DNA from: Bacteroidaceae bacterium
Lineage (GTDB): Bacteria; Bacteroidota; Bacteroidia; Bacteroidales; Bacteroidaceae
DNA: 54,788 nt
Assembly (NCBI GenBank): GCA_017936265.1
Contig: JAGBFX010000023.1
Coordinates: 1-54,788, forward strand
Reading direction: 5' to 3'
Below, in pieces: positions 1-54,788 of the stretch. The notes beneath the pieces were generated by a model. It was not told where the DNA came from, made no database searches, and saw nothing but the letters and a program-made list of their open reading frames with translations. Numbering within the stretch: position 1 is the stretch's first letter; each line of letters opens with the position of its first letter. A program made the position numbers and the translations under genes.

Positions 1-175
1 AATCTCAAACAATACGCGATAACAGAGATGTCTCACATACGTTCGACATGACAAAACTATGAAAAAGAGAGATCTCCCGTTCGGTTGACATGACAAATAC
101 ACTCAATTACAGTACCAATTATTATATCGAACTCACGTTAATCTAAGAGGAGTCCCTGTAAAGGTGAGGAGATAA
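1..175. repeat. Dispersed intergenic repeat remnants at left edge
   Basis: This gene-free stretch follows the 3' end of the histidine kinase gene. Two imperfect copies of a unit reading GAGAT..CTC, a TTCG core, then GACATGACAAA lie at about 26-56 and 79-108. A separate motif TATATCGAACTCACGTTAA lies near 124-142. A similar composite (GAGATCCCTCG ... GGATGACAAA, then TATATCGGATTCACATTAA) recurs at about 24508-24584. This resembles the short palindromic intergenic repeats scattered through many Bacteroidetes genomes. No coding signal is seen. Confidence 0.5.
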
Positions 176-215
176 AAATAAATTCACCGGCACTGATGAA
201 AATATTGTCTATGAC

Positions 216-1484
216 CTATTGCTTGAAAACCACGGCAAAGTGATGTCTTCCGCCGGCAAAGTTGTACTCCAGCTTGAACCTGTAGAACTCGGCGATGGAC
301 TTCACAAGTGCCAGTCCAAGGCCGGTGGAGCCGCTCTTGCCGCTGGTGTAGAAGCGGTCGAACAGGCGGGTGGCGTCAAGTGCTTCCTCGCCGCTGTTGC
401 TTATTGTCATTGCCCCCTGATGTATTGCAACACTTATGCTGCCACCGTCGGCGGTGTGCAGGAAGGCATTCTTTATTAGGTTTGTGACAAGTGTGGTTGC
501 CAGTGACTCATCCATGCTTGCGATGAAGCGTGCGGGCAGCTCTGTGCTGCACTTTATCTCCTTGTCGGCATAGATTTCCCTGTATATTTCAAGTTCGTTG
601 TTGATGAGCTCTACAATGTCTATGTCATGTCTCTCGTTGAACTGCGCATTCTCAATCTTTGATATGAGCAGCAGGGTGCGGTTAAGACGGGTAAGCCTGT
701 GCAGTGACTGGCGCATCTTGGTAAGCTCGGCGAACTGCTCCTCGGTAAGCGGGGTGTTGTCAATCATCCACTCGATGCGTGTGCTGAGCACAGCAAGCGG
801 TGTCTGCAGTTCGTGTGAGGCGTTGCCGATGAACTGCTTCTGTCGTTCGTAATATTTTTCGGCGCGCTCAATGGTGCTGCGGGCGCTCTCGGTCAACTTC
901 TTGAATTCTGTTATGTGTGTGCATACAGGAAGGTCCTCTACGCCGTTTCCAAGGTTGTAACTGTCGAGCCAGTCGAGCAGACGGTAGAGCGGGCGCATGC
1001 TGTAGTTGAAGATGAGTGCCGTGACAACAAGTATTGTGAGTGTGAGTATGAGATAGAGCGCTACGATGTGCCACAGCACCGAGAGCATGAGGTCCTCGCG
1101 CTCGAAAGTAGGTGTGGAGACGGTAAGCAGGTATGTGTGTTCTTCGCCGTCCCTGAATGTCATTGTTAGGGTGCGCGCGGGCTCTGTCTCCCTCTTCTCG
1201 GGGATGTATACACTCTGGTCCTCGAACTTGATGAACGGGGTGTACTCATTGCCTTCGGGTAACCGTTCAATGCTGTATGTGTTGTTGCTGCCGCTGTTCA
1301 CGCCCGGCAACTCGCCGCCCGTGAGCGTGCGGCGTATGAGCATGGTGGCATAGTCCTCGAGGCTGTCATCGGTCTCATCGTTGATTTCATCTGCCATGGA
1401 GTAGTAGAAAACGATTGCCCATATCGCGAGTATGGGGAGCAGCACAACCGAGAGCCTTTTTGTTACGCGGTAGATGAGTTTCAT
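216..1484 (-). CDS. Two-component sensor histidine kinase
   Basis: A 422-residue membrane histidine kinase. TM1 is at about residues 10-28, a periplasmic sensor region of about 100 residues follows, and TM2 is at about 133-160 with a HAMP-like linker behind it. The HisKA box FIGNASHELQTPL puts the phospho-accepting His at residue 224. The HATPase domain shows the N box (NLIKNAFLHT) and the GLGLALV G box. Its start overlaps the stop of the upstream response regulator gene by 4 bp (ATGA), so the pair is translationally coupled. The layout is that of OmpR-linked kinases of the EnvZ/PhoR type. The signal sensed is unknown; nothing in the periplasmic loop is recognisable. Confidence 0.93.
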   Translation of the reverse strand: MKLIYRVTKRLSVVLLPILAIWAIVFYYSMADEINDETDDSLEDYATMLIRRTLTGGELPGVNSGSNNTYSIERLPEGNEYTPFIKFEDQSVYIPEKRETEPARTLTMTFRDGEEHTYLLTVSTPTFEREDLMLSVLWHIVALYLILTLTILVVTALIFNYSMRPLYRLLDWLDSYNLGNGVEDLPVCTHITEFKKLTESARSTIERAEKYYERQKQFIGNASHELQTPLAVLSTRIEWMIDNTPLTEEQFAELTKMRQSLHRLTRLNRTLLLISKIENAQFNERHDIDIVELINNELEIYREIYADKEIKCSTELPARFIASMDESLATTLVTNLIKNAFLHTADGGSISVAIHQGAMTISNSGEEALDATRLFDRFYTSGKSGSTGLGLALVKSIAEFYRFKLEYNFAGGRHHFAVVFKQ

Positions 1485-2164
1485 TCTTCGGTGTCGGTAA
1501 ATTTGTATCCAAAGCCGTAGACGGCCTTTATGTTTATAGTAGCACCTGCCTCGGAGAGCCTTTTGCGCAGGTTCTTTATCTGTGCATATACGAACTGGAA
1601 GTTGTCTACCATGTCAATGTGGTCGCCCCATACGGCTTCGGCAAGGACGGCTTTGTCGACAATGTGCCCCGGGCGCTGCATGAAGTAGAGCAGTATGTCG
1701 AACTCTTTCTTCAGCAAAGCGACATCCTTGCCTGCGACCTTGATTGTACGGCTCCCGAGGTCAAGGGTTATGTTCCCTGCTGTCATGGTGTTGCTTACAG
1801 CACCGCTTCCGCGGCGCATGACGCTCTTTATGCGTGCAGAGAGCTCTGCCATGTAGAATGGCTTGGCAAGGTAGTCATCGGCTCCGAGGTCGAGCCCTGT
1901 TATCTTGTCATCAAGGGAGTCGCGTGCCGATATTATGATTACTCTCTCCTCCTTGCCGCTCCTTTTTATCTCCTCGAGCAGCTTGAGTCCGTTGCCATCG
2001 GGCAGCATTATGTCGAGCATGATGCAGTCGTAGCTGTACCCTGCAATCTTGTCGCATGCATCGAAATATGTCGGTGCTGTCTCTACAACGTAACCCTCGC
2101 TCTGGAGCGCACGCTGCATTATCTCGCGCAGCGAGGCGTCATCTTCTATAATAAGCAGTTTCAT
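1481..2164 (-). CDS. OmpR/PhoB-family response regulator
   Basis: A 227-residue DNA-binding response regulator. The receiver domain occupies residues 1-115: acidic pocket IIEDD, phospho-acceptor Asp51 in IMLDIMLPDG, and the conserved Lys101 in LAKPF. A winged-helix trans_reg_C domain follows at about 125-222 (AVYGFGYKF near the end). It is the first gene of the pair with the downstream kinase. A good Shine-Dalgarno-like AAAGGA sits just before the ATG, and a -7 element lies about 20 bp upstream. Target genes cannot be inferred from the sequence. Confidence 0.94.
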   Translation of the reverse strand: MKLLIIEDDASLREIMQRALQSEGYVVETAPTYFDACDKIAGYSYDCIMLDIMLPDGNGLKLLEEIKRSGKEERVIIISARDSLDDKITGLDLGADDYLAKPFYMAELSARIKSVMRRGSGAVSNTMTAGNITLDLGSRTIKVAGKDVALLKKEFDILLYFMQRPGHIVDKAVLAEAVWGDHIDMVDNFQFVYAQIKNLRKRLSEAGATINIKAVYGFGYKFTDTEE

Positions 2165-2185
2165 GGTCCTTTCTTGCTGTTTGCT

Positions 2186-2194
2186 GCAAATTTA
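2186..2194 (-). promoter_or_regulatory. Bacteroidetes -7 promoter element for the two-component operon
   Basis: On the minus strand the sequence reads TAAATTTGC, an exact match to TAnnTTTGC. It lies 22 bp before the response regulator ATG, giving a very short leader containing AAAGGA. The -33 element is weak (a TTTC-like run upstream). Confidence 0.55.
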
Positions 2195-2232
2195 TGCCTG
2201 CTTTCTGAAAAGAAATTGAAATGCGGAAGAAT

Positions 2233-4383
2233 CTATTTTTCTACCAACTCGAAGTCGAGCTGCTTGCGGTCGAGGTTGGCGCGGACAATGCGTATGCGTA
2301 CAGGGTCGCCGATAGTGAACTTGCGGTGTGTGCGGCGGCCTATGAGGCAGTAGTTGGCATCATCGAACTCATAGTAGTCATCCTGCAAGGTGCGCATGGG
2401 AATCATACCCTCGCACTTGTTGACATTGATTTCGGCATACAGTCCCCACTCGGTAACACCGCTGATGACTGCGTCATACTCCTCGCCTATGTGCTCGCTC
2501 ATGAACTCAACCTGCTTGTACTTGATGCTGGCACGCTCGGCATTGGCTGCTACCTGCTCCTGTGCCGAACAGTGGTCGCACAGGTCTTCGTATTTGGGCT
2601 TGCTTACCGTTCGCGACTCGAGTGTCAGATAGCGGTGCAGCAGACGGTGTACAAGAAGGTCGGGGTAACGGCGTATGGGCGATGTGAAATGTGAGTAGTA
2701 ACGGAACGCGAGACCGTAGTGCCCGATGTTCTCGGTGGAGTAGCGTGCCTTCTGCATTGTGCGCAGTGATATCTGCTCGATAACGTTCTGCTCCTTGGTG
2801 CCGTGAATATCCTTGAGCAGGGTGTTGAGCGCCGATGCCGATGTGGTGCGTCCTGACGGGCTTTTCATCTTGTATCCGAGCTTTGTAACGAACTTCGAAA
2901 GCATAGCCAGCTTCTCGGGGTTGGGCTGGTCGTGTATGCGGTAAACGAATGTCTTCGGGTTCTTGTTGGTGGCAGTCTTGCGTCCTATCTTCTCAGCAAC
3001 GGTGCGGTTGGCAAGGAGCATGAACTCCTCGATGAGCTGGTGCGACTCGTTGCTCTCGGAGAAGTATACCGACAATGGCTTGCCGTTGTCATCGAGACGG
3101 AATCTTACCTCGGCCTGCTGGAAGTCGATGGCACCTGCCTGGAAACGCTTCGCGCGCATCTTCTGTGCAAGTGAGTTGAGAACCTTTATCTCATCATAAT
3201 ACTCTCCTTCGCCCTTTTCGATGATTTCCTGTACCTCCTCGTAGCTGAAACGGCGGTCACTCTTGATGATTGAGCGTGTGATATGCGATTTCTTTACCTC
3301 GGCCTTGTCGTTGATTGTGAAGATGACCGAGTATGTCAGTTTCTCCTCATCAGGGCGCAGCGAGCATAGGAAATTACATAGCCTCTCGGGGAGCATCGGT
3401 ATAGTGCGGTCCACAAGGTATATTGATGTGGCGCGTTTGAAAGCCTCCTTGTCTATTATGCTGCCTTCGGTAACGTAGTGCGATACGTCGGCAATGTGTA
3501 CGCCTACTTCCCACAGCCCCTCGCCGAGCGGGCGCAAGGAGAGCGCGTCATCGAAGTCCTTGGCGTCGATAGGGTCTATGGTGAATGTTGTTACCTCGCG
3601 GAAATCCTCGCGCTTGGCAATCTCTTCAGCAGTAATGTCTGTCGGCAGCTTTGCTGCGGCCTCTTCGACAGCCTCGGGGTATTTGTATGGCAGTCCGTAC
3701 TCGGCGAGTATGGCATTCATCTCGGCGTCATTCTCGCCGCTCTTGCCCAAAATGTCGATGACTTTGCCGACCGGGTTCTTGCTGTCCATGGGCCACTCAA
3801 GCATCTTCACGACGGCTTTGTCGCCGTTCTTGCCGCCCTTGAGCATATCCTTGGGGATGAAGATGTCGTTGGGCATTATGCGGTTCTCGGTAATGAGAAA
3901 GGCGTAATGTTTTTCCACGTGCAACTCGCCAACAAATGTGTCGTGCACACGTTTCACAATCTCCACCACCTCTCCTTCGCGTCCACGTCCGCGTCGGCGT
4001 GCAAAGAGTGCCACACGCACCAGGTCATCGGTCAGTGCGTGTGCCGAGTTGCGCTCGCTGATGATTACTGGCTCGCTGCCGTCCTCGGGGTAGAACTCGT
4101 TGTATCCGTCTTTGCTGCGCGAGAATGTACCGAACAGCATTGAAGTGTTGTTCGCCAGGACATATCTGCGGAACTCAGGTTCCATGATGAACCCGTCGAA
4201 GACCATCTCATCAAGAACCTGTACGCATAAGGTCCTCGATGCGGTTGATGTGAGGTTAAGCTCCTTGAAAATCTCCTTGGGGCTCAATGTCCTACCCTCG
4301 TTGTGGTTGAACAACGATACAAGCATCTCTACAAGAACATTCTTGTTTATGCGGCCTTTGCCTTTTCCACCTTTCTTTGCCAT
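2233..4383 (-). CDS. rnr: Ribonuclease R
   Basis: A 716-residue 3'-5' exoribonuclease of the RNase II/R family that degrades structured RNA. The Lys/Gly-rich N-terminus (MAKKGGKGKGRINK) leads into a winged-helix/OB region. The RNB catalytic core carries the metal-binding Asp cluster in DPIDAKDFDDAL and the HYGLAFRYYSHFTSPIRRY motif. A C-terminal S1 RNA-binding domain covers about the last 85 residues. I chose the ATG at 4383 rather than an in-frame ATG at 4449. The upstream residues are not family-like, and the predicted -7 element at 4446-4454 would put the transcript start between the two. The gene is divergent from the SDR gene. Confidence 0.95.
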   Translation of the reverse strand: MAKKGGKGKGRINKNVLVEMLVSLFNHNEGRTLSPKEIFKELNLTSTASRTLCVQVLDEMVFDGFIMEPEFRRYVLANNTSMLFGTFSRSKDGYNEFYPEDGSEPVIISERNSAHALTDDLVRVALFARRRGRGREGEVVEIVKRVHDTFVGELHVEKHYAFLITENRIMPNDIFIPKDMLKGGKNGDKAVVKMLEWPMDSKNPVGKVIDILGKSGENDAEMNAILAEYGLPYKYPEAVEEAAAKLPTDITAEEIAKREDFREVTTFTIDPIDAKDFDDALSLRPLGEGLWEVGVHIADVSHYVTEGSIIDKEAFKRATSIYLVDRTIPMLPERLCNFLCSLRPDEEKLTYSVIFTINDKAEVKKSHITRSIIKSDRRFSYEEVQEIIEKGEGEYYDEIKVLNSLAQKMRAKRFQAGAIDFQQAEVRFRLDDNGKPLSVYFSESNESHQLIEEFMLLANRTVAEKIGRKTATNKNPKTFVYRIHDQPNPEKLAMLSKFVTKLGYKMKSPSGRTTSASALNTLLKDIHGTKEQNVIEQISLRTMQKARYSTENIGHYGLAFRYYSHFTSPIRRYPDLLVHRLLHRYLTLESRTVSKPKYEDLCDHCSAQEQVAANAERASIKYKQVEFMSEHIGEEYDAVISGVTEWGLYAEINVNKCEGMIPMRTLQDDYYEFDDANYCLIGRRTHRKFTIGDPVRIRIVRANLDRKQLDFELVEK

Positions 4384-4445
4384 AGCTTCATAATTTTTCT
4401 TGTTGCTAAAGTAGTAATAAAAAGGCATTTCACAATATCCTGACG

Positions 4446-4454
4446 CCAAAAGTA
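4446..4454 (-). promoter_or_regulatory. Probable -7 element for rnr
   Basis: The minus strand reads TACTTTTGG, one base off TAnnTTTGC. Transcription would begin near 4440 and give a leader of about 57 nt before the chosen start. No clear -33 element is seen. Confidence 0.4.
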
Positions 4455-4564
4455 AAGAACTGAATGTTTAAAGTTTGTGAAAAAGTTTCTTATGCTCCTG
4501 CAAACAGCTCAATATTGCTGCGCTGATTGTCGTGCTGATTTAGAGAGTGTTGGCATTTTTATTG

Positions 4565-4573
4565 TATCTTTGC
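4565..4573 (+). promoter_or_regulatory. -7 promoter element for the SDR-PAP2 operon
   Basis: TATCTTTGC is an exact match to the Bacteroidetes TAnnTTTGC box and lies 18 bp before the ATG at 4592. A TTGG at 4550 is too close to be an ideal -33 element, so that half of the promoter is weak. The position rules out an in-frame TTG upstream as the true start. Confidence 0.6.
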
Positions 4574-4591
4574 AGCATCAAAAAATCCAAA

Positions 4592-5599
4592 ATGAAAGTT
4601 TTAGTTACTGGAGCAAGCGGGTTTATCGGCAGTTTCATTGTCGAGCAGGGGCTTGAGAAGGGCTATTCAGTATGGGCCGGTATGCGAGGTGGCAGCAGCC
4701 GCAGGTTTCTTGCTGATGAACGCATAAACTTTGTAGAGCTTGATTTCTCTTCAAAGGAGAGGCTTACAGCACAACTGCTGGCATTCAAGGCTGCCCATGG
4801 CGCGTGGGATTATATCGTGCATGCTGCGGGTGTGACCAAGTGTCTCGACAAGAAGGAGTTCTTCAGGGTCAACTATGAGGGTACAAAGAACTTTGTTGAT
4901 GCTCTTTCCGCAACAGGTATGAAGCCCAAGAAGTTCATCTATCTCAGTTCGCTCAGCATCTTCGGACCCCTGCACGAGGAGCAACCTTACACTCCGATAA
5001 CGGAGAGTGATACTCCTGCCCCGAATACGGCTTATGGCGAGAGCAAGATTCTTGCCGAGCGGTATATAATGGAACATGCTGCGTTCCCTTATGTGATATT
5101 GCGTCCGACTGGCGTGTATGGTCCGCGCGAGCGCGATTATTTCCAGATGGCAGTGAGCATAAAGAATCATGTCGACTTTGCCGTGGGGTATAAGCCTCAG
5201 GTAATAACATTCATCTATGTCAAGGACCTTGTGAAGGCTGTCTATCTTGCCATGGAGAGTGGGGTGGAGAACCGCTGTTACTTTGTCAGTGAACCTCGCG
5301 GGTATGACAGCCGCGCCTTCAGTGACCTCATCCAGCGTGAGATGGGCATCAGGCATGTGCTTCACATCAAGGCTCCCGTTTGGTTGCTCAAGGTAATATC
5401 GGCATGCGCCGAGTGGCTCTCGCATCTGAGCGGGAAACCGAGCACTCTGAATGGCGACAAATATAAGATTATGAAACAACGCAATTGGCTCTGTGACACA
5501 TCGCCCATTGAGAAGGAACTGGGCTTCAGCATCGATTATCCGTTGGATAGGGGTGTCAAGGAGATGATTGAATGGTATAAACGGGAAAAATGGCTATAG
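4592..5599 (+). CDS. NAD(P)-dependent epimerase/dehydratase (extended SDR)
   Basis: A 335-residue extended short-chain dehydrogenase. The Rossmann motif TGASGFIG is at the N-terminus, and the active-site Tyr/Lys pair is in TAYGESK, with an upstream Ser in YLSSLSIFG. The start at 4592 gives the canonical MKVLVTGASG opening. The stop overlaps the ATG of the PAP2 gene by 10 bp, so the two are made together. Family members act on sugar nucleotides, dihydroflavonols, 3-beta-hydroxysteroids or 3-ketosphinganine. The PAP2/IPC-synthase-like partner makes a lipid substrate plausible; this is inference. I recall a report of a Bacteroides 3-ketosphinganine reductase of this SDR type, but cannot align it here. 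Confidence 0.88.
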   Translation: MKVLVTGASGFIGSFIVEQGLEKGYSVWAGMRGGSSRRFLADERINFVELDFSSKERLTAQLLAFKAAHGAWDYIVHAAGVTKCLDKKEFFRVNYEGTKNFVDALSATGMKPKKFIYLSSLSIFGPLHEEQPYTPITESDTPAPNTAYGESKILAERYIMEHAAFPYVILRPTGVYGPRERDYFQMAVSIKNHVDFAVGYKPQVITFIYVKDLVKAVYLAMESGVENRCYFVSEPRGYDSRAFSDLIQREMGIRHVLHIKAPVWLLKVISACAEWLSHLSGKPSTLNGDKYKIMKQRNWLCDTSPIEKELGFSIDYPLDRGVKEMIEWYKREKWL

Positions 5600-6546
5600 A
5601 CTTTTTAAAACGCGAGGAGGTGCAGGTAAAGTTCCTCGCCGTAGAGAAACTGAACCTTCTCTACAATCTGTTCACGACGCTGCTTATTATTGTGTTCTTC
5701 AATAGGTTGAATGACCCTCAGGAAATGCTCATGGGGCGTTTCTTCATTGCTGCGGCTACTTTTGTGGTTATATATATATACACCAAATATCCCTCAAAGG
5801 CCACGCGCCTTGTGAGGATTGTGACGCAGATGTCTCTGCTGAGCTACTGGTACCCCGATACCTTTGAGTTCAACAGGATTTTCCCCAATCTGGACCATCT
5901 GTTCGCCTCAATGGAGTTCAGCCTCTTCGGCTGCCAGCCAGCGATACTTTTCGACCAGGTGTTCAGCAGCATATGGTGGCGTGAGGCGTTCAATATGGGA
6001 TACTGGCTCTATTATCCGATGATTGCAACGGTGTCGTTCTTCTATTTCTTCTGTCGCCCGAAGGATGTGGAGCGCTGCACGTTCGTTATCATGGCATCGT
6101 TCTTCCTCTATTATATAATATATATATTCGTGCCTGTTGCCGGGCCTCAGTTCTATTTTCCTGTCATTGGTGAGGATGTGGCGGCCGCCGGCATCTATCC
6201 CGAGCTTGGAAACTATTTCAACCTGAATCCCGATATAACTATAGCGCAAGAGGGTAAAGGTGCTCTCTTTACGGAACTTGTAGGAGCTGCGCAGAGCAGC
6301 GGTGAGCGTCCTACAGCCGCTTTCCCGAGCTCACATATCGGTGTCTCTACAATCCTGGTCATGCTTGCCTTCAGGGCAAAGAGGTCGCTTGCCGTAATAA
6401 TGTTCCCAGTCTTTGTGCTTCTTTGCTGTGCGACGGTCTACATCAAGGCGCATTATCTTGTGGATGCCATAGCGGGCCTTCTGTCGGGAATCCTGATATA
6501 TTACCTTACAACATGGCTGTATAAGAGGTTTTCGAGTGAAGAATGA
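5590..6546 (+). CDS. PAP2-superfamily membrane phosphatase/phosphotransferase, IPC-synthase-like
   Basis: A 318-residue polytopic membrane protein with about six hydrophobic segments. The PAP2 signature is present in order: GERPTAAFPSSHIG (phosphate-binding Ser-His) and, about 45 residues later, KAHYLVDAIAG with the catalytic His and Asp. The long N-terminal membrane region before the motifs resembles the Aur1/IPC synthase subgroup more than short BacA/PgpB-type phosphatases. Such enzymes move a phospho-headgroup between lipids or dephosphorylate lipid phosphates at the membrane face. It begins inside the SDR gene, which argues for one pathway. The exact substrate is not readable from the sequence. 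Confidence 0.82.
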   Translation: MAIDFLKREEVQVKFLAVEKLNLLYNLFTTLLIIVFFNRLNDPQEMLMGRFFIAAATFVVIYIYTKYPSKATRLVRIVTQMSLLSYWYPDTFEFNRIFPNLDHLFASMEFSLFGCQPAILFDQVFSSIWWREAFNMGYWLYYPMIATVSFFYFFCRPKDVERCTFVIMASFFLYYIIYIFVPVAGPQFYFPVIGEDVAAAGIYPELGNYFNLNPDITIAQEGKGALFTELVGAAQSSGERPTAAFPSSHIGVSTILVMLAFRAKRSLAVIMFPVFVLLCCATVYIKAHYLVDAIAGLLSGILIYYLTTWLYKRFSSEE

Positions 6547-6553
6547 ATGATAT

Positions 6554-6589
6554 ATACCGGTGCATTTTAGAGTGCATCGGTATTTTTTT
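6554..6589 (+). terminator. Rho-independent terminator after the PAP2 gene
   Basis: An 11-bp stem (ATACCGGTGCA with TGCATCGGTAT, one G-U pair) and an 8-nt loop are followed directly by a run of T. It lies 8 bp after the PAP2 stop codon. Confidence 0.85.
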
Positions 6590-6651
6590 GGAAAAAATCA
6601 ACTTTTTTTGAAAATGGAATGAAATTTCAAATTCATTTCAGAATCGTATAT

Positions 6652-6660
6652 AATCTTTGC
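6652..6660 (+). promoter_or_regulatory. Probable -7 element for the PepSY-like genes
   Basis: AATCTTTGC follows TAT in the sequence TATAATCTTTGC, one base away from TAnnTTTGC. It lies 90 bp before the ATG at 6750. The -33 side is AT-rich with no clear TTTG. Confidence 0.4.
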
Positions 6661-6749
6661 ACCGTAGCAAATGAGAAGGCTGCCATGTAAACCATACAGG
6701 AGTTTACGTGTTTAATAAAATATGGTAGAACTTAAAACGACTAAGAATT

Positions 6750-7190
6750 ATGAAAAAGATTATGTTTTTATTGACTTTGGTATTCTCCCTCGGTGTAGTC
6801 AGTGCTTTTGGTTTCAATGACAAGGTTATCAGCAAGAACCAGTTGCCAGCACAGGCGCAGAGCTTCTTGAACGAGAATTTCGCAGATGTGAAGATTTCAT
6901 ACGCAAAGCAGGAGACTGACTTCATTGAGCGCTCTTATGAGGTTGTGCTTGCCGACGGAACGAAGCTCGAGTTCACGAAGAAAGGTAATTGGAAAGAGGT
7001 TGACTGCCGTTACAGCGAGGTACCTTCGGCAATAGTACCGGCTCCAATAAAAAATTTCATTAATGAGAACTATTCAGACAGCAGAGTTCTGAAAATCGAG
7101 CGTGACAGCAGAGGGTATGAGGTAAAGCTGTCGAACAAACTTGAACTGAAGTTCAACAACGATTTCAAGATTGTTGACATTGATGACTGA
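6750..7190 (+). CDS. Exported PepSY-like (DUF2874) protein
   Basis: A 146-residue secreted protein. The signal peptide is about residues 1-20 (MKKIMFLLTLVFSLGVVSA). Two PepSY-like/BLIP-fold repeats follow: the first contains LPAQAQSFLNENF and the second VPAPIKNFINENY. Each has a helix with the F(L/I)NENY pattern followed by strands containing E-V/L-x-F/L residues. Proteins of this Bacteroidetes family are periplasmic or secreted and are thought to bind or inhibit partners; no enzyme activity is expected. The next gene has the same fold and lies 60 bp downstream, suggesting an operon. Confidence 0.8.
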   Translation: MKKIMFLLTLVFSLGVVSAFGFNDKVISKNQLPAQAQSFLNENFADVKISYAKQETDFIERSYEVVLADGTKLEFTKKGNWKEVDCRYSEVPSAIVPAPIKNFINENYSDSRVLKIERDSRGYEVKLSNKLELKFNNDFKIVDIDD

Positions 7191-7250
7191 AAATTGAACA
7201 ACTGAGAAAAACTATACAAACAACTTCCAACTTTGAAAAAAACAACTATT

Positions 7251-8072
7251 ATGAAAAAACTATTTTTGATGATTATGCTTTCGCTGCCATTTATTGTAGC
7301 ATGCAGCGATGATGACAATGAGATGAAGGTGGACCTGAACAATGCTGTACTACAGTTTATTGACAGCAGATACCAGGGTGCCAAGCTTCGCAGTTCTGAG
7401 TTTGAGAGCAACGGGCTTCTTGAGGTGGAGATTCTGCACGAAGGAAAGGTTAAGGACCTCTATTTTGACTCTCAGAGCAAGTGGGTCTACACATCGTGGG
7501 ATGTGAGACAGAACGAACTGCCTCAGGTTGTCAAGTCTGCCGTTGCCGAGGCTTATCCCGACTATCGCATAGATGATATTGATTTCATCGAGCGTGAGAC
7601 AATAAACTATTACGCGGTTGAAATGGACAAGGGCAAACTCTCCATTATGGTATATGTTTCGCCCGAGGGTGAGATTCTTGAGAGTACAGCAGGCGAGCCT
7701 GGTGCAAAACCTGTGATAAGCGATGCGGTGCGCCACTTTATCGATGAGCACTATCCCAATGCAAGGATAACAGACTACGGCTACGATGCAAACGGCCTGC
7801 TTGAGGTGGATATCATTGACGGCGTCATAGAGAAGGATGTATATTTTGACAGCAACGACAACTGGGTGCAGACCGACTGGGACGTTCCGGTGGACAATAT
7901 GCCCGATGCAGTGCATAAGGCTCTTGCCGACAACTATCCGCAGTATTTTATCGACAGTGCCGAGTATGTTGAGCGTCCTAACGGAGTGGTCTACTACGAG
8001 GTAGAGCTGGAGCGTGTAGGCGGTGCCGAGATAATAGTCAATGTGACTCCCGACGGCGAGGTGCTGAAGTGA
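7251..8072 (+). CDS. Surface lipoprotein with duplicated PepSY-like domains
   Basis: A 273-residue lipoprotein. The lipobox LPFIVAC is followed by SDDD, the kind of acidic stretch that acts as a lipoprotein surface-export signal in Bacteroidetes, so outward exposure is likely. The mature part is an internal duplication of about 120 residues. VLQFIDSRYQGAKL and VRHFIDEHYPNARI start the two halves, SNGLLEVEI and ANGLLEVDI follow, and VYTSWDV and VQTDWDV match later. Each half holds two PepSY-like units. The ATG at 7251 is preferred over an in-frame TTG at 7233 because it yields a compact signal peptide. Function is unknown beyond the fold. Confidence 0.8.
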   Translation: MKKLFLMIMLSLPFIVACSDDDNEMKVDLNNAVLQFIDSRYQGAKLRSSEFESNGLLEVEILHEGKVKDLYFDSQSKWVYTSWDVRQNELPQVVKSAVAEAYPDYRIDDIDFIERETINYYAVEMDKGKLSIMVYVSPEGEILESTAGEPGAKPVISDAVRHFIDEHYPNARITDYGYDANGLLEVDIIDGVIEKDVYFDSNDNWVQTDWDVPVDNMPDAVHKALADNYPQYFIDSAEYVERPNGVVYYEVELERVGGAEIIVNVTPDGEVLK

Positions 8073-8105
8073 TAGTGCGATGATAATGATAATTCCAAAG
8101 AAGAT

Positions 8106-8218
8106 GACTAAAAAGTAATCTTCTGCGTTATACGAACCCACAAAAACCGCAGTTTACTGAGCGTAAATGAGGATTTTTGTGGGTTCGCAAGCCTTGAATC
8201 CTATCTTTTTATCCACTT
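8106..8218. repeat. Dispersed hairpin element, copy A
   Basis: The left flank is GACTAAAAAG ... TTCTGCGTTAT at 8106-8132. A perfect 13-bp stem follows (GAACCCACAAAAA at 8134-8146 with its complement at 8174-8186), extendable by one C-G pair. The 27-bp core at 8147-8173 contains a small TTTAC/GTAAA hairpin. The right flank GCAAGCCTTGAATCC ... ATCTTTTTATCCA is at 8187-8218. A second copy is at 27662-27774. There the flanks are in the same orientation, the stem has another sequence, and the core is inverted. The copy begins 33 bp after the lipoprotein stop. Confidence 0.85.
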
Positions 8219-8227
8219 CATCAGGAA

Positions 8228-8258
8228 GGCGGTGGCTTTTTAGTTACCGCCATTTTTT
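8228..8258 (+). terminator. Rho-independent terminator upstream of the sigma factor gene
   Basis: GGCGGT at 8228 pairs with ACCGCC at 8246, followed by ATTTTTT. It separates the PepSY-like genes and the repeat element from the sigma factor operon. The rest of the interval to 8385 is AT-rich, with only a weak -7-like TATTTTTG at 8295. Confidence 0.7.
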
Positions 8259-8385
8259 ATATCCGTTTTTCCATTATTTTAAACAGCTTCTTACTATTTT
8301 TGAAAAAAACATCCCTTTTTATGAAAGTTTTCTCGCTTTTGTGTGTCTAAACGTGTAGAAACAAGAAGTGCTTCTAAACAAACTG

Positions 8386-8877
8386 ATGGACATGATGGAC
8401 AACACTGAACGTAAATTTACTGAAATGGTCAAGGAGTACCGCAAAACAATATATACTGTCTGCTACTTCTTCTCCAATGAGAAGGAAGAGGTCAATGACC
8501 TGTTCCAGGAGATTCTTATAAATCTATGGAATGGATTCAAGGAGTTCCGTGGAGATTGTGATATGAAGAGCTGGATATGGCGCGTAAGCCTTAATACCTG
8601 CAGTAATCAGGAACGCAAGAAGAAGAGCCGTGTACAGACAGTTCCTCTGCTGGTTGACATTGACCTGTATCACGATGAGGACCACCACAGTAAGCAGATT
8701 CAGATGCTGTATGACAGGATTAACCGTCTCGATGTCTTTGATAGGGCAATAATTCTTCTTTGGCTGGAGAATATGAGCTATCAGGACATAGCCAACGTGG
8801 TAGGTATAACCTTGTCCAACGTAACCACCAGGCTGTTTCGCATAAAGGAACAGTTGAAATCAATGTCTAACAATTAA
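8386..8877 (+). CDS. ECF-type RNA polymerase sigma factor
   Basis: A small sigma-70 family factor (163 residues from this start). Region 2 runs from KFTEMVKEYRKTIY through DLFQEILINLWNGF to MKSWIWRVSLN. Region 4 is at the C-terminus, with the helix-turn-helix in MSYQDIANVVGIT and LSNVTTRLFRIKEQL. There is no region 1 or 3, as is typical of ECF factors. Nearby in-frame starts are GTG 8368, ATG 8386, ATG 8392 and ATG 8395; 8386 is a compromise and the exact start is uncertain. The membrane protein 11 bp downstream is its probable regulator. Target promoters are unknown. Confidence 0.9.
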   Translation: MDMMDNTERKFTEMVKEYRKTIYTVCYFFSNEKEEVNDLFQEILINLWNGFKEFRGDCDMKSWIWRVSLNTCSNQERKKKSRVQTVPLLVDIDLYHDEDHHSKQIQMLYDRINRLDVFDRAIILLWLENMSYQDIANVVGITLSNVTTRLFRIKEQLKSMSNN

Positions 8878-8888
8878 ATCTAAAGATT

Positions 8889-9488
8889 ATGGCACAGCGA
8901 GAAATAGATTTTTTGGAGTTCGATGAACTCAAGCAGCAGTTTGCTCTTCTTGATGAGAAACTGGAGAAGCAGCGTATCATAAGCGAGGAGATAGTCGGCG
9001 AGGCAATAAATGAGAAACTTTCTCACATAGAGAAATGGTACAGGAACCGCTTCTGCATTTCATTGGTGTCGGCACCGGTTGTCGGTATTGTGTTCATTGT
9101 AATGTATTTTGGCCGTGGAGTCGGGTACTGGGGATTTGGCCTGTTTATTCTGGCGGTGGGAATATTAGAGTATCTCTTTAACCGCAGATGTTACAGGGCG
9201 CTTGATATAAAGCGGTTGCCGTCGATGAGCATGACTGAGGCACAGGAGAGGATTCTCAACCACAAGAGGTTGCGTTCGTTTACGGGAAAGGTGCTTGCAC
9301 TCCCATATATTGCACTTGTCGCGTGGACAATCCTTGTGGCATCGGGCTTTAGCTGGAGTACTCAGATTATTGCAATCACTTCATTTGCAATGGGGTTGTC
9401 TGCAATTTTGGGATACAGCCAGCAGAAAGCGAACAAGAGGCGTCTTGATGCAATACTGCAGAATATAAGAAGCCTAAGAGGGGAATAA
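8889..9488 (+). CDS. Membrane protein, probable regulator of the adjacent sigma factor
   Basis: A 199-residue protein. A charged, helical cytoplasmic N-terminus of about 55 residues (FDELKQQFALLDEKLEKQRI) is followed by four hydrophobic segments in two pairs, at about 58-100 and 135-178, separated by a polar loop rich in Arg/Lys. No enzymatic motif is seen. It lies 11 bp after an ECF sigma gene. A cytoplasmic helical stretch joined to membrane spans is how many anti-sigma factors are built, so that role is inferred from position and layout only. It lacks the periplasmic FecR domain usual in Bacteroidetes anti-sigma factors. Confidence 0.65.
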   Translation: MAQREIDFLEFDELKQQFALLDEKLEKQRIISEEIVGEAINEKLSHIEKWYRNRFCISLVSAPVVGIVFIVMYFGRGVGYWGFGLFILAVGILEYLFNRRCYRALDIKRLPSMSMTEAQERILNHKRLRSFTGKVLALPYIALVAWTILVASGFSWSTQIIAITSFAMGLSAILGYSQQKANKRRLDAILQNIRSLRGE

Positions 9489-9610
9489 TTAGATGTTCCG
9501 GAGCTCCTGGATTTTCCAGGGGCTTCAGCTTGTCTCTCATTCAGGCTGAATTTATAATACTTTGTCATTCGTTTTTCTGTCTTAATGGCGGAAAAACGAT
9601 TTTTTTTCTC

Positions 9611-9619
9611 TATTTTTGC
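9611..9619 (+). promoter_or_regulatory. -7 promoter element for metF-holB-PSP1-gldH
   Basis: TATTTTTGC is an exact TAnnTTTGC match, 57 bp before the metF ATG. A GC-rich near-palindrome (ACGCGAGCGCGCGCG) lies in the leader at about 9625-9639. No good -33 element is apparent. Confidence 0.5.
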
Positions 9620-9675
9620 GTTTTACGCGAGCGCGCGCGATAATGCGCTTGCTGTTTTAGAGAATCAGAAACCAA

Positions 9676-10629
9676 ATGCGAGTAATAGACTATATAAACT
9701 CTTCTGCCGAGACGGCTTTCTCTTTTGAGGTACTGCCTCCGCTCAAGGGTACGGGTACCGGAAGGCTCTTCGGTAACATCGACCGCCTGATGGAGTTCAA
9801 CCCCGGATACATAAATATAACAACACACCATAGCGAGCCTGTATATCAGGACCTCGGCAACGGAACGTTCAAATTGGGTACAATACGTCGCCGTCCGGGT
9901 ACTGTGGCAGTGGCTACTGCAATCCATCACCGTTACAATGTGCCTGTGGTACCTCACATCCTTTGCGACGGCTACACTCTTGAGGATACGGAGTATGCGC
10001 TCATCGACCTTCAGTTGTCGGGTATAAACGATATTCTTGTGTTGCGTGGCGACAAGTGCAAGGGCGATGCGAACACAGCCCCTGCCAAGGTGGGCAACAA
10101 GCATGCCATTGACCTTGTGCGTCAGGTAAACCGTTTCAACGAGGGCTTCTTTACCGATGGCTCTGCAATGAAGGAGAAGGGTGTGCCTTTCTCTTTCGGT
10201 GTCGCATGCTACCCCGAGAAGCACGAGGAGGCCCCGAACATGGAGAGCGACCTTGCCGTACTCAAACAGAAGGCCGATGAGGGTGCAGCGTATGCTGTGA
10301 CGCAGATGTTCTTCGATAACCGCAAGTACTTCGAGTTCGTGGAGCGTGCGCGAGCAATGGGAATAACAATACCCATAATCCCCGGAATAAAGCCCATACA
10401 CCGTTTGTCGCAGATGAATATACTGCCAAAGACCTTTCGTGTGGATTTGCCGGGCGACCTTGTGGCGGAGATTGCTCGTTGCAAGGATGATGCTGCTGTT
10501 GCACAGGTGGGTCGCGAGTGGGGAATAAGCCAATGTCGCGAGCTCAAGGAGCATGGTGTGCCGAGTATTCATTTCTATACTCTGAATGCGTTTGACAGTG
10601 TGTACGAAATAGCAAAAGCTATATACTGA
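9676..10629 (+). CDS. metF: Methylenetetrahydrofolate reductase
   Basis: A 317-residue TIM-barrel flavoprotein that reduces 5,10-methylene-THF to 5-methyl-THF for methionine synthesis. The N-terminal strand FSFEVLPP carries the catalytic Glu region. Other family landmarks are ILVLRGDKCKG, FSFGVACYPEKHEEAP, AVTQMFFDN and IIPGIKPI. The length is that of bacterial MetF. The stop codon overlaps the next start by one base (TGATG), linking it to the DNA polymerase subunit gene. Confidence 0.95.
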   Translation: MRVIDYINSSAETAFSFEVLPPLKGTGTGRLFGNIDRLMEFNPGYINITTHHSEPVYQDLGNGTFKLGTIRRRPGTVAVATAIHHRYNVPVVPHILCDGYTLEDTEYALIDLQLSGINDILVLRGDKCKGDANTAPAKVGNKHAIDLVRQVNRFNEGFFTDGSAMKEKGVPFSFGVACYPEKHEEAPNMESDLAVLKQKADEGAAYAVTQMFFDNRKYFEFVERARAMGITIPIIPGIKPIHRLSQMNILPKTFRVDLPGDLVAEIARCKDDAAVAQVGREWGISQCRELKEHGVPSIHFYTLNAFDSVYEIAKAIY

Positions 10630-11762
10630 TGAGTGTTTTTTTCAAGGATATAATAGGCCAGAAGGGTATCATTGAGCAGTTGCGTCGCAGCGTTGATGAC
10701 AACCGTCTTGCCCATGCGCTATTGATAACAGGACCACGTGGCAACGGAAAGCTTGCCATTGCCATTGCGCTTGCCAACTATCTGCTTTGCGGCAGGGGGG
10801 CTGGTGACGCCTGTGGTACATGCCCTGCGTGCGTGAAGCTGGGTAAGTTCATTCACAGTGACCTGCACTTTGTCTTTCCTGTAAAAAAGAAGAAGGGCGG
10901 GAGCGACAACCCTGTGAGTGATGATTATATCACGGAGTGGCGCGAGATGCTTTCTAAAGGGGCCTATTTCAGTTATGATGACTGGCTTGCGAAACTCGAC
11001 CTCGAGAACCAGCAGCCGATGATATATGACCGCGAGAGTGCCGAGATTCTGCATAAGCTCTCGATGCAGTCGCGCGAGGGCGGCTGGAAGGTTGTCATTA
11101 TATGGTTGCCTGAAAAGATGAAGGAGGTCGGCTCCAACAAACTGTTGAAGATAATAGAGGAGCCTCCTAAAGATACCTTGTTCCTGCTCGTCTCGGAGGA
11201 GCCTGACAAGATAATAGCGACCATACTGAGCCGCACACAGCGTGTGGATGTTCCGCGTATCGCGCAAGAGGATATCGAGCTTGCTCTGCAGTCCCGCCTC
11301 GGGCTCTCTTTCGATGATGCCAAGATGATTGCTCAGCAGAGTGCGGGCAACTGGGAGCAGGCCGAGGAACTGATATCGCTCAGCGAGGACAAGGCACGTT
11401 ATCTTGAACTGTTCATGCAGCTGATGCGTGTGGCCTATGCCCGCAACATCCGTGACATGAAAGCGTGGAGCGAACAGGTCGCCGCTCTTGGCCGCGAGCG
11501 TCAGAAACGTCTGCTCGACTATTGCCAGCGCATGATAAGGGAGAACTTCATAATGAATTTCAAGGAGACCGGAATGAACTACATGTCGCAGGCCGAGCGT
11601 AACTTCTCGGTGCGTTTCTCGCCGTTTGTGAACGAGCGTAACATATTCGGTATCATGGAAGAGCTCTCCGAGGCTCAAAGGCACATCGAGCAGAACGTGA
11701 ACGCGAAGATGGTCTTCTTTGACATGTCATTGAGGATGATTGTTTGGATTAAGAACAGATAG
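10629..11762 (+). CDS. holB: DNA polymerase III subunit delta'
   Basis: A 377-residue clamp-loader AAA+ protein. It has a degenerate P-loop GPRGNGKLAIA near residue 35 and a zinc-binding CGTCPACVKL cluster. The delta'-type segment NKLLKIIEEPPKDTLFLL is followed by the sensor region SRTQRVDVPR. It acts in loading the sliding clamp. The C-terminal helical collar domain is divergent, as in other Bacteroidetes. It starts on the last base of the metF stop codon and is followed 15 bp later by the PSP1-domain gene, an order common in this phylum. Confidence 0.88.
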   Translation: MSVFFKDIIGQKGIIEQLRRSVDDNRLAHALLITGPRGNGKLAIAIALANYLLCGRGAGDACGTCPACVKLGKFIHSDLHFVFPVKKKKGGSDNPVSDDYITEWREMLSKGAYFSYDDWLAKLDLENQQPMIYDRESAEILHKLSMQSREGGWKVVIIWLPEKMKEVGSNKLLKIIEEPPKDTLFLLVSEEPDKIIATILSRTQRVDVPRIAQEDIELALQSRLGLSFDDAKMIAQQSAGNWEQAEELISLSEDKARYLELFMQLMRVAYARNIRDMKAWSEQVAALGRERQKRLLDYCQRMIRENFIMNFKETGMNYMSQAERNFSVRFSPFVNERNIFGIMEELSEAQRHIEQNVNAKMVFFDMSLRMIVWIKNR

Positions 11763-11777
11763 TTAATAATAAGATAA

Positions 11778-12962
11778 ATGGACAAAAAATATAAAGAGAA
11801 CAATGGCTGTGCCGGTATCTGCTGCAAGGGATGCGGCAGGATGGATGCTCCGCTGAACACATTCGACTGGCTTGCATGCGTGCCGGGGAACGAGGAGTAT
11901 ACCGACATTGTCGAGGTACAGTTCAAGAATACCCGCAAGGGCTATTACAAGAACAGCAACAACATACCGTTGCAGAAGGGAGACATTGTTGCCGTTGAGG
12001 CTACTCCGGGGCACGATATCGGTAAGGTGACGATGACTGGACGCCTGGTGCTGCTGCAACTGAAGAAGACCCGCCTCACGCCCGAGAGTGAGTTCAAACG
12101 CATATACCGCAAGGCGCGCCCTGTGGATATGGAGAAATATGAGGAGGCCAAGGCGCGCGAGCATGATACCATGATACGTTCCCGCCAGATTGCCAAGGAC
12201 CTCAACCTTGACATGAAGATTGGCGACGTCGAGTATCAGGGCGACGGTCAGAAGGCAATCTTCTATTATATTGCCGACAACCGTGTCGACTTCCGTCAGC
12301 TCATCAAGGTGCTTGCCGAGGTGTTCAGGATAAAGATTGAAATGAAGCAGATTGGTGCACGTCAGGAGGCCGGGCGCATTGGTGGAATAGGCCCATGCGG
12401 ACGTGAGCTCTGCTGTGCTACGTTTACGACCAACTTTGTGTCGGTATCAACATCGGCGGCACGCTTTCAGGATATATCGCTCAACCCGCAGAAGCTGGCA
12501 GGTCAGTGCGCCAAGCTCAAATGCTGCCTGAACTATGAGGTTGATGCCTATGTCGAGGCATCGCGAGGCTTGCCGCCACGCGATGCCGAGCTTGAGACCA
12601 AGGACGGTACATACTATTTCTTCAAGTGCGATATAATGCGTGGCGAGGTAACATACTCTACCGACAAGCAAATTCCTGCAAACCTCGTTACCATAACAGG
12701 CCGTCGTGCATTCGCCGTCATCGAGATGAACAAGCGTGGCGAACGTCCCGAGGCTCTTCAGGTAGGTGGTGCACAGGAAGAGAAACGTCCTGTCGACCTT
12801 CTTGAACAGGAGAATATAAACCGCTTCGACAATGCCTCAAAGGGTGGTAAGAAACGCCGTAAGGGCGGGCACCCTCAGGGTCAGGGCCGTCCCGAACAAA
12901 GGAAAAACAATGGCAGAAGGGATAAGGAAAAGTCTGGAAAGAATGCTCCAAAGAGCGAGTAA
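11778..12962 (+). CDS. PSP1-domain protein (RicT/YaaT-like)
   Basis: A 394-residue cytoplasmic protein. The central PSP1 domain covers about residues 100-190 (FYYIADNRVDFRQLIKVLAEVF). Next comes the conserved Cys-rich block GRIGGIGPCGRELCCATF, then AKLKCCLNYE. An N-terminal CCKGCGRMD motif adds further Cys. In Firmicutes, RicT works with RicA and RicF as an iron-sulfur complex in RNA maturation and phosphorelay; the Bacteroidetes role is not established. The C-terminus is a basic, low-complexity tail (KGGKKRRKGG and onward) that overlaps the start of gldH. Confidence 0.85.
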   Translation: MDKKYKENNGCAGICCKGCGRMDAPLNTFDWLACVPGNEEYTDIVEVQFKNTRKGYYKNSNNIPLQKGDIVAVEATPGHDIGKVTMTGRLVLLQLKKTRLTPESEFKRIYRKARPVDMEKYEEAKAREHDTMIRSRQIAKDLNLDMKIGDVEYQGDGQKAIFYYIADNRVDFRQLIKVLAEVFRIKIEMKQIGARQEAGRIGGIGPCGRELCCATFTTNFVSVSTSAARFQDISLNPQKLAGQCAKLKCCLNYEVDAYVEASRGLPPRDAELETKDGTYYFFKCDIMRGEVTYSTDKQIPANLVTITGRRAFAVIEMNKRGERPEALQVGGAQEEKRPVDLLEQENINRFDNASKGGKKRRKGGHPQGQGRPEQRKNNGRRDKEKSGKNAPKSE

Positions 12963-13467
12963 GCCGCTTTTGTCGCTCTTTGCTCTATCTCTTGCTTCGT
13001 GCAGTGGCACTCTCTTTCATGAGTACCGTGCCATCGATGACACATGCTGGAGCAGGAGCGATACCCTTATGTTCATATATGACCGTTCGCACGAGAGTGG
13101 TGTTACTGGTTATGAGCTCACTCTCGAGGCGCGTGTCGATGCCTCTTATGCCTATAAGTACCTTGTCGCCGGCGTTCAGGTAAACGGGAAGCTGAAAGCT
13201 GAAAACGGAAAACAGGAAACGGAAATCTTTGCAGATACGCTTGTGTGCGAGGTGTATGACGGCAACGGCAACCCCAACGGAGCTACGGCGGGAATCCTCT
13301 ATCAGGTGTCGAGCGAGCCGATATATATTGATGCGATTGAAGGCGACACTCTGTTTATGCGTGTATCGCACATAATGGATAACGATGAGCTTGGCGGGGT
13401 GTACGATGTGGGTCTCAGGATATGCTCTTCGAGCGGTCGCGGTCAGCGTCAATCCTCAGGAAAGTGA
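12910..13467 (+). CDS. gldH: Gliding-motility-type lipoprotein GldH
   Basis: A 185-residue lipoprotein. The signal peptide ends in the lipobox ALSLASC, with SGTLFHEYRAIDDTCWSRSDTL as the conserved GldH N-terminal pattern split over residues 32-53. GldH occurs in gliding and non-gliding Bacteroidetes alike; outside gliding species its role is unclear. An alternative ATG at 12943 gives a shorter 20-residue signal sequence and is also preceded by GGAAAG. The gene overlaps the PSP1 gene by 53 bp and ends 53 bp inside the convergent rodA. Bases 13180-13213 match an intergenic repeat (see findings). Confidence 0.75.
   Translation: MAEGIRKSLERMLQRASKPLLSLFALSLASCSGTLFHEYRAIDDTCWSRSDTLMFIYDRSHESGVTGYELTLEARVDASYAYKYLVAGVQVNGKLKAENGKQETEIFADTLVCEVYDGNGNPNGATAGILYQVSSEPIYIDAIEGDTLFMRVSHIMDNDELGGVYDVGLRICSSSGRGQRQSSGK
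13180..13213 (+). repeat. Short repeat inside gldH matching intergenic DNA at 33132-33164
   Basis: The stretch reads AACGGGAAGCTGAAAGCTGA and continues AAACGG. The intergenic stretch at 33132 reads AACGGAAAACTGAAAGCTGA and continues AAACGGG. About 30 bases align with four differences. In gldH it encodes the peptide VNGKLKAENGK. Confidence 0.55.
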
Positions 13468-14890
13468 AAAGCAGTATCGAGAATCCCAGGAACGATGAGC
13501 CTCCGTAGCTGATGAATGGCAACGGGATGCCTATGACAGGTGTTATTCCAAGTACCATACCGATGTTAATGGCAAAGTGGAAGAAGAATATCGATGCCAG
13601 TGAGTAGCCGAAAGCGCGTCCGAATCTGTCATCCTGCCGTTCGGCAAGTACCATGAGCCTGAGTATAAAGATAATGAACACCGTCATCACGAATGTGGCG
13701 CCCATGAAGCCCTGCTCCTCGCCTATGGTACAGAATATGAAGTCGGTGTCCTGCTCGGGGACATAATCGAGCTTTGTCTGCGTGCCGTTAAGGAACCCCT
13801 TGCCTGTGAGTCCTCCCGAGCCTATCGCTATCATTGACTGGTGCACGTTGTATCCGGCACCGGCAAGGTCCTCCTTCAAGCCCAACAACACCTCGATACG
13901 TACTCTCTGGTGCGGTTTCAGCACCTCGTGCATCACGTAGCTCGATGAGTGGTAGAAGGCCACAGCGCCGATGATATATAGTGCAATCCAGATGTTCTTC
14001 AGCTCCTTGCCCAGTCTTATCCTAATTATGAGGTAGATGATATCGAATGCCAGCAGAAGGTACTGCACAATCATTATGTTGAACTCGATAAGGTATACGG
14101 CTGTCCAGTACGATAGCAGCGTGACGGCTGTGTTCACTATGAGCAGTGTGATTGATGTCCTGCCGTGCTTGCACCAGAACTTTACCATGGCGATGGAGAA
14201 TATCTGTATCATTACGGTTACGGCATAGGGCCCTATTGCGATTGGCAGCTCCTCGAAATTCTCGCCGCTGTACTTTATTCCCACCACGAAATAGACTATC
14301 GCACTAACTCCCATGAGCAGGAACACTCCTGTCATGCCTTCGCGGTAGAGCACAAGGAACAGTGCCATGTAGACAAGTGCGCTTCCTGTCTCCTTCTGTG
14401 CAATGATTATGGCCATCGGCAGCAGTATTATCCCGATGCACTTTACAAGGTCGACATTGTTGCTTATGCTGAAGTCGCGCCTGTTCATGAAGGCTGCCAG
14501 CATCAATGATGTGGAGAACTTCATGAACTCGGCAGGTTGTATCTGGAATGAGCCTATCTTAATCCATGATAATGAGCCTTTAGTATCATTTGCAATGAAT
14601 ATGGTAACAATGCCGATAATCATGGTGGCGATATATATTATCCACGAGAGGTTCAGGTATGTGTGCTTTTTGAAGCAGAGCAATATGGCTCCAGCTACCA
14701 ATGAGACTCCCATCCACATAGCCTGTTTGCCTGTACGCTCGCCCAGGTCAAGGAATTCCAGGTAGCCGGTTTCCACATAGCTGTAGCTTGCACCGCATAT
14801 GGCAAGCCACCCCATTACGGCCAATCCGGCAAACAACAGTATTGTCCACCAGTCTATCTTACCGAATATGTTACCTCTCGCTTGTTCCAT
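13415..14890 (-). CDS. rodA: Peptidoglycan polymerase RodA (SEDS family)
   Basis: A 491-residue polytopic SEDS glycosyltransferase for lateral-wall synthesis, partner of PBP2 encoded just upstream. Family landmarks are SWIKIGSFQIQPAEFMKFS, the periplasmic segment RIEVLLGLKEDLAGAGYNVHQS, AIGSGGLTGKGFLNGTQTK, and PEQDTDFIFCTIGEEQGF. The C-terminal GITPVIGIPLPFISYGGSS block is also present. It is longer than E. coli RodA because of extra central membrane segments, which is usual in Bacteroidetes. The start overlaps the end of mrdA by 20 bp. The 3' end overlaps convergent gldH. Confidence 0.96.
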   Translation of the reverse strand: MEQARGNIFGKIDWWTILLFAGLAVMGWLAICGASYSYVETGYLEFLDLGERTGKQAMWMGVSLVAGAILLCFKKHTYLNLSWIIYIATMIIGIVTIFIANDTKGSLSWIKIGSFQIQPAEFMKFSTSLMLAAFMNRRDFSISNNVDLVKCIGIILLPMAIIIAQKETGSALVYMALFLVLYREGMTGVFLLMGVSAIVYFVVGIKYSGENFEELPIAIGPYAVTVMIQIFSIAMVKFWCKHGRTSITLLIVNTAVTLLSYWTAVYLIEFNIMIVQYLLLAFDIIYLIIRIRLGKELKNIWIALYIIGAVAFYHSSSYVMHEVLKPHQRVRIEVLLGLKEDLAGAGYNVHQSMIAIGSGGLTGKGFLNGTQTKLDYVPEQDTDFIFCTIGEEQGFMGATFVMTVFIIFILRLMVLAERQDDRFGRAFGYSLASIFFFHFAINIGMVLGITPVIGIPLPFISYGGSSFLGFSILLFTFLRIDADRDRSKSIS

Positions 14891-16718
14891 AATTGATTAC
14901 TCTCTTGCTTATCTCATCCGCTTTTGTCTTGCTCTCTTCCGACAGTTCACCGTTCAGGTACTTTTCCATTAGCAGGGCGCCTATAGGTACTCCGTATGTA
15001 GCGCCGAAACCGCCGTTCTCTACGTACACGGCAATGGCTATCTTAGGGTTGTCCATCGGTGCGAATCCCATGAAAGCCGAGTGGTCCTTGCCTCTGTTCT
15101 GCGCCGTACCTGTCTTGCCGCACACGTCCAGCCCTGGGATGTTGGCGGCACGGCACGTTCCGTCTGTCACGGCAAGGCGCATGCCTTCCACTATATGTTC
15201 GTATGACTTGCGTCCTACCAATGTGCTTTTGGGCGTCAGGTAGTCCTGACGTATGGTGTCGCCCTCAATGGCCTTGACCATGTGCGGGGTGATGTATGTT
15301 CCTCTGTTGGCTATTGTGGCTCCAAGATTGGCTATCTGCAGCGGTGTAAGCGTTACCTCTCCCTGTCCGATAGCTATGCTTATTACGGTAACGGCGCGCC
15401 AGTAGTTGCCGTAATGCTTTGTATAGTAGTCGGCATTGGGTATCATGCCTCGTGCCTCGCCGGGCAGGTCGACGCCCAGCCTGTAGCCGAATCCCATTGA
15501 TACCATGTAGTCTCGCCATCTGTTCATCGCCTCTTTGGTACCGCCCTCATATTTGCTTGAACTGAACATCCTGTGCAGTCCCCAGCAGAAATAGGCGTTG
15601 CACGATGTCGCAATGGCCGGTTTCAGCGGGGTGGGGGATGAATGTGCGTGGCAACCGAGCTTGAATCTGTTGAAGACAAAGCCGCCGGCACAGGGAAAGC
15701 TGGTCTCGGGGGTTATTATCCCCTCCTCGAGGAACGTGAGCGCCTGTGAGGTCTTGAATGTGGAGCCGGGAGGGTATGTTCCCATGACAGCACGGTTCAT
15801 CAGCGGTTTGCGCTTGTCTTTCGACAGCTCTTTGTGGTTCTTGCCTCGCTGACGGCCTGTGAGCAATGACGGGTCGTATGATGGTGCTGATACCATGCAT
15901 AGGATTTCGCCCGTTGCCGGCTCTATGGCCACGATGCTGCCTATCTTGTTCTCCATGAGTCTCTCGCCGAGCTCCTGCAGCTCTATGTCAAGGCTCAATG
16001 TAAGGTCCTTGCCACGTATGGCGGGCTGGTCGAACTCGCCGTTGCTGTGGCTGCCCTGTATGCGGCCATGCGCATCGCGCAGCAGTACCTCGGTTCCCTT
16101 CTGGCCTCGCAACGCCTCTTCGTATGATGCTTCGAGCCCCTGTGTGCCGATATAGTCTCCTCTGCCATAGTACGGGTCCTTCTCAATCTTGGAGCGTGAT
16201 ACCTCGCCGATATCGCCCAAGAGGACACCTGCTGCCTTGTAGTTGTATTGTCTTATCGAACGCTTGCGCAGATAGAATCCCGGAAAGCGGAACATGTTTT
16301 CCTGGAACCTCGCGAACTCCTCGCCCGACAGCTGTGTGACAAAGTCCTGCTCGGTGTATGAGGAGTAGCCGGGGTTCAGTTTCCTGTTCTTTATCCTCTC
16401 CATCCTCTCATCAAACTCCTCGAGGGTCATGCCGAGCGCATTGCACAACTCGGTCGTGTCCACCTTCATTGCCTCTCGGGGAATGAAGGTGATGTCGTAT
16501 GAGGGCTGGTTATATACGAGCAGCTTGCCGTTGCGGTCGTACATGTGGCCGCGGGCTGGGTAGACGGTCTTTGTGTAGTAGGCGTTGTTCTCGGCAAGGG
16601 TCTTGTACTCCTCATTGCGCAGCTGTATGTTGAAGAGGCGGATGACATATGTTACAAGGACAAGAATCACCACTCCCGCCAATATGAATTTACGGCTTTC
16701 AAGGTTGTAGTCTTTCAT
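14871..16718 (-). CDS. mrdA: Penicillin-binding protein 2 (elongasome transpeptidase)
   Basis: A 615-residue class B PBP. One N-terminal TM segment (about residues 11-30) anchors it in the inner membrane. The dimerisation/pedestal domain contains YPARGHMYDRNGKLL. The transpeptidase motifs are in order: SxxK as STFK with the acyl-accepting Ser at 319, SCN (TSCNAYF) and KTG (CGKTGTAQN). It cross-links peptidoglycan during rod growth together with RodA, and is a beta-lactam target. The gene is 4 bp downstream of mreD and overlaps rodA, so stoichiometric expression is likely. Confidence 0.96.
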   Translation of the reverse strand: MKDYNLESRKFILAGVVILVLVTYVIRLFNIQLRNEEYKTLAENNAYYTKTVYPARGHMYDRNGKLLVYNQPSYDITFIPREAMKVDTTELCNALGMTLEEFDERMERIKNRKLNPGYSSYTEQDFVTQLSGEEFARFQENMFRFPGFYLRKRSIRQYNYKAAGVLLGDIGEVSRSKIEKDPYYGRGDYIGTQGLEASYEEALRGQKGTEVLLRDAHGRIQGSHSNGEFDQPAIRGKDLTLSLDIELQELGERLMENKIGSIVAIEPATGEILCMVSAPSYDPSLLTGRQRGKNHKELSKDKRKPLMNRAVMGTYPPGSTFKTSQALTFLEEGIITPETSFPCAGGFVFNRFKLGCHAHSSPTPLKPAIATSCNAYFCWGLHRMFSSSKYEGGTKEAMNRWRDYMVSMGFGYRLGVDLPGEARGMIPNADYYTKHYGNYWRAVTVISIAIGQGEVTLTPLQIANLGATIANRGTYITPHMVKAIEGDTIRQDYLTPKSTLVGRKSYEHIVEGMRLAVTDGTCRAANIPGLDVCGKTGTAQNRGKDHSAFMGFAPMDNPKIAIAVYVENGGFGATYGVPIGALLMEKYLNGELSEESKTKADEISKRVINYGTSER

Positions 16719-16722
16719 CTTG

Positions 16723-17226
16723 TCATCTGCGGAACGAGAAACATTCTGTAACTATCACGAAGAACATTGTGAGCAGAGTGCTGCCCGATATGCTTATGAG
16801 AAGAGGGGTAATGTGGCTTACTGTAAAGAGCTCGAGCAAGAACAGGAGTGTGTAGAACAGTGTTATGCACATGAGGGAGTATACAATATAACTTCCCCAT
16901 TTGATGCTGTTCGCTCCCGGGATGAAGTCATCGGGCAATCCCTTGTGCGTGAATGTCGAGAGGAACAGGTTCCTTGCAAATGCCATGGCTGTCGCCGCCG
17001 CAGCGTTCATTCCTGGAGTGTCGCAGAATATGTCCACTGTTATTCCGAAGAGGAATCCCCATAGCATCAGGGCATTTACCGATGTATGGCGCGGCAGCTT
17101 AAGGATGAATATGAGATATATGTACGCAGTGACATAACCGAACAGGTGTATCCGGCTGAATATGAGTACCTGGGCAAGTGCTATGAGTACAAAGTTACGT
17201 ATGTTTATAAGTGTGCCCTGTGTCAT
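16723..17226 (-). CDS. mreD: Rod shape-determining protein MreD
   Basis: A 167-residue inner-membrane protein made almost wholly of hydrophobic segments (about five). It has the conserved patterns FILKLPRHTSVNALMLWGF (residues about 40-58) and FGITVDIF. It belongs to the Mre elongation complex. The position between mreC (4-bp ATGA overlap) and mrdA (4-bp gap) confirms the identification, since MreD is weakly conserved in sequence. Confidence 0.9.
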   Translation of the reverse strand: MTQGTLINIRNFVLIALAQVLIFSRIHLFGYVTAYIYLIFILKLPRHTSVNALMLWGFLFGITVDIFCDTPGMNAAAATAMAFARNLFLSTFTHKGLPDDFIPGANSIKWGSYIVYSLMCITLFYTLLFLLELFTVSHITPLLISISGSTLLTMFFVIVTECFSFRR

Positions 17227-18074
17227 TTCTCTCTGTCTATGCTCTTCTCTAACTGTTCCTGTTCCTCCTTTGTGCTGCTGCCGATGACCGTCACGTTGTC
17301 GACACTTGCAAAATCGACAAATAGTTTCACTTTCGCACGGTAGAACATGCCGTCATCAGAGTCCTCAAGGTTTTGTATCTCTCCAATGGGTAATCCTGCG
17401 GGGAATATTGATGAGAACCCGCTTGTTATTACGGTGTCTCCCGGCTCGAACAGTGCATAGCGTGGCAGGTCGATGAGGTATGAGTATTGCAGCTCTCCGC
17501 CGTCCCATTTGAGTGTACAGAAACTGTTGCTGCCCTCTACGCGACAGCTTATCATGCTCTTGCTGTTGAGCAACGGCATTACAATGGAGAAGTTGTCCGA
17601 TGTCTGGTATATGATGCCCACGACGCCCTGCTCGTTGAATACGCCCATCTCGGATGTGATGCCGTCGGCGCTGCCTTTGTCGATGGTAATGTAGTTGTTG
17701 ACCCTGTTAAGGGAGTTGTTCACGACCTTTGCCGTTGCAAAGCTGAACACCTCCTTGTTCCTTTGGACAAAGGCGTTCCCGGCTATTGCCGTGCTGTCCT
17801 TAATGGCGGATATCTCATCCTTCAGCGCCAGCAGTTCCCCTGTCAGTCGGCGGTTGTATTCTACAAGCGCTTCATTCTCATCCTTAAGGCCGAAATATCC
17901 GTCTACATCAGCCATGAACGAGTATATGTTGCCTGCGATACCGTTTGCCGAGGTAAAGAACGCTGCGCCCTGGTAGCTGTTGAAACTGAACATAAGTACA
18001 ATACTGATTCCTTCCAGTAGAACGAAAAGGAACCAGTGATTGTACTTGACCAGTAGACTCAGTATAGACTGCAC
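17223..18074 (-). CDS. mreC: Rod shape-determining protein MreC
   Basis: A 283-residue bitopic protein. The N-terminal TM is at about 13-30, and a periplasmic coiled coil follows at about 60-90 (ENEALVEYNRRLTGELLALKDEI split over that range). Two beta-barrel domains come next, with DKGSADGITSEMGV and GDTVITSGFSSIFPAGLPIG. It links MreB and PBP2 across the inner membrane. The gene starts 34 bp after mreB and overlaps mreD. Confidence 0.95.
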   Translation of the reverse strand: MQSILSLLVKYNHWFLFVLLEGISIVLMFSFNSYQGAAFFTSANGIAGNIYSFMADVDGYFGLKDENEALVEYNRRLTGELLALKDEISAIKDSTAIAGNAFVQRNKEVFSFATAKVVNNSLNRVNNYITIDKGSADGITSEMGVFNEQGVVGIIYQTSDNFSIVMPLLNSKSMISCRVEGSNSFCTLKWDGGELQYSYLIDLPRYALFEPGDTVITSGFSSIFPAGLPIGEIQNLEDSDDGMFYRAKVKLFVDFASVDNVTVIGSSTKEEQEQLEKSIDREK

Positions 18075-18108
18075 TTCTGTCGTTTTTATTCAGTTTGCAC
18101 TACCTTGA

Positions 18109-19125
18109 TTATCTCATCAGGAACGGATAGGTAAGGTCGTTGAGGGCAAGCGCTGTACCCTTGGCCACACAGTAGAGCGGGTTCTCGGCAATGTGGAATG
18201 GGATGTTTATCTTGTTTGACAGGCGCTTGTCAAGACCTCTGAGGAGTGCACCGCCGCCGGCAAGGTAGATACCGTTGTGCACGATGTCGGCGTAGAGTTC
18301 GGGTGGTGTGTGCTCCAGTGCGCTGATGATGGCATTCTCAATCTTGATGATTGATTTGTCGATGCAGTGCGCAATCTCCTGATAGCATACGGGAACCTCA
18401 ATAGGCATGGCTGTGATACGGTTAGGGCCATGGACAATGTAGTCCTGTGGAGCCTCATCGCCTAGGTCGGTAAGTGCCGAACCGACGTGAATCTTGATAC
18501 GCTCGGCCATACGTTCACTGACACGTACGTTGTGCTGGCGGCTCATGTAGTCCTGGATGTCGGCTGTGAAGTCATCGCCCGCTGTGCGCAGTGAACCGTT
18601 GGATACGATACCGCCCAATGAGATGACGGCAATCTCTGTGGAACCGCCACCTATGTCGACAACCATGTTGCCCTCGGGTGCTGTAACGTCAAGACCGATA
18701 CCGAGAGCCGATGCCATTGGCTCATAAATAAGATACACGTCGCGGCCGCCTGCATGCTCGGCAGAGTCGCGTACGGCACGCAGCTCAACCTCGGTAGAGC
18801 CGTAGGGCACGCCAATTACCATGCGCAGTGAAGGTGTGAAGAGCTTGCTGCCCATGTTCACCTTGTCGATGAAACCGCGCATCATCATCTCGCAGGCGTA
18901 GAAGTCTGCGATGACACCGTCCCTCAAAGGACGGATTGTCTGTATGTTGGGGTTGGTCTTCTCGTGCATCTGCTTTGCCTTCTCGCCAACCGCAATCATC
19001 TTCTTCTGTCCGTCGATGGCAACTACCGAAGGCTCATCGACCACAATCTTGCCATTGTACGACACAATGGTGTTTGCGGTTCCGAGGTCGATAGCGACAT
19101 CTCTTGTGAATGAAAATAGACCCAT
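18109..19125 (-). CDS. mreB: Cell-shape actin MreB
   Basis: A 338-residue actin-like ATPase that forms membrane-bound filaments directing lateral wall synthesis. The phosphate-1 motif IDLGTANT lies near residue 12. The phosphate-2 region MVVDIGGGSTEIAVISLGG and the adenosine motif GIYLAGGGALLRGLD are both present. The N-terminal MGLFSFTRDVAIDLG provides a hydrophobic membrane-contact segment. It is the first cell-shape gene, 29 bp downstream of purH on the same strand, so purine synthesis and the elongasome are probably co-transcribed. Confidence 0.97.
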   Translation of the reverse strand: MGLFSFTRDVAIDLGTANTIVSYNGKIVVDEPSVVAIDGQKKMIAVGEKAKQMHEKTNPNIQTIRPLRDGVIADFYACEMMMRGFIDKVNMGSKLFTPSLRMVIGVPYGSTEVELRAVRDSAEHAGGRDVYLIYEPMASALGIGLDVTAPEGNMVVDIGGGSTEIAVISLGGIVSNGSLRTAGDDFTADIQDYMSRQHNVRVSERMAERIKIHVGSALTDLGDEAPQDYIVHGPNRITAMPIEVPVCYQEIAHCIDKSIIKIENAIISALEHTPPELYADIVHNGIYLAGGGALLRGLDKRLSNKINIPFHIAENPLYCVAKGTALALNDLTYPFLMR

Positions 19126-19154
19126 TCTGTTTGCTGTTTTTTAAAAGTCCTTAA

Positions 19155-20678
19155 TTAGTGTTTGAAGTGACGGAATCCTGTTATTACCATAGCAACGCCG
19201 TTAGCATCGCAGTAGTCGACAGACTCCTTGTCTCTGATTGAACCGCCCGGGTGTACCACAGCGGTAACTCCAGCCTTGTGTGCAATCTCCACACAGTCGG
19301 GGAAGGGGAAGAATGCGTCGCTTGCCATTACGCTGCCCTCGAGAGAGAAACCGAAGTTGCCCGCTTTCTCAATGGCATGTCTCAGCGAGTCGACACGTGA
19401 TGTCTGGCCTACACCGCTTGCGATGAGCTGCTTGCCCTTCGCGAGCACGATTGCGTTGCTCTTGCTGTGCTTTACAATCTTGTTGGCAAAGAGCATATCC
19501 TCAATCTCGCTCTCCTTTGGTGCGACTTTTGACACTACCTGAAGGTCTGCAGCAACCTCGACCTTGCTGTCACGGTCCTGTACAAGCACTCCGTTCAGCA
19601 CGCTGCGGAATGTCTTCTCGGGCATGGCTGTCTGTTTCTGGATGAGGATGATGCGGTTCTTCTTCTGCTTGAGTACCTCAAGGGCGTCGGCGTCATAGCT
19701 TGGAGCGATGATTACCTCGAAGAAAATCTCGTTGACCTTCTCGGCTGTAGCCTTGTCTACATTGGCATTGGCAATGAGCACTCCGCCGAAGGCCGATACA
19801 GGGTCGCCTGCGAGGGCTGCATCCCAAGCCTCGGCAAGTGTAGGACGTGACGCCAGACCGCAAGCGTTGTTGTGCTTGAGGATAGCGAATGTGGTCTCGC
19901 CGGCGAAGTCATTGATGAGCTCAACGGCAGCGTTTATGTCAAGCAGGTTGTTGTACGAAATCTCCTTGCCATGAATCTGCTCGAGCATATCGTTGAAGTT
20001 GCCGTAGAAAGCGCCCTTCTGGTGTGGGTTCTCGCCGTAACGCAGTGACATCGGGGTGTCGTTTGTCTGGCGGAACGCGCTCTTGTCATCCTTGTCGAAC
20101 CAGTTGAAGATTGCCGAGTCGTAAGCCGAAGAGACAGCGAATGCCTCACGTGCGAAGAAACGGCGCTCCTCAAGTGTTGTCTCGGCGCCTTTGCTCTTGA
20201 GAATCTCGTGGAGCGGAGCATACTGTGCCTTGCTTGCAACAATGACAACATCGTTGAAGTTCTTTGCAGCACCGCGGATGAGCGAGATGCCGCCTATGTC
20301 AATTTTCTCGATGATGTCGGCATCGCATGCACCCGAAGCTACAGTCTGCTCGAATGGGTAGAGGTCGACAATCACGAGGTCAATCTCGGGAATCTCATAC
20401 TCTGCCATCTGCTGCTGGTCCTTCTCAAGCTCTCTGCGTCCGAGGATACCGCCGAAAATCTTGGGGTGCAGAGTCTTCACGCGGCCGCCCAGAATTGATG
20501 GGTAACCTGTGAGGCTCTCCACTGCAGTGCAGGGAATGCCAAGTGATTCTATGAACTGTTGTGTACCGCCGGTAGAAATGAGCTGAACGCCTTCTGCATG
20601 CAGAAGCTTGATTATCTCATCAAGGCCGTCTTTGTGGAAAACGGAAACCAATGCCGATTTAATTCTTTTTGTAGACAT
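19155..20678 (-). CDS. purH: Bifunctional AICAR transformylase/IMP cyclohydrolase
   Basis: A 507-residue enzyme for the last two steps of purine synthesis. The N-terminal IMP cyclohydrolase (MGS-like) domain contains ALVSVFHKDGLDEI and STGGTQQFIESLG. The C-terminal AICAR formyltransferase domain carries the catalytic Lys-His in FAILKHNNACG and the motif SDAFFPFPDCVE. It heads the operon that continues into mreB. The leader of more than 100 bp contains dispersed repeat sequence, and no purine riboswitch could be recognised. Confidence 0.97.
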   Translation of the reverse strand: MSTKRIKSALVSVFHKDGLDEIIKLLHAEGVQLISTGGTQQFIESLGIPCTAVESLTGYPSILGGRVKTLHPKIFGGILGRRELEKDQQQMAEYEIPEIDLVIVDLYPFEQTVASGACDADIIEKIDIGGISLIRGAAKNFNDVVIVASKAQYAPLHEILKSKGAETTLEERRFFAREAFAVSSAYDSAIFNWFDKDDKSAFRQTNDTPMSLRYGENPHQKGAFYGNFNDMLEQIHGKEISYNNLLDINAAVELINDFAGETTFAILKHNNACGLASRPTLAEAWDAALAGDPVSAFGGVLIANANVDKATAEKVNEIFFEVIIAPSYDADALEVLKQKKNRIILIQKQTAMPEKTFRSVLNGVLVQDRDSKVEVAADLQVVSKVAPKESEIEDMLFANKIVKHSKSNAIVLAKGKQLIASGVGQTSRVDSLRHAIEKAGNFGFSLEGSVMASDAFFPFPDCVEIAHKAGVTAVVHPGGSIRDKESVDYCDANGVAMVITGFRHFKH

Positions 20679-20852
20679 GATTATTTTGTATTTTGTTGTT
20701 TATTTTCTGAATTAATCCCGATGTCATTCTGAACGTAGTGAAGAATCTTAAAGAATCAAAATTCCAACCCACTTCTTTTAATGATTTCCGGAGTATAATG
20801 TTTGTTATCAATCAATTAAATATAAAGAAGGAGTATGCTCCCCAATTTTTAC

Positions 20853-20861
20853 GCGAAGTTA
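20853..20861 (-). promoter_or_regulatory. Possible -7 element for the purH-mre operon
   Basis: The minus strand reads TAACTTCGC, a common variant of TAnnTTTGC, 175 bp before the purH ATG. It is the only candidate I see in the leader, but the -33 side is unconvincing. A short 83-codon frame on the plus strand across this site is not considered a gene. Confidence 0.3.
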
Positions 20862-20962
20862 ACTTTTTTTGCTCGATTTTGCACTACAAAAAGGGTGTTA
20901 TTTATCAACAGTTAAATATAAAATATTTAAAAAAACAGCAGTTTGTTGCAGCTTGGTTCTGT

Positions 20963-21300
20963 GTCATTCAATATTTGCAACGTCATTGACTCGTTTTGCT
21001 TTTCGCAACCCAAACGACAAAAGTTAAATTCCTCCTCTGCCTGAGGGGAGGTGCCAGTTTACTGGCGGAGGGGTGGGAGTGCTACGTTTGACCTGTTGCT
21101 GCAAAACTCGCCGATAACAAAAAAAGGTCATTGACTCGTTTTGCTTTTCGCAACCCAAACGTCATAACCTACGGCTATGCTACGTTTGACCTATTGCTGC
21201 AAAACTCGCCGATAACAAAACAAAAGAGCATTGGTTCGTTCATTGTTACACTAATGAACTCACCGATAACAAAACGTTGTTTTGTCATTTTGAGCGTAGC
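20963..21300. repeat. Long dispersed intergenic repeat, copy 1 (with internal duplication)
   Basis: It contains GTCATTGACTCGTTTTGC twice (20982 and 21127) and GCCGATAACAAAA-type ends several times. A GC-rich segment at 21031-21080 (CCTCCTCTGCCTGAGGGGAG, then CCAGTTTACTGG) looks like stacked hairpins. The same series, with only one of the two internal units, recurs at 53703-53930 in the same orientation. A TGTCATTCTGAACGTAGTGA-type repeat sits at 20723 and a relative (TGTCATTTTGAGCGTAGCGA) at 21282. The whole interval 20679-21429 holds only these repeats and promoter sequence. Confidence 0.85.
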
Positions 21301-21429
21301 GAAAAATCTCAAAAACAGTCTATGAAGTCATTGATTTTGTCGTTGCTTGCCCTTTAACACTACATGCTTGTTGTTCATCAAATACATAGAATAAAATGCC
21401 CGATATTTTCTATCTTCGTTAAAATAATT

Positions 21430-21438
21430 TAACTTTGC
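21430..21438 (+). promoter_or_regulatory. -7 promoter element for the TIR gene pair
   Basis: TAACTTTGC matches TAnnTTTGC exactly, 20 bp before the ATG at 21459. Transcription would start near 21445, so an in-frame TTG at 21435 cannot be the start codon. The -33 side holds only TTTC-like runs. Confidence 0.6.
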
Positions 21439-21458
21439 GTCATAAGGATAAATTTGCT

Positions 21459-22868
21459 ATGAAATACGATGTATTTATAAGCTATAGTCGCAAGGATTCC
21501 GAAATAGTCAAGCGGTTTGCCGATGAGCTGCATAAGGCGGGATATAGATGTTGGTTGGATGTTGATGGTGTGGAGACAGGTGATGAATTCAAAAGCAAGA
21601 TCGTTACTGCTATAAAAGAATCGGAACTGTTCCTCTTTTTCTCTTCACAGGCATCCAATAGGTCACCTTGGACAGTGAAGGAGGTAAATGTTGCTGTCAG
21701 CCTTAAAAAAACGATTATTCCGATAAAACTTGATGCGACTGTGTACAATGATTCCCTGTTGTTCGACCTTGCAGGGCTTGATTTTATACGTTGCGAAGGT
21801 AGCAATGATATGGATGAAGCGATTGCTAAACTGATACGTTCATTGGGTAAAAAAATAGTAGCGGATAAAAAAGAAGAGAACGATATATATAAAAAAGAGG
21901 AAGGCGCTGCTAAACCGTCAAATAATTTTTGGAATTACTTTGCAAGTTCGACATTCAAAGTAAGTTTCAGGTATTTTGTAGTATTGTTGATTGTTGTATC
22001 TGTTGGAGTTGGTGCTTGGTCAAGTTTTATGGTTGAGAGTGCACCTTCTTACAGTATTAAGAGCAGTGAACAGATTGATGAGGTATATACTAATTCCAAC
22101 AAGCCTGCTCCAGATGCAATTCGTGGGCATCATCCCTCAAGGTTTACCAAGGAGCGAGATTTTGATAGTGAGGTTTCTAAAGCTCCTAAAGCGGAGACTG
22201 ATTATATTGAGAAGATTGTTGCAACGCCTCGCAGTTCAAAAGGTTTGCTCTGCGTTGCTGCTGTAAATAAAAACAGTCGCGAGATAGCATATTTTACTGC
22301 CGATGAGTGGGAAAGTCTCCCGCAGGATATAAAAGCAGATTATGCACAGCTCGGTGTCTCAATAAGCGAGGATGGTCATGAATTTATTATTGCACCAACG
22401 GATTGTAAAGACCCTGACGATGGCGATTATATATTGCCTTTTGGAGGTTGCGAAGTGAATTTTGAGGGTGTTGAAAACTATTCTCCAGGAGCGGGTCTTT
22501 GGGTAACCGGTAAGAACGATACAAAGGCGATAATAGAGCAAACGAGTGGTAAGACTTATTCGTATCAAATTGTAGGGGCTCCTGCGCCTGAGGCTGCTTG
22601 GAGGTATAAAGCTAACGTCTATGACCCTCTTCAATGGTATCTACCTAGTTATATGGAACTGGGCATGATATATGAAAACCAGGATGCCATAAATGATTTT
22701 ATATTCAAATATATTGCGGGTGGCACAACAATAAATGGCGATGCGTATTGGAGCAGTACTGAGTGTGATGGCGGTCGTTCTCTTGATATTGTCATGCTTA
22801 ATGGCAGTTCTTTTGCAGAACATCGTGCTGCGTTTAAGTATGTTCGGGCAGTAGCTGTTGTGGAATGA
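21459..22868 (+). CDS. Membrane-anchored TIR protein with DUF1566 ectodomain (first of pair)
   Basis: A 469-residue protein with three parts. Residues 1-125 form a TIR domain: box 1 KYDVFISYSRKD, CWLDVDGVETGDEF, then SSQASNRSPWTVKEV with Glu75 at the position of the TIR NADase catalytic Glu. A single TM lies at about 168-190 (FVVLLIVVSVGVGAWSSF). The C-terminal half is a DUF1566-type, lectin-fold domain with GKNDTKAIIEQ, WYLPSYMELGMIY, AYWSSTE and a closing VRAVAV. With no signal peptide, TIR should be cytoplasmic and DUF1566 periplasmic or surface-facing. The ATG at 21459 gives the same opening as the next gene. Sequence is AT-rich compared with neighbours. Ligand and output are unknown; NAD+ cleavage is inferred. 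Confidence 0.85.
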   Translation: MKYDVFISYSRKDSEIVKRFADELHKAGYRCWLDVDGVETGDEFKSKIVTAIKESELFLFFSSQASNRSPWTVKEVNVAVSLKKTIIPIKLDATVYNDSLLFDLAGLDFIRCEGSNDMDEAIAKLIRSLGKKIVADKKEENDIYKKEEGAAKPSNNFWNYFASSTFKVSFRYFVVLLIVVSVGVGAWSSFMVESAPSYSIKSSEQIDEVYTNSNKPAPDAIRGHHPSRFTKERDFDSEVSKAPKAETDYIEKIVATPRSSKGLLCVAAVNKNSREIAYFTADEWESLPQDIKADYAQLGVSISEDGHEFIIAPTDCKDPDDGDYILPFGGCEVNFEGVENYSPGAGLWVTGKNDTKAIIEQTSGKTYSYQIVGAPAPEAAWRYKANVYDPLQWYLPSYMELGMIYENQDAINDFIFKYIAGGTTINGDAYWSSTECDGGRSLDIVMLNGSSFAEHRAAFKYVRAVAVVE

Positions 22869-22901
22869 CCGTTTGAATGATATAAATTTTAAGGCGATAC
22901 G

Positions 22902-24278
22902 ATGAAATACGATGTATTTATAAGCTACTCTACATTTGATGAGGCAATTGCCCGCGATGTGTGCCGTGTACTGGAGGAGAACGGAATCTGTTGTTGGATT
23001 GCTTTGCGAGATGCCAAACCAGGCAATCCATATGCTTGTGAGATAATGAGTGGTATCGAGGAATCAAAGATGCTTCTTCTTATTTTTTCTTCAAATTCCA
23101 ATGTCTCAGAGCCTGTTGCAAGTGAAATTGAAGAAGCTTTCAACAAGAAAAAACCAATAATTGTATTTCTCATAGAAAATAAGCCGATGGCTCCGGAACT
23201 GAAGTTCTTTCTTAAACGTAAGCATTGGCTTGTGGCTTATCCTGATTATAAACAGAAACTTGGGAATCTTGTACATGCAACTCATGATGTCTTGGGTATA
23301 TCTAAACCTAAAGTAGTTGTCGAAAGCGATGAGCATCTCTTGGAAGAGCAGGGGAGTGATAATGTTGATATTAAAAGGGATGATATCGGTAAATCTTTAT
23401 TGAATCTTTTGAAAAATCTTGTAGCCAAAAGTTCATCAATATTGTCAAAGTTAGGTTGCGTTGTTTCATTGTTATTTTTTATACTTCTTACAATTCGTTT
23501 TTGTAGTGATGGTAAGGAGGACGCTGAGTCGGTGCAAACTGCTGAGCCTTGGGAGATGTCAATAGAGCAGAAAGGGGAAGGAAATATGTCTCAAGAGGAA
23601 ATTGATGAGGTTTTGAATCTTCAGAGAATCCTCTCAACGCCTCGCAGTTCAAAAGGTTTGCTCTGCGTTGCTGCTGTAAATAAAAATAGTCATGAAATAG
23701 CATATTTCACAGCAGATGAGTGGGATCGTTTGTATATGAAGTCAGAATATGCAAAGGTCGGTGTCTCAATAAGCGAGGACGGTCATGAATTTATTATTGC
23801 ACCCACGGATTGCAAAGACCCTGAAGATGGCGATTATAAACTGCAGTTCGGGTGCGTTCGTATGGAGTTTGACAGAGTAATACAATATAAAGAAATATCA
23901 GAGTTTATTACAACCGGATATAATGACACCAAGAATATAGTTGAACAGGCCAAGGGTAAGATAGATTCAAAGGGAATCAGGGGCGCACCAGCTGCTGAGG
24001 CTGCGTGGAATTATAAAGCAAATGAGTATGACAACCTGCAATGGTATCTGCCTTCTGTTTCGGAATTGAAGATGATTTATAGAAACAAGGATGCGATAAA
24101 TGAATTTATATTCAGGTACATTTCACAAGGAGAGGGGGTACTGGATAAACTTTATTGGAGTAGTACTGTGTATGATTACGATTCCTCTTGGTTCGTGCTT
24201 ATGCACAATGGTTTTAGCAAGTACGGCCGCATTCGTAATGATAGTAATAGCGTGCGTGCTGTTGCTATCGCAAAATAA
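22902..24278 (+). CDS. Membrane-anchored TIR protein with DUF1566 ectodomain (second of pair)
   Basis: A 458-residue paralogue 33 bp downstream of the first. The TIR domain is a different subtype: KYDVFISYSTFDE, CCWIALRDAKPGNPY, then SNSNVSEPVASEIEEAF, again with Glu75 aligned to the catalytic position. The TM is at about 183-202 (CVVSLLFFILLTIRF). The ectodomain matches the partner strongly: RSSKGLLCVAAVNKNS, SISEDGHEFIIAPTDC, GYNDTKNIVEQ, WYLPSVSELKMIY, LYWSSTVYD and VRAVAI. The TIR halves look only distantly similar while two ectodomain segments are near-identical in DNA. A hairpin closes the unit at 24312. It is probably co-expressed with the first gene and may heteromerise with it (inference). 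Confidence 0.85.
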   Translation: MKYDVFISYSTFDEAIARDVCRVLEENGICCWIALRDAKPGNPYACEIMSGIEESKMLLLIFSSNSNVSEPVASEIEEAFNKKKPIIVFLIENKPMAPELKFFLKRKHWLVAYPDYKQKLGNLVHATHDVLGISKPKVVVESDEHLLEEQGSDNVDIKRDDIGKSLLNLLKNLVAKSSSILSKLGCVVSLLFFILLTIRFCSDGKEDAESVQTAEPWEMSIEQKGEGNMSQEEIDEVLNLQRILSTPRSSKGLLCVAAVNKNSHEIAYFTADEWDRLYMKSEYAKVGVSISEDGHEFIIAPTDCKDPEDGDYKLQFGCVRMEFDRVIQYKEISEFITTGYNDTKNIVEQAKGKIDSKGIRGAPAAEAAWNYKANEYDNLQWYLPSVSELKMIYRNKDAINEFIFRYISQGEGVLDKLYWSSTVYDYDSSWFVLMHNGFSKYGRIRNDSNSVRAVAIAK

Positions 24279-24311
24279 TCTTTTCAACAATTTATCGATT
24301 TATCTATTGAT

Positions 24312-24343
24312 ACAAGAGGATGACTCAAAAGTCATCCTCTTGT
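24312..24343. terminator. Terminator-like hairpin after the TIR pair
   Basis: A perfect 14-bp stem (ACAAGAGGATGACT and its complement) encloses the loop CAAA, 33 bp after the second TIR stop. No T-run follows, so it may work as an RNA 3' end or as a weak bidirectional terminator. Confidence 0.6.
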
Positions 24344-24499
24344 TAAACTGAGGTTCGATATAATAATTTATACTTATTTTAGTGTATTTGTTATCTCAAA
24401 CGAATGTGGATTATTGTATCAAGGAGTGTAACAAGAATTCATTTTATGTTACTCTATAAGCGTTAAAATAATCGTCGAAGGTAAAAATCCCTTATTTTG

Positions 24500-24592
24500 G
24501 ACATTCTTGAGATCCCTCGTCGCTATGCTCTGTCGGGATGACAAATCTACGATTTGGTTGAGTTTATATCGGATTCACATTAAATAGCTTCC
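24500..24592. repeat. Dispersed repeat between the TIR pair and nadB
   Basis: The units TTGAGATCCCTCGTCGC, TCGGGATGACAAAT and TATATCGGATTCACATTAA follow one another, echoing the arrangement at about 79-142 of the window. The stretch from 24344 to 24597 otherwise has no gene, and no promoter is apparent. Confidence 0.5.
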
Positions 24593-24597
24593 CGTTT

Positions 24598-26169
24598 TCA
24601 GCTTGTAACTCTCGGATGGTCCACGTTATAGTGCAGGCCGCGGCTCTCCTTGCGCTCCATTGCCCAGCGCATGATAAGATAACCTACATTTATTACGTTG
24701 CGTAACTCGCATAGCTCGCGGCTCACGACGCTCTTTTTGAACAGCTCCTCGGTCTCCTCGTACAACAGGTCAAGGCGGTTCCAGGCGCGTTTCAGGCGCA
24801 GGTCGGTGCGCACTATTCCCACGTATGTACTCATAATCTGCTGCACCTCCTTGGCATCCTGTGAGATGAGCACCATCTCTTCGTTCATCTTGGTGCCCTC
24901 ATCGTTCCACTCGGGAACTTCTTCCTTGTAGCTGTACTCCGCAAAGTGCGCAAGCGAATGCTTGGCAGCCGCATCGGCATATACCACTGCCTCGATGAGC
25001 GAGTTGCTTGCCAGGCGGTTGCCGCCGTGCAGGCCTGTGCATGAACATTCGCCCACGGCATACAGCCTGTGTATGCTGGACGCTGCGTTGAGGTCGACCT
25101 TTATGCCGCCGCAAAGGTAGTGTGCTGCCGGTGCAACGGGTATATAGTCCTTGGTTATGTCAATGCCCAACGAGAGGCATTTTTCGTATATGTTGGGGAA
25201 GTGGCGCTTTGTCTCCTCGGGGTCCTTGTGTGTGACGTCGAGGTATACATGGTCATCGCCACGCTGTTTCATCTCGTTGTCAATGGCACGTGCCACAATG
25301 TCGCGCGGGGCAAGCGAGAGGCGCGGGTCGTACTTGTGCATGAACTCCTTGCCGTCTCTGGTGCGCAGTATGCCACCGTAGCCGCGCATGGCCTCGGTAA
25401 TGAGGAACGAGGGCCTGTCGCCGGGGTTGTAGAGTGCTGTAGGGTGGAACTGCACGAACTCCATGTCCTGTACTGTTCCTTTGGCACGGTAGACCATTGC
25501 TATGCCGTCGCCCGTAGCTACAAGGGGGTTGGTGGTTGTCTTGTATACTGCACCGCAACCGCCGGTTGCCATCAGTGTCACCTTGCTCAGGAATGTATGT
25601 ACCTCGTTGGTGGCAATGTCAAGTATGTATGCGCCGTAGCACTCGATGTCGGGGGTCTGGCGTGTCACCTCAATGCCCAAGTGGTGCTGCGTGAGTATCT
25701 CAATGGCAAAATGGTTGTCGAAAATGGTTATGTTGGGGTGCTTGCGCACTGCCTTTATGAGTGACTCCTGTATCTCGGCGCCTGTGTTGTCGGCGTGGTG
25801 CAGTATGCGGAATTCGGAGTGTCCGCCCTCGCGGTGCAGGTCAAAATCGCCCTTCTCGTTCTTGTCAAAATCTACACCCCAGTCGATGAGGGCCTGAATC
25901 TGTGAAGGTGCCTCGCGTACTACCTTTTCCACTGCTGCGCGGTCGCTTATCCAATCGCCCGCAATCATGGTGTCTTCAATGTGCTTGTCGAAGTTGTCTA
26001 CCAGCCTGTTTGTCACTGAGGCTACTCCTCCTTGGGCAAAGAATGTGTTTGCCTCTTCGAGGGTGGTCTTGCAGATAAGCGCTACGTTTCCTTTGTCGGC
26101 AACCTTGAGCGCGTAACTCATTCCTGCTATGCCGGAACCGATTACAAGAAAATCAAATTTCTTAACCAT
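24598..26169 (-). CDS. nadB: L-aspartate oxidase
   Basis: A 523-residue FAD enzyme that oxidises L-aspartate to iminoaspartate, the first step of de novo NAD synthesis. The dinucleotide-binding motif FLVIGSGIAGMSYAL is at the N-terminus. Family landmarks are FFAQGGVASV, REGGHSEFRILHHADNTG, MEFVQFHPTAL and HYLCGGIKVDLNA. The C-terminal succinate-dehydrogenase-like helical domain is present. I chose the ATG at 26169 (MVKKFDFLVIGSG) over a frame running open to 26457, because the extra N-terminus is unlike the family and overlaps the divergent dacB gene. The partner genes nadA and nadC are not adjacent here. Confidence 0.95.
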   Translation of the reverse strand: MVKKFDFLVIGSGIAGMSYALKVADKGNVALICKTTLEEANTFFAQGGVASVTNRLVDNFDKHIEDTMIAGDWISDRAAVEKVVREAPSQIQALIDWGVDFDKNEKGDFDLHREGGHSEFRILHHADNTGAEIQESLIKAVRKHPNITIFDNHFAIEILTQHHLGIEVTRQTPDIECYGAYILDIATNEVHTFLSKVTLMATGGCGAVYKTTTNPLVATGDGIAMVYRAKGTVQDMEFVQFHPTALYNPGDRPSFLITEAMRGYGGILRTRDGKEFMHKYDPRLSLAPRDIVARAIDNEMKQRGDDHVYLDVTHKDPEETKRHFPNIYEKCLSLGIDITKDYIPVAPAAHYLCGGIKVDLNAASSIHRLYAVGECSCTGLHGGNRLASNSLIEAVVYADAAAKHSLAHFAEYSYKEEVPEWNDEGTKMNEEMVLISQDAKEVQQIMSTYVGIVRTDLRLKRAWNRLDLLYEETEELFKKSVVSRELCELRNVINVGYLIMRWAMERKESRGLHYNVDHPRVTS

Positions 26170-26289
26170 ATTATGATATCTCTTTTGGAGCCGTGTAAAA
26201 TTACAAAAAAATATAATAATACGCTGCTGTGCGCCATTTTTTCGTAAAATATCTGTAGTTTTACGGAGTATAAGACATTTTTTTGAACG

Positions 26290-27654
26290 ATGAAACTGCA
26301 CCTGATTATATATCTGTTGCTCTTCTCTCTTGCAGCCCCGGCGCAAAGGGCAATGAAGAACTCCATTGATTATCTGCTCAAGGATGAACTTCTGAACACG
26401 ATTGATGCTTCTGTCATGGTCTATGACCTTGATGATGATACCCTGCTCTATGCTCATCGCCCCGACAAACTTGTGCGTCCGGCCTCGGTGCAGAAGATTG
26501 TCACGTCGGTTGTGGCGGTTGATAAGTTGGGCGACGGATATACCATTGATACCGAGCTTTTCATAAAAGATAATGGGGAGTGCCGGAACCTTTACGTCAA
26601 AGGGCGTATGGACCCGCTCTTCGGTGTTGATGATATGGTGAAGATGGCATCTTCGGTACCGGGAGGCAGTGCAGTTGACACTCTTTTTGCCGATTGTTCC
26701 TTTATGGATTCACTCTATTGGGGCAGCGGGTGGATATGGGATGACAATCCCTATGGCTTTCAGCCTTATCTGTCGCCGCTTATGGTGTGCGGTGGTGCTG
26801 TGGAGGTTGTCGTTTCGCCTGCGTCAAAGGGCGAGGCCCCACATTATACTGTAACGCCCGAGTCCTCATTCTATTCCGTTGTGAATGAAGCGCGTAGCGG
26901 CGACCCCTCCCTCGGTAAGCTGACAATCCTTCGTGACTGGCTTGAGGATAGTAACCTCATCCGAATCAGGGGTAACTGTACCAAGCGCTACAAGGAGAAG
27001 ATAAACATGTACAAGTCGGCCGATTTCTTCCTTACCTTGCTTGCCGAGAAACTCGATTCTGTCGGTGTAGAAGTGAAGGTTATCTCTCTCGGATGTACAC
27101 CCGATGATGCAGAGCTTATTCATCTTGTCCGCCGTCCTGTAGTAGATGTCGTTGATGAGGCTCTCATGGAGAGCGACAATCTTTGCGCCGAGGCACTTGT
27201 ATATCATCTTGCCGCGCTCGGGAATGAGCCGCCATTGTCAATGGATGAGGGGTGTGAGGTGCTCCGCGGGTTCCTGAACAGGGAGGCCGGGGGATGCAAC
27301 GGATTCTCCGTAGCCGACGGCTCGGGGCTGTCGGTCTATGATTATATATCTGCCAGGCATCTTATAAACACTCTCCGGTATGCATACAAGGATAGCACTC
27401 TTTTCGATGTCATCTACAGCCGTCTGCCTATGTCGGGTGTGTCGGGTACAATGAAGAACCGCACCAAGGAGGGTGTCGCATATAAGAAGGTACGCGCAAA
27501 GACTGGAACAGTGAAGGGTGTATGTACTCTTGCCGGTTATGCGCATGCGTCAAACGGACATCTATGTGCATTCGTAATCCTGAATAACGGATTGCAGAAG
27601 GCTTCGGTTGTAAGACGTTGGCAGGATAAGGTGCTGGAGGCAATATGTCGATAG
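26290..27654 (+). CDS. dacB: D-Ala-D-Ala carboxypeptidase/endopeptidase, PBP4 (S13) family
   Basis: A 454-residue periplasmic PBP. The signal peptide is about residues 1-18 (ending APA|Q). The SxxK motif is ASVQK with Ser66 and Lys69, the SxN motif is SDN in MESDNLCAE, and KTG is in RAKTGTVKGV. The large insert between SxxK and SxN (MDPLFGVDDM, CSFMDSLYWGSGWIWDDNP) is typical of class C PBP4. It trims or opens peptide cross-links in peptidoglycan. It is divergent from nadB and convergent with queG, with the second hairpin repeat element in between. Confidence 0.93.
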   Translation: MKLHLIIYLLLFSLAAPAQRAMKNSIDYLLKDELLNTIDASVMVYDLDDDTLLYAHRPDKLVRPASVQKIVTSVVAVDKLGDGYTIDTELFIKDNGECRNLYVKGRMDPLFGVDDMVKMASSVPGGSAVDTLFADCSFMDSLYWGSGWIWDDNPYGFQPYLSPLMVCGGAVEVVVSPASKGEAPHYTVTPESSFYSVVNEARSGDPSLGKLTILRDWLEDSNLIRIRGNCTKRYKEKINMYKSADFFLTLLAEKLDSVGVEVKVISLGCTPDDAELIHLVRRPVVDVVDEALMESDNLCAEALVYHLAALGNEPPLSMDEGCEVLRGFLNREAGGCNGFSVADGSGLSVYDYISARHLINTLRYAYKDSTLFDVIYSRLPMSGVSGTMKNRTKEGVAYKKVRAKTGTVKGVCTLAGYAHASNGHLCAFVILNNGLQKASVVRRWQDKVLEAICR

Positions 27655-27661
27655 AGTAAAC

Positions 27662-27774
27662 GACTAAAAAGCGGATTTCTGCGTTATGCTGGCCTTAAAA
27701 ATCCTCATTTACCCTCAGTAAACTCCGGTTTTTAAGGCTGCACAAGCCTTGAACTCCATCTTTTTATTCATTTA
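27662..27774. repeat. Dispersed hairpin element, copy B (core inverted)
   Basis: The left flank GACTAAAAAG ... TTTCTGCGTTATGCT is at 27662-27690. A 10-bp stem follows (GCCTTAAAAA at 27692-27701 with its complement at 27729-27738). The core at 27702-27728 begins TCCTCATTTACC. The right flank CACAAGCCTTGAACTCC ... ATCTTTTTATTCA follows at 27739-27774. Flanks match copy A (8106-8218) in the same orientation. The core matches copy A only as its reverse complement, in 25 of 27 positions. It fills the gap between convergent dacB and queG and touches the queG stop codon. Confidence 0.85.
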
Positions 27775-28695
27775 CTTTTTAGGATCTTTCTTGCATTCTT
27801 TGATGTTCCGCATGAGCTGCTCATATCCGCAGCGCTCTACGGCTGAGCCCGAGAAGAGCTCGTTGTATTGCTCCTTTGTGAGCGTGCGCCATTTTTCGGC
27901 ATTCATCCGGATGAGTTCAGGCTTGGGCTGGAGTTCGGCGGTATCGTTTGGGGTTGCGAACCTGTTGTGCGGACATACGGCCTGGCACCTGTCACAACCG
28001 TAGAAACAGTTTCCCATCTTTTCACCGATATTTTCAGGCAACTCTCCGCGGTACTCTATTGTCAGATATGACAGGCATTCACGTGCATCGAAGCCCTCTC
28101 TCTTTAGTGCTCCCGTGGGGCAGTTCTCCACGCACTTGTTGCAGTTGCCGCAGTGGCTCTGCCTGTATGGTTCATCATACTCAAGTTCAATGTCGACAAT
28201 AAGCTCTCCGATGAAGAAGCAGGAGCCTTTGCCGGGGATGATGAACTGGCGGTTGCGCCCAATCCAACCCAGCCCGCTCTGCACGGCCCAATAGCGCTCA
28301 AGAACCGGCGCCGAGTCGCAGAAGGCGCGTCCTTGGCATGGAACCTTCTCATTTATGCTCTTCAGCAGCATGTACAGGCGCTCTTTGACCGCTTTGTGAT
28401 AATCGCAGCCTTGAGCGTAGTTTGATATCCCCTCAATGGCTCTTTTCGGGGTGTAGTTCAGGGCTACGACAATGATACTTCGGCAACCCTCGACAAGCAG
28501 GGTGGGGTCGTATCTCTTCTCGCAGTTGCGCTCAAGATAGTGCATCGTGCCGTGCTTGTCCTCTTTTGTCCAGCCCTCGATGAATGCAACCGTCTTCTCA
28601 TCGACGGCTGTAGCCTTGGCTATCCCGCAAGCGTCAAAGCCTACGCGGGCGGCCTCGCTCTTGATGAAAAGGGTAAGCTCCTTTCTCTCCATCAT
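27772..28695 (-). CDS. queG: Epoxyqueuosine reductase
   Basis: A 307-residue cobalamin-dependent iron-sulfur enzyme for the last step of queuosine tRNA modification. The N-terminal domain has FDACGIAKA and the catalytic-Asp region RAFCDSAPVLER. Two 4Fe-4S clusters are encoded by CGNCNKCVENCPTGAL and CDRCQAVCPHNRF. It lacks the C-terminal HEAT repeats of some longer homologues, in line with the compact Bacteroidetes form. The start overlaps the stop of the deacetylase gene (ATGA). Confidence 0.94.
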   Translation of the reverse strand: MMERKELTLFIKSEAARVGFDACGIAKATAVDEKTVAFIEGWTKEDKHGTMHYLERNCEKRYDPTLLVEGCRSIIVVALNYTPKRAIEGISNYAQGCDYHKAVKERLYMLLKSINEKVPCQGRAFCDSAPVLERYWAVQSGLGWIGRNRQFIIPGKGSCFFIGELIVDIELEYDEPYRQSHCGNCNKCVENCPTGALKREGFDARECLSYLTIEYRGELPENIGEKMGNCFYGCDRCQAVCPHNRFATPNDTAELQPKPELIRMNAEKWRTLTKEQYNELFSGSAVERCGYEQLMRNIKECKKDPKK

Positions 28696-29303
28696 TCAAA
28701 AACCTTGAAACTGTATCCTTGTTCAAGAAGCCAGTCGATGGAGCGTGGCAATGCGTATCTCAGGTTGCTTTCGGAACGCATGGAGTCGTGGAAGGTTATT
28801 ATGGAGCCGTTGCGTGTAAACTTCTTGACATTGGCAAGCACATCCTCTCCGTACAGGCGGAAACTGTAGTCACGCGTAACGAGGTCCCACATCACAAACT
28901 GGTAGCGTTTGCTCAGCTCCTCATACTGCAGGCGGCGCAGTATGCCGTGTGGCGGCCGGAATAGGTTACTGTGGATGAAGGCATCGGCCTGGTCTACATT
29001 CTCGACATACTCTTTTGTGCTTGTGAAGAGCCCCTTCAGGTGGTTGAATGTGTGGTTGCCCACGCGGTGTCCGTTCTCCACAACCTGCATATACTCCTGC
29101 GGGAACTTGTGCACGTTGTCGCCTACCATGAAGAATGTGGCTTTGATACCGTATCGCCCGAGCAGGTCAACGACCCATGGGGTAATGACAGGTATGGGCC
29201 CGTCATCAAAGGTCAGATAGACTGCCTTCTCGTTCGGGTCCATACGCCATAGCGCCTTGGGGTATATCCTGCGGAAAAATTCCGGAACCTGTTCTATAAA
29301 CAT
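28692..29303 (-). CDS. Polysaccharide deacetylase (NodB homology domain)
   Basis: A 203-residue carbohydrate esterase family 4 protein. The metal-binding motif is VYLTFDDGPIP, with Asp-Asp in TFDDGP, and the two His ligands are in GNHTFNH. Later motifs FRPPHGI and IITFHDSM complete the active site. No signal peptide or TM is visible, so it may be cytoplasmic or exported without a classical signal. Substrate is probably an N-acetylated glycan. It overlaps both the DUF2723 gene upstream and queG downstream by about 4 bases, making a tight three-gene unit. Confidence 0.9.
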   Translation of the reverse strand: MFIEQVPEFFRRIYPKALWRMDPNEKAVYLTFDDGPIPVITPWVVDLLGRYGIKATFFMVGDNVHKFPQEYMQVVENGHRVGNHTFNHLKGLFTSTKEYVENVDQADAFIHSNLFRPPHGILRRLQYEELSKRYQFVMWDLVTRDYSFRLYGEDVLANVKKFTRNGSIITFHDSMRSESNLRYALPRSIDWLLEQGYSFKVFE

Positions 29304-32300
29304 CAGCGAAGTTCTTTCTGGCTGCTTAACAGTATGTCATAGACCTTGTCCAATGAGTGTCCAACGTAGTTGTCGAACTTCTCCCTTATTGAATCCTCGC
29401 TCTCTTCCTCATCGACAAGCATTGCCTGTACACCTTCAAGAAGCTGCTTTGTGCGGTGCTCCTCGATTATCCTGTTACGTTCCCTTGGTCTCAGGGTATT
29501 GTACCAGTTCAGATATTCGTATTCACTCTTTACAACAACGCTTGCTGTCTTCTGACACTTCTCCTTGAGCATGTTCAGCGTGTCCTCGCCAAGGAAAAGA
29601 TCTGTTCCTGCAGCTTCCTTCTGACGCAGGTAAAGGTTCTTGTATGTCTTGGCAATCTCTAACGTTCCGTCTCTCAGCGGGTCGTGGCGCACAATGTCGC
29701 CCGGTAGCTCAGTGCTGTACCTGTCGAGCAGCATGATGACTTTTCTGGTCAGGTCAAGAACCTTCGTGCTGTCGTTGTCGCTCTCGGCAAGTATCATGTC
29801 ATTGTGCATGTACTGTGCCAGTGTCGCAATCTGTGTACGGTGCGTGCTTACCATGCGGTGTATCGTCTCATCGGCATAGTAATCCTTGTTCTCCTTTATT
29901 CCGCCCCACTTGAAACGGTCCATGACATTGTTGTAGAACTTCTCGGTATCGACTGGGTAATCATATATTCCTGTCTGTGAAGCCAATTCGGCTATCTGTG
30001 TCCAGTTGAAAGGAGTGATGCGGTAAGCGAGTCCTTCGAGTACAAAGAAGTTCTGAAGAATCTCGGGGTAGTTGTCCGAGCCTACAGTGATAGCCATGTA
30101 CAACGGACGCTCCCAGTTGGCATTGGCAAGCATGTCCAGTATCAGCAGTTCATGGCGGTAAATGGCTGTCATCTCAGTCATGTCAATCTCCATGTATTCG
30201 GGCATGATGCCGTTCTCCTTGAATATTCTCGGAATCTTCAGCCCTGAACGTACTATGGCTGCCGAATCGAGCGGGATGCGCATCATGCCGGTCGGGATGA
30301 TTGCCTTACCTGGCGACAACTCCTCGCCGACGCGGAGCATAATCCTGCCGTATGAATCCTGATATGATGCCATGTTCCTCTCCTCCTCGTTGTCCATTGA
30401 GCTGTTCCTTGCAAGCTGAATGAGCCTCTCTCCGTCGGCCATAATCCTGGGCTTGATGTAGGTCAGAATCTCATCCACCACCTTGCGTGCCTCGCTCTTC
30501 TCCTTGTCGTTGGCCTCGGCAATCCAATACTTTGTTATATTCCTTACATCGTGGATGTCGCCGATGAGCGCAGCCTTTTCGGGGTTTTTGCTCAGGAACT
30601 CCTTGATGTGTCTTGTGCCAAGGTCGGGTATTATGAACGTGTATTGGTTGGTGTCTCCAAGGTAATCCTCGCGCTCAAGGCTTATTGGCAGTGCCGGTGA
30701 CTCATATGCAGGACGCTTCATCTGGTCGATGTACCAGTCGGCCTGTATGTATGAGAGGTTGCATACACGTGCATCGGTGCGTTCGCCCTCTACTTCCTGA
30801 TTGTACCATAGCGGGAAGGTATCATTGTCGCCGCATGTGAATATTATCGGCGAGCAGTTGTCGGGCAGTGTCTTCAGGTAGTTCTGGCCGAAGTCACGGC
30901 ATGCGTATCTGCCGCTGCGGTCGTGGTCATCCCATGTCTGTGATACCATCTGTACGGGTACCATAAGGCAGATGATTGAAACTATTGCGTTCAGTACTGC
31001 GCTCTCCTTCTTTGTGCGTTTTTCAATGAATTCTACTATACCTGCCACGGCCATTCCAATCCAGATTGTAAAAGCATAGAATGACGCTGCATAAGCATAG
31101 TCACGCTCGCGTGGCTGCATTGGTGTCTGGTTCAGGTAAAGTACAATCGCAAGGCCTGTCATGAAGAACAGCATTCCTACAATGAGCAGTTGTCTCTTGC
31201 CCTCTTCGCCTCTTTTTGCCTGCCATATCAGTCCTATTATACCGAGTATCAGCGGAAGGGCGAAGAATACGTTGCGTCCCTTGTTGTTCTTGAGGCTCTC
31301 GGGCAACTCGTCAAGATTGCCGAGGCGCAGCTCATCGAGGAACCCGATGCCTGTTATCCAGTTGCCATGCTCTCTCTCGCCATGGCTCTGTATATCATTC
31401 TGTCGGCCTACGAAGTTCCAAAGGAAGTATCTCCAGTACATGTGGTTTACCTGGTAGTTGATGAAGAATGCAAGGTTGTCGAGCTGTGTCGGCATGGTTA
31501 CCCTGCCGCCTCTGTACTGTGAGGGAACGGTGTTGCGTATCTTGTGTCCTACCCATTTCTCGTAGTGGTCTTTGTGGTCGGAGCTGTGCATGCGGGGGAA
31601 CAGCATGTTCTGTGCTCGCAGGTACTCCTTGTTGTATTCGAGTATCCTGTATTCGCCTTTCTCGTAGTCACGTGTGTATACAGGGCTTGTATCGATGCTC
31701 TTTGCCCTGCCGTTCTCATCGTACATGATTTCGGAACCGAATGAATAACCATAGAACAGCGGGCGTGTGCCGTACTGCTCGCGGTTAAGATATGTGCCAA
31801 GGGTAAAGATATCCTCGGGCGAGTTCTGGTCCATAGGCGTGTTGGCCGATGAACGGATAACGATAAGTGCATACGAAGAGTATCCTATCATTATGAACAT
31901 AAGGCTCAGGAATATGGTGTTGAATGCCCTGAAGCTCACAAGATAGCTCTTTGTGCTTCTGATTATTCCCGATTTTGTTCCATTGCTCTCGTTGCTGCTC
32001 TTCTTGAGCATTGTAACGAATGCCAGTGCTGCCAGAGCTATGATTCCTATGATAACACTGAATGTGACATTGTGCCCGTAGAAAGGAATTCCGAGCAGGG
32101 CTACCGATGCTACAAGGATTGCCGATATGGTTTTCTGTGCTTTGGTTGTCTGCTCCTTGAATCTCTCGGTGCAGATTATGCCTGCTGCAAGCGTGCCGAA
32201 AAGTACAATCAGGTATACATAGAGTCCGGTGTTGAACGGCATGCCAAGGACATTCACGAACAGCAGTTCGAACCATCCGCCTACCTTTACAACGCCCGGT

Positions 32301-33007
32301 ACAATGCCGTAAAGCACTACAGCCACGAGTATTGCCGAAACGGCAAGCGCCAGCAACGTGTATTTCCAGTTCTTGCCGGGGAATTTCTTATAGTAGACGA
32401 CAAGTACAATTGCAGGGATACAGAGAAGGTTCAGCAGGTGTACGCCGATGGAAAGGCCTACAAGATATGCAATAAGTATGAGCCAACGGTCGCTGTGTGG
32501 CGAGTCGGCATTGTCCTCCCACTTGAGGATGAGCCAGAATACTACTGCTGTGAAAAGTGATGAGAAACTGTAAACCTCGCCCTCCACGGCACTGAACCAG
32601 TATGTGTCGCTCCATGTGTATGCGAGTGCTCCTACAAGGCCCGATGCCAGGATTGTTATGGTCTGGGCACCTGTTATCTCCCGGCTGTTACCCACAATGA
32701 GTTTGCGTGTAAGATGGGTGATGCTCCAGAACAGGAACAGGATACCTGCGGCACTCATCAGTGCCGACATGATGTTGACCATGTATGCTACATTCTCGGG
32801 AGCGGCAAACAGCGAGAAGAAATTCGCTGCAAGCATGAAGAACGGTGCGCCTGGCGGGTGTCCGACCTCCAGCTTGTTTCCTGAGAGGATAAACTCGGGG
32901 CAGTCCCAGAAACTTGCGGTAGGCTCAACGGTAAGGCAGTATGTCACGGCTGCGATAATGAATGTGAGCCATCCAAAAGTGTTGTTCAATAATTTGAATC
33001 GTTTCAT
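29303..33007 (-). CDS. DUF2723 multispanning membrane protein (GT117-like)
   Basis: A 1234-residue protein. The N-terminal half is a polytopic membrane region of about 12-14 segments starting with FGWLTFIIAAVTYCLTVEP and the family motif ASFWDCPEFI. A glycosyltransferase-C-like loop includes VGHPPGAPFFMLAANFFSL. A segment with DDHDRSGRYACRDF and FTCGDNDTFPLWYNQEVEG follows. The C-terminal 500 residues are soluble and helical. DUF2723 proteins are placed in a lipid-linked-sugar transferase family and occur almost universally in Bacteroidetes; substrate is unknown. A strong promoter lies directly upstream, and the deacetylase overlaps its stop. Confidence 0.88.
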   Translation of the reverse strand: MKRFKLLNNTFGWLTFIIAAVTYCLTVEPTASFWDCPEFILSGNKLEVGHPPGAPFFMLAANFFSLFAAPENVAYMVNIMSALMSAAGILFLFWSITHLTRKLIVGNSREITGAQTITILASGLVGALAYTWSDTYWFSAVEGEVYSFSSLFTAVVFWLILKWEDNADSPHSDRWLILIAYLVGLSIGVHLLNLLCIPAIVLVVYYKKFPGKNWKYTLLALAVSAILVAVVLYGIVPGVVKVGGWFELLFVNVLGMPFNTGLYVYLIVLFGTLAAGIICTERFKEQTTKAQKTISAILVASVALLGIPFYGHNVTFSVIIGIIALAALAFVTMLKKSSNESNGTKSGIIRSTKSYLVSFRAFNTIFLSLMFIMIGYSSYALIVIRSSANTPMDQNSPEDIFTLGTYLNREQYGTRPLFYGYSFGSEIMYDENGRAKSIDTSPVYTRDYEKGEYRILEYNKEYLRAQNMLFPRMHSSDHKDHYEKWVGHKIRNTVPSQYRGGRVTMPTQLDNLAFFINYQVNHMYWRYFLWNFVGRQNDIQSHGEREHGNWITGIGFLDELRLGNLDELPESLKNNKGRNVFFALPLILGIIGLIWQAKRGEEGKRQLLIVGMLFFMTGLAIVLYLNQTPMQPRERDYAYAASFYAFTIWIGMAVAGIVEFIEKRTKKESAVLNAIVSIICLMVPVQMVSQTWDDHDRSGRYACRDFGQNYLKTLPDNCSPIIFTCGDNDTFPLWYNQEVEGERTDARVCNLSYIQADWYIDQMKRPAYESPALPISLEREDYLGDTNQYTFIIPDLGTRHIKEFLSKNPEKAALIGDIHDVRNITKYWIAEANDKEKSEARKVVDEILTYIKPRIMADGERLIQLARNSSMDNEEERNMASYQDSYGRIMLRVGEELSPGKAIIPTGMMRIPLDSAAIVRSGLKIPRIFKENGIMPEYMEIDMTEMTAIYRHELLILDMLANANWERPLYMAITVGSDNYPEILQNFFVLEGLAYRITPFNWTQIAELASQTGIYDYPVDTEKFYNNVMDRFKWGGIKENKDYYADETIHRMVSTHRTQIATLAQYMHNDMILAESDNDSTKVLDLTRKVIMLLDRYSTELPGDIVRHDPLRDGTLEIAKTYKNLYLRQKEAAGTDLFLGEDTLNMLKEKCQKTASVVVKSEYEYLNWYNTLRPRERNRIIEEHRTKQLLEGVQAMLVDEEESEDSIREKFDNYVGHSLDKVYDILLSSQKELR

Positions 33008-33058
33008 TATTTGGAATATTTTGTTTCTTCGTGTATTGCTGGGTTTCGTGAAAAACGT

Positions 33059-33092
33059 GCAAATTTACCTAATATATAGGAAATGAACAAAA
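33059..33092 (-). promoter_or_regulatory. Complete promoter for the DUF2723-deacetylase-queG operon
   Basis: Read on the minus strand: TTTTG at 33092-33088, a 20-nt spacer, then TAAATTTGC at 33067-33059. This is the best full -33/-7 match of the window. It gives a leader of about 45 nt before the ATG at 33007. Confidence 0.75.
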
Positions 33093-33131
33093 TATTATCT
33101 CCAAAAAAGAGAGTGCCAACTGTTTATAGTT

Positions 33132-33196
33132 GTTAACGGAAAACTGAAAGCTGAAAACGGGAAATGGGCAGGTTTCACATTTTACATTTCCGTTTT
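33132..33196. repeat. Low-complexity intergenic repeat between DUF2723 and priA
   Basis: GTTAACGGAAAACTGAAAGC, then TGAAAACGGGAAATGGG, then CATTTTACATTTCCG. The first half recurs inside gldH at 13180. No gene or terminator with a T-run is seen. It directly abuts the priA stop codon at 33197. Confidence 0.5.
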
Positions 33197-35443
33197 TTAC
33201 ATCGGGTCGACGTCGTAGTACATTGTTATTGAGCGGAAACGGGGCTGGCTCAGGTATGCCTGCTGCAGGTTCAGCAGCAGCTCGTTTATCTTGTACTGCG
33301 AAAGGGAGTTCTCGGCTTTCAGTACAATCTTGCGTATGTACAGTTGCTTAACCTTTGCAACGGGAGGAAGGTCGGGACCCAGAATGCGCTCATCGAAAAT
33401 CTCGCGCATGTGTCTGCCGAGGATGGTCGAGAACTCCTCGAGCAACTGTACATCGCGATGCTTTATGTATATGTAAATAAGCCGATGAAAAGGAGGATAA
33501 TGGAACAATAGACGCTCTCCTATCTGCTGGTCATAGAATGACTGGTAGTCGTTGCTGACAATGAAAGGGATGACGGGTGCGTCGCTCATCTTTGTCTGCA
33601 GGAACACCTTCCCCTGACCGCTCTTCCTTCCCGCGCGCCCTGCCACCTGGGCCATCAGTTGGAATGCCCTTTCGGTAGCGCGGAAATCGGGGTAGTTGAG
33701 CAATGTGTCGGCATTGATGATACCGACCACAGCCACATTGTCAAAGTCCAGTCCTTTCGATACCATCTGTGTGCCTATGAGTATGTCGGTCTTGCCTTGC
33801 TGGAAACCGGTTATAATCTTCTCATATGCGCTCCTCGTACGTGTGGTGTCAAGGTCCATACGCTCAATCCTTGCATCGGGGAATATGTTCTGTAGGTCAT
33901 CCTCTATCTTCTCGGTACCGTAGCCAAGGTTGATGAAGTTCCGCTCTTCGCAGTTGGGGCAATGTACCGGTGCAGGGATAGTGTATCCGCAGTAGTGGCA
34001 TGTGAGCTTGCCTGCACTTTTGTGCAGCGTGAGGCTCACGTCGCAATGCTTGCATTTGGGAACCCAACCACAGGTCTTGCACTCCAGCAGGGGAGCATAG
34101 CCGCGGCGGTTCTGGAAAAGTATTATCTGCTGTCCGTTCTTCAGCGCTTCGCTCATGGCATCGACAAGCGGGTCCGAGAAAGGTCCTGTAACGAGCTTGC
34201 GGCGTTGGTACTCTATCATGTCCACGACCTCAATCTCGGGCAGCTTGACCGAACGGTGCCTTGTTGTGAGGCTGACAAGAGCGTATTTGCCGGTAGTGGC
34301 GTTGTAGTAGCTCTCGATCGACGGGGTGGCTGTTCCCAACAGTGTCTTTGCCCTGAAGAACGATGCAAGGACAATGGCTGCATTACGGGCATTGTAGCGT
34401 GGAGCGGGTTCCTGTTGCTTGTAGCTGTTCTCATGCTCTTCATCGACAACCACCAGTCCCAACCGTGTGAAGGGCAGGAACACCGATGAACGTACTCCCA
34501 GAATGATGTCATACGGCTCATCACTGAGCTGTTTCTTCCATATCTCGACCCTCTCGGCGTCGGAGAACTTCGAGTGGTACAGACCAATCCTGTTGCCGAA
34601 CACTTTTCTCAGGCGTTCGATAATCTGTTTGGTAAGGGCAATCTCGGGCAGCATGTAGAGAACCTGCTCGCCTCTCTTCAGAGCCTCGGCGATGAGATGT
34701 ATGTATATCTCGGTCTTTCCTGCCGATGTTACTCCGTGAAGCAGCGTGACGTTCTTCTCACTGAAACTCTCCTTTATGCTGTCAAAGGCTTTCTGCTGTG
34801 CTGGGTTCAGCGTGTTGCAGGGTGTGACCTCCTGCTCCTCGCGGTTCAGGCGCCCGATCTCGACCTCGTATGTCTCGAGAATGCCTTTGTCCTTCAGCTC
34901 CTTATATATGTTGGGCGATACCTGGGCTGCTTCAATGAGCTTGTGCTTGCTTATCTCTGTCGGGCTTCCCGTGAACGGGGCGGTAAGTGCGACAAGCGTG
35001 CCCAGCAGCCTCTTCTGCCGGGGGGCTCTTGAGAGTGTCTGCATGAGCAGGTTCACGTCGCTCTCCTTCTTCCATTTGGCGGCAAGCCTTGTCCTCTGTT
35101 CGGTGCGTGGCCTGAACTCGCCTTTGAGCCCTTGCGGTACGGCGGCCTTGTAGATTTCGCCGAGCGAGCAGAGGTAATACCTTGCTATCCAGTTCCACAG
35201 CTTCAGCTGTATCTCTGTTACAACAGGTTCTTCATCAAGCAGTTCTTTTATCGGTTTTGCCTTGTAGTCTTGTGGTTCCCTGTCGTGAATCTCGCTGACG
35301 AGAGCGGTATAGCTCCTCTTCTCGCCGAGGGGTACCGACACGCGGCAACCGACAGCGATTCTCTCCTTCAGCGGGGCTGGTATGCTGTATGTGTATGTCC
35401 CGGGCAAAGGAAGGGGCAGTATGGCTTCGATGAATCTGCTCAT
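33197..35443 (-). CDS. priA: Primosomal protein N' (replication restart helicase)
   Basis: A 748-residue superfamily 2 helicase that reloads the replisome at stalled forks. The N-terminal 3'-DNA-binding domain begins SRFIEAILPLPLPGTYTYS. Walker A is LLHGVTSAGKTEIY and the DEAH-type box is VVDEEHENSYKQQ. The zinc-binding insert has eight Cys (CKTCGWVPKCKHC, CHYCGY, CPNCEE). Helicase C motifs are GTQMVSKGLDFDNV and QVAGRAGRKSG. I chose the ATG at 35443 over an in-frame upstream start at 35506, because the -7 element at 35451-35459 would lie inside the longer frame. Confidence 0.95.
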   Translation of the reverse strand: MSRFIEAILPLPLPGTYTYSIPAPLKERIAVGCRVSVPLGEKRSYTALVSEIHDREPQDYKAKPIKELLDEEPVVTEIQLKLWNWIARYYLCSLGEIYKAAVPQGLKGEFRPRTEQRTRLAAKWKKESDVNLLMQTLSRAPRQKRLLGTLVALTAPFTGSPTEISKHKLIEAAQVSPNIYKELKDKGILETYEVEIGRLNREEQEVTPCNTLNPAQQKAFDSIKESFSEKNVTLLHGVTSAGKTEIYIHLIAEALKRGEQVLYMLPEIALTKQIIERLRKVFGNRIGLYHSKFSDAERVEIWKKQLSDEPYDIILGVRSSVFLPFTRLGLVVVDEEHENSYKQQEPAPRYNARNAAIVLASFFRAKTLLGTATPSIESYYNATTGKYALVSLTTRHRSVKLPEIEVVDMIEYQRRKLVTGPFSDPLVDAMSEALKNGQQIILFQNRRGYAPLLECKTCGWVPKCKHCDVSLTLHKSAGKLTCHYCGYTIPAPVHCPNCEERNFINLGYGTEKIEDDLQNIFPDARIERMDLDTTRTRSAYEKIITGFQQGKTDILIGTQMVSKGLDFDNVAVVGIINADTLLNYPDFRATERAFQLMAQVAGRAGRKSGQGKVFLQTKMSDAPVIPFIVSNDYQSFYDQQIGERLLFHYPPFHRLIYIYIKHRDVQLLEEFSTILGRHMREIFDERILGPDLPPVAKVKQLYIRKIVLKAENSLSQYKINELLLNLQQAYLSQPRFRSITMYYDVDPM

Positions 35444-35450
35444 TGTTGTC

Positions 35451-35459
35451 GCGAAGTTA
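35451..35459 (-). promoter_or_regulatory. -7 element for priA; near-leaderless transcript
   Basis: The minus strand reads TAACTTCGC, preceded by TTT and a 20-nt spacer. It sits 8 bp before the priA ATG, so the transcript would begin within a few bases of the start codon. Confidence 0.45.
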
Positions 35460-35525
35460 CTTTTATTATGCGACAATAAAAAGATAATTTGCTCTTTTCG
35501 TTTCATGTTTCATCAATAATCGTAT

Positions 35526-35534
35526 TATCTTTGC
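35526..35534 (+). promoter_or_regulatory. -7 promoter element for the lipoprotein cluster
   Basis: TATCTTTGC is an exact TAnnTTTGC match, 30 bp before the first lipoprotein ATG. A TTTC at 35501 lies at roughly the -33 distance. AAGAGAGGAT just before the ATG is a good ribosome-binding site. Confidence 0.65.
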
Positions 35535-35563
35535 AATGTTCGTGATATAATAAAAGAGAGGAT

Positions 35564-35917
35564 ATGAAGAAACTTTTAGCAGCAGCTGTGACGCTTGCGG
35601 TTTTTGTATGTTGCGGTAAATCTGTGAGTGAGAAGGCCAGTGCAGCTCTCAAGCAGAATATTGAGGTATATGAAAGTGCTATTGAGGAGCTCAGGGGTGT
35701 AAAGACCGAGGGTGAGATGGCTATGGTTGTGGAGAATACTGCACATAGGATAGATGAACTAAGAGAAACTGAGGAATGGAAGGCATACATCTCTGTTGCC
35801 GAGTCGAATGACAACAAAGCCCTGGAGGATATAAAGCCGTCTCAGGAGGCTATGAGAAATGCAGCATTGGAGTTTGCCCGCGTATTGGGGGAGGTCGCTC
35901 ATGAAATTGCACAATAA
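35564..35917 (+). CDS. Small helical lipoprotein (family member 1)
   Basis: A 117-residue protein. The signal peptide MKKLLAAAVTLAVFVCC ends in a lipobox-like VFVC/C. The mature part is charged and predicted largely helical: SEKASAALKQNIEVYESAIE, then EMAMVVENTAHRIDELRE and MRNAALEFARVLGEVAHEIA. The (I/A)xxYxxAxxE pattern near the start and the closing A-Y/F-A-x-V-L motif recur in the next three proteins. Function is unknown. It is followed 15 bp later by the second member. Confidence 0.7.
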   Translation: MKKLLAAAVTLAVFVCCGKSVSEKASAALKQNIEVYESAIEELRGVKTEGEMAMVVENTAHRIDELRETEEWKAYISVAESNDNKALEDIKPSQEAMRNAALEFARVLGEVAHEIAQ

Positions 35918-35932
35918 CAAGACAGTACAATT

Positions 35933-36274
35933 ATGAAATATTTTATGTTGCTTGCAGTTATGGCCTTTATGGCTGTAGGTTGCGGAGATTCTTTAGGGAA
36001 GGAGATGGACATTTTTGAACAGGCTGCAGAAGCGTACACCAAGGCTGCGGATGAAGTACAGAACGCAGGGAGTCTGTCCGATGTCGAGGATATTGTCATT
36101 GACCTGCAGGAGACCATTACCGACATCGAGGAGAGTGATGAAATGAAGCTGCTTATGGAGAATGAGGATACCCTTGCTCTCGAAGAGTATGAGGAGGCTC
36201 TGGAACTTGTGCGGGAGGCGGCTTCAAGATATGCAGATGTCCTTGTGGATAAATGTGCCGAACTCGGTATGTGA
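35933..36274 (+). CDS. Small helical lipoprotein (family member 2)
   Basis: A 113-residue protein with lipobox AFMAVGC after a 16-residue hydrophobic stretch. The mature part is strongly acidic and helical: FEQAAEAYTKAADEVQNAGS, a low-charge linker, LQETITDIEESDEMK, and a closing EAASRYADVLVDKCAELG. The order of elements matches member 1 (YESAIE/YTKAAD; FARVLGEVA/YADVLVDKC). A rho-independent terminator follows at 36295, so members 1 and 2 form one transcript. Confidence 0.7.
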   Translation: MKYFMLLAVMAFMAVGCGDSLGKEMDIFEQAAEAYTKAADEVQNAGSLSDVEDIVIDLQETITDIEESDEMKLLMENEDTLALEEYEEALELVREAASRYADVLVDKCAELGM

Positions 36275-36294
36275 AACAACCGTCAGTGATAGGT

Positions 36295-36320
36295 AAAAAC
36301 GCAGGTATCTGCGTTTTTTT
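36295..36320 (+). terminator. Rho-independent terminator after lipoprotein 2
   Basis: AAAACGCAG at 36296-36304, loop GTAT, CTGCGTTTT, then a T-run. It closes the first two-gene lipoprotein unit 20 bp after its stop codon. Confidence 0.85.
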
Positions 36321-36356
36321 TATCTTCTTATTCTTCGTGTTCTTGAAATTATGTAC

Positions 36357-36365
36357 TATTTTCGC
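36357..36365 (+). promoter_or_regulatory. Probable -7 element for lipoprotein 3
   Basis: TATTTTCGC, a TAnnTTTGC variant, with TTCG at 36334 at about the right -33 spacing (19 nt). It lies 56 bp before the ATG at 36421, after the terminator. Confidence 0.45.
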
Positions 36366-36420
36366 AGTGCTATAAGAACATTCGGGAGATAATATGTATA
36401 TATATAGGAATATCAGAACA

Positions 36421-37485
36421 ATGTGGTCTGCTGCAAGAAACCTTCTCGCAGCGATGTCGGCAGTGGCGCTTGTTGCATCATGCAGTGACATCTACGAGGC
36501 CCAGGCAGACATATATGATGAGTATAAAGCGAAGGTCGATACCGCGACATCGCATAAGAGCCTTAAGGAACTGAATGATGCCCTTGAGTATGAGATTGTC
36601 GCGCTTCTCAAGGGAGACAGGGAAAGGGTTGTGGATGCTGCCAAGGAAGGCAAGAAATTCAAGGATAGCGAGAAGACTCTTGCAAAGGCCGAGGCCAATT
36701 ATGTGAATGCTTATCTTGGCAAGGTCGTCATGATGATTCTTTCAGAGCAGAAGGATAAGTACAGTGAATATACCCAAAAACTCAATGATGCTGTGACATA
36801 TGATGAACTTGCTGCCTTGAACCGTTCTTTGAACGGCTTCGTTACGGATATCAATACAAAATACGCCGATGAACTGAAGAGGGTAAAAGCGAGGGATATG
36901 TTGAAAGAGCAGCTGGCTGAACTTGAAAAGGCAAGGAATGCCTACCTCAATGCTTATGTGGCAAGAGTGTCTCCTCTGTTCCATGCCCATGAGAAAGGCA
37001 TATATGACAAGTATGCCTCAAAGGTAAGTGCCGAGACCGAGTATGAGCATCTTAAACTGGCCAACCAGTACTGTAAGGGCGAGATTGCCATTTTCTATAA
37101 TGAGAATGCTGTTGTGTTGCAGAGGATGGCGGCCGGCGATTATGCCGTGGAGAAGGCTGCCGTCACTGTCGCAAAGGAGAGTTTTGAGCAATCTTATTTA
37201 AAGAAAGTCTCTTTCCCTGTGCTTGAATATCAGAAAAAGATATATACAGGTGCCGTAGAGCTATTTGCCGATATAAAGAATGCCGATGAGCTTGACAAGG
37301 CCAACAGGGCATTCATTGATATCAACAACATATTCACAAGGGAGAACAGCGAGGAACTCCAGTGGATTACAGCTGCTGCGGAAAATGACAAGGCATACAG
37401 GAATGCTATGGATGAGGTAAAGGCATGCTATGAGAAGGTGCTGGATGCTTCGGACAATAAGGCAGCAGAACTCGGGTTGAGATGA
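36421..37485 (+). CDS. Lipoprotein with four tandem helical repeats (family member 3)
   Basis: A 354-residue lipoprotein with lipobox ALVASC. The mature part contains four repeats of about 80-90 residues. Each opens with a (I/K)Y-x-x-(Y/A)-x-x-(K/V) helix: IYDEYKAKV, KYSEYTQKL, IYDKYASKV, IYTGAVELF. An L-x-x-(L/A)-N segment follows (LKELNDALE, LAALNRSLN, LKLANQYCK, LDKANRAFI). Each ends with A/S-Y-L-x-(A/K)-type residues (YVNAYLGKV, YLNAYVARV, FEQSYLKKV). The single-unit proteins at 35933 and 37521 resemble one such repeat. I chose the ATG at 36421 over one at 36394 for a compact signal peptide. Function unknown; elongated periplasmic or surface structure is inferred. Confidence 0.72.
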   Translation: MWSAARNLLAAMSAVALVASCSDIYEAQADIYDEYKAKVDTATSHKSLKELNDALEYEIVALLKGDRERVVDAAKEGKKFKDSEKTLAKAEANYVNAYLGKVVMMILSEQKDKYSEYTQKLNDAVTYDELAALNRSLNGFVTDINTKYADELKRVKARDMLKEQLAELEKARNAYLNAYVARVSPLFHAHEKGIYDKYASKVSAETEYEHLKLANQYCKGEIAIFYNENAVVLQRMAAGDYAVEKAAVTVAKESFEQSYLKKVSFPVLEYQKKIYTGAVELFADIKNADELDKANRAFIDINNIFTRENSEELQWITAAAENDKAYRNAMDEVKACYEKVLDASDNKAAELGLR

Positions 37486-37520
37486 AAATGATTGGTTCGG
37501 ATTTTTAAAGTGTGATATAT

Positions 37521-37895
37521 ATGAAGAAGATTAACTCTATTTTGGTTTCTTTGGTTGCCGTAGCGGCTCTCTTCCTTGCCTCATGTGCAGGGGCCGGCAA
37601 GCCGGAGAATGTGTTTGACAAGAAGATTTCGGCATATAAAGGTGCTGTAGAGAAGGTTTTGGCAGCAAAGGAGATATCGGAGCTCAATGGAATAAATGAG
37701 GCGCTCGAGAATGAGATTGCCGGCATTGAGGAACTTTGTGCCGATGAACTTAACAAGGTCTTTGAAGAGAAAGCCGTGAATGTTGATGCATACAAGAGTG
37801 ATGAGGACTCACTCAAGAAGGCGCAGACAGCCTATGATGATGCCTACATATCAAGGTATCTTGAACTGGCCGACGCTGCGGCTCCCCAGCTGTAA
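37521..37895 (+). CDS. Small helical lipoprotein (family member 4)
   Basis: A 124-residue lipoprotein with a clear signal peptide and lipobox LFLASC followed by AGAGKPENVF. The mature part is one repeat of the type seen four times in the preceding gene: FDKKISAYKGAVEKVLAAK, ISELNGINEALENEIAGIEE, then LKKAQTAYDDAYISRYLEL. The ATG at 37521 is preferred over GTG 37512. It lies 35 bp after member 3. Function unknown. Confidence 0.72.
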   Translation: MKKINSILVSLVAVAALFLASCAGAGKPENVFDKKISAYKGAVEKVLAAKEISELNGINEALENEIAGIEELCADELNKVFEEKAVNVDAYKSDEDSLKKAQTAYDDAYISRYLELADAAAPQL

Positions 37896-37924
37896 AAAGA
37901 ACAATAACCTATTTGAACGATATT

Positions 37925-38110
37925 ATGAAGAAGATTTTGTTTGCACTCTCTCTGCTGTTCGTGCTCACGGGCTGCATGGGCGGACAGACTGTAGAGAAGG
38001 TTGATGAGAAGGGCTGTAATCCTGCTCCCGAACAGATAATTGATATGAACGGACCGGTACAGGAAACAGAGACTGTCGTAGAGGAGGCTGTCGACTCTTT
38101 GGCTATCTGA
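37925..38110 (+). CDS. Very small lipoprotein at the end of the cluster
   Basis: A 61-residue predicted lipoprotein. MKKILFALSLLFVLTGC is a clean signal peptide and lipobox, with MGGQTVEKVDEKGC after it. The mature 45 residues are acidic and carry no helical repeat like its neighbours, only a second Cys. An in-frame TTG at 37913 is not needed. It lies 29 bp after member 4 and ends just before a strong hairpin. Small outer-membrane lipoproteins of this size are common and mostly unstudied. Confidence 0.6.
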   Translation: MKKILFALSLLFVLTGCMGGQTVEKVDEKGCNPAPEQIIDMNGPVQETETVVEEAVDSLAI

Positions 38111-38122
38111 TACACTGTAGGA

Positions 38123-38176
38123 CTCATATATACCGAAGGCGCACATCAAATGATGTGCGCCTTCGGTATATATGAG
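38123..38176. terminator. Perfect 26-bp hairpin between convergent genes
   Basis: CTCATATATACCGAAGGCGC continues to 38148 and is followed after two bases by its exact complement (38151-38176). It lies between the stop codons of the last lipoprotein and the alkaline phosphatase. Being symmetric it can end transcription from both sides, though only short T/A runs flank it. Confidence 0.8.
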
Positions 38177-38186
38177 CCTTTATGCT

Positions 38187-39503
38187 TTATTTGACTCCTT
38201 TCAGCTCTCTAATGATTTTCGGGATATCAGTGTTGTCTATCACACCGTTGAATCTGTCGGCGCCTTTGCCGATTGCGAACAGAGGTACGAATGTGCCCGA
38301 GTGGTTGCCGCTTGCCCATGAGAGGGCTGCACTGCGGTTGAGGTCATACACAGCGTTGTATGCAATCTCCCTCGCAAGGTCATAGTCTACAGTGACTCTC
38401 TCCCCGTTGGCTTTCTTGTTGCGTATGCCCACACCGATGTTCTCCTTTACCAGCTGCTCGAGTCTCTCCCATGTGGTCTCTTTCTCGGCCTGGAGAATCT
38501 CAATCATTCTCTCGACACTTACCTTCTGCGATGAGAGTGCCTTCAGGTTGAGTGTATAATCTCCTCTGTAGCCCAGTACAAGACCACCTGTCTCGTGGTC
38601 GGCTGTAACGATTATGAGTGTCTCATCCTTGTGCTTCTTGTAGAACTCATATGCCACAGCGATAGCTGCGTCAAAGTCAAGCACCTCCTGGAATACTGTA
38701 GCGCCGTCATCGTTGTGTGCCGCGTAGTCAATCTTGCCGCCCTCAATCATCATAAAGAAGCCCTTCTTGCTCTTTTCCTCAAGGAAGTCGATACCTGCCG
38801 CTGTAATCTGTGCAAGGGTCAGGTCTTTTTCTGTGCGGTTGATTGCATATGGGAGCTCTGTGGCTACATCCTTCTGGTACAGCATAATCTTCTCTGCACC
38901 TTCGGCCTTTGCAAGGTAGTCGTTATAGCCGCGTGCTATTGCATAGCCCTGCTCCTTGGCCTTGTCGTAGACGTTTTTACGTGTCTCATCGTAGCCTTTC
39001 ACATCGCCGCCTGCATAGAAGTCGTAGCCTGCTTCAAGCATCCATGGAGCAATCTCATCGTAGTTGTGACGGCTCATGTTGTGCGCATAGAATGCTGATG
39101 GTGTCGCGTGGTTTATGGGTACGGTGGTTGCAACGCCAATTGCCATGCCCTTGTCTGCGAGGTCGGCAGCGACGCTGTACACCTCAACCGTGTCGCGTCC
39201 GACACCGATGGCTGCGTTATATGTCTTGTGCCCTGTTGATAGGGCTGTGCCCGATGCTGCCGAGTCGGTAACACCGTTTGTGGCCGAATAGGTCGTGACA
39301 AAAGCACTCTCGGGGAACTGGGTAAAGCATAGCTTCTGTGGACGTCCTATGACTCCCTGCAACTCTCCAAGGTAAAGTTCTGTACCGAGCACGTGTGACG
39401 GGCCCATTCCGTCGCCTATGAAGTAAAAGATGTACTTCGGGCCTTTTGCATAGCCGACTGCCACAATGAGCAACAGCAGCATTGTTCCGAATAAGCGTTT
39501 CAT
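38187..39503 (-). CDS. phoA: Alkaline phosphatase
   Basis: A 438-residue exported phosphomonoesterase. The signal peptide is about residues 1-19. Metal-binding IGDGMGPSH is near residue 30. The nucleophile is Ser81 in VTDSAASGTALS, and downstream metal ligands are in MIEGGKIDYAAHNDD, VTADHETGG and SGNHSGTFVP. All three metal-site clusters are intact, so activity is expected. It releases phosphate from organic esters in the periplasm. It is the last gene of a minus-strand run, 21 bp after the serpin. No Pho-box-like regulation could be identified. Confidence 0.93.
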   Translation of the reverse strand: MKRLFGTMLLLLIVAVGYAKGPKYIFYFIGDGMGPSHVLGTELYLGELQGVIGRPQKLCFTQFPESAFVTTYSATNGVTDSAASGTALSTGHKTYNAAIGVGRDTVEVYSVAADLADKGMAIGVATTVPINHATPSAFYAHNMSRHNYDEIAPWMLEAGYDFYAGGDVKGYDETRKNVYDKAKEQGYAIARGYNDYLAKAEGAEKIMLYQKDVATELPYAINRTEKDLTLAQITAAGIDFLEEKSKKGFFMMIEGGKIDYAAHNDDGATVFQEVLDFDAAIAVAYEFYKKHKDETLIIVTADHETGGLVLGYRGDYTLNLKALSSQKVSVERMIEILQAEKETTWERLEQLVKENIGVGIRNKKANGERVTVDYDLAREIAYNAVYDLNRSAALSWASGNHSGTFVPLFAIGKGADRFNGVIDNTDIPKIIRELKGVK

Positions 39504-39524
39504 AATATCTGTTCTTATTTGTTG

Positions 39525-40751
39525 TTATTCGTTGGGGTTACCTACCTTACCGATGAAAAGTACATTCTCGGGCTGATAATTTGTTATAAGGTATATGAAT
39601 GGCCTGTCGAGTTTGACGGTCCTCTTCTCCGGTTTCTGGTTTGATGCGAGAAGTCCTGCCCTCATGACTGTAAGGGCGGCAGCCTCGGCACCGGTCTCAT
39701 CTACCTTTATGAATGTCTTCTGGAATGCATCGTCAATGTACAGAGGCTCGCGGGATATTCCGTCAAACTGTGCATCCGGGCCGAATGCACGTGGCATGCC
39801 CATCTTTTTCAGTGGGTTCTTGAGGCTTGTGGCAAAATCACTCTGGAACCTTGGCATTGAGAGTGTAACCTGATAGATGGACATCTCGCCGAGGATTTTC
39901 TCATAATTGGCCGAAAGATGTGCCGCTGCCTCTTCGGTTGTTACGCCTTCAGCCGGCAGTACGAGCAGCATCTGATAGGTATCATCAAACAGCTTTACCA
40001 CTATCTGAAGAATGTCATCTTCGTAATACTGTGTCTTTATACTCTGGTTCATCATGGGCACTTCAACGACAGTGCCGTCCTCTTTTGTGAAAGGCGCCTC
40101 CTTTGTCTTGCCCTTGTTGAACTCATCTTTCCAGCCGCCTTTGAAGTAGAGGGCGTTGATGAGGTACATCCTGTCGTTCTTCTTTATCTCATCAAGTGCC
40201 GATTTAATTTTGCCTTTTGTGTTCTCGCTGCACCATTCGTTGATTCTCTGTAATGTTTCCTTGTTGAATGGTGCTGTTGTCACGAGTGCGTTGAAGTACT
40301 CTTTGTTGGTGTCGATGAACTCCTGCTTTACATCAAGTTTTTCATTTACCCATATTGAATTTGCAATGTTTACTTCGCAACCGTATCTGTTAGCGGAAAG
40401 TTGCTCTATTGTCTCCTTGGCTTTTGCGTTGACATCATCTGCAAGGCCCATGGTGCCGTACATCTGCTGCTGTGTCTCGCCTGTGGCACCGTTGGCAGTC
40501 ATCGAGAGTGCCAGCTGCGCACTGAGTGGTGAGATGCAAACATTCTCCTGCTTGCTCTCTTTGCACACTGTGTTAAAGAGGCTGCCCCAGAAAGGCAGTT
40601 TCTTCTCTTCGCCGTTTACGGTATATGTAGTGCCGTTGTTTACAATCATACTCTCTCCTTTAATCTCCGGGTTGAGGTTCTGTCTTCCTGTTGAGCAGGA
40701 GATAAGTGCCGCAACCATGAAAAATGGTGTGATAAACTTTTTAATGTCCAT
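39525..40751 (-). CDS. Serpin-family lipoprotein (protease inhibitor)
   Basis: A 408-residue serpin. The lipobox ALISC (Cys19) suggests membrane or surface anchoring. Serpin landmarks are ISPLSAQLALSMTANGATGE, LINALYFKGGWKDEF, and the C-terminal DRPFIYLI with GKVGNP. The reactive-centre loop is about residues 351-375: the hinge DETGAEAAALT has small residues at P12-P10 as in inhibitory serpins. The scissile region falls near MRAGLLAS, so Leu or Arg could serve as P1. Related Bacteroidetes serpins inhibit host or self serine and cysteine proteases. It starts one base after the rseP stop codon, implying translational coupling. Confidence 0.92.
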   Translation of the reverse strand: MDIKKFITPFFMVAALISCSTGRQNLNPEIKGESMIVNNGTTYTVNGEEKKLPFWGSLFNTVCKESKQENVCISPLSAQLALSMTANGATGETQQQMYGTMGLADDVNAKAKETIEQLSANRYGCEVNIANSIWVNEKLDVKQEFIDTNKEYFNALVTTAPFNKETLQRINEWCSENTKGKIKSALDEIKKNDRMYLINALYFKGGWKDEFNKGKTKEAPFTKEDGTVVEVPMMNQSIKTQYYEDDILQIVVKLFDDTYQMLLVLPAEGVTTEEAAAHLSANYEKILGEMSIYQVTLSMPRFQSDFATSLKNPLKKMGMPRAFGPDAQFDGISREPLYIDDAFQKTFIKVDETGAEAAALTVMRAGLLASNQKPEKRTVKLDRPFIYLITNYQPENVLFIGKVGNPNE

Positions 40752-40752
40752 A

Positions 40753-42105
40753 TCAGAATACGAATTTCATCAGGTCGTTATACATGGCAAGAATAAATAA
40801 TCCCAGGATGATGAGCATGCCGACCATCTGTGCACGCTCCATGAACTTGTCGCTTGGCTGTTTGCCTGTAATCATCTCTACAATGAGGAAGAGCGCGTGT
40901 CCTCCGTCGAGGGCGGGAATGGGCAATATGTTCATGAATGCAAGGATTATCGAAAGGAATGCTGTCATCAGCCAGAACTCGTGCCAGTTCCACTCTGCAG
41001 GGAAAAGGCTGCCTATTGAAGCGAACATGCCGACGGACTGTGCTCCCTCGGCCGAGAATACATACTGGAAGTCGCTTACGTAGCCGCGCAGTACGTTGAG
41101 CCCGAAACCGACACCGGCAGGGAACGACTCAAAGAAGCCGTACTCGTTGTGTATAAGCGGGTAGTTGTTGCTCTTCGAGAAGATGCCTAACTGTAGCGGC
41201 TCGCCATTTTCGGTATGATTTACCGTAGCGGTAAGCGTCACTATGCTGTCGCGCATTACCTCAATGGTAAAGCTCTCCTTCCTCTCGCTACCTATGCGCT
41301 CTGCCACGCCTTTTATCTTTGACCATGATGCAATGGCAGTACCGTCGATTGAGATAATGCTGTCGCCTGCCAGGACACCTGCATTGTGGGCTATCCCTCC
41401 TATGACAAGGCTGTCGACAACGGGCAGGCTTCTAATGCTCATGAATATGCCCCCACTGTTCATGTTGAGCAGTCCGAGCGTGTCGGGTATGGCTATTGCA
41501 ACCTCCTTACCGCCTCTCAGGACTGTCACCTCATCGGCGTCACAGATGCTGCGGAATATATTCGTGCCGCGAACCTTGTCGAGGTAGAGCTTGTGTGCCT
41601 CTTCTCCATCGAACTTTATTATTTTGTCACCGTCCTTGAAGCCGATGCTCTTTGCTGTCTCGTTGAACTCGAAGCCTTTGTCCATGGTGTGCAGGTCTAC
41701 GTAGTAGTCGCCCCATGTGAAAAGTACCATAGAGTAGATGAGAATTGCCAGTATGAGGTTGAACATCACGCCGCCCACGATTATGAGCAGACGCTGCCAT
41801 GCGGGCTTTGAACGGTATTCCCACTCCTGGGCAGGCTGTTTCATCTGTTCGGTATCCATTGACTCGTCAATCATGCCGGCAATCTTACAGTATCCGCCAA
41901 GGGGCACCCAGCCGATACCGTACTCTGTATCGCTGTTCTTGGGCTTCCACTTGAAGAGCGAGAACTTCCAGTCGAAGAAAAGGTAGAATTTCTCTACCCT
42001 TACCTTGAACATCCTCGCGAAAAGAAAATGTCCGAACTCATGTATAAGCACCAGCAGACTCAACGCCATGATGAGCTGCAGTGCACGTACAAAAAATATT
42101 TCCAT
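40753..42105 (-). CDS. rseP: Site-2 intramembrane metalloprotease RseP
   Basis: A 450-residue membrane protease. The zinc motif HEFGH is in TM1 (His22, Glu23, His26). PDZ domains lie in the central periplasmic region (AGDSIISIDGTAIASW; FKDGDKIIKFDGEEAH). The third metal ligand is in the C-terminal NILPIPALDGGH. It cleaves transmembrane segments of substrates such as anti-sigma factors after a first cut. Its operon position after dxr is the usual Bacteroidetes order. An ECF sigma with a membrane partner is encoded at 8.4-9.5 kb, but a link is not shown. Confidence 0.95.
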   Translation of the reverse strand: MEIFFVRALQLIMALSLLVLIHEFGHFLFARMFKVRVEKFYLFFDWKFSLFKWKPKNSDTEYGIGWVPLGGYCKIAGMIDESMDTEQMKQPAQEWEYRSKPAWQRLLIIVGGVMFNLILAILIYSMVLFTWGDYYVDLHTMDKGFEFNETAKSIGFKDGDKIIKFDGEEAHKLYLDKVRGTNIFRSICDADEVTVLRGGKEVAIAIPDTLGLLNMNSGGIFMSIRSLPVVDSLVIGGIAHNAGVLAGDSIISIDGTAIASWSKIKGVAERIGSERKESFTIEVMRDSIVTLTATVNHTENGEPLQLGIFSKSNNYPLIHNEYGFFESFPAGVGFGLNVLRGYVSDFQYVFSAEGAQSVGMFASIGSLFPAEWNWHEFWLMTAFLSIILAFMNILPIPALDGGHALFLIVEMITGKQPSDKFMERAQMVGMLIILGLFILAMYNDLMKFVF

Positions 42106-42169
42106 AATATTCTATAAATGTATTTGTTTCTTTTATCGGTTATTGTTCTGTGGGTTTCATGCCGTCATG

Positions 42170-43330
42170 TCAAATCCACTCTTCGACCCTTCTGCGCACC
42201 TCCTTGTCGGTCTCGAGGTAATCCTCAAGTGTCGGGGCAAGGATGTACGGTGTGCTCTGCATCGCACGTTCAATGAGTTTTGGCATCTCGGTGAACTTGA
42301 CCCTGTCATTGAGGAATGCCGCAACGCACACCTCGTTGGCAGCGTTTACCACGCATGGCATGTTGCCTCCCTGCGACAGTGCCGTATATGCATGCTGCAG
42401 GTTCGGGAAGAGCTCCAGGTCGGGGCGTTCGAAGGTCAATTCTTTGAGTGTGTCCCAGTTTATGCGGTCAAATGATGAAGAGAGACGCTGCGGGTATGTG
42501 AGGGCGTACATTATCGGCAGACGCATGTCGGGCGTTCCCAGCTGTGCCTTTATCGCTCCGTCCTCGAACTGCACCATGGAGTGTATTACCGACTGCGGAT
42601 GTATGACAACCTCAATATCCTCGGCTCCTACTCCAAAGAGCCATTTGGCCTCCATGACCTCGAAACCTTTGTTCATCATGGTTGCCGAGTCGATAGTAAT
42701 CTTTGCTCCCATGCTCCAGTTGGGGTGCTTGAGTGCCTGCTCCTTGGTCACATGCTCCAGCTGCTCCTTGGTGAATGTGCGGAAAGGGCCTCCCGATGCC
42801 GTGAGGATAAGTTTCTCGACCTTGTTGTGCATCTCTCCTGCAAGGCACTGGAATATTGCCGAGTGCTCCGAATCTACAGGCAGGATCGGGGTCCTGTATT
42901 GGTTGGCGAGGGCGTTGATGAGCTCTCCTGCTACAACCATCGTCTCCTTGTTGGCAAGGGCAATAGCCTTTCCTGCTTTTATGGCGTTGATTGTCGGGCG
43001 TAGTCCCGAGAAACCCACCATTGCCGTAACGACAATGTCAATGGGCGATGACTCGACAATCTGGCATATGGCCTCGTAACCTCCGTATGTCTTTATGGGC
43101 AGGTCACTCAGTGCCTCCTTCAGTTGCTGGTATTTTGTCTCATCGGCAATGACTGCTGCCTCGGGCATGAATTTGCGTGCCTGGGCAATGAGGTCATCGA
43201 CACGGTTTCCTGCTGTTATTGCATACACCTCGAAACATTCGGGATGTTCCTCTACTACCTGCAGGGTCTGGGTGCCTATTGAACCGGTTGAGCCAAGTAT
43301 GGCAAGCCGTCTTTTTCTGTTCTCTTCCAT
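42170..43330 (-). CDS. dxr: 1-deoxy-D-xylulose 5-phosphate reductoisomerase
   Basis: A 386-residue NADPH enzyme, second step of the MEP isoprenoid pathway and target of fosmidomycin. The cofactor motif LAILGSTGSIGTQTL is at the N-terminus. The metal and substrate site is in LPVDSEHSAIFQCL and LTASGGPFRT. Later blocks are HPNWSMGAKITIDSATMMNK and NAANEVCVAAFL. The family has the same length. It lies between rseP and the M23 peptidase gene on the same strand. Confidence 0.96.
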   Translation of the reverse strand: MEENRKRRLAILGSTGSIGTQTLQVVEEHPECFEVYAITAGNRVDDLIAQARKFMPEAAVIADETKYQQLKEALSDLPIKTYGGYEAICQIVESSPIDIVVTAMVGFSGLRPTINAIKAGKAIALANKETMVVAGELINALANQYRTPILPVDSEHSAIFQCLAGEMHNKVEKLILTASGGPFRTFTKEQLEHVTKEQALKHPNWSMGAKITIDSATMMNKGFEVMEAKWLFGVGAEDIEVVIHPQSVIHSMVQFEDGAIKAQLGTPDMRLPIMYALTYPQRLSSSFDRINWDTLKELTFERPDLELFPNLQHAYTALSQGGNMPCVVNAANEVCVAAFLNDRVKFTEMPKLIERAMQSTPYILAPTLEDYLETDKEVRRRVEEWI

Positions 43331-43383
43331 CTCTTCTGGTTGGCTATATTGTATTTGTTTTCTTTATTCTTAACGGGTCAGCA

Positions 43384-44238
43384 TCAGAATGCGATATATA
43401 CATTCGGGTCAAGAGGCTTGCCTCTATGCCACAACTCGAAGTGCAGATAATCGCGTCTGTTGCTCATCGTGTCCGTGACGTTCCTCAGCGTGCCTATGGC
43501 CTCTCCTGCAACGACCCTGTCGCCTACGGCCTTCAGCAGTCTGTGGCAGTTCCTGTATATCGATGCCATGTTCTCCCTGTGCTGTATGACTATCGTGAAT
43601 CCGTCATTTGCGGTGTAGTCGCTCATGATTACGGTGCCGTCATGTATGGCAAGAATGTTCTCTCCAGGAATCTCGGCAATGTCAACACCATAGTGCTGCT
43701 CCTGGATGTCGTACTTGCGCAGTACCTCGCCCTGCGTCGGACGGAACAGGTTCAAGTCCTGAAGCTCTGCAATGTTCGTTGCCTGCGAAGTGATGTTGTA
43801 CTTCTCTCTCTCTTCCCACTCCTTTGCAAACTGCTCCTCGGCAGGCGTGGCCTCCAATGAGATGTTTTCGGCATTTATCGGTTGCGGGGAGTTCTTTGCC
43901 GAGTCGGGCACTATGTCGCCGCTGAGCAGTGCCTTTATGTTCGCAAGATACCGTTCCTGCTTGTCTACCTCGTTCAACAGGGAGTCGATGCGTATGTGGC
44001 TGCGGATAAGTTCCTCCTTGTCGGTCTCGTTCATGTAACCGGGGAGCAGGCTGCCTACAGGCGTGAATACCACGATAAGGTAAAGCACTCCTGCTACAAG
44101 CAGGAACGAGAAGAAGAGCGAAAGTATTACCCACATGGGCGAAATGTAGAAACCGAGAACATTCTTGAGCTTGTTCTCATTGTGTATCGTGAGTCTGTAC
44201 TTTCGTGACAGTTTGCTGCCGAATTTTTTTTCTTTCAT
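43384..44238 (-). CDS. M23-family peptidase-like membrane protein
   Basis: A 284-residue protein. A basic cytoplasmic N-terminus and one TM (about 33-58) are followed by a periplasmic coiled coil (ETDKEELIRSHIRIDSLLNE) and a C-terminal M23/LytM domain. Visible LytM residues are His182 and Asp186 (QHYGVDIA), His232 (YRNCHRL) and His266 (YLHFELW). The first His of the usual HxH pair is Tyr264, so zinc may still bind while catalysis is doubtful. M23 proteins cut peptidoglycan cross-links or, when degenerate, regulate amidases. It sits in the murA-rimM-dxr-rseP operon. Confidence 0.85.
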   Translation of the reverse strand: MKEKKFGSKLSRKYRLTIHNENKLKNVLGFYISPMWVILSLFFSFLLVAGVLYLIVVFTPVGSLLPGYMNETDKEELIRSHIRIDSLLNEVDKQERYLANIKALLSGDIVPDSAKNSPQPINAENISLEATPAEEQFAKEWEEREKYNITSQATNIAELQDLNLFRPTQGEVLRKYDIQEQHYGVDIAEIPGENILAIHDGTVIMSDYTANDGFTIVIQHRENMASIYRNCHRLLKAVGDRVVAGEAIGTLRNVTDTMSNRRDYLHFELWHRGKPLDPNVYIAF

Positions 44239-44252
44239 CTTCGTTTACTGTT

Positions 44253-44762
44253 TTAAAGTGTGACAAGGCCTTCGGGAAGGTTGAACAGAATCTCCCTGTT
44301 CTCCTGGTCGATGCCTGTGATGAACTCTTCCTGTGCAGGTACGAGAATCTCCTCTCCGTCATTGTCAATCACAAACAGGGTGTTTATGGTGCTCTCGTCG
44401 ATGTCGGTTATCTCGCCCAGCTCTCCAAGGTTCTCATCGACGGCGATGAACCCTCGGAAAAAGCTCCATGACAGAGCCTCGCTCTCCTCGGTCCACTCCC
44501 TCGGGATATATACCTCGCGGTTTGTGAGGAAACGTACCTCCTCGGCGCTCTCCATGCGTTCAATTTTCACAATGAGCGTGTCGCTGTTCTTCGTGCGGCG
44601 TGTCTCGAAGAAGAATGGCACCAGTATACCGTCGATGTCACAGGCTACGAAATCGCACTCCTCGCCAAGGAGTATGCTGTCGCCTTCAAGACCAATCTCG
44701 CCCTTTGTGCCATGGGGCTTGAGGAACTTGCCGTAATATACAAAATCTTCTTTCCTGAGCAT
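44253..44762 (-). CDS. rimM: Ribosome maturation factor RimM
   Basis: A 169-residue 30S assembly factor. The N-terminal barrel starts VYYGKFLKPHGTKGEIGLEG, with the family G-x-x-x-K-x-H-G-x-x-G pattern. The C-terminal PRC-barrel has FIAVDENLGELGEITDID and ILVPAQEEFI. In many bacteria rimM sits with rpsP and trmD; here, as in other Bacteroidetes, it lies after murA. Confidence 0.92.
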   Translation of the reverse strand: MLRKEDFVYYGKFLKPHGTKGEIGLEGDSILLGEECDFVACDIDGILVPFFFETRRTKNSDTLIVKIERMESAEEVRFLTNREVYIPREWTEESEALSWSFFRGFIAVDENLGELGEITDIDESTINTLFVIDNDGEEILVPAQEEFITGIDQENREILFNLPEGLVTL

Positions 44763-44791
44763 TTGTCGGAAGTTGTTAGGTGTTTCTGTCC

Positions 44792-46096
44792 TTATGAACG
44801 TGTTATCTTCGCGCCTATCTGGTTCAGTCTCTCTTCGAGATTCTGATATCCGCGGTCAATCTGCTCGATGTTATCGATGCGGCTCACTCCGTCGGCGCTC
44901 ATGGCGGCGATGAGAAGTGCGATACCCGCCCTGATGTCGGGCGAGCTCATAGAGCGTGGCTTCAGCGTGAAACGTCTGTCGTGTCCTATGACTACGGCGC
45001 GGTGCGGGTCGCAGAGTATTATCTGTGCTCCCATGTCAATGAGCTTGTCGACAAAAAACAGACGGCTCTCGAACATCTTCTGGTGTATGAGTACGCTGCC
45101 TTTTGCCTGTATGGCCGTTACGAGCAGCACGCTCAGGAGGTCGGGCGTGAGGCCGGGCCATGGCGCGTCGCTTATGTTCATTATTGAGCCGTCGATGAAC
45201 GAGTCAATCTCATAATGTTCCTGTGATGGAATGAAGATATCATCTCCGCGCTGCTCGAACTTTATTCCGAGCTTGCGGAAACTGTCGGGTATGATTCCCA
45301 GGTTCTCGAACGATACATCCTTTATGGTAAGTTCGCTCTGTGTCATTGCAGCCATGCCTATGAAACTGCCGACTTCAATCATGTCGGGCAGTGCGCGGTG
45401 CGTGCATCCTCTCAGTTCCTTCACACCCTCAATCGTGAGCAGGTTGCTGGCGATACCCGATATCTTTGCGCCCATCTTGTTGAGCATGCGGCACAACTGC
45501 TGTATGTATGGCTCGCAGGCTGCATTGTATATTGTTGTCGTGCCCTCGGCAAGTACTGCTGCCATGATGATGTTCGCTGTACCTGTAACCGATGCCTCAT
45601 CAAGCAGCATGGTGCAACCTTTCAGTTTCTGAGCCTTCATCTTGTAAACTCTTCTATCTGTGTCGAATGAGAACTCCGCTCCAAGTTTCTGCAATCCTAT
45701 GATATGTGTGTCGAGTCTGCGGCGGCCAATCTTGTCGCCTCCGGGCTCGGACATCGTGGCCTTGCCGAAACGTCCCATGAGCGGGCCGATGAACATTACC
45801 GAACCCCTGAGTCTTGAACAGCCGTTGATGTACTCCTCGCTTTCGATGTAGTCGAGGTTTATCTCATTCGCCTGGAATGTGTAGCAGCCTACTCCGTTGC
45901 GGGTCACTGACACTCCCATGTTCATGAGCTGGCTTATGAGGTTGTTCACATCCGCAATGTCGGGGATATTCTCTATCGTGACTTTCTCGGGCGTGAGCAG
46001 TGTGGCGCATATCTCCTGTAACACCTCGTTTTTCGCTCCTTGGGGAGTGATGGTGCCGTTGAGCTTGTGTCCGCCCTCTATTATGAATGATGCCAT
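44792..46096 (-). CDS. murA: UDP-GlcNAc 1-carboxyvinyltransferase MurA, Cys-to-Asp form
   Basis: A 434-residue EPSP-synthase-fold enzyme that commits UDP-GlcNAc to peptidoglycan synthesis. Landmarks are GGHKLNGTITPQGAKNEVL, SRLRGSVMFIGPLMGRFGKA and NISDAPWPGLTPDLL. The active-site loop reads EPGGDKIGRRRLD: Asp121 (codon 45734-45736, GAC) stands where most MurA enzymes have the Cys alkylated by fosfomycin. Asp-type MurA is active and fosfomycin-insensitive in other bacteria, so intrinsic resistance is expected. It lies 12 bp after the DUF4290 gene. Confidence 0.96.
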   Translation of the reverse strand: MASFIIEGGHKLNGTITPQGAKNEVLQEICATLLTPEKVTIENIPDIADVNNLISQLMNMGVSVTRNGVGCYTFQANEINLDYIESEEYINGCSRLRGSVMFIGPLMGRFGKATMSEPGGDKIGRRRLDTHIIGLQKLGAEFSFDTDRRVYKMKAQKLKGCTMLLDEASVTGTANIIMAAVLAEGTTTIYNAACEPYIQQLCRMLNKMGAKISGIASNLLTIEGVKELRGCTHRALPDMIEVGSFIGMAAMTQSELTIKDVSFENLGIIPDSFRKLGIKFEQRGDDIFIPSQEHYEIDSFIDGSIMNISDAPWPGLTPDLLSVLLVTAIQAKGSVLIHQKMFESRLFFVDKLIDMGAQIILCDPHRAVVIGHDRRFTLKPRSMSSPDIRAGIALLIAAMSADGVSRIDNIEQIDRGYQNLEERLNQIGAKITRS

Positions 46097-46108
46097 GGTG
46101 TTCCCTTT

Positions 46109-46726
46109 TTAGAATTTACGTTTGAAGTTCTTCTTGCCGTTGCCGTTGCGCTTGGCATTGCCTGCATAGCGTTGGGTGTTGCCGCCCTGGTTTATCCTTA
46201 TCTCGCGGTCGGTTATGTCAATGGCCCCCTTTGAGTAGATGCGCAGGTCATCGAAGATCTTCTTGTCCTCGACGCCGTCCTTGTTCCATGCGATGTAGTT
46301 CTTCTTCATCTGTATGATTATGAACTCAATGAGGCAATCGCGCTCTTCGCCCTCCCCAAGGGTACATGCATGTTCAATCATCTGCTCCACTATGCGCCCA
46401 TAATGTCTGTTTCTTATCTCTCCTGTCTGGTAGGGTACCCTCTGGGGTGCCACATTGAATTCCTCCTTCTTGATGACCTCAAAAGGGTAGTCGATGTCGA
46501 GCATGAAGTCGGACATTATTGCCAGATGGTCCCAAAGCTTGCGTTCATAATCGGGCTGGTTGCGGGTATTCGGGAACATGCTTGCCATTATTTCCACAAT
46601 GGTAACGGCACATCGTTGCCTCTCCTCGCGGTCCTCTATGGTAAGCGCGTGGTCAACCATTTTCTGTACCGAGCGTCCGTACTCGGGTAGTGGCAGTCTC
46701 TTCTGCCGGGTATTGTATTCCATCAT
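46109..46726 (-). CDS. DUF4290 protein, conserved Bacteroidetes unknown
   Basis: A protein of about 205 residues with no signal peptide or TM. The conserved block is EYNTRQKRLPLPEYGRSVQK, then CAVTIVEIMASMFPN and KLWDHLAIMSDFMLDIDYPF. A similar helical segment recurs later (HYGRIVEQMIEHACTLGEGE against YGRSVQKMVDHALTIEDREE), suggesting two related helical halves. The C-terminus is basic and Asn/Gly-rich (NAKRNGNGKKNFKRKF), hinting at nucleic-acid or ribosome contact. It is always near murA in related genomes as far as I recall. Start at ATG 46726 or 46723; an upstream TTG would overlap tsaB. Function unknown. Confidence 0.82.
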   Translation of the reverse strand: MMEYNTRQKRLPLPEYGRSVQKMVDHALTIEDREERQRCAVTIVEIMASMFPNTRNQPDYERKLWDHLAIMSDFMLDIDYPFEVIKKEEFNVAPQRVPYQTGEIRNRHYGRIVEQMIEHACTLGEGEERDCLIEFIIIQMKKNYIAWNKDGVEDKKIFDDLRIYSKGAIDITDREIRINQGGNTQRYAGNAKRNGNGKKNFKRKF

Positions 46727-46740
46727 TGTCGTATGCGGTT

Positions 46741-47445
46741 TCAAAAATTCTTCAATAGTTCTTTAGGCTTCGTTGCAACGAAGTTCTTGAGGTAGAAGGG
46801 CTCAAAGTAGGCTATATCCTCGAACCTCTCATCGAACCATGCCCTTTCGCCGAGTGGCATCATGTTCTTTGCCAACGGGTTCCTGTAACCGTCAAGGAAA
46901 CGGGCGTTGGGGTGACTTATTATGCTCTTGCACTTTTCGGCGCCGTTACCGAAGAAGAATACCGGGCCGCGGTCGAGGAACTCCTTGAAACTCTCTTCGG
47001 TAACCACCTCGGCATGTGTCTCTTTTTCTACTCCCAATGCCCTGTCATATACCGTGGCGTACACCTCGTTACGGCGGGCATCTATCATCGGGCAGAGCAG
47101 TGCATCCTCGGGCAGGTCATCGCGGAAAAGTACAGGCACGCACATTATCGCTGTCGTGGGAATGGCAATCAGCGGTATGTTGCGGCCGTAGCATACTCCT
47201 TTTGCTGTCGATGAGGCTATCCTGAGACTTGTGTACGAACCCGGGCCGCAACTCAGCGCCACTGCATTGATTTTCGCGCCCTGCTCATCGGCTACCTTTA
47301 TCGCCTCCTCGACAAACGGTGCGAGCACCTTTGCGTGGGAGCGTTCCTCCCTATCTGTTCTCTCAAAAAACACATGGCCGTCCTGGCTCAGTGCCACGGA
47401 ACAGCAATCTGTAGATGCTTCGATATGTAGTATTATTGTCGTCAT
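46741..47445 (-). CDS. tsaB: tRNA threonylcarbamoyladenosine biosynthesis protein TsaB
   Basis: A 234-residue ASKHA-fold protein, partner of TsaD and TsaE in t6A modification of ANN-decoding tRNAs. The N-terminal strand LHIEASTDCCSVALSQDG, the HAKVLAPFVEEAI segment, and the hallmark SCGPGSYTSLRIASSTAKG are present. It is the first gene of the long minus-strand operon to rseP. Leader length is about 44 nt from the predicted promoter. Confidence 0.95.
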   Translation of the reverse strand: MTTIILHIEASTDCCSVALSQDGHVFFERTDREERSHAKVLAPFVEEAIKVADEQGAKINAVALSCGPGSYTSLRIASSTAKGVCYGRNIPLIAIPTTAIMCVPVLFRDDLPEDALLCPMIDARRNEVYATVYDRALGVEKETHAEVVTEESFKEFLDRGPVFFFGNGAEKCKSIISHPNARFLDGYRNPLAKNMMPLGERAWFDERFEDIAYFEPFYLKNFVATKPKELLKNF

Positions 47446-47495
47446 CCTTTGTTTTTTTTAGTCTGCGCGTATTAAGGCAGAATATCTATTTTAGT

Positions 47496-47504
47496 GCAAA
47501 TGTA
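47496..47504 (-). promoter_or_regulatory. -7 promoter element for the tsaB-murA-rseP operon
   Basis: The minus strand reads TACATTTGC, an exact TAnnTTTGC match, 51 bp before the tsaB ATG. A weak TGTT lies about 20 bp upstream. This is the only promoter I see before the whole run to rseP, the serpin and possibly phoA. Confidence 0.6.
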
Positions 47505-47573
47505 CGAATTTATCGGTTAACATACTATTAAATAATATTTTTTAATATAAGTATACAAAAAAAGCGCTTTTGC

Positions 47574-47607
47574 TTGGATGTATTTCCGAATAATTGAGTA
47601 ATTTCGC
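47574..47607 (+). promoter_or_regulatory. Promoter for yicC-gmk-nadD, with structured leader
   Basis: TTGG at 47574, a 21-nt spacer and TAATTTCGC at 47599-47607. The leader then holds GGGTGGAGTACACCC (5-bp stem) at 47615 and the perfect palindrome GGCAGCATGCTGCC at 47651, followed by AAAGGA next to the ATG at 47682. Confidence 0.5.
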
Positions 47608-47681
47608 AATATTGTGGGTGGAGTACACCCATATGTAATGTATAACGGATGGCAGCATGCTGCCGAAATATTTTTAAAGGA

Positions 47682-48557
47682 ATGATATACTCAATGACGG
47701 GCTATGGTAAGTCTGTAACCCTTTTTCAGGATAGGAAGATATGTGTTGAAATCCGTTCTCTGAACGGAAAGGCGATGGATTTGTCTACCCGCATCGCTCC
47801 CCAGTTCAAATGCAGGGAGATGGAGATACGTACCCTGCTCTCGACGCAGCTCGAGCGTGGAAAGGTCGATTTCTCGATTTGGGTGGAGCAGGGCGAGAAG
47901 GCCGATACCCCGTCAATCAACCAGGCTGTGATGCAGGGCTATCTTGAGCAGATGACCGAGGTCTCGAGGACAACGGGCATCCCCATGCCCGAGAATCTCT
48001 TCGAGGTGCTGCTCCGTCTGCCCGAGAGTGTCGCGCGCAAGGAGGTCTATGATGTTACCGATGATGAGTGGAGTGTGGTTCTCGAGAGCGTAAAGGCAGC
48101 TGTTGCCGACCTGTTGGCTTTCCGCAAGCAAGAAGGCGAGGCACTCGAGGCGAAGCTGCGTGGCAACATATCGGCGATAACCTCTCTGCTGGCATCGGTA
48201 GAGCCTTATGAGAAGGAGCGTGTCGAGAAAATCCGTGCAAGAATCACCGAGTCGCTCGAGAAGATGGTTGGCGTGGAGTATGACAAGAACCGTCTTGAGC
48301 AGGAACTTATCTTCTACATCGAAAAACTCGATGTGAACGAGGAGAAGCAGCGCTTGACCAATCATCTGAAATATTTCATCGAGACAATTGAAGGCCCGAT
48401 AGGTCAGGGCAAGAAACTCGGTTTCATAGCTCAGGAGATGGGACGCGAGATAAACACCCTCGGCAGCAAGAGCAACCATGCCGAAATGCAGAATATCGTA
48501 GTCAAGATGAAGGATGAACTTGAGCAGATAAAGGAGCAGGTTCTCAATATAATGTAA
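47682..48557 (+). CDS. YicC/YloC-family endoribonuclease
   Basis: A 291-residue protein. The N-terminus MIYSMTGYGKS and SVEIRSLNGKAMDLS-like block (here CVEIRSLNGKAMDLSTRIAP) are the family signature. The C-terminal DUF1732 region has EEKQRLTNHLKYF and GKKLGFIAQEMGREINTLGS, with the closing QIKEQVLNI. YicC of E. coli was reported to be an endoribonuclease acting on a small RNA. It lies 6 bp before gmk, the same pairing seen in many bacteria. The start at 47682 abuts AAAGGA; the in-frame ATG at 47694 (MTGYG) would have better spacing. Confidence 0.92.
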   Translation: MIYSMTGYGKSVTLFQDRKICVEIRSLNGKAMDLSTRIAPQFKCREMEIRTLLSTQLERGKVDFSIWVEQGEKADTPSINQAVMQGYLEQMTEVSRTTGIPMPENLFEVLLRLPESVARKEVYDVTDDEWSVVLESVKAAVADLLAFRKQEGEALEAKLRGNISAITSLLASVEPYEKERVEKIRARITESLEKMVGVEYDKNRLEQELIFYIEKLDVNEEKQRLTNHLKYFIETIEGPIGQGKKLGFIAQEMGREINTLGSKSNHAEMQNIVVKMKDELEQIKEQVLNIM

Positions 48558-48563
48558 AGAAAT

Positions 48564-49130
48564 ATGAGCAAAGGAAAGGTTGTCATTTTTTCAGCCCCGT
48601 CAGGTTCGGGAAAGTCGACGCTGGTTCATTTCCTTATGGACAGGGACCCGTCATTCGGTTTTTCGGTGTCGGCGACAAGCCGTCCTCCGCGTGGCGAGGA
48701 AAAACATGGGGTCGATTATTTCTTCTTCACTCCCGAGGAGTTCCGAGCACGTATAGCAGCCGATGAATTCGTGGAGTACGAAGAGGTCTACCCCGGTCGT
48801 TACTATGGAACACTTAAATCGCAGGTAGAACGTCAGTTGGAGCAACAGAACATCCTTTTTGACGTAGATGTCAAGGGTGGCTGCAGTCTCAAGAAATATT
48901 ATGCCGAGCGCGCTCTCTTCATCTTTGTACAGGCACCTTCGATAGCGGCACTCCGCGAGCGTCTTGTGCGTCGTGGCGATACCGCTCCCGATGAGATTGA
49001 GAAGCGTGTGAGCAAGGCCGAGTATGAGATGACATTCGCGCAGTTCGCCGACAGGGTAATTGTAAACGATGACCTTGACAAGGCAAAGGCCGAACTGGTG
49101 GAGGTCGTAAACAAGTTTCTTAATGACTAA
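48564..49130 (+). CDS. gmk: Guanylate kinase
   Basis: A 188-residue enzyme that converts GMP to GDP. The P-loop is FSAPSGSGKSTL at residue 8. The GMP-binding segment SATSRPPRGEEKHGVDYFF and the EYEEVYPGRYYGTLKS block follow, then DVDVKGG. The length and motifs are complete. It overlaps nadD by 8 bp. Confidence 0.96.
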   Translation: MSKGKVVIFSAPSGSGKSTLVHFLMDRDPSFGFSVSATSRPPRGEEKHGVDYFFFTPEEFRARIAADEFVEYEEVYPGRYYGTLKSQVERQLEQQNILFDVDVKGGCSLKKYYAERALFIFVQAPSIAALRERLVRRGDTAPDEIEKRVSKAEYEMTFAQFADRVIVNDDLDKAKAELVEVVNKFLND

Positions 49131-49695
49131 AAGGACGGTTATCTTCGGCGGTAGCTTTGACCCCATCCATGTGGGGCATCTGGCTCTTGCACGTGAGGCT
49201 TGTGTCCGTGGGCTTGCCGATGAGGTATGGTTCATGGTCTCGCCTCAGAACCCGCACAAGCAGGACCGTATGCTGACCGACGAGAACCTGCGCTTGAGGA
49301 TGGTGCAGCTGGCAGTCAAGGAGAATCCAGTGTTCAAGGCATGCGACTTCGAGTTCGCTCTTCCGCGCCCTTCGTATACGCTAAATACCCTTGCGGCTCT
49401 TGAGCAGCAATACCCTGAAAGGAGTTTCAGGCTTCTCATAGGTGCCGACAACTGGGAAAAGTTCGGCCGTTGGTACAAGGGCGATGAGATTCTTGAGCGT
49501 TACGGCGTTATTGTCTACCCGCGTGGCGGCGAGGATGTGCCCGGGTTGCCTGCGAATGCCGTGTGGATGCCCGCCGAACTTTACGACATAAGTTCCACTA
49601 TGATACGCGAGGCTGTGGCTGCCGGCAAGGAAATCACAGGGCTTGTTCCGGCCGAGGTAGAGCAATTTATAAACGAAAACAGATTATATCGATGA
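49123..49695 (+). CDS. nadD: Nicotinate-nucleotide adenylyltransferase
   Basis: A 190-residue nucleotidyltransferase joining nicotinate mononucleotide and ATP in NAD synthesis. The signature GGSFDPIHVGHLALA carries the HxGH motif, and the second motif ISSTMIREAVAAG is near the C-terminus. It starts inside gmk and its stop overlaps the next ATG (ATGA). With nadB at 24.6 kb, two NAD-pathway genes occur in the window, but not in one operon. Confidence 0.95.
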   Translation: MTKRTVIFGGSFDPIHVGHLALAREACVRGLADEVWFMVSPQNPHKQDRMLTDENLRLRMVQLAVKENPVFKACDFEFALPRPSYTLNTLAALEQQYPERSFRLLIGADNWEKFGRWYKGDEILERYGVIVYPRGGEDVPGLPANAVWMPAELYDISSTMIREAVAAGKEITGLVPAEVEQFINENRLYR

Positions 49696-50339
49696 AAAAG
49701 ATAATGTTGCTGCTTTTTATCGTGTTGCTGTCGCACTCGTTCGCGACGGCACAGGTAAAACTCTATGATGAGATGTGCGACCCGTTGCAGGCGGTATTCT
49801 GCGATTATGTCGAGAACGAGTCTTCGCAGAACTTCCTTTCAAGCGCGTCGGGACAGTATACGGGTACCCTTATAGACAATAAGATATACGGTTGGGGCTT
49901 TATACTTGCTTCGGATGGAACCCGTTCGTTCGGACAGTTCCGTAACGGCAAGAATATCTTCGGCATCTCTATCACCGACAAGATTGCAAAGGTGGGCGGC
50001 GAGAAACATTATGTCCTTTATGACCTTGCTACAGGCGAGATTCTGCGCCTGTATACCCGTGAGGGCGATATCCCTCTTGAGTATCCGCTTGTCTCTTCAA
50101 GCAAGGAGGGCGAGTCACCATATAGTTTCAAGAAAGAGATTTATGCCAATGGCGATGTGTATATCGGCGAGTTCTACAAGGGCAAGCGTCATGGCTATGG
50201 TGTCTACTATTGGGAGAATGGCGATATATGGTATGGCAGATACGAAGGCGGCTACCGCAATGGATACGGCATGCTCATAAATGTTGACCATCACATATAT
50301 TATGGCAAATGGCTCGGTGACAGCAGGGTAGATGAGTGA
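49692..50339 (+). CDS. Exported MORN-repeat protein
   Basis: A 215-residue protein with a signal peptide (MKKIMLLLFIVLLSHSFATA|Q). After a 100-residue N-terminal part, at least three MORN-type repeats are seen. They are YANGDVYIGEFYKGKRHGYG, YWENGDIWYGRYEGGYRNG and HHIYYGKWLGD. An earlier degenerate unit is YTGTLIDNKIYGWGF. MORN repeats bind lipids or proteins; here the location would be periplasmic or outer membrane. It is translationally coupled to nadD, though no functional tie is evident. The start at 49692 is chosen because the longer frame lies within nadD. Confidence 0.82.
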   Translation: MKKIMLLLFIVLLSHSFATAQVKLYDEMCDPLQAVFCDYVENESSQNFLSSASGQYTGTLIDNKIYGWGFILASDGTRSFGQFRNGKNIFGISITDKIAKVGGEKHYVLYDLATGEILRLYTREGDIPLEYPLVSSSKEGESPYSFKKEIYANGDVYIGEFYKGKRHGYGVYYWENGDIWYGRYEGGYRNGYGMLINVDHHIYYGKWLGDSRVDE

Positions 50340-50426
50340 AAAAAGGGAAATCCCGCATCCGTGTCCTGATATTCTGCCTGTTGTGATATGTGTGGTTGAA
50401 TTACGCTTATAACTAAAGATTATTAT

Positions 50427-51704
50427 ATGAAAAAGAGGATTTTGTATTTGGTGTCAATGCTCGTGGCTTCGTTTATGGCGTTGCCGGTTGTGGCACAGAG
50501 CGAGAGTGTTGTCACATTGTCGGGCAACGGATATGTGACAGCCGGCCCCGAGAAAAATGCGTTCATTGATGAACAGCGCTGCGAACTGCGTAACTGGAAT
50601 AGTACGGAGACAGTGGTAAGCTTCTACTTCAGGGCCGAACAGAGCGGCAAGATGAATGTCGCGCTCCAGGCTAAAGGACATTCAAAGATTGAGGTTTCCC
50701 TTTTGGGCAAGAAAAAGAAGGTAAAGCTCGACAGCGATGAACCGGTGCGCGTTGAGCTTGGAACATTCAAGGTGAAGGAACCCGGTTACATCAGAATGGA
50801 TATCCGTGGCCTTAAAATAAAGGAGGGCGAAGGTTTCGGCAATGTCGCTGCCGTTTATGTAGGTGGCGAGGTGACTCCTGTCGTTTGTGTCGGTCCTGAG
50901 TTCAGTACCCATTTCGGCCGTCGTGGTCCGTCGGTACATTTGGGTTACGGTCTTCCCGAGGAGAATGTCGAGTGGTTCTATAACGAGGTTGTAGTGCCCG
51001 AGGAGGGCGATATCCCAAGCAGCTATTATATGGCTTGCGGATTCGGTCAGGGATACTTCGGTATGCAGAACAACAGCCCTCACAAAAGAAGGATTCTCTT
51101 CTCGGTGTGGAGCCCGTTCAACACCGACAATCCGTCCGAGATTCCCGATTCATTGCGTGTTGCACTTGTGAAGAAGGGCGACGGTGTAAAGGTAAATGAT
51201 TTTGGCAATGAGGGTTCAGGCGGTCAGAGCTATATGTACTATGACTGGAAAGCTGGAGAGCGTTGCCGTTTCCTCATGGGAGTAAGACCCGACGGCAATG
51301 GCAATACGGTATATACTGCCTACTTCTTCGACAACCACAAGGGCAAGTGGCAGCTCGTTGCATCTTTCCGTCGTCCGCAAATCACTACATGGTATACAGG
51401 CGCGCACTCATTCCTGGAGAACTTCAATCCTGTGATGGGTTACATCAACCGCAAGGCTTGTTACGGCAACCAGTGGGCGCGCACCGTTGACGGCCGATGG
51501 ATTCCTGTTACACAGGCACGATTCACTTGTGACGCTACAGGACATCAGAGGCAGCGTCTCGATTATCGTGGCGGTGTGGAAGGAGAGGGATTCTTCCTGA
51601 CAATGGGCGGTTTCTTCGATGATTATCTGAAATCGGGCACATGGTTCGAGCGTACAGGCAATGTGACAGAGGCTCCCGATATTGATTTTTCTACACTAGA
51701 GTAA
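50427..51704 (+). CDS. Exported DUF5077/DUF3472 protein
   Basis: A 425-residue secreted protein. The signal peptide is about residues 1-24 (ending VVAQ). The N-terminal half resembles the DUF5077 beta domain (YVTAGPEKNAFIDEQRCELR, WNSTETVVSFYFRAEQSG). The C-terminal DUF3472 half has FSVWSPFNTDNPSEIPDSLR, GEGSGGQSYMYYDWKAGE-like sequence, and WYTGAHSFLENFNPVMG. Both domains are beta-rich and occur with glycoside hydrolases, so a carbohydrate-related role is likely; no activity is assigned. No clear promoter is visible in the 87-bp gap upstream. Confidence 0.85.
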   Translation: MKKRILYLVSMLVASFMALPVVAQSESVVTLSGNGYVTAGPEKNAFIDEQRCELRNWNSTETVVSFYFRAEQSGKMNVALQAKGHSKIEVSLLGKKKKVKLDSDEPVRVELGTFKVKEPGYIRMDIRGLKIKEGEGFGNVAAVYVGGEVTPVVCVGPEFSTHFGRRGPSVHLGYGLPEENVEWFYNEVVVPEEGDIPSSYYMACGFGQGYFGMQNNSPHKRRILFSVWSPFNTDNPSEIPDSLRVALVKKGDGVKVNDFGNEGSGGQSYMYYDWKAGERCRFLMGVRPDGNGNTVYTAYFFDNHKGKWQLVASFRRPQITTWYTGAHSFLENFNPVMGYINRKACYGNQWARTVDGRWIPVTQARFTCDATGHQRQRLDYRGGVEGEGFFLTMGGFFDDYLKSGTWFERTGNVTEAPDIDFSTLE

Positions 51705-51740
51705 GAAAATATCTAAAATTTTGAAATTTATAGTGTAAAA

Positions 51741-51771
51741 TTGTGAAGGTATATTATTTTGGTTATCTTTG
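51741..51771 (+). promoter_or_regulatory. Complete promoter for the GH109-like gene
   Basis: TTG at 51741, a 20-nt spacer and TATCTTTGC from 51764. The leader to the ATG at 51875 is about 97 nt and AT-rich, with no clear structure. In-frame codons upstream of 51875 start before the promoter, which supports the later start. Confidence 0.7.
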
Positions 51772-51874
51772 CATTTGTATCCCGATATGCGTCATGTGGT
51801 TTTTACAGGCGTTTATGGGAACACGGACATTTGGAAATATTTACAAACAATATTTATTAAAAACACACTGTAAT

Positions 51875-53548
51875 ATGAACTTGAAGAAATTTTTCGGTCT
51901 TGCCTTGTGTGGTATCATGGCTCTCGCGGGCTCTACAGCACAGGCACAGTCACTTTCTCCATCGACAAAGTGGCATTGGGACAAGGGTACTATTGTAGTT
52001 GAGACACCTGAGCGTCCTGCTGGTCAGGAGCACGCTCTGAACCTCGCAGTTGCTCCAATCAAGACTGTACGCGTTGCATTCGTGGGTCTTGGCATGCGTG
52101 GTCCCGGTGCGGTTGTACGTTTCTGCCGCATCCCCGGTGTTGAGATTGTAGCTCTTTGCGACTATGAGTATGAGCGCGCAGAGAAGTGCCAGGAAGAGCT
52201 TCGCAAGCAGGGTCTTATCCCGGCAGACATCTACTATGGCGAGAAGGGTTATGAGGAGCTTTGCAAGCGCCCCGACATCGACCTCGTTTATGTAGCAGCC
52301 GACTGGAACCACCACTATCCTGTAGCAAAGTGCGCTCTTGAGAACGGCAAGCACACAGCTATCGAGGTGCCTTCAGCAATGAACCTCGAGCAGTGCTGGA
52401 GCCTTATCGACCTTGCAGAGAAGACACGTCTCCACTGCTTCATCCTCGAGAACTGCTGCTACGATGACTATGAGATGAACGCTCTTGCAATGGCTCAGGA
52501 CGGCGTATTCGGCGAGATTATCCGCGCCGAGGGTGCTTACATCCACAGCCTCGAGTGGTTCTGGGATGCATACTGGAAGGATCCTGCCGACAACGATGTT
52601 GACAACCTCCACTGGCGTCTGAAGTACAACAAGGAGAATCGTGGCGACCTCTACGCTACTCACGGCCTTGGCCCCGTTGCACAGTGCCTCGACATTCACC
52701 GTGGCGACCGCTTCACAACATTGGTTGCAATGGATACAGATCCTTTCTTCGGTAAGGAGCTCGTAAAGGAGAAGACAGGTAAGGAGTGCAAGGAGTTCCG
52801 TAATGGTGACCACACTACAACTCTCATGCGTACAGCAAAGGGTAAGGTTGTTGAAATCCAGCACAACGTTATGACTCCTCAGCCATACAACCGTTTGTTC
52901 AAGCTCACAGGTACAAAGGGTTATGCTACAAAGTATCCTACACCCGAGCTCGCTCTTTCAGGTGAGGCTCTCAAGGGTACAGGTGCTCCTCAGGTTGACA
53001 ACCTCAACGCTCACGGCTTCATGAGCGCAGAGCAGAGAGAGGCTATGATGGCAAAGTACTACCACCCAATCCTCAAGAAGTATGTCGAGAAGGGTCGTGA
53101 CCTCGGTCATGGTGGTATGGACTTCGTAATGGATTCACGTCTCGTTTACTGCTTGCAGAACGGTCTTCCACTCGATATGGACGTTTATGACTTAGCAGAG
53201 TGGTGCTGCTTGGCAGAGCTCGGTACATTGTCAATGGACAACAACTGCGCAGCTGTGACATTCCCCGACTTCACACGTGGTTACTGGGATGTTCAGAAGG
53301 GTTACAAGCACGCTTATGCTGCTCCCGAGGCAGAGGCTGCTGCAGAGGCATACGCCGAGGCTTACAGCGCTGCACAGAAGGAGGTAACTGCAAAGAAGAA
53401 CCTTTGGGCTCTCTACGACGCAGTTAAGGCTGCCAAGGCTGCCGGCGATGCAAAGGCTCAGGCAAAGGCTCAGAAGAAGCTCGACGCTGCCAAGGCATCA
53501 GCAGACAAGGCTATTGCAAAGGCAATGAAGAAGGCTGAGAAGAAGTAA
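51875..53548 (+). CDS. Gfo/Idh/MocA-fold protein, GH109-like, with Lys/Ala-rich tail
   Basis: A 557-residue exported protein. The signal peptide ends AQA|Q near residue 24. The Rossmann motif VAFVGLGMRGPG is followed by VEIVALCDYEYERAEK. The catalytic-domain pattern HWRLKYNKENRGDLYATHGL plus GPVAQ resembles GH109 enzymes, which use tightly bound NAD+ to cleave alpha-N-acetylgalactosamine. Residues from about 479 on form an Ala/Glu- and then Ala/Lys-rich helix (AKAQAKAQKKLDAAKASADK, ending KKAEKK), not usual in the family. Codon use is strongly biased, suggesting high expression. Mucin or glycan breakdown is the likely role. Confidence 0.85.
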   Translation: MNLKKFFGLALCGIMALAGSTAQAQSLSPSTKWHWDKGTIVVETPERPAGQEHALNLAVAPIKTVRVAFVGLGMRGPGAVVRFCRIPGVEIVALCDYEYERAEKCQEELRKQGLIPADIYYGEKGYEELCKRPDIDLVYVAADWNHHYPVAKCALENGKHTAIEVPSAMNLEQCWSLIDLAEKTRLHCFILENCCYDDYEMNALAMAQDGVFGEIIRAEGAYIHSLEWFWDAYWKDPADNDVDNLHWRLKYNKENRGDLYATHGLGPVAQCLDIHRGDRFTTLVAMDTDPFFGKELVKEKTGKECKEFRNGDHTTTLMRTAKGKVVEIQHNVMTPQPYNRLFKLTGTKGYATKYPTPELALSGEALKGTGAPQVDNLNAHGFMSAEQREAMMAKYYHPILKKYVEKGRDLGHGGMDFVMDSRLVYCLQNGLPLDMDVYDLAEWCCLAELGTLSMDNNCAAVTFPDFTRGYWDVQKGYKHAYAAPEAEAAAEAYAEAYSAAQKEVTAKKNLWALYDAVKAAKAAGDAKAQAKAQKKLDAAKASADKAIAKAMKKAEKK

Positions 53549-53571
53549 TGGAAACACTTCAATGATAATTC

Positions 53572-53605
53572 AGCGAGGCATCCGTCTGGATGCCTCGCTT
53601 TTTTT
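53572..53605 (+). terminator. Rho-independent terminator after the GH109-like gene
   Basis: A perfect 12-bp stem (AGCGAGGCATCC with GGATGCCTCGCT), loop GTCT, then a T-run, 23 bp after the stop codon. Confidence 0.9.
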
Positions 53606-53702
53606 GGTTTCATTGCTTGTGCTTTTCGCATACTTGTCATTTCTAACGTTTGTGAGACGTGTTGTTGAGGGCTTTGCCCGAAAAAATCTCTATCATAGTA
53701 TT

Positions 53703-53930
53703 GTCATTCTATATTTGCACTGTCATTGACTCGTTTTGCTTTTCGTAACCCAAACGGCATAAGTTAAATTCCTCCTCTGCCTGAGGGGAGGTGCCAGTTT
53801 ACTGGCGGAGGGGTGGGAGTGCTACGTTTGACCTATTGCTGCAAAACTTGCCGATAACAAAACAAAAGAGCATTGGTTCGTTCATTGTTACACTAATGAA
53901 CTCACCGATAACAAAACATTGTTTTGTCAT
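53703..53930. repeat. Long dispersed intergenic repeat, copy 2
   Basis: This is nearly identical to the repeat at 20963-21290 in the same orientation: TGTCATTC, ATATTTGCA, GTCATTGACTCGTTTTGC, CCTCCTCTGCCTGAGGGGAG, CCAGTTTACTGG, GCCGATAACAAAACAAAAGA and ATGAACTCACCGATAACAAA. It carries only one of the two internal units of copy 1. Together with the terminator and flanking AT-rich DNA it fills the gene-free interval 53549-53994. Confidence 0.85.
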
Positions 53931-53994
53931 TCTACTCTAGGACAAAGATTCTTTGAATAAACAAGTTTGTTTTACGCTAAAATGTACAGAAATA

Positions 53995-54444
53995 CTATTC
54001 TTTGTATAAATGAATATTCCTTTTCTTGTCCATTATAAACTTCTGGTCTATTGGAAAAATGTAATTATTTTCCAATTCTCTTGTAACAAAATCTGCCTTA
54101 TACCTTTCAGCAACGGTATATGCCTCAACTCTATTATCTTTAATGAATAGAATGGTTGATATTGTTTCTGAAGCAGTATTTATACTGCAAACACTTTTTA
54201 ATCCGTTTGACATACAAATATTGGTGAAAACCTCTTTGTTTGTATCAAAGTATGGTTGAACAATAAATATGCTATCATATTTTTCTCCACAATGTTCCTT
54301 TAATGTGAATGGTGCTTCAATGGTTACATCATTAAAATTTAGTTCAACAATCGGTTCACTAGGGGTGTCAGGTGTGCACCCGATGAGTAACAATAATAGT
54401 GTGAAAAGCAAAATAGTTTTACTTGATAATTTTAAGTTTCCCAT
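53995..54444 (-). CDS. AT-rich lipoprotein of unknown function
   Basis: A 149-residue predicted lipoprotein. The signal peptide TILLFTLLLLLIGC ends in a lipobox, followed by TPDTPSEPIVELNFNDVTIE. The mature part alternates beta-like segments (DSIFIVQPYFDTNKEVF; STILFIKDNRVEAYTV) and ends in KNIHLYKE. No family is recognised. Codon use is AT-rich compared with the housekeeping genes, as in the TIR pair. The next gene upstream on the same strand is 40 bp away. Confidence 0.7.
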   Translation of the reverse strand: MGNLKLSSKTILLFTLLLLLIGCTPDTPSEPIVELNFNDVTIEAPFTLKEHCGEKYDSIFIVQPYFDTNKEVFTNICMSNGLKSVCSINTASETISTILFIKDNRVEAYTVAERYKADFVTRELENNYIFPIDQKFIMDKKRNIHLYKE

Positions 54445-54484
54445 TGTCTGATTGACTTAAAGAAGTGCGATGTAATCTGTGATG

Positions 54485-54788
54485 CTACTTTGTTGAATTG
54501 TTATTATTGAAATCCGACATAAATAGTACCCCATTGTTGAAATACTCAAACGCGATTGACATTGTTTTCATTAGATTTGGATATTTTTCTTTATTGATAT
54601 TATAAAGAACCTCAAACTCTTTTTCTTGGTTTTTGCCGTCTATTATATTCGACCAAAAGAATTGCCAGAATTGCATTTGGTGCCCCTTTTCTATTTTTGA
54701 TAAACAATGAATGAATACATCATTCTTTTCTTGCATTGTGTCGTGTAATAATGTTTGCAGATAGTTAGGGGCGTCTGCATCAAGCGAC
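54485..54788 (-). CDS. Hypothetical protein, 5' end beyond the window
   Basis: The frame stays open from the stop at 54485 to the right edge, so the true start is outside; an internal ATG at 54736 is probably not the start. The visible 100 residues are helical and charged (SLDADAPNYLQTLLHDTMQE, HCLSKIEKGHQMQFWQFFWS) and end in an Asn-rich tail (FNNNNSTK). No family is recognised. AT-rich like the lipoprotein gene downstream. Confidence 0.65.
   Translation of the reverse strand, partial: SLDADAPNYLQTLLHDTMQEKNDVFIHCLSKIEKGHQMQFWQFFWSNIIDGKNQEKEFEVLYNINKEKYPNLMKTMSIAFEYFNNGVLFMSDFNNNNSTK

Follow-up and report, generated by a model that had tools for sequence, protein, structure and literature searches.

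What might two adjacent genes sense, when each appears to join a TIR domain to a lectin-like domain across a membrane, and how is their sensing surface made? Such a pair, here called g1 and g2, lies in the window, by which we mean the whole 54,788-nucleotide stretch that was analyzed (Table 1). The 2 genes are separated by 33 bases and flanked by genes that we read by eye as purH and nadB, and the neighbors look like housekeeping genes. The motif TAnnTTTG, which we take to be the Bacteroidetes −7 box, was found 5 times in 20681–24700, including a copy at 21430 upstream of g1. The hairpin downstream of g2 may be a terminator or a hairpin of the type seen in diversity-generating retroelements (DGRs).

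Table 1. Features of the gene pair and its surroundings, in window coordinates.
Feature	Position	Strand	Basis
Candidate −7 box of g1, TAnnTTTG	21430..21437	+	Motif search
g1: TIR - TM - Lcl_C-like ectodomain, 469 aa	21459..22868	+	ATG to stop
g1 TIR_2 domain, E75	21471..21836	+	Pfam, PDB sequence matches
g1 transmembrane helix, aa ~172-192	21972..22034	+	Kyte-Doolittle
g1 ectodomain start, two tracts 86-87% identical to g2 23617-23725 and 23734-23851	22204..22444	+	Sequence comparison
g1 ectodomain, DGR variable-protein family	22209..22865	+	Protein alignment
g2: TIR - TM - Lcl_C ectodomain, 458 aa	22902..24278	+	ATG to stop
g2 TIR_2 domain, E75 kept	22914..23261	+	Pfam, PDB sequence matches
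g2 transmembrane helix, aa ~178-198	23433..23495	+	Kyte-Doolittle
g2 ectodomain	23610..24275	+	42-45% identical to phage DGR variable proteins of L041, L042
DGR-type variable region of g2	24183..24272	+	TR42 comparison: non-A 51/57, adenines 15/33
3' UTR stretch, 27/30 identical to 3' UTR of the L042 phage DGR target gene	24279..24308	+	Sequence comparison
Perfect hairpin, 14 bp, 4-base loop	24312..24343	+	Same hairpin in sister species

Domain architecture and predicted topology

A sequence-only reading had described each gene as encoding an N-terminal TIR domain, one transmembrane (TM) span, and a C-terminal DUF1566-type domain, a layout confirmed by ORF calls, Pfam, and hydropathy. The motifs it had cited (WYLPS, YWSST, VRAVA) were seen in both proteins, as was the Glu it had placed at residue 75 of both TIR domains. 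Both proteins belong to the TIR_2 family (1.3e-24 and 87.4 bits for g1, 5.1e-19 and 69.4 bits for g2, with a curated cut-off of 28). E75 lies in the helix C region, where TIR NADases have their catalytic Glu, and the same column is kept in 12/12 aligned TIRs of the genus. Bacterial TIRs of known function that carry this Glu are mostly NADases involved in conflict.

The best PDB sequence matches of the g1 TIR were TIR-APAZ proteins (8j7s, 8fex; 2e-7), which we take to belong to the SPARTA system, followed by AbTIR (8g83; 2e-5) and SARM1 (6o0q; 2e-4), and its Glu aligned with theirs in the three TIR-APAZ alignments examined. While g1 is thus similar in sequence to TIR NADases, the window proteins have no APAZ, pAgo, SAM, or ARM part, and would be regulated instead by a C-terminal tip behind the TM. 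The g2 TIR gave weak PDB matches to TLR/TIRAP TIRs, rather than to NADase TIRs. The ThsB_TIR profile was matched only weakly, and to our knowledge ThsB has no TM-lectin tail. No ThsA-like neighbor, which a Thoeris system would have next to ThsB, was seen by eye beside the pair. PADLOC and NCBIfam returned only partial TIR matches, those of PADLOC being to the TIR parts of other systems.

Each protein contains a single hydrophobic helix (hydropathy of 2.31 and 2.43 over 19 residues) and an N-terminus that is not hydrophobic. The net charge of the 15 residues before and after the helix is +2/−2 in g1 and +3/−2 in g2, an asymmetry that favors an N-inside orientation. By the same heuristic, 6 of the 7 TIR-TM proteins computed have this pattern, the exception being G004:C91 (+2/+3). 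As judged by hydropathy and charge, both window proteins are N-in single-pass proteins with no signal peptide, in agreement with the earlier expectation that the TIR faces inward. The DUF1566-type domain is accordingly predicted to lie beyond the inner membrane, as had been proposed, but the word “extracellular” should probably read “periplasmic,” since the cell would be Gram-negative and the TM would sit in its inner membrane.

It is improbable that the predicted TM is misleading and that the lectin domain senses phage proteins within the cytoplasm. TIR proteins with no TM behind the TIR do exist, namely a TIR-Lcl protein elsewhere in the sister-species assembly (G004:C91, 388 aa) and a TIR-Fib_succ_major-like protein (G005:C33, 326 aa), and PMC10907252 gives several CLec DGR targets of Thiohalocapsa as predicted cytoplasmic. 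The hydropathy and charge asymmetry found in both window proteins nevertheless argue for a true membrane span.

The ectodomain and the variable tip of g2

We take DUF1566 to be the former name of Lcl_C (PF07603). PMC11162425 uses it for pfam07603. The ectodomain of g2 matched Lcl_C at 4.8e-8 and 33.7 bits as a protein, against a cut-off of 34.9, and at 36.9 bits in the genome search, while the match of g1 was below the same cut-off (0.0021, 18.7 bits). The 2 ectodomains are 60% identical, and the tracts that they share suggest paralog duplication or conversion. Profile matches were also found to 4eps and 8q4e, the latter with an E-value of 1.5e-5 over the C-terminal 76 positions. By alignment, the ectodomain of the pair belongs to a family of DGR variable proteins common with gut phages. 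Of the 6 phage-type loci, 5 contain A-biased TR/VR pairs (13/15, 12/14, 14/14, 16/16, and 18/20), and the sequence of the sixth (L105) ends inside its variable region (VR). Profiles for both Avd and RT were matched in locus L104.

A DGR variable region matches its template except at adenines. Of the pair, g2 alone has this pattern, and the template it matches, TR42, lies in a sister-species prophage. In the 90-base stretch compared, which was picked from a BLAST match, third codon positions agreed at 26/29. As background, the rest of the g2 ectodomain matched the phage gene at 275/546 bases (50%) and at 60/182 third positions (33%); the excess in the VR is significant for non-A and for third positions (Fisher, 2e-9 and 6e-9). 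Two receptors of the sister species matched TR42 similarly, at 53/57 and 54/57 non-A and 26/29 and 29/29 third positions. The adenine positions were significantly worse than background at codon positions 1–2 in G004C91 (p 0.008), but not in g2 (p 0.09) or G004C1 (p 0.24), so the template signal consists of the excess match at non-A positions.

The g2-type tip of the sister species differs mainly at template adenines: the sister-pair tips differ at 18/40 template-A positions and 5/66 others (p 1e-5). By codon position (1, 2, and 3), the sister pair differs at 9, 11, and 2 of 28 inside the VR, against 22, 6, and 21 of 190 outside it. Sliding the comparison by +2 codons gave nearly equal A-enrichment (18/35 versus 5/55), so that on its own it does not separate the two registers; a chance origin of the g2 tip is rejected on the third-position identity. 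Neither the g2 tip nor the G004C1 tip has TR42 as its exact parent: in each, the third base is different in 3 of the 14 Asn codons. Among the 5 templates compared, TR42 alone fits g2. The other four are one Asn codon shorter and matched 18–20 of 36–39 positions gap-free; because the comparison allowed no gaps and the tips differ from them in length, they are a poor control for g2, but a fair test for g1.

The similarity to the phage does not end at the stop codon. The 3′ UTR match was reached in 0 of 2,000 shuffles, and when 126 ORF ends were scored, including that of g2 itself and those of spurious ORFs, g2 ranked first with 24, followed by 15. Judged from sequence, g2 ends in a DGR-type variable region, and its homology with the phage target gene extends past the stop codon.

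By protein alignment, the last part of the g1 ectodomain corresponds to the variable region, and it matched none of the 5 templates (non-A 16–17 of 36–39, third positions 5–7 of 20–22). The claim of a DGR tip therefore applies to one gene of the two. The g1 tip appears to have lost the template pattern or never to have had it, and g1 would be an older partner that is no longer rewritten.

The genome of the window (G000, 87% complete) yielded 0 matches to RVT_1, 0 RT protein matches, and no template, and we therefore do not call the pair the target of an active DGR. With the g2 tip as a DNA query, only the tip itself and chance-level matches were returned (best other E 0.06), while the template as a query of G000 recovered the g2 VR. 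Exact-pattern searches of IMG/VR gave 2 matches for the template core, the L103 and L104 contigs, and 0 for the template 3′ end. In another genome, G017, no related RT was found; its two Lcl tips, when compared, are different at 21/40 template-A and 8/66 other positions, and fit TR42 somewhat less well (non-A 32/38 and 31/38).

How such tips arise can be explained in two ways. Tentatively, a prophage retroelement may rewrite the tips of host TIR receptors in trans, receptors and phage adhesins sharing a lectin-like domain and a template family. The sister-species assembly, a MAG bin, contains both a DGR prophage and the two TIR proteins whose tips retain most of the constant positions; prophage and receptors may, but need not, come from one cell. 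Alternatively, the tips may be frozen: the 3′ end and 3′ UTR of a phage DGR target would have been captured by ordinary recombination, spread, and selected, with no DGR acting on bacterial genes. We consider this possible, if short of probable. It would fit the results for G000, for G017, whose tips differ likewise, and for the g1 tip. That the ends of phage-type genes travel as DNA is shown by the 3′ UTR homology. However, three tips keep 51/57, 53/57, and 54/57 of the constant bases, and at adenines each is unlike the template, the other two, and the phage tip, so that repeated captures of differently mutated copies would be needed; the co-occurrence of receptors and DGR prophage in the sister-species bin also speaks against it.

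Turnover of the locus and related TIR genes

PurH is 507/507 identical between the genome of the window and the sister species, and yet the same site in the latter encodes TIR-Sel1 and TIR-TM-coil-Lcl proteins, with TIR and ectodomain modules re-assorted. That species also has a TM-less TIR-Lcl elsewhere in its assembly. The pair is not fixed, and the tandem arrangement was rejected as a fixed unit. The purH and nadB genes are adjacent in 13/19 further genomes, and the presence of TIR genes between them is patchy.

Across 44 genomes of the genus, 68 TIR_2 matches were found and 54 TIR ORFs inspected. C-terminal Lcl_C, Fib_succ_major, or FGE-sulfatase motifs were present in 11 (Pfam was run on 9 of these), and in 8 of the 11 a TM is predicted between the TIR and these motifs. 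The other 43 had no lectin motifs by a rule that misses cut-off proteins such as G066:C19, FGE-like by eye; WD40, WG, and Sel1 tails were also seen. Homologs consisting of single genes without a membrane span, which would have spoken against the sequence-only reading, are not the rule, though some do lack the TM. In an order-wide search of 393 genomes drawn, the best match outside G000 had an E-value of 2e-14, and of the 219 query positions mostly the C-terminal ~75 were covered; some weak matches reached further (e.g., G322, 22–217, E 5.5e-7). Inspection of 29 other loci resolved the ORF in 15, none of them TIR-like by motif. A plasmid search returned 3 records, matching the TIR part alone.

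A proposed receptor and its relatives

We assign a probability of roughly one half to the reading that the pair encodes periplasm-facing sensors with an NADase-type TIR, in which the hypervariable tip of g2 derives from a DGR-type template, and which probably act against phages. Each protein would be a single-pass inner-membrane receptor, with a cytoplasmic TIR and a periplasmic, C-type-lectin-like DGR variable domain. The g2 tip would be written from a template of the kind carried by the same-genus prophage, with constant positions copied and adenines randomized. Such rewriting, together with re-assortment of TIRs and ectodomains between neighboring genes, would alter binding specificity. A ligand, probably a phage or surface component entering the periplasm, would cluster the TIRs, and NAD+ cleavage or a nucleotide signal would then halt the cell or activate a partner, so that the receptor would raise the alarm against phage or other non-self. 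The sequence itself shows the architecture, the template pattern of the g2 tip, the homology to phage DGR targets, the exchange of modules, and the turnover between purH and nadB, whereas topology, lectin fold, NADase activity, ligand, and defense role are predicted. This keeps the anatomy, expected topology, and TIR-based sensing of the earlier reading, which had missed the DGR-family ectodomain and the variable region of g2.

A sensor of glycans or the envelope with no defense role is an unlikely alternative, in which the CLec tip would bind host mucin, self capsule, or neighbors, and the TIR would serve as a signaling scaffold. Glycosaminoglycans are bound by Legionella Lcl through its C-terminal domain (PMC11162425), and most clusters of cellular DGR targets combine a TM or signal peptide with binding domains (PMC8144416). 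The TLR/TIRAP-like character of the g2 TIR fits this as well. The E75 kept in both TIRs, a residue that among bacterial TIRs of known function marks mostly conflict NADases, and the patchy presence at the purH-nadB site argue instead for defense.

PMC10907252 and PMC7517822 describe DGR targets in Thiohalocapsa PB-PSB1 and cyanobacteria that, like the pair, have a C-terminal CLec behind an N-terminal effector or signaling domain, TIR included, and some cyanobacterial variable proteins are remote from the DGR. TIR + CLec targets are proposed there as antigen sensors (PMC10907252). Together with the 11/54 TIR ORFs of the genus, this qualifies the earlier statement that no characterized system with such a layout was known. 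In those organisms, one genome holds both the DGR and its targets, and the partners are STAND, MoxR/VMAP, CHAT, or kinases, whereas the window pair is TIR-TM-CLec with Lcl_C in a Bacteroidaceae-type genome, with no DGR found in G000 and a matching template in a sister-species prophage.

The Bacuni phages of Bacteroides uniformis carry a DUF1566/Fib_succ_major target whose VR takes up the last 35 aa, at the 3′ end of the gene, with Avd and RT alongside; unlike the window pair, this is a phage adhesin, with no TIR or TM described in the portion of PMC8143477 available. Phages F1 and F2 showed 25% identity to the g2 ectodomain (E 3e-4 to 4e-4). Legionella Lcl (8q4e, by profile match) has Lcl_C/DUF1566 in common with the window ectodomain, but is a secreted, collagen-like trimeric adhesin with no TIR, and the excerpt of PMC11162425 makes no mention of a DGR.

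Animal Toll-like receptors consist of a sensor ectodomain, one TM, and a TIR. The window proteins have the same parts in reverse chain order with an unrelated ectodomain, and we therefore reject kinship and keep the analogy.

If rewriting in trans does occur, the bacterium would gain a continually re-randomized repertoire of innate receptors from the very machinery that the phage uses to vary its adhesins. Bacterial TIR receptors whose sensing surface is diversified in a targeted way would form a simple parallel to Toll receptors, one in which the tip is variable. Should host receptors be open to rewriting by phage DGRs, the search for DGR targets must also extend beyond the element that bears the retroelement, and the ligands of DGR-diversified sensors would become testable in a system of 1 or 2 proteins.

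The g1/g2 locus and its protein architecture

The tandem genes g1 and g2 lie 33 bases apart between purH-like and nadB-like genes on the minus strand (neighbors named by eye). As the sequence-only reading had proposed, both encode a TIR domain, one transmembrane (TM) helix, and a C-terminal DUF1566 (Lcl_C)-type domain: TIR_2 scored far above its curated cut-off in both, each protein contained a single hydrophobic helix, and the Lcl_C-type domain was near or over its cut-off in g2 only. Charges flanking the helix favored an inside location of TIR in both g1 and g2, and in 6 of the 7 TIR-TM proteins computed. The glutamate that the same reading had placed at residue 75 was found in both TIRs, and all 12 aligned TIRs of the genus have Glu in this column. 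By sequence, the g1 TIR matched TIR-APAZ proteins best among PDB entries (E 2e-7), followed by AbTIR (2e-5) and SARM1 (2e-4); in each of the three TIR-APAZ alignments displayed, Glu is aligned with Glu. The g2 TIR weakly matched TLR/TIRAP TIRs (E 4e-4 and up). A 34-base intergenic repeat occurs in two exact copies upstream of g1 and once more, with one mismatch, far off in the window; more direct repeats are found near the exact copies.

Coordinates of features in the window and in compared loci
Feature	Location	Position	Strand	Remark
g1	window	21459-22868	+	469 aa, TIR_2-TM-Lcl_C-type
g2	window	22902-24278	+	458 aa, TIR_2-TM-Lcl_C-type
g2 variable region	window	24183-24272	+	90 bases compared with TR42
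purH-like	window	19155-20678	-	named by eye
nadB-like	window	24598-26457	-	named by eye
34-base repeat	window	20983-21016, 21128-21161, 53723-53756		
More direct repeats	window	between 20979 and 21275		
TIR-TM-FGE-sulfatase	L049 (G000:C49:22000-36000)	6756-8207		
TIR-TM-WD40-like	L048 (G000:C34:48000-64000)	5262-6548		
Two PEGA-Lcl_C-type	L040/L097 (G017:C45)	127-2867		
DGR	L225 (G036:C53:47000-57000)	6106-6292 / 7614-7800		
DGR	L226 (G019:C47)	1678-1861 / 300-483		
RT-like fragment	L227 (G015:C15:72000-82000)	6712-6972		87 aa

A retroelement template pattern in the g2 tip

Judged by sequence, the g1/g2 ectodomain belongs to the family of variable proteins of diversity-generating retroelements (DGRs), and its kinship with phage proteins is evident from relatives of 42-46% identity in phage-like surroundings (loci L041 = L101, L042 = L100, L099, L103, L104, and L105). 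At five phage-type loci, mismatches between template repeat (TR) and variable region (VR) fell on template adenines in 13/15, 12/14, 14/14, 16/16, and 18/20 cases; L105 ends inside the VR and gives no count. Profiles of both the accessory protein Avd and reverse transcriptase (RT) were matched in L104, and the L041 and L042 RTs share 65% identity. Two other DGRs of the genus, L225 and L226, whose targets look Fib_succ_major-like by eye, have 27/27 and 24/24 substitutions at template adenines. An RT-like fragment in L227, 77% identical to the prophage RT of the sister-species genome G004, adjoins a lysis module resembling the one in the G004 prophage; among the matches listed for its contig, none to an RT was longer.

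TR42, the template of the DGR prophage L042 in the G004 assembly, had one strong match in the window's genome, at 24194-24272 of g2 (80%, E 7e-14). Over the 90-base stretch picked from this BLAST match, g2 agreed with TR42 at 51/57 non-adenine positions, 26/29 third positions, and 15/33 adenines, against a background, given by the rest of the g2 ectodomain and the phage gene, of 275/546 positions overall and 60/182 third positions (Fisher 2e-9 and 6e-9). The corresponding counts for two G004 receptors were 53/57, 26/29, and 17/33, and 54/57, 29/29, and 13/33. Compared with background at codon positions 1-2, the match at adenines was significantly lower in G004C91 (p 0.008), and in neither g2 (p 0.09) nor G004C1 (p 0.24). 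At the level of sequence, the g2 tip carries a DGR template pattern, the evidence being the excess match outside adenine positions. TR42 was rejected as the exact parent, as the third base differs at 3 of 14 Asn codons in both g2 and G004C1.

When g2 was compared with its G004 counterpart, 18/40 template adenines and 5/66 other positions differed; by codon position (1, 2, 3), the differences numbered 9, 11, and 2 of 28 inside the VR, and 22, 6, and 21 of 190 outside it. Since Asn codons alternate, a slide of +2 codons yields a similar template-adenine count. Beyond the g2 stop codon, homology to the phage target persists (27/30 bases; 0/2000 shuffles), and the g2 end scored far above all others among 126 ORF ends (24; next 15).

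The g1 tip has the length of the shorter phage templates, and its agreement with five templates (16-17 of 36-39 non-adenine and 5-7 of 20-22 third positions) was no better than the g2 ectodomain background; any past rewriting would no longer be visible with these five. Neither RT nor template was found in the window's own genome (87% complete, 62 contigs), nor a related RT in G017 (93% complete), and an active DGR is therefore unsupported for the window strain. Prophages acting in trans, earlier action, or the capture of mutated tips may account for the variation. Two PEGA-Lcl proteins of G017 diverge at 21/40 template adenines and 8/66 other positions, and their agreement with TR42 is 32/38 and 31/38 at non-adenine positions. 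These TIR-less proteins with template-like tips, the longer of which (the one run against Pfam) has a signal-like N-terminus, are encoded before caspase-like and sigma-like genes (by eye).

Exchange and turnover at the purH-nadB site

Among 61 genomes searched, own included, the closest match to the g2 ectodomain beyond its own genome was at the same chromosomal place in G004. Although PurH is identical between the two (507/507), the TIR locus differs: G004 encodes a TIR-Sel1 protein (455 aa, no TM), then a TIR-TM-coil-Lcl protein (598 aa; coil by eye). In the latter, a g1-type TIR-TM (aa 1-180; 95-100% identity in each 20-residue block) is fused to a g2-type ectodomain, so modules have been exchanged. 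Both species carry one g1-type and one g2-type TIR here; an obligate pair is unsupported, since either type also occurs singly elsewhere.

The alleles compared also establish turnover of the locus. Of 19 further purH loci, 13 have nadB as the neighbor of purH, with no ORF >84 aa separating the two; in 4, purH is flanked by other genes, and contig ends truncate the remaining 2. On a 3.7-kb contig of the G004 bin, a third allele (TIR-TM-Sel1) sits between nadB and the purH start; at only 88% nadB identity, this allele may derive from another species. In G035, TIR-TM-FGE is found on the nadB side, and the purH contig ends before it.

The wider TIR family and a proposed function

From 68 TIR_2 hits in 44 genomes of the genus, 54 ORFs were inspected; 11 of these showed motifs of the Lcl_C, Fib_succ_major, or FGE-sulfatase type at the C-terminus, in 8 cases with a predicted TM in between. 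In a Pfam scan of 9 of the 11 (g1, g2, and 7 others), FGE-sulfatase was over cut-off in 2 and Lcl_C in 1 (g2 exceeded it in the genome search only), the remainder giving sub-threshold Lcl_C or Fib_succ_major matches. All three domain types figure among those catalogued in DGR variable proteins from human microbiomes (DUF1566, 47 proteins; FGE-sulfatase, 42; Fib_succ_major, 9; PMC4159848). The window's genome encodes a further TIR-TM-FGE-sulfatase protein, two genes before a large protein (TPR-rich by eye), and a TIR-TM protein whose repeats look WD40-like by eye; WD40- or WG-like tails are present on several TIR proteins in this genus.

In Thiohalocapsa, proteins that combine TIR with CLec domains have been described as DGR targets and proposed as antigen sensors (PMC10907252), TIR is among the less common domains of cyanobacterial CLec targets (PMC7517822), and conflict systems containing FGS lectins have been reported (PMC7159879, PMC8195603). 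In a large DGR survey, no word starting with TIR appears in the main text (PMC8144416). In titles, abstract openings, and text passages on TIR with DUF1566, DGR, or C-type lectin, from a collection with few subscription papers, no TIR-TM-Lcl_C receptor was found.

We infer a topology and fold in which g1 and g2 would be inner-membrane sensors with a periplasmic, hypervariable, lectin-like tip for a ligand and a cytoplasmic TIR. Clustering of the TIRs would then give an enzymatic output, NAD+ cleavage or a nucleotide signal, and the receptors would have a role in defence.
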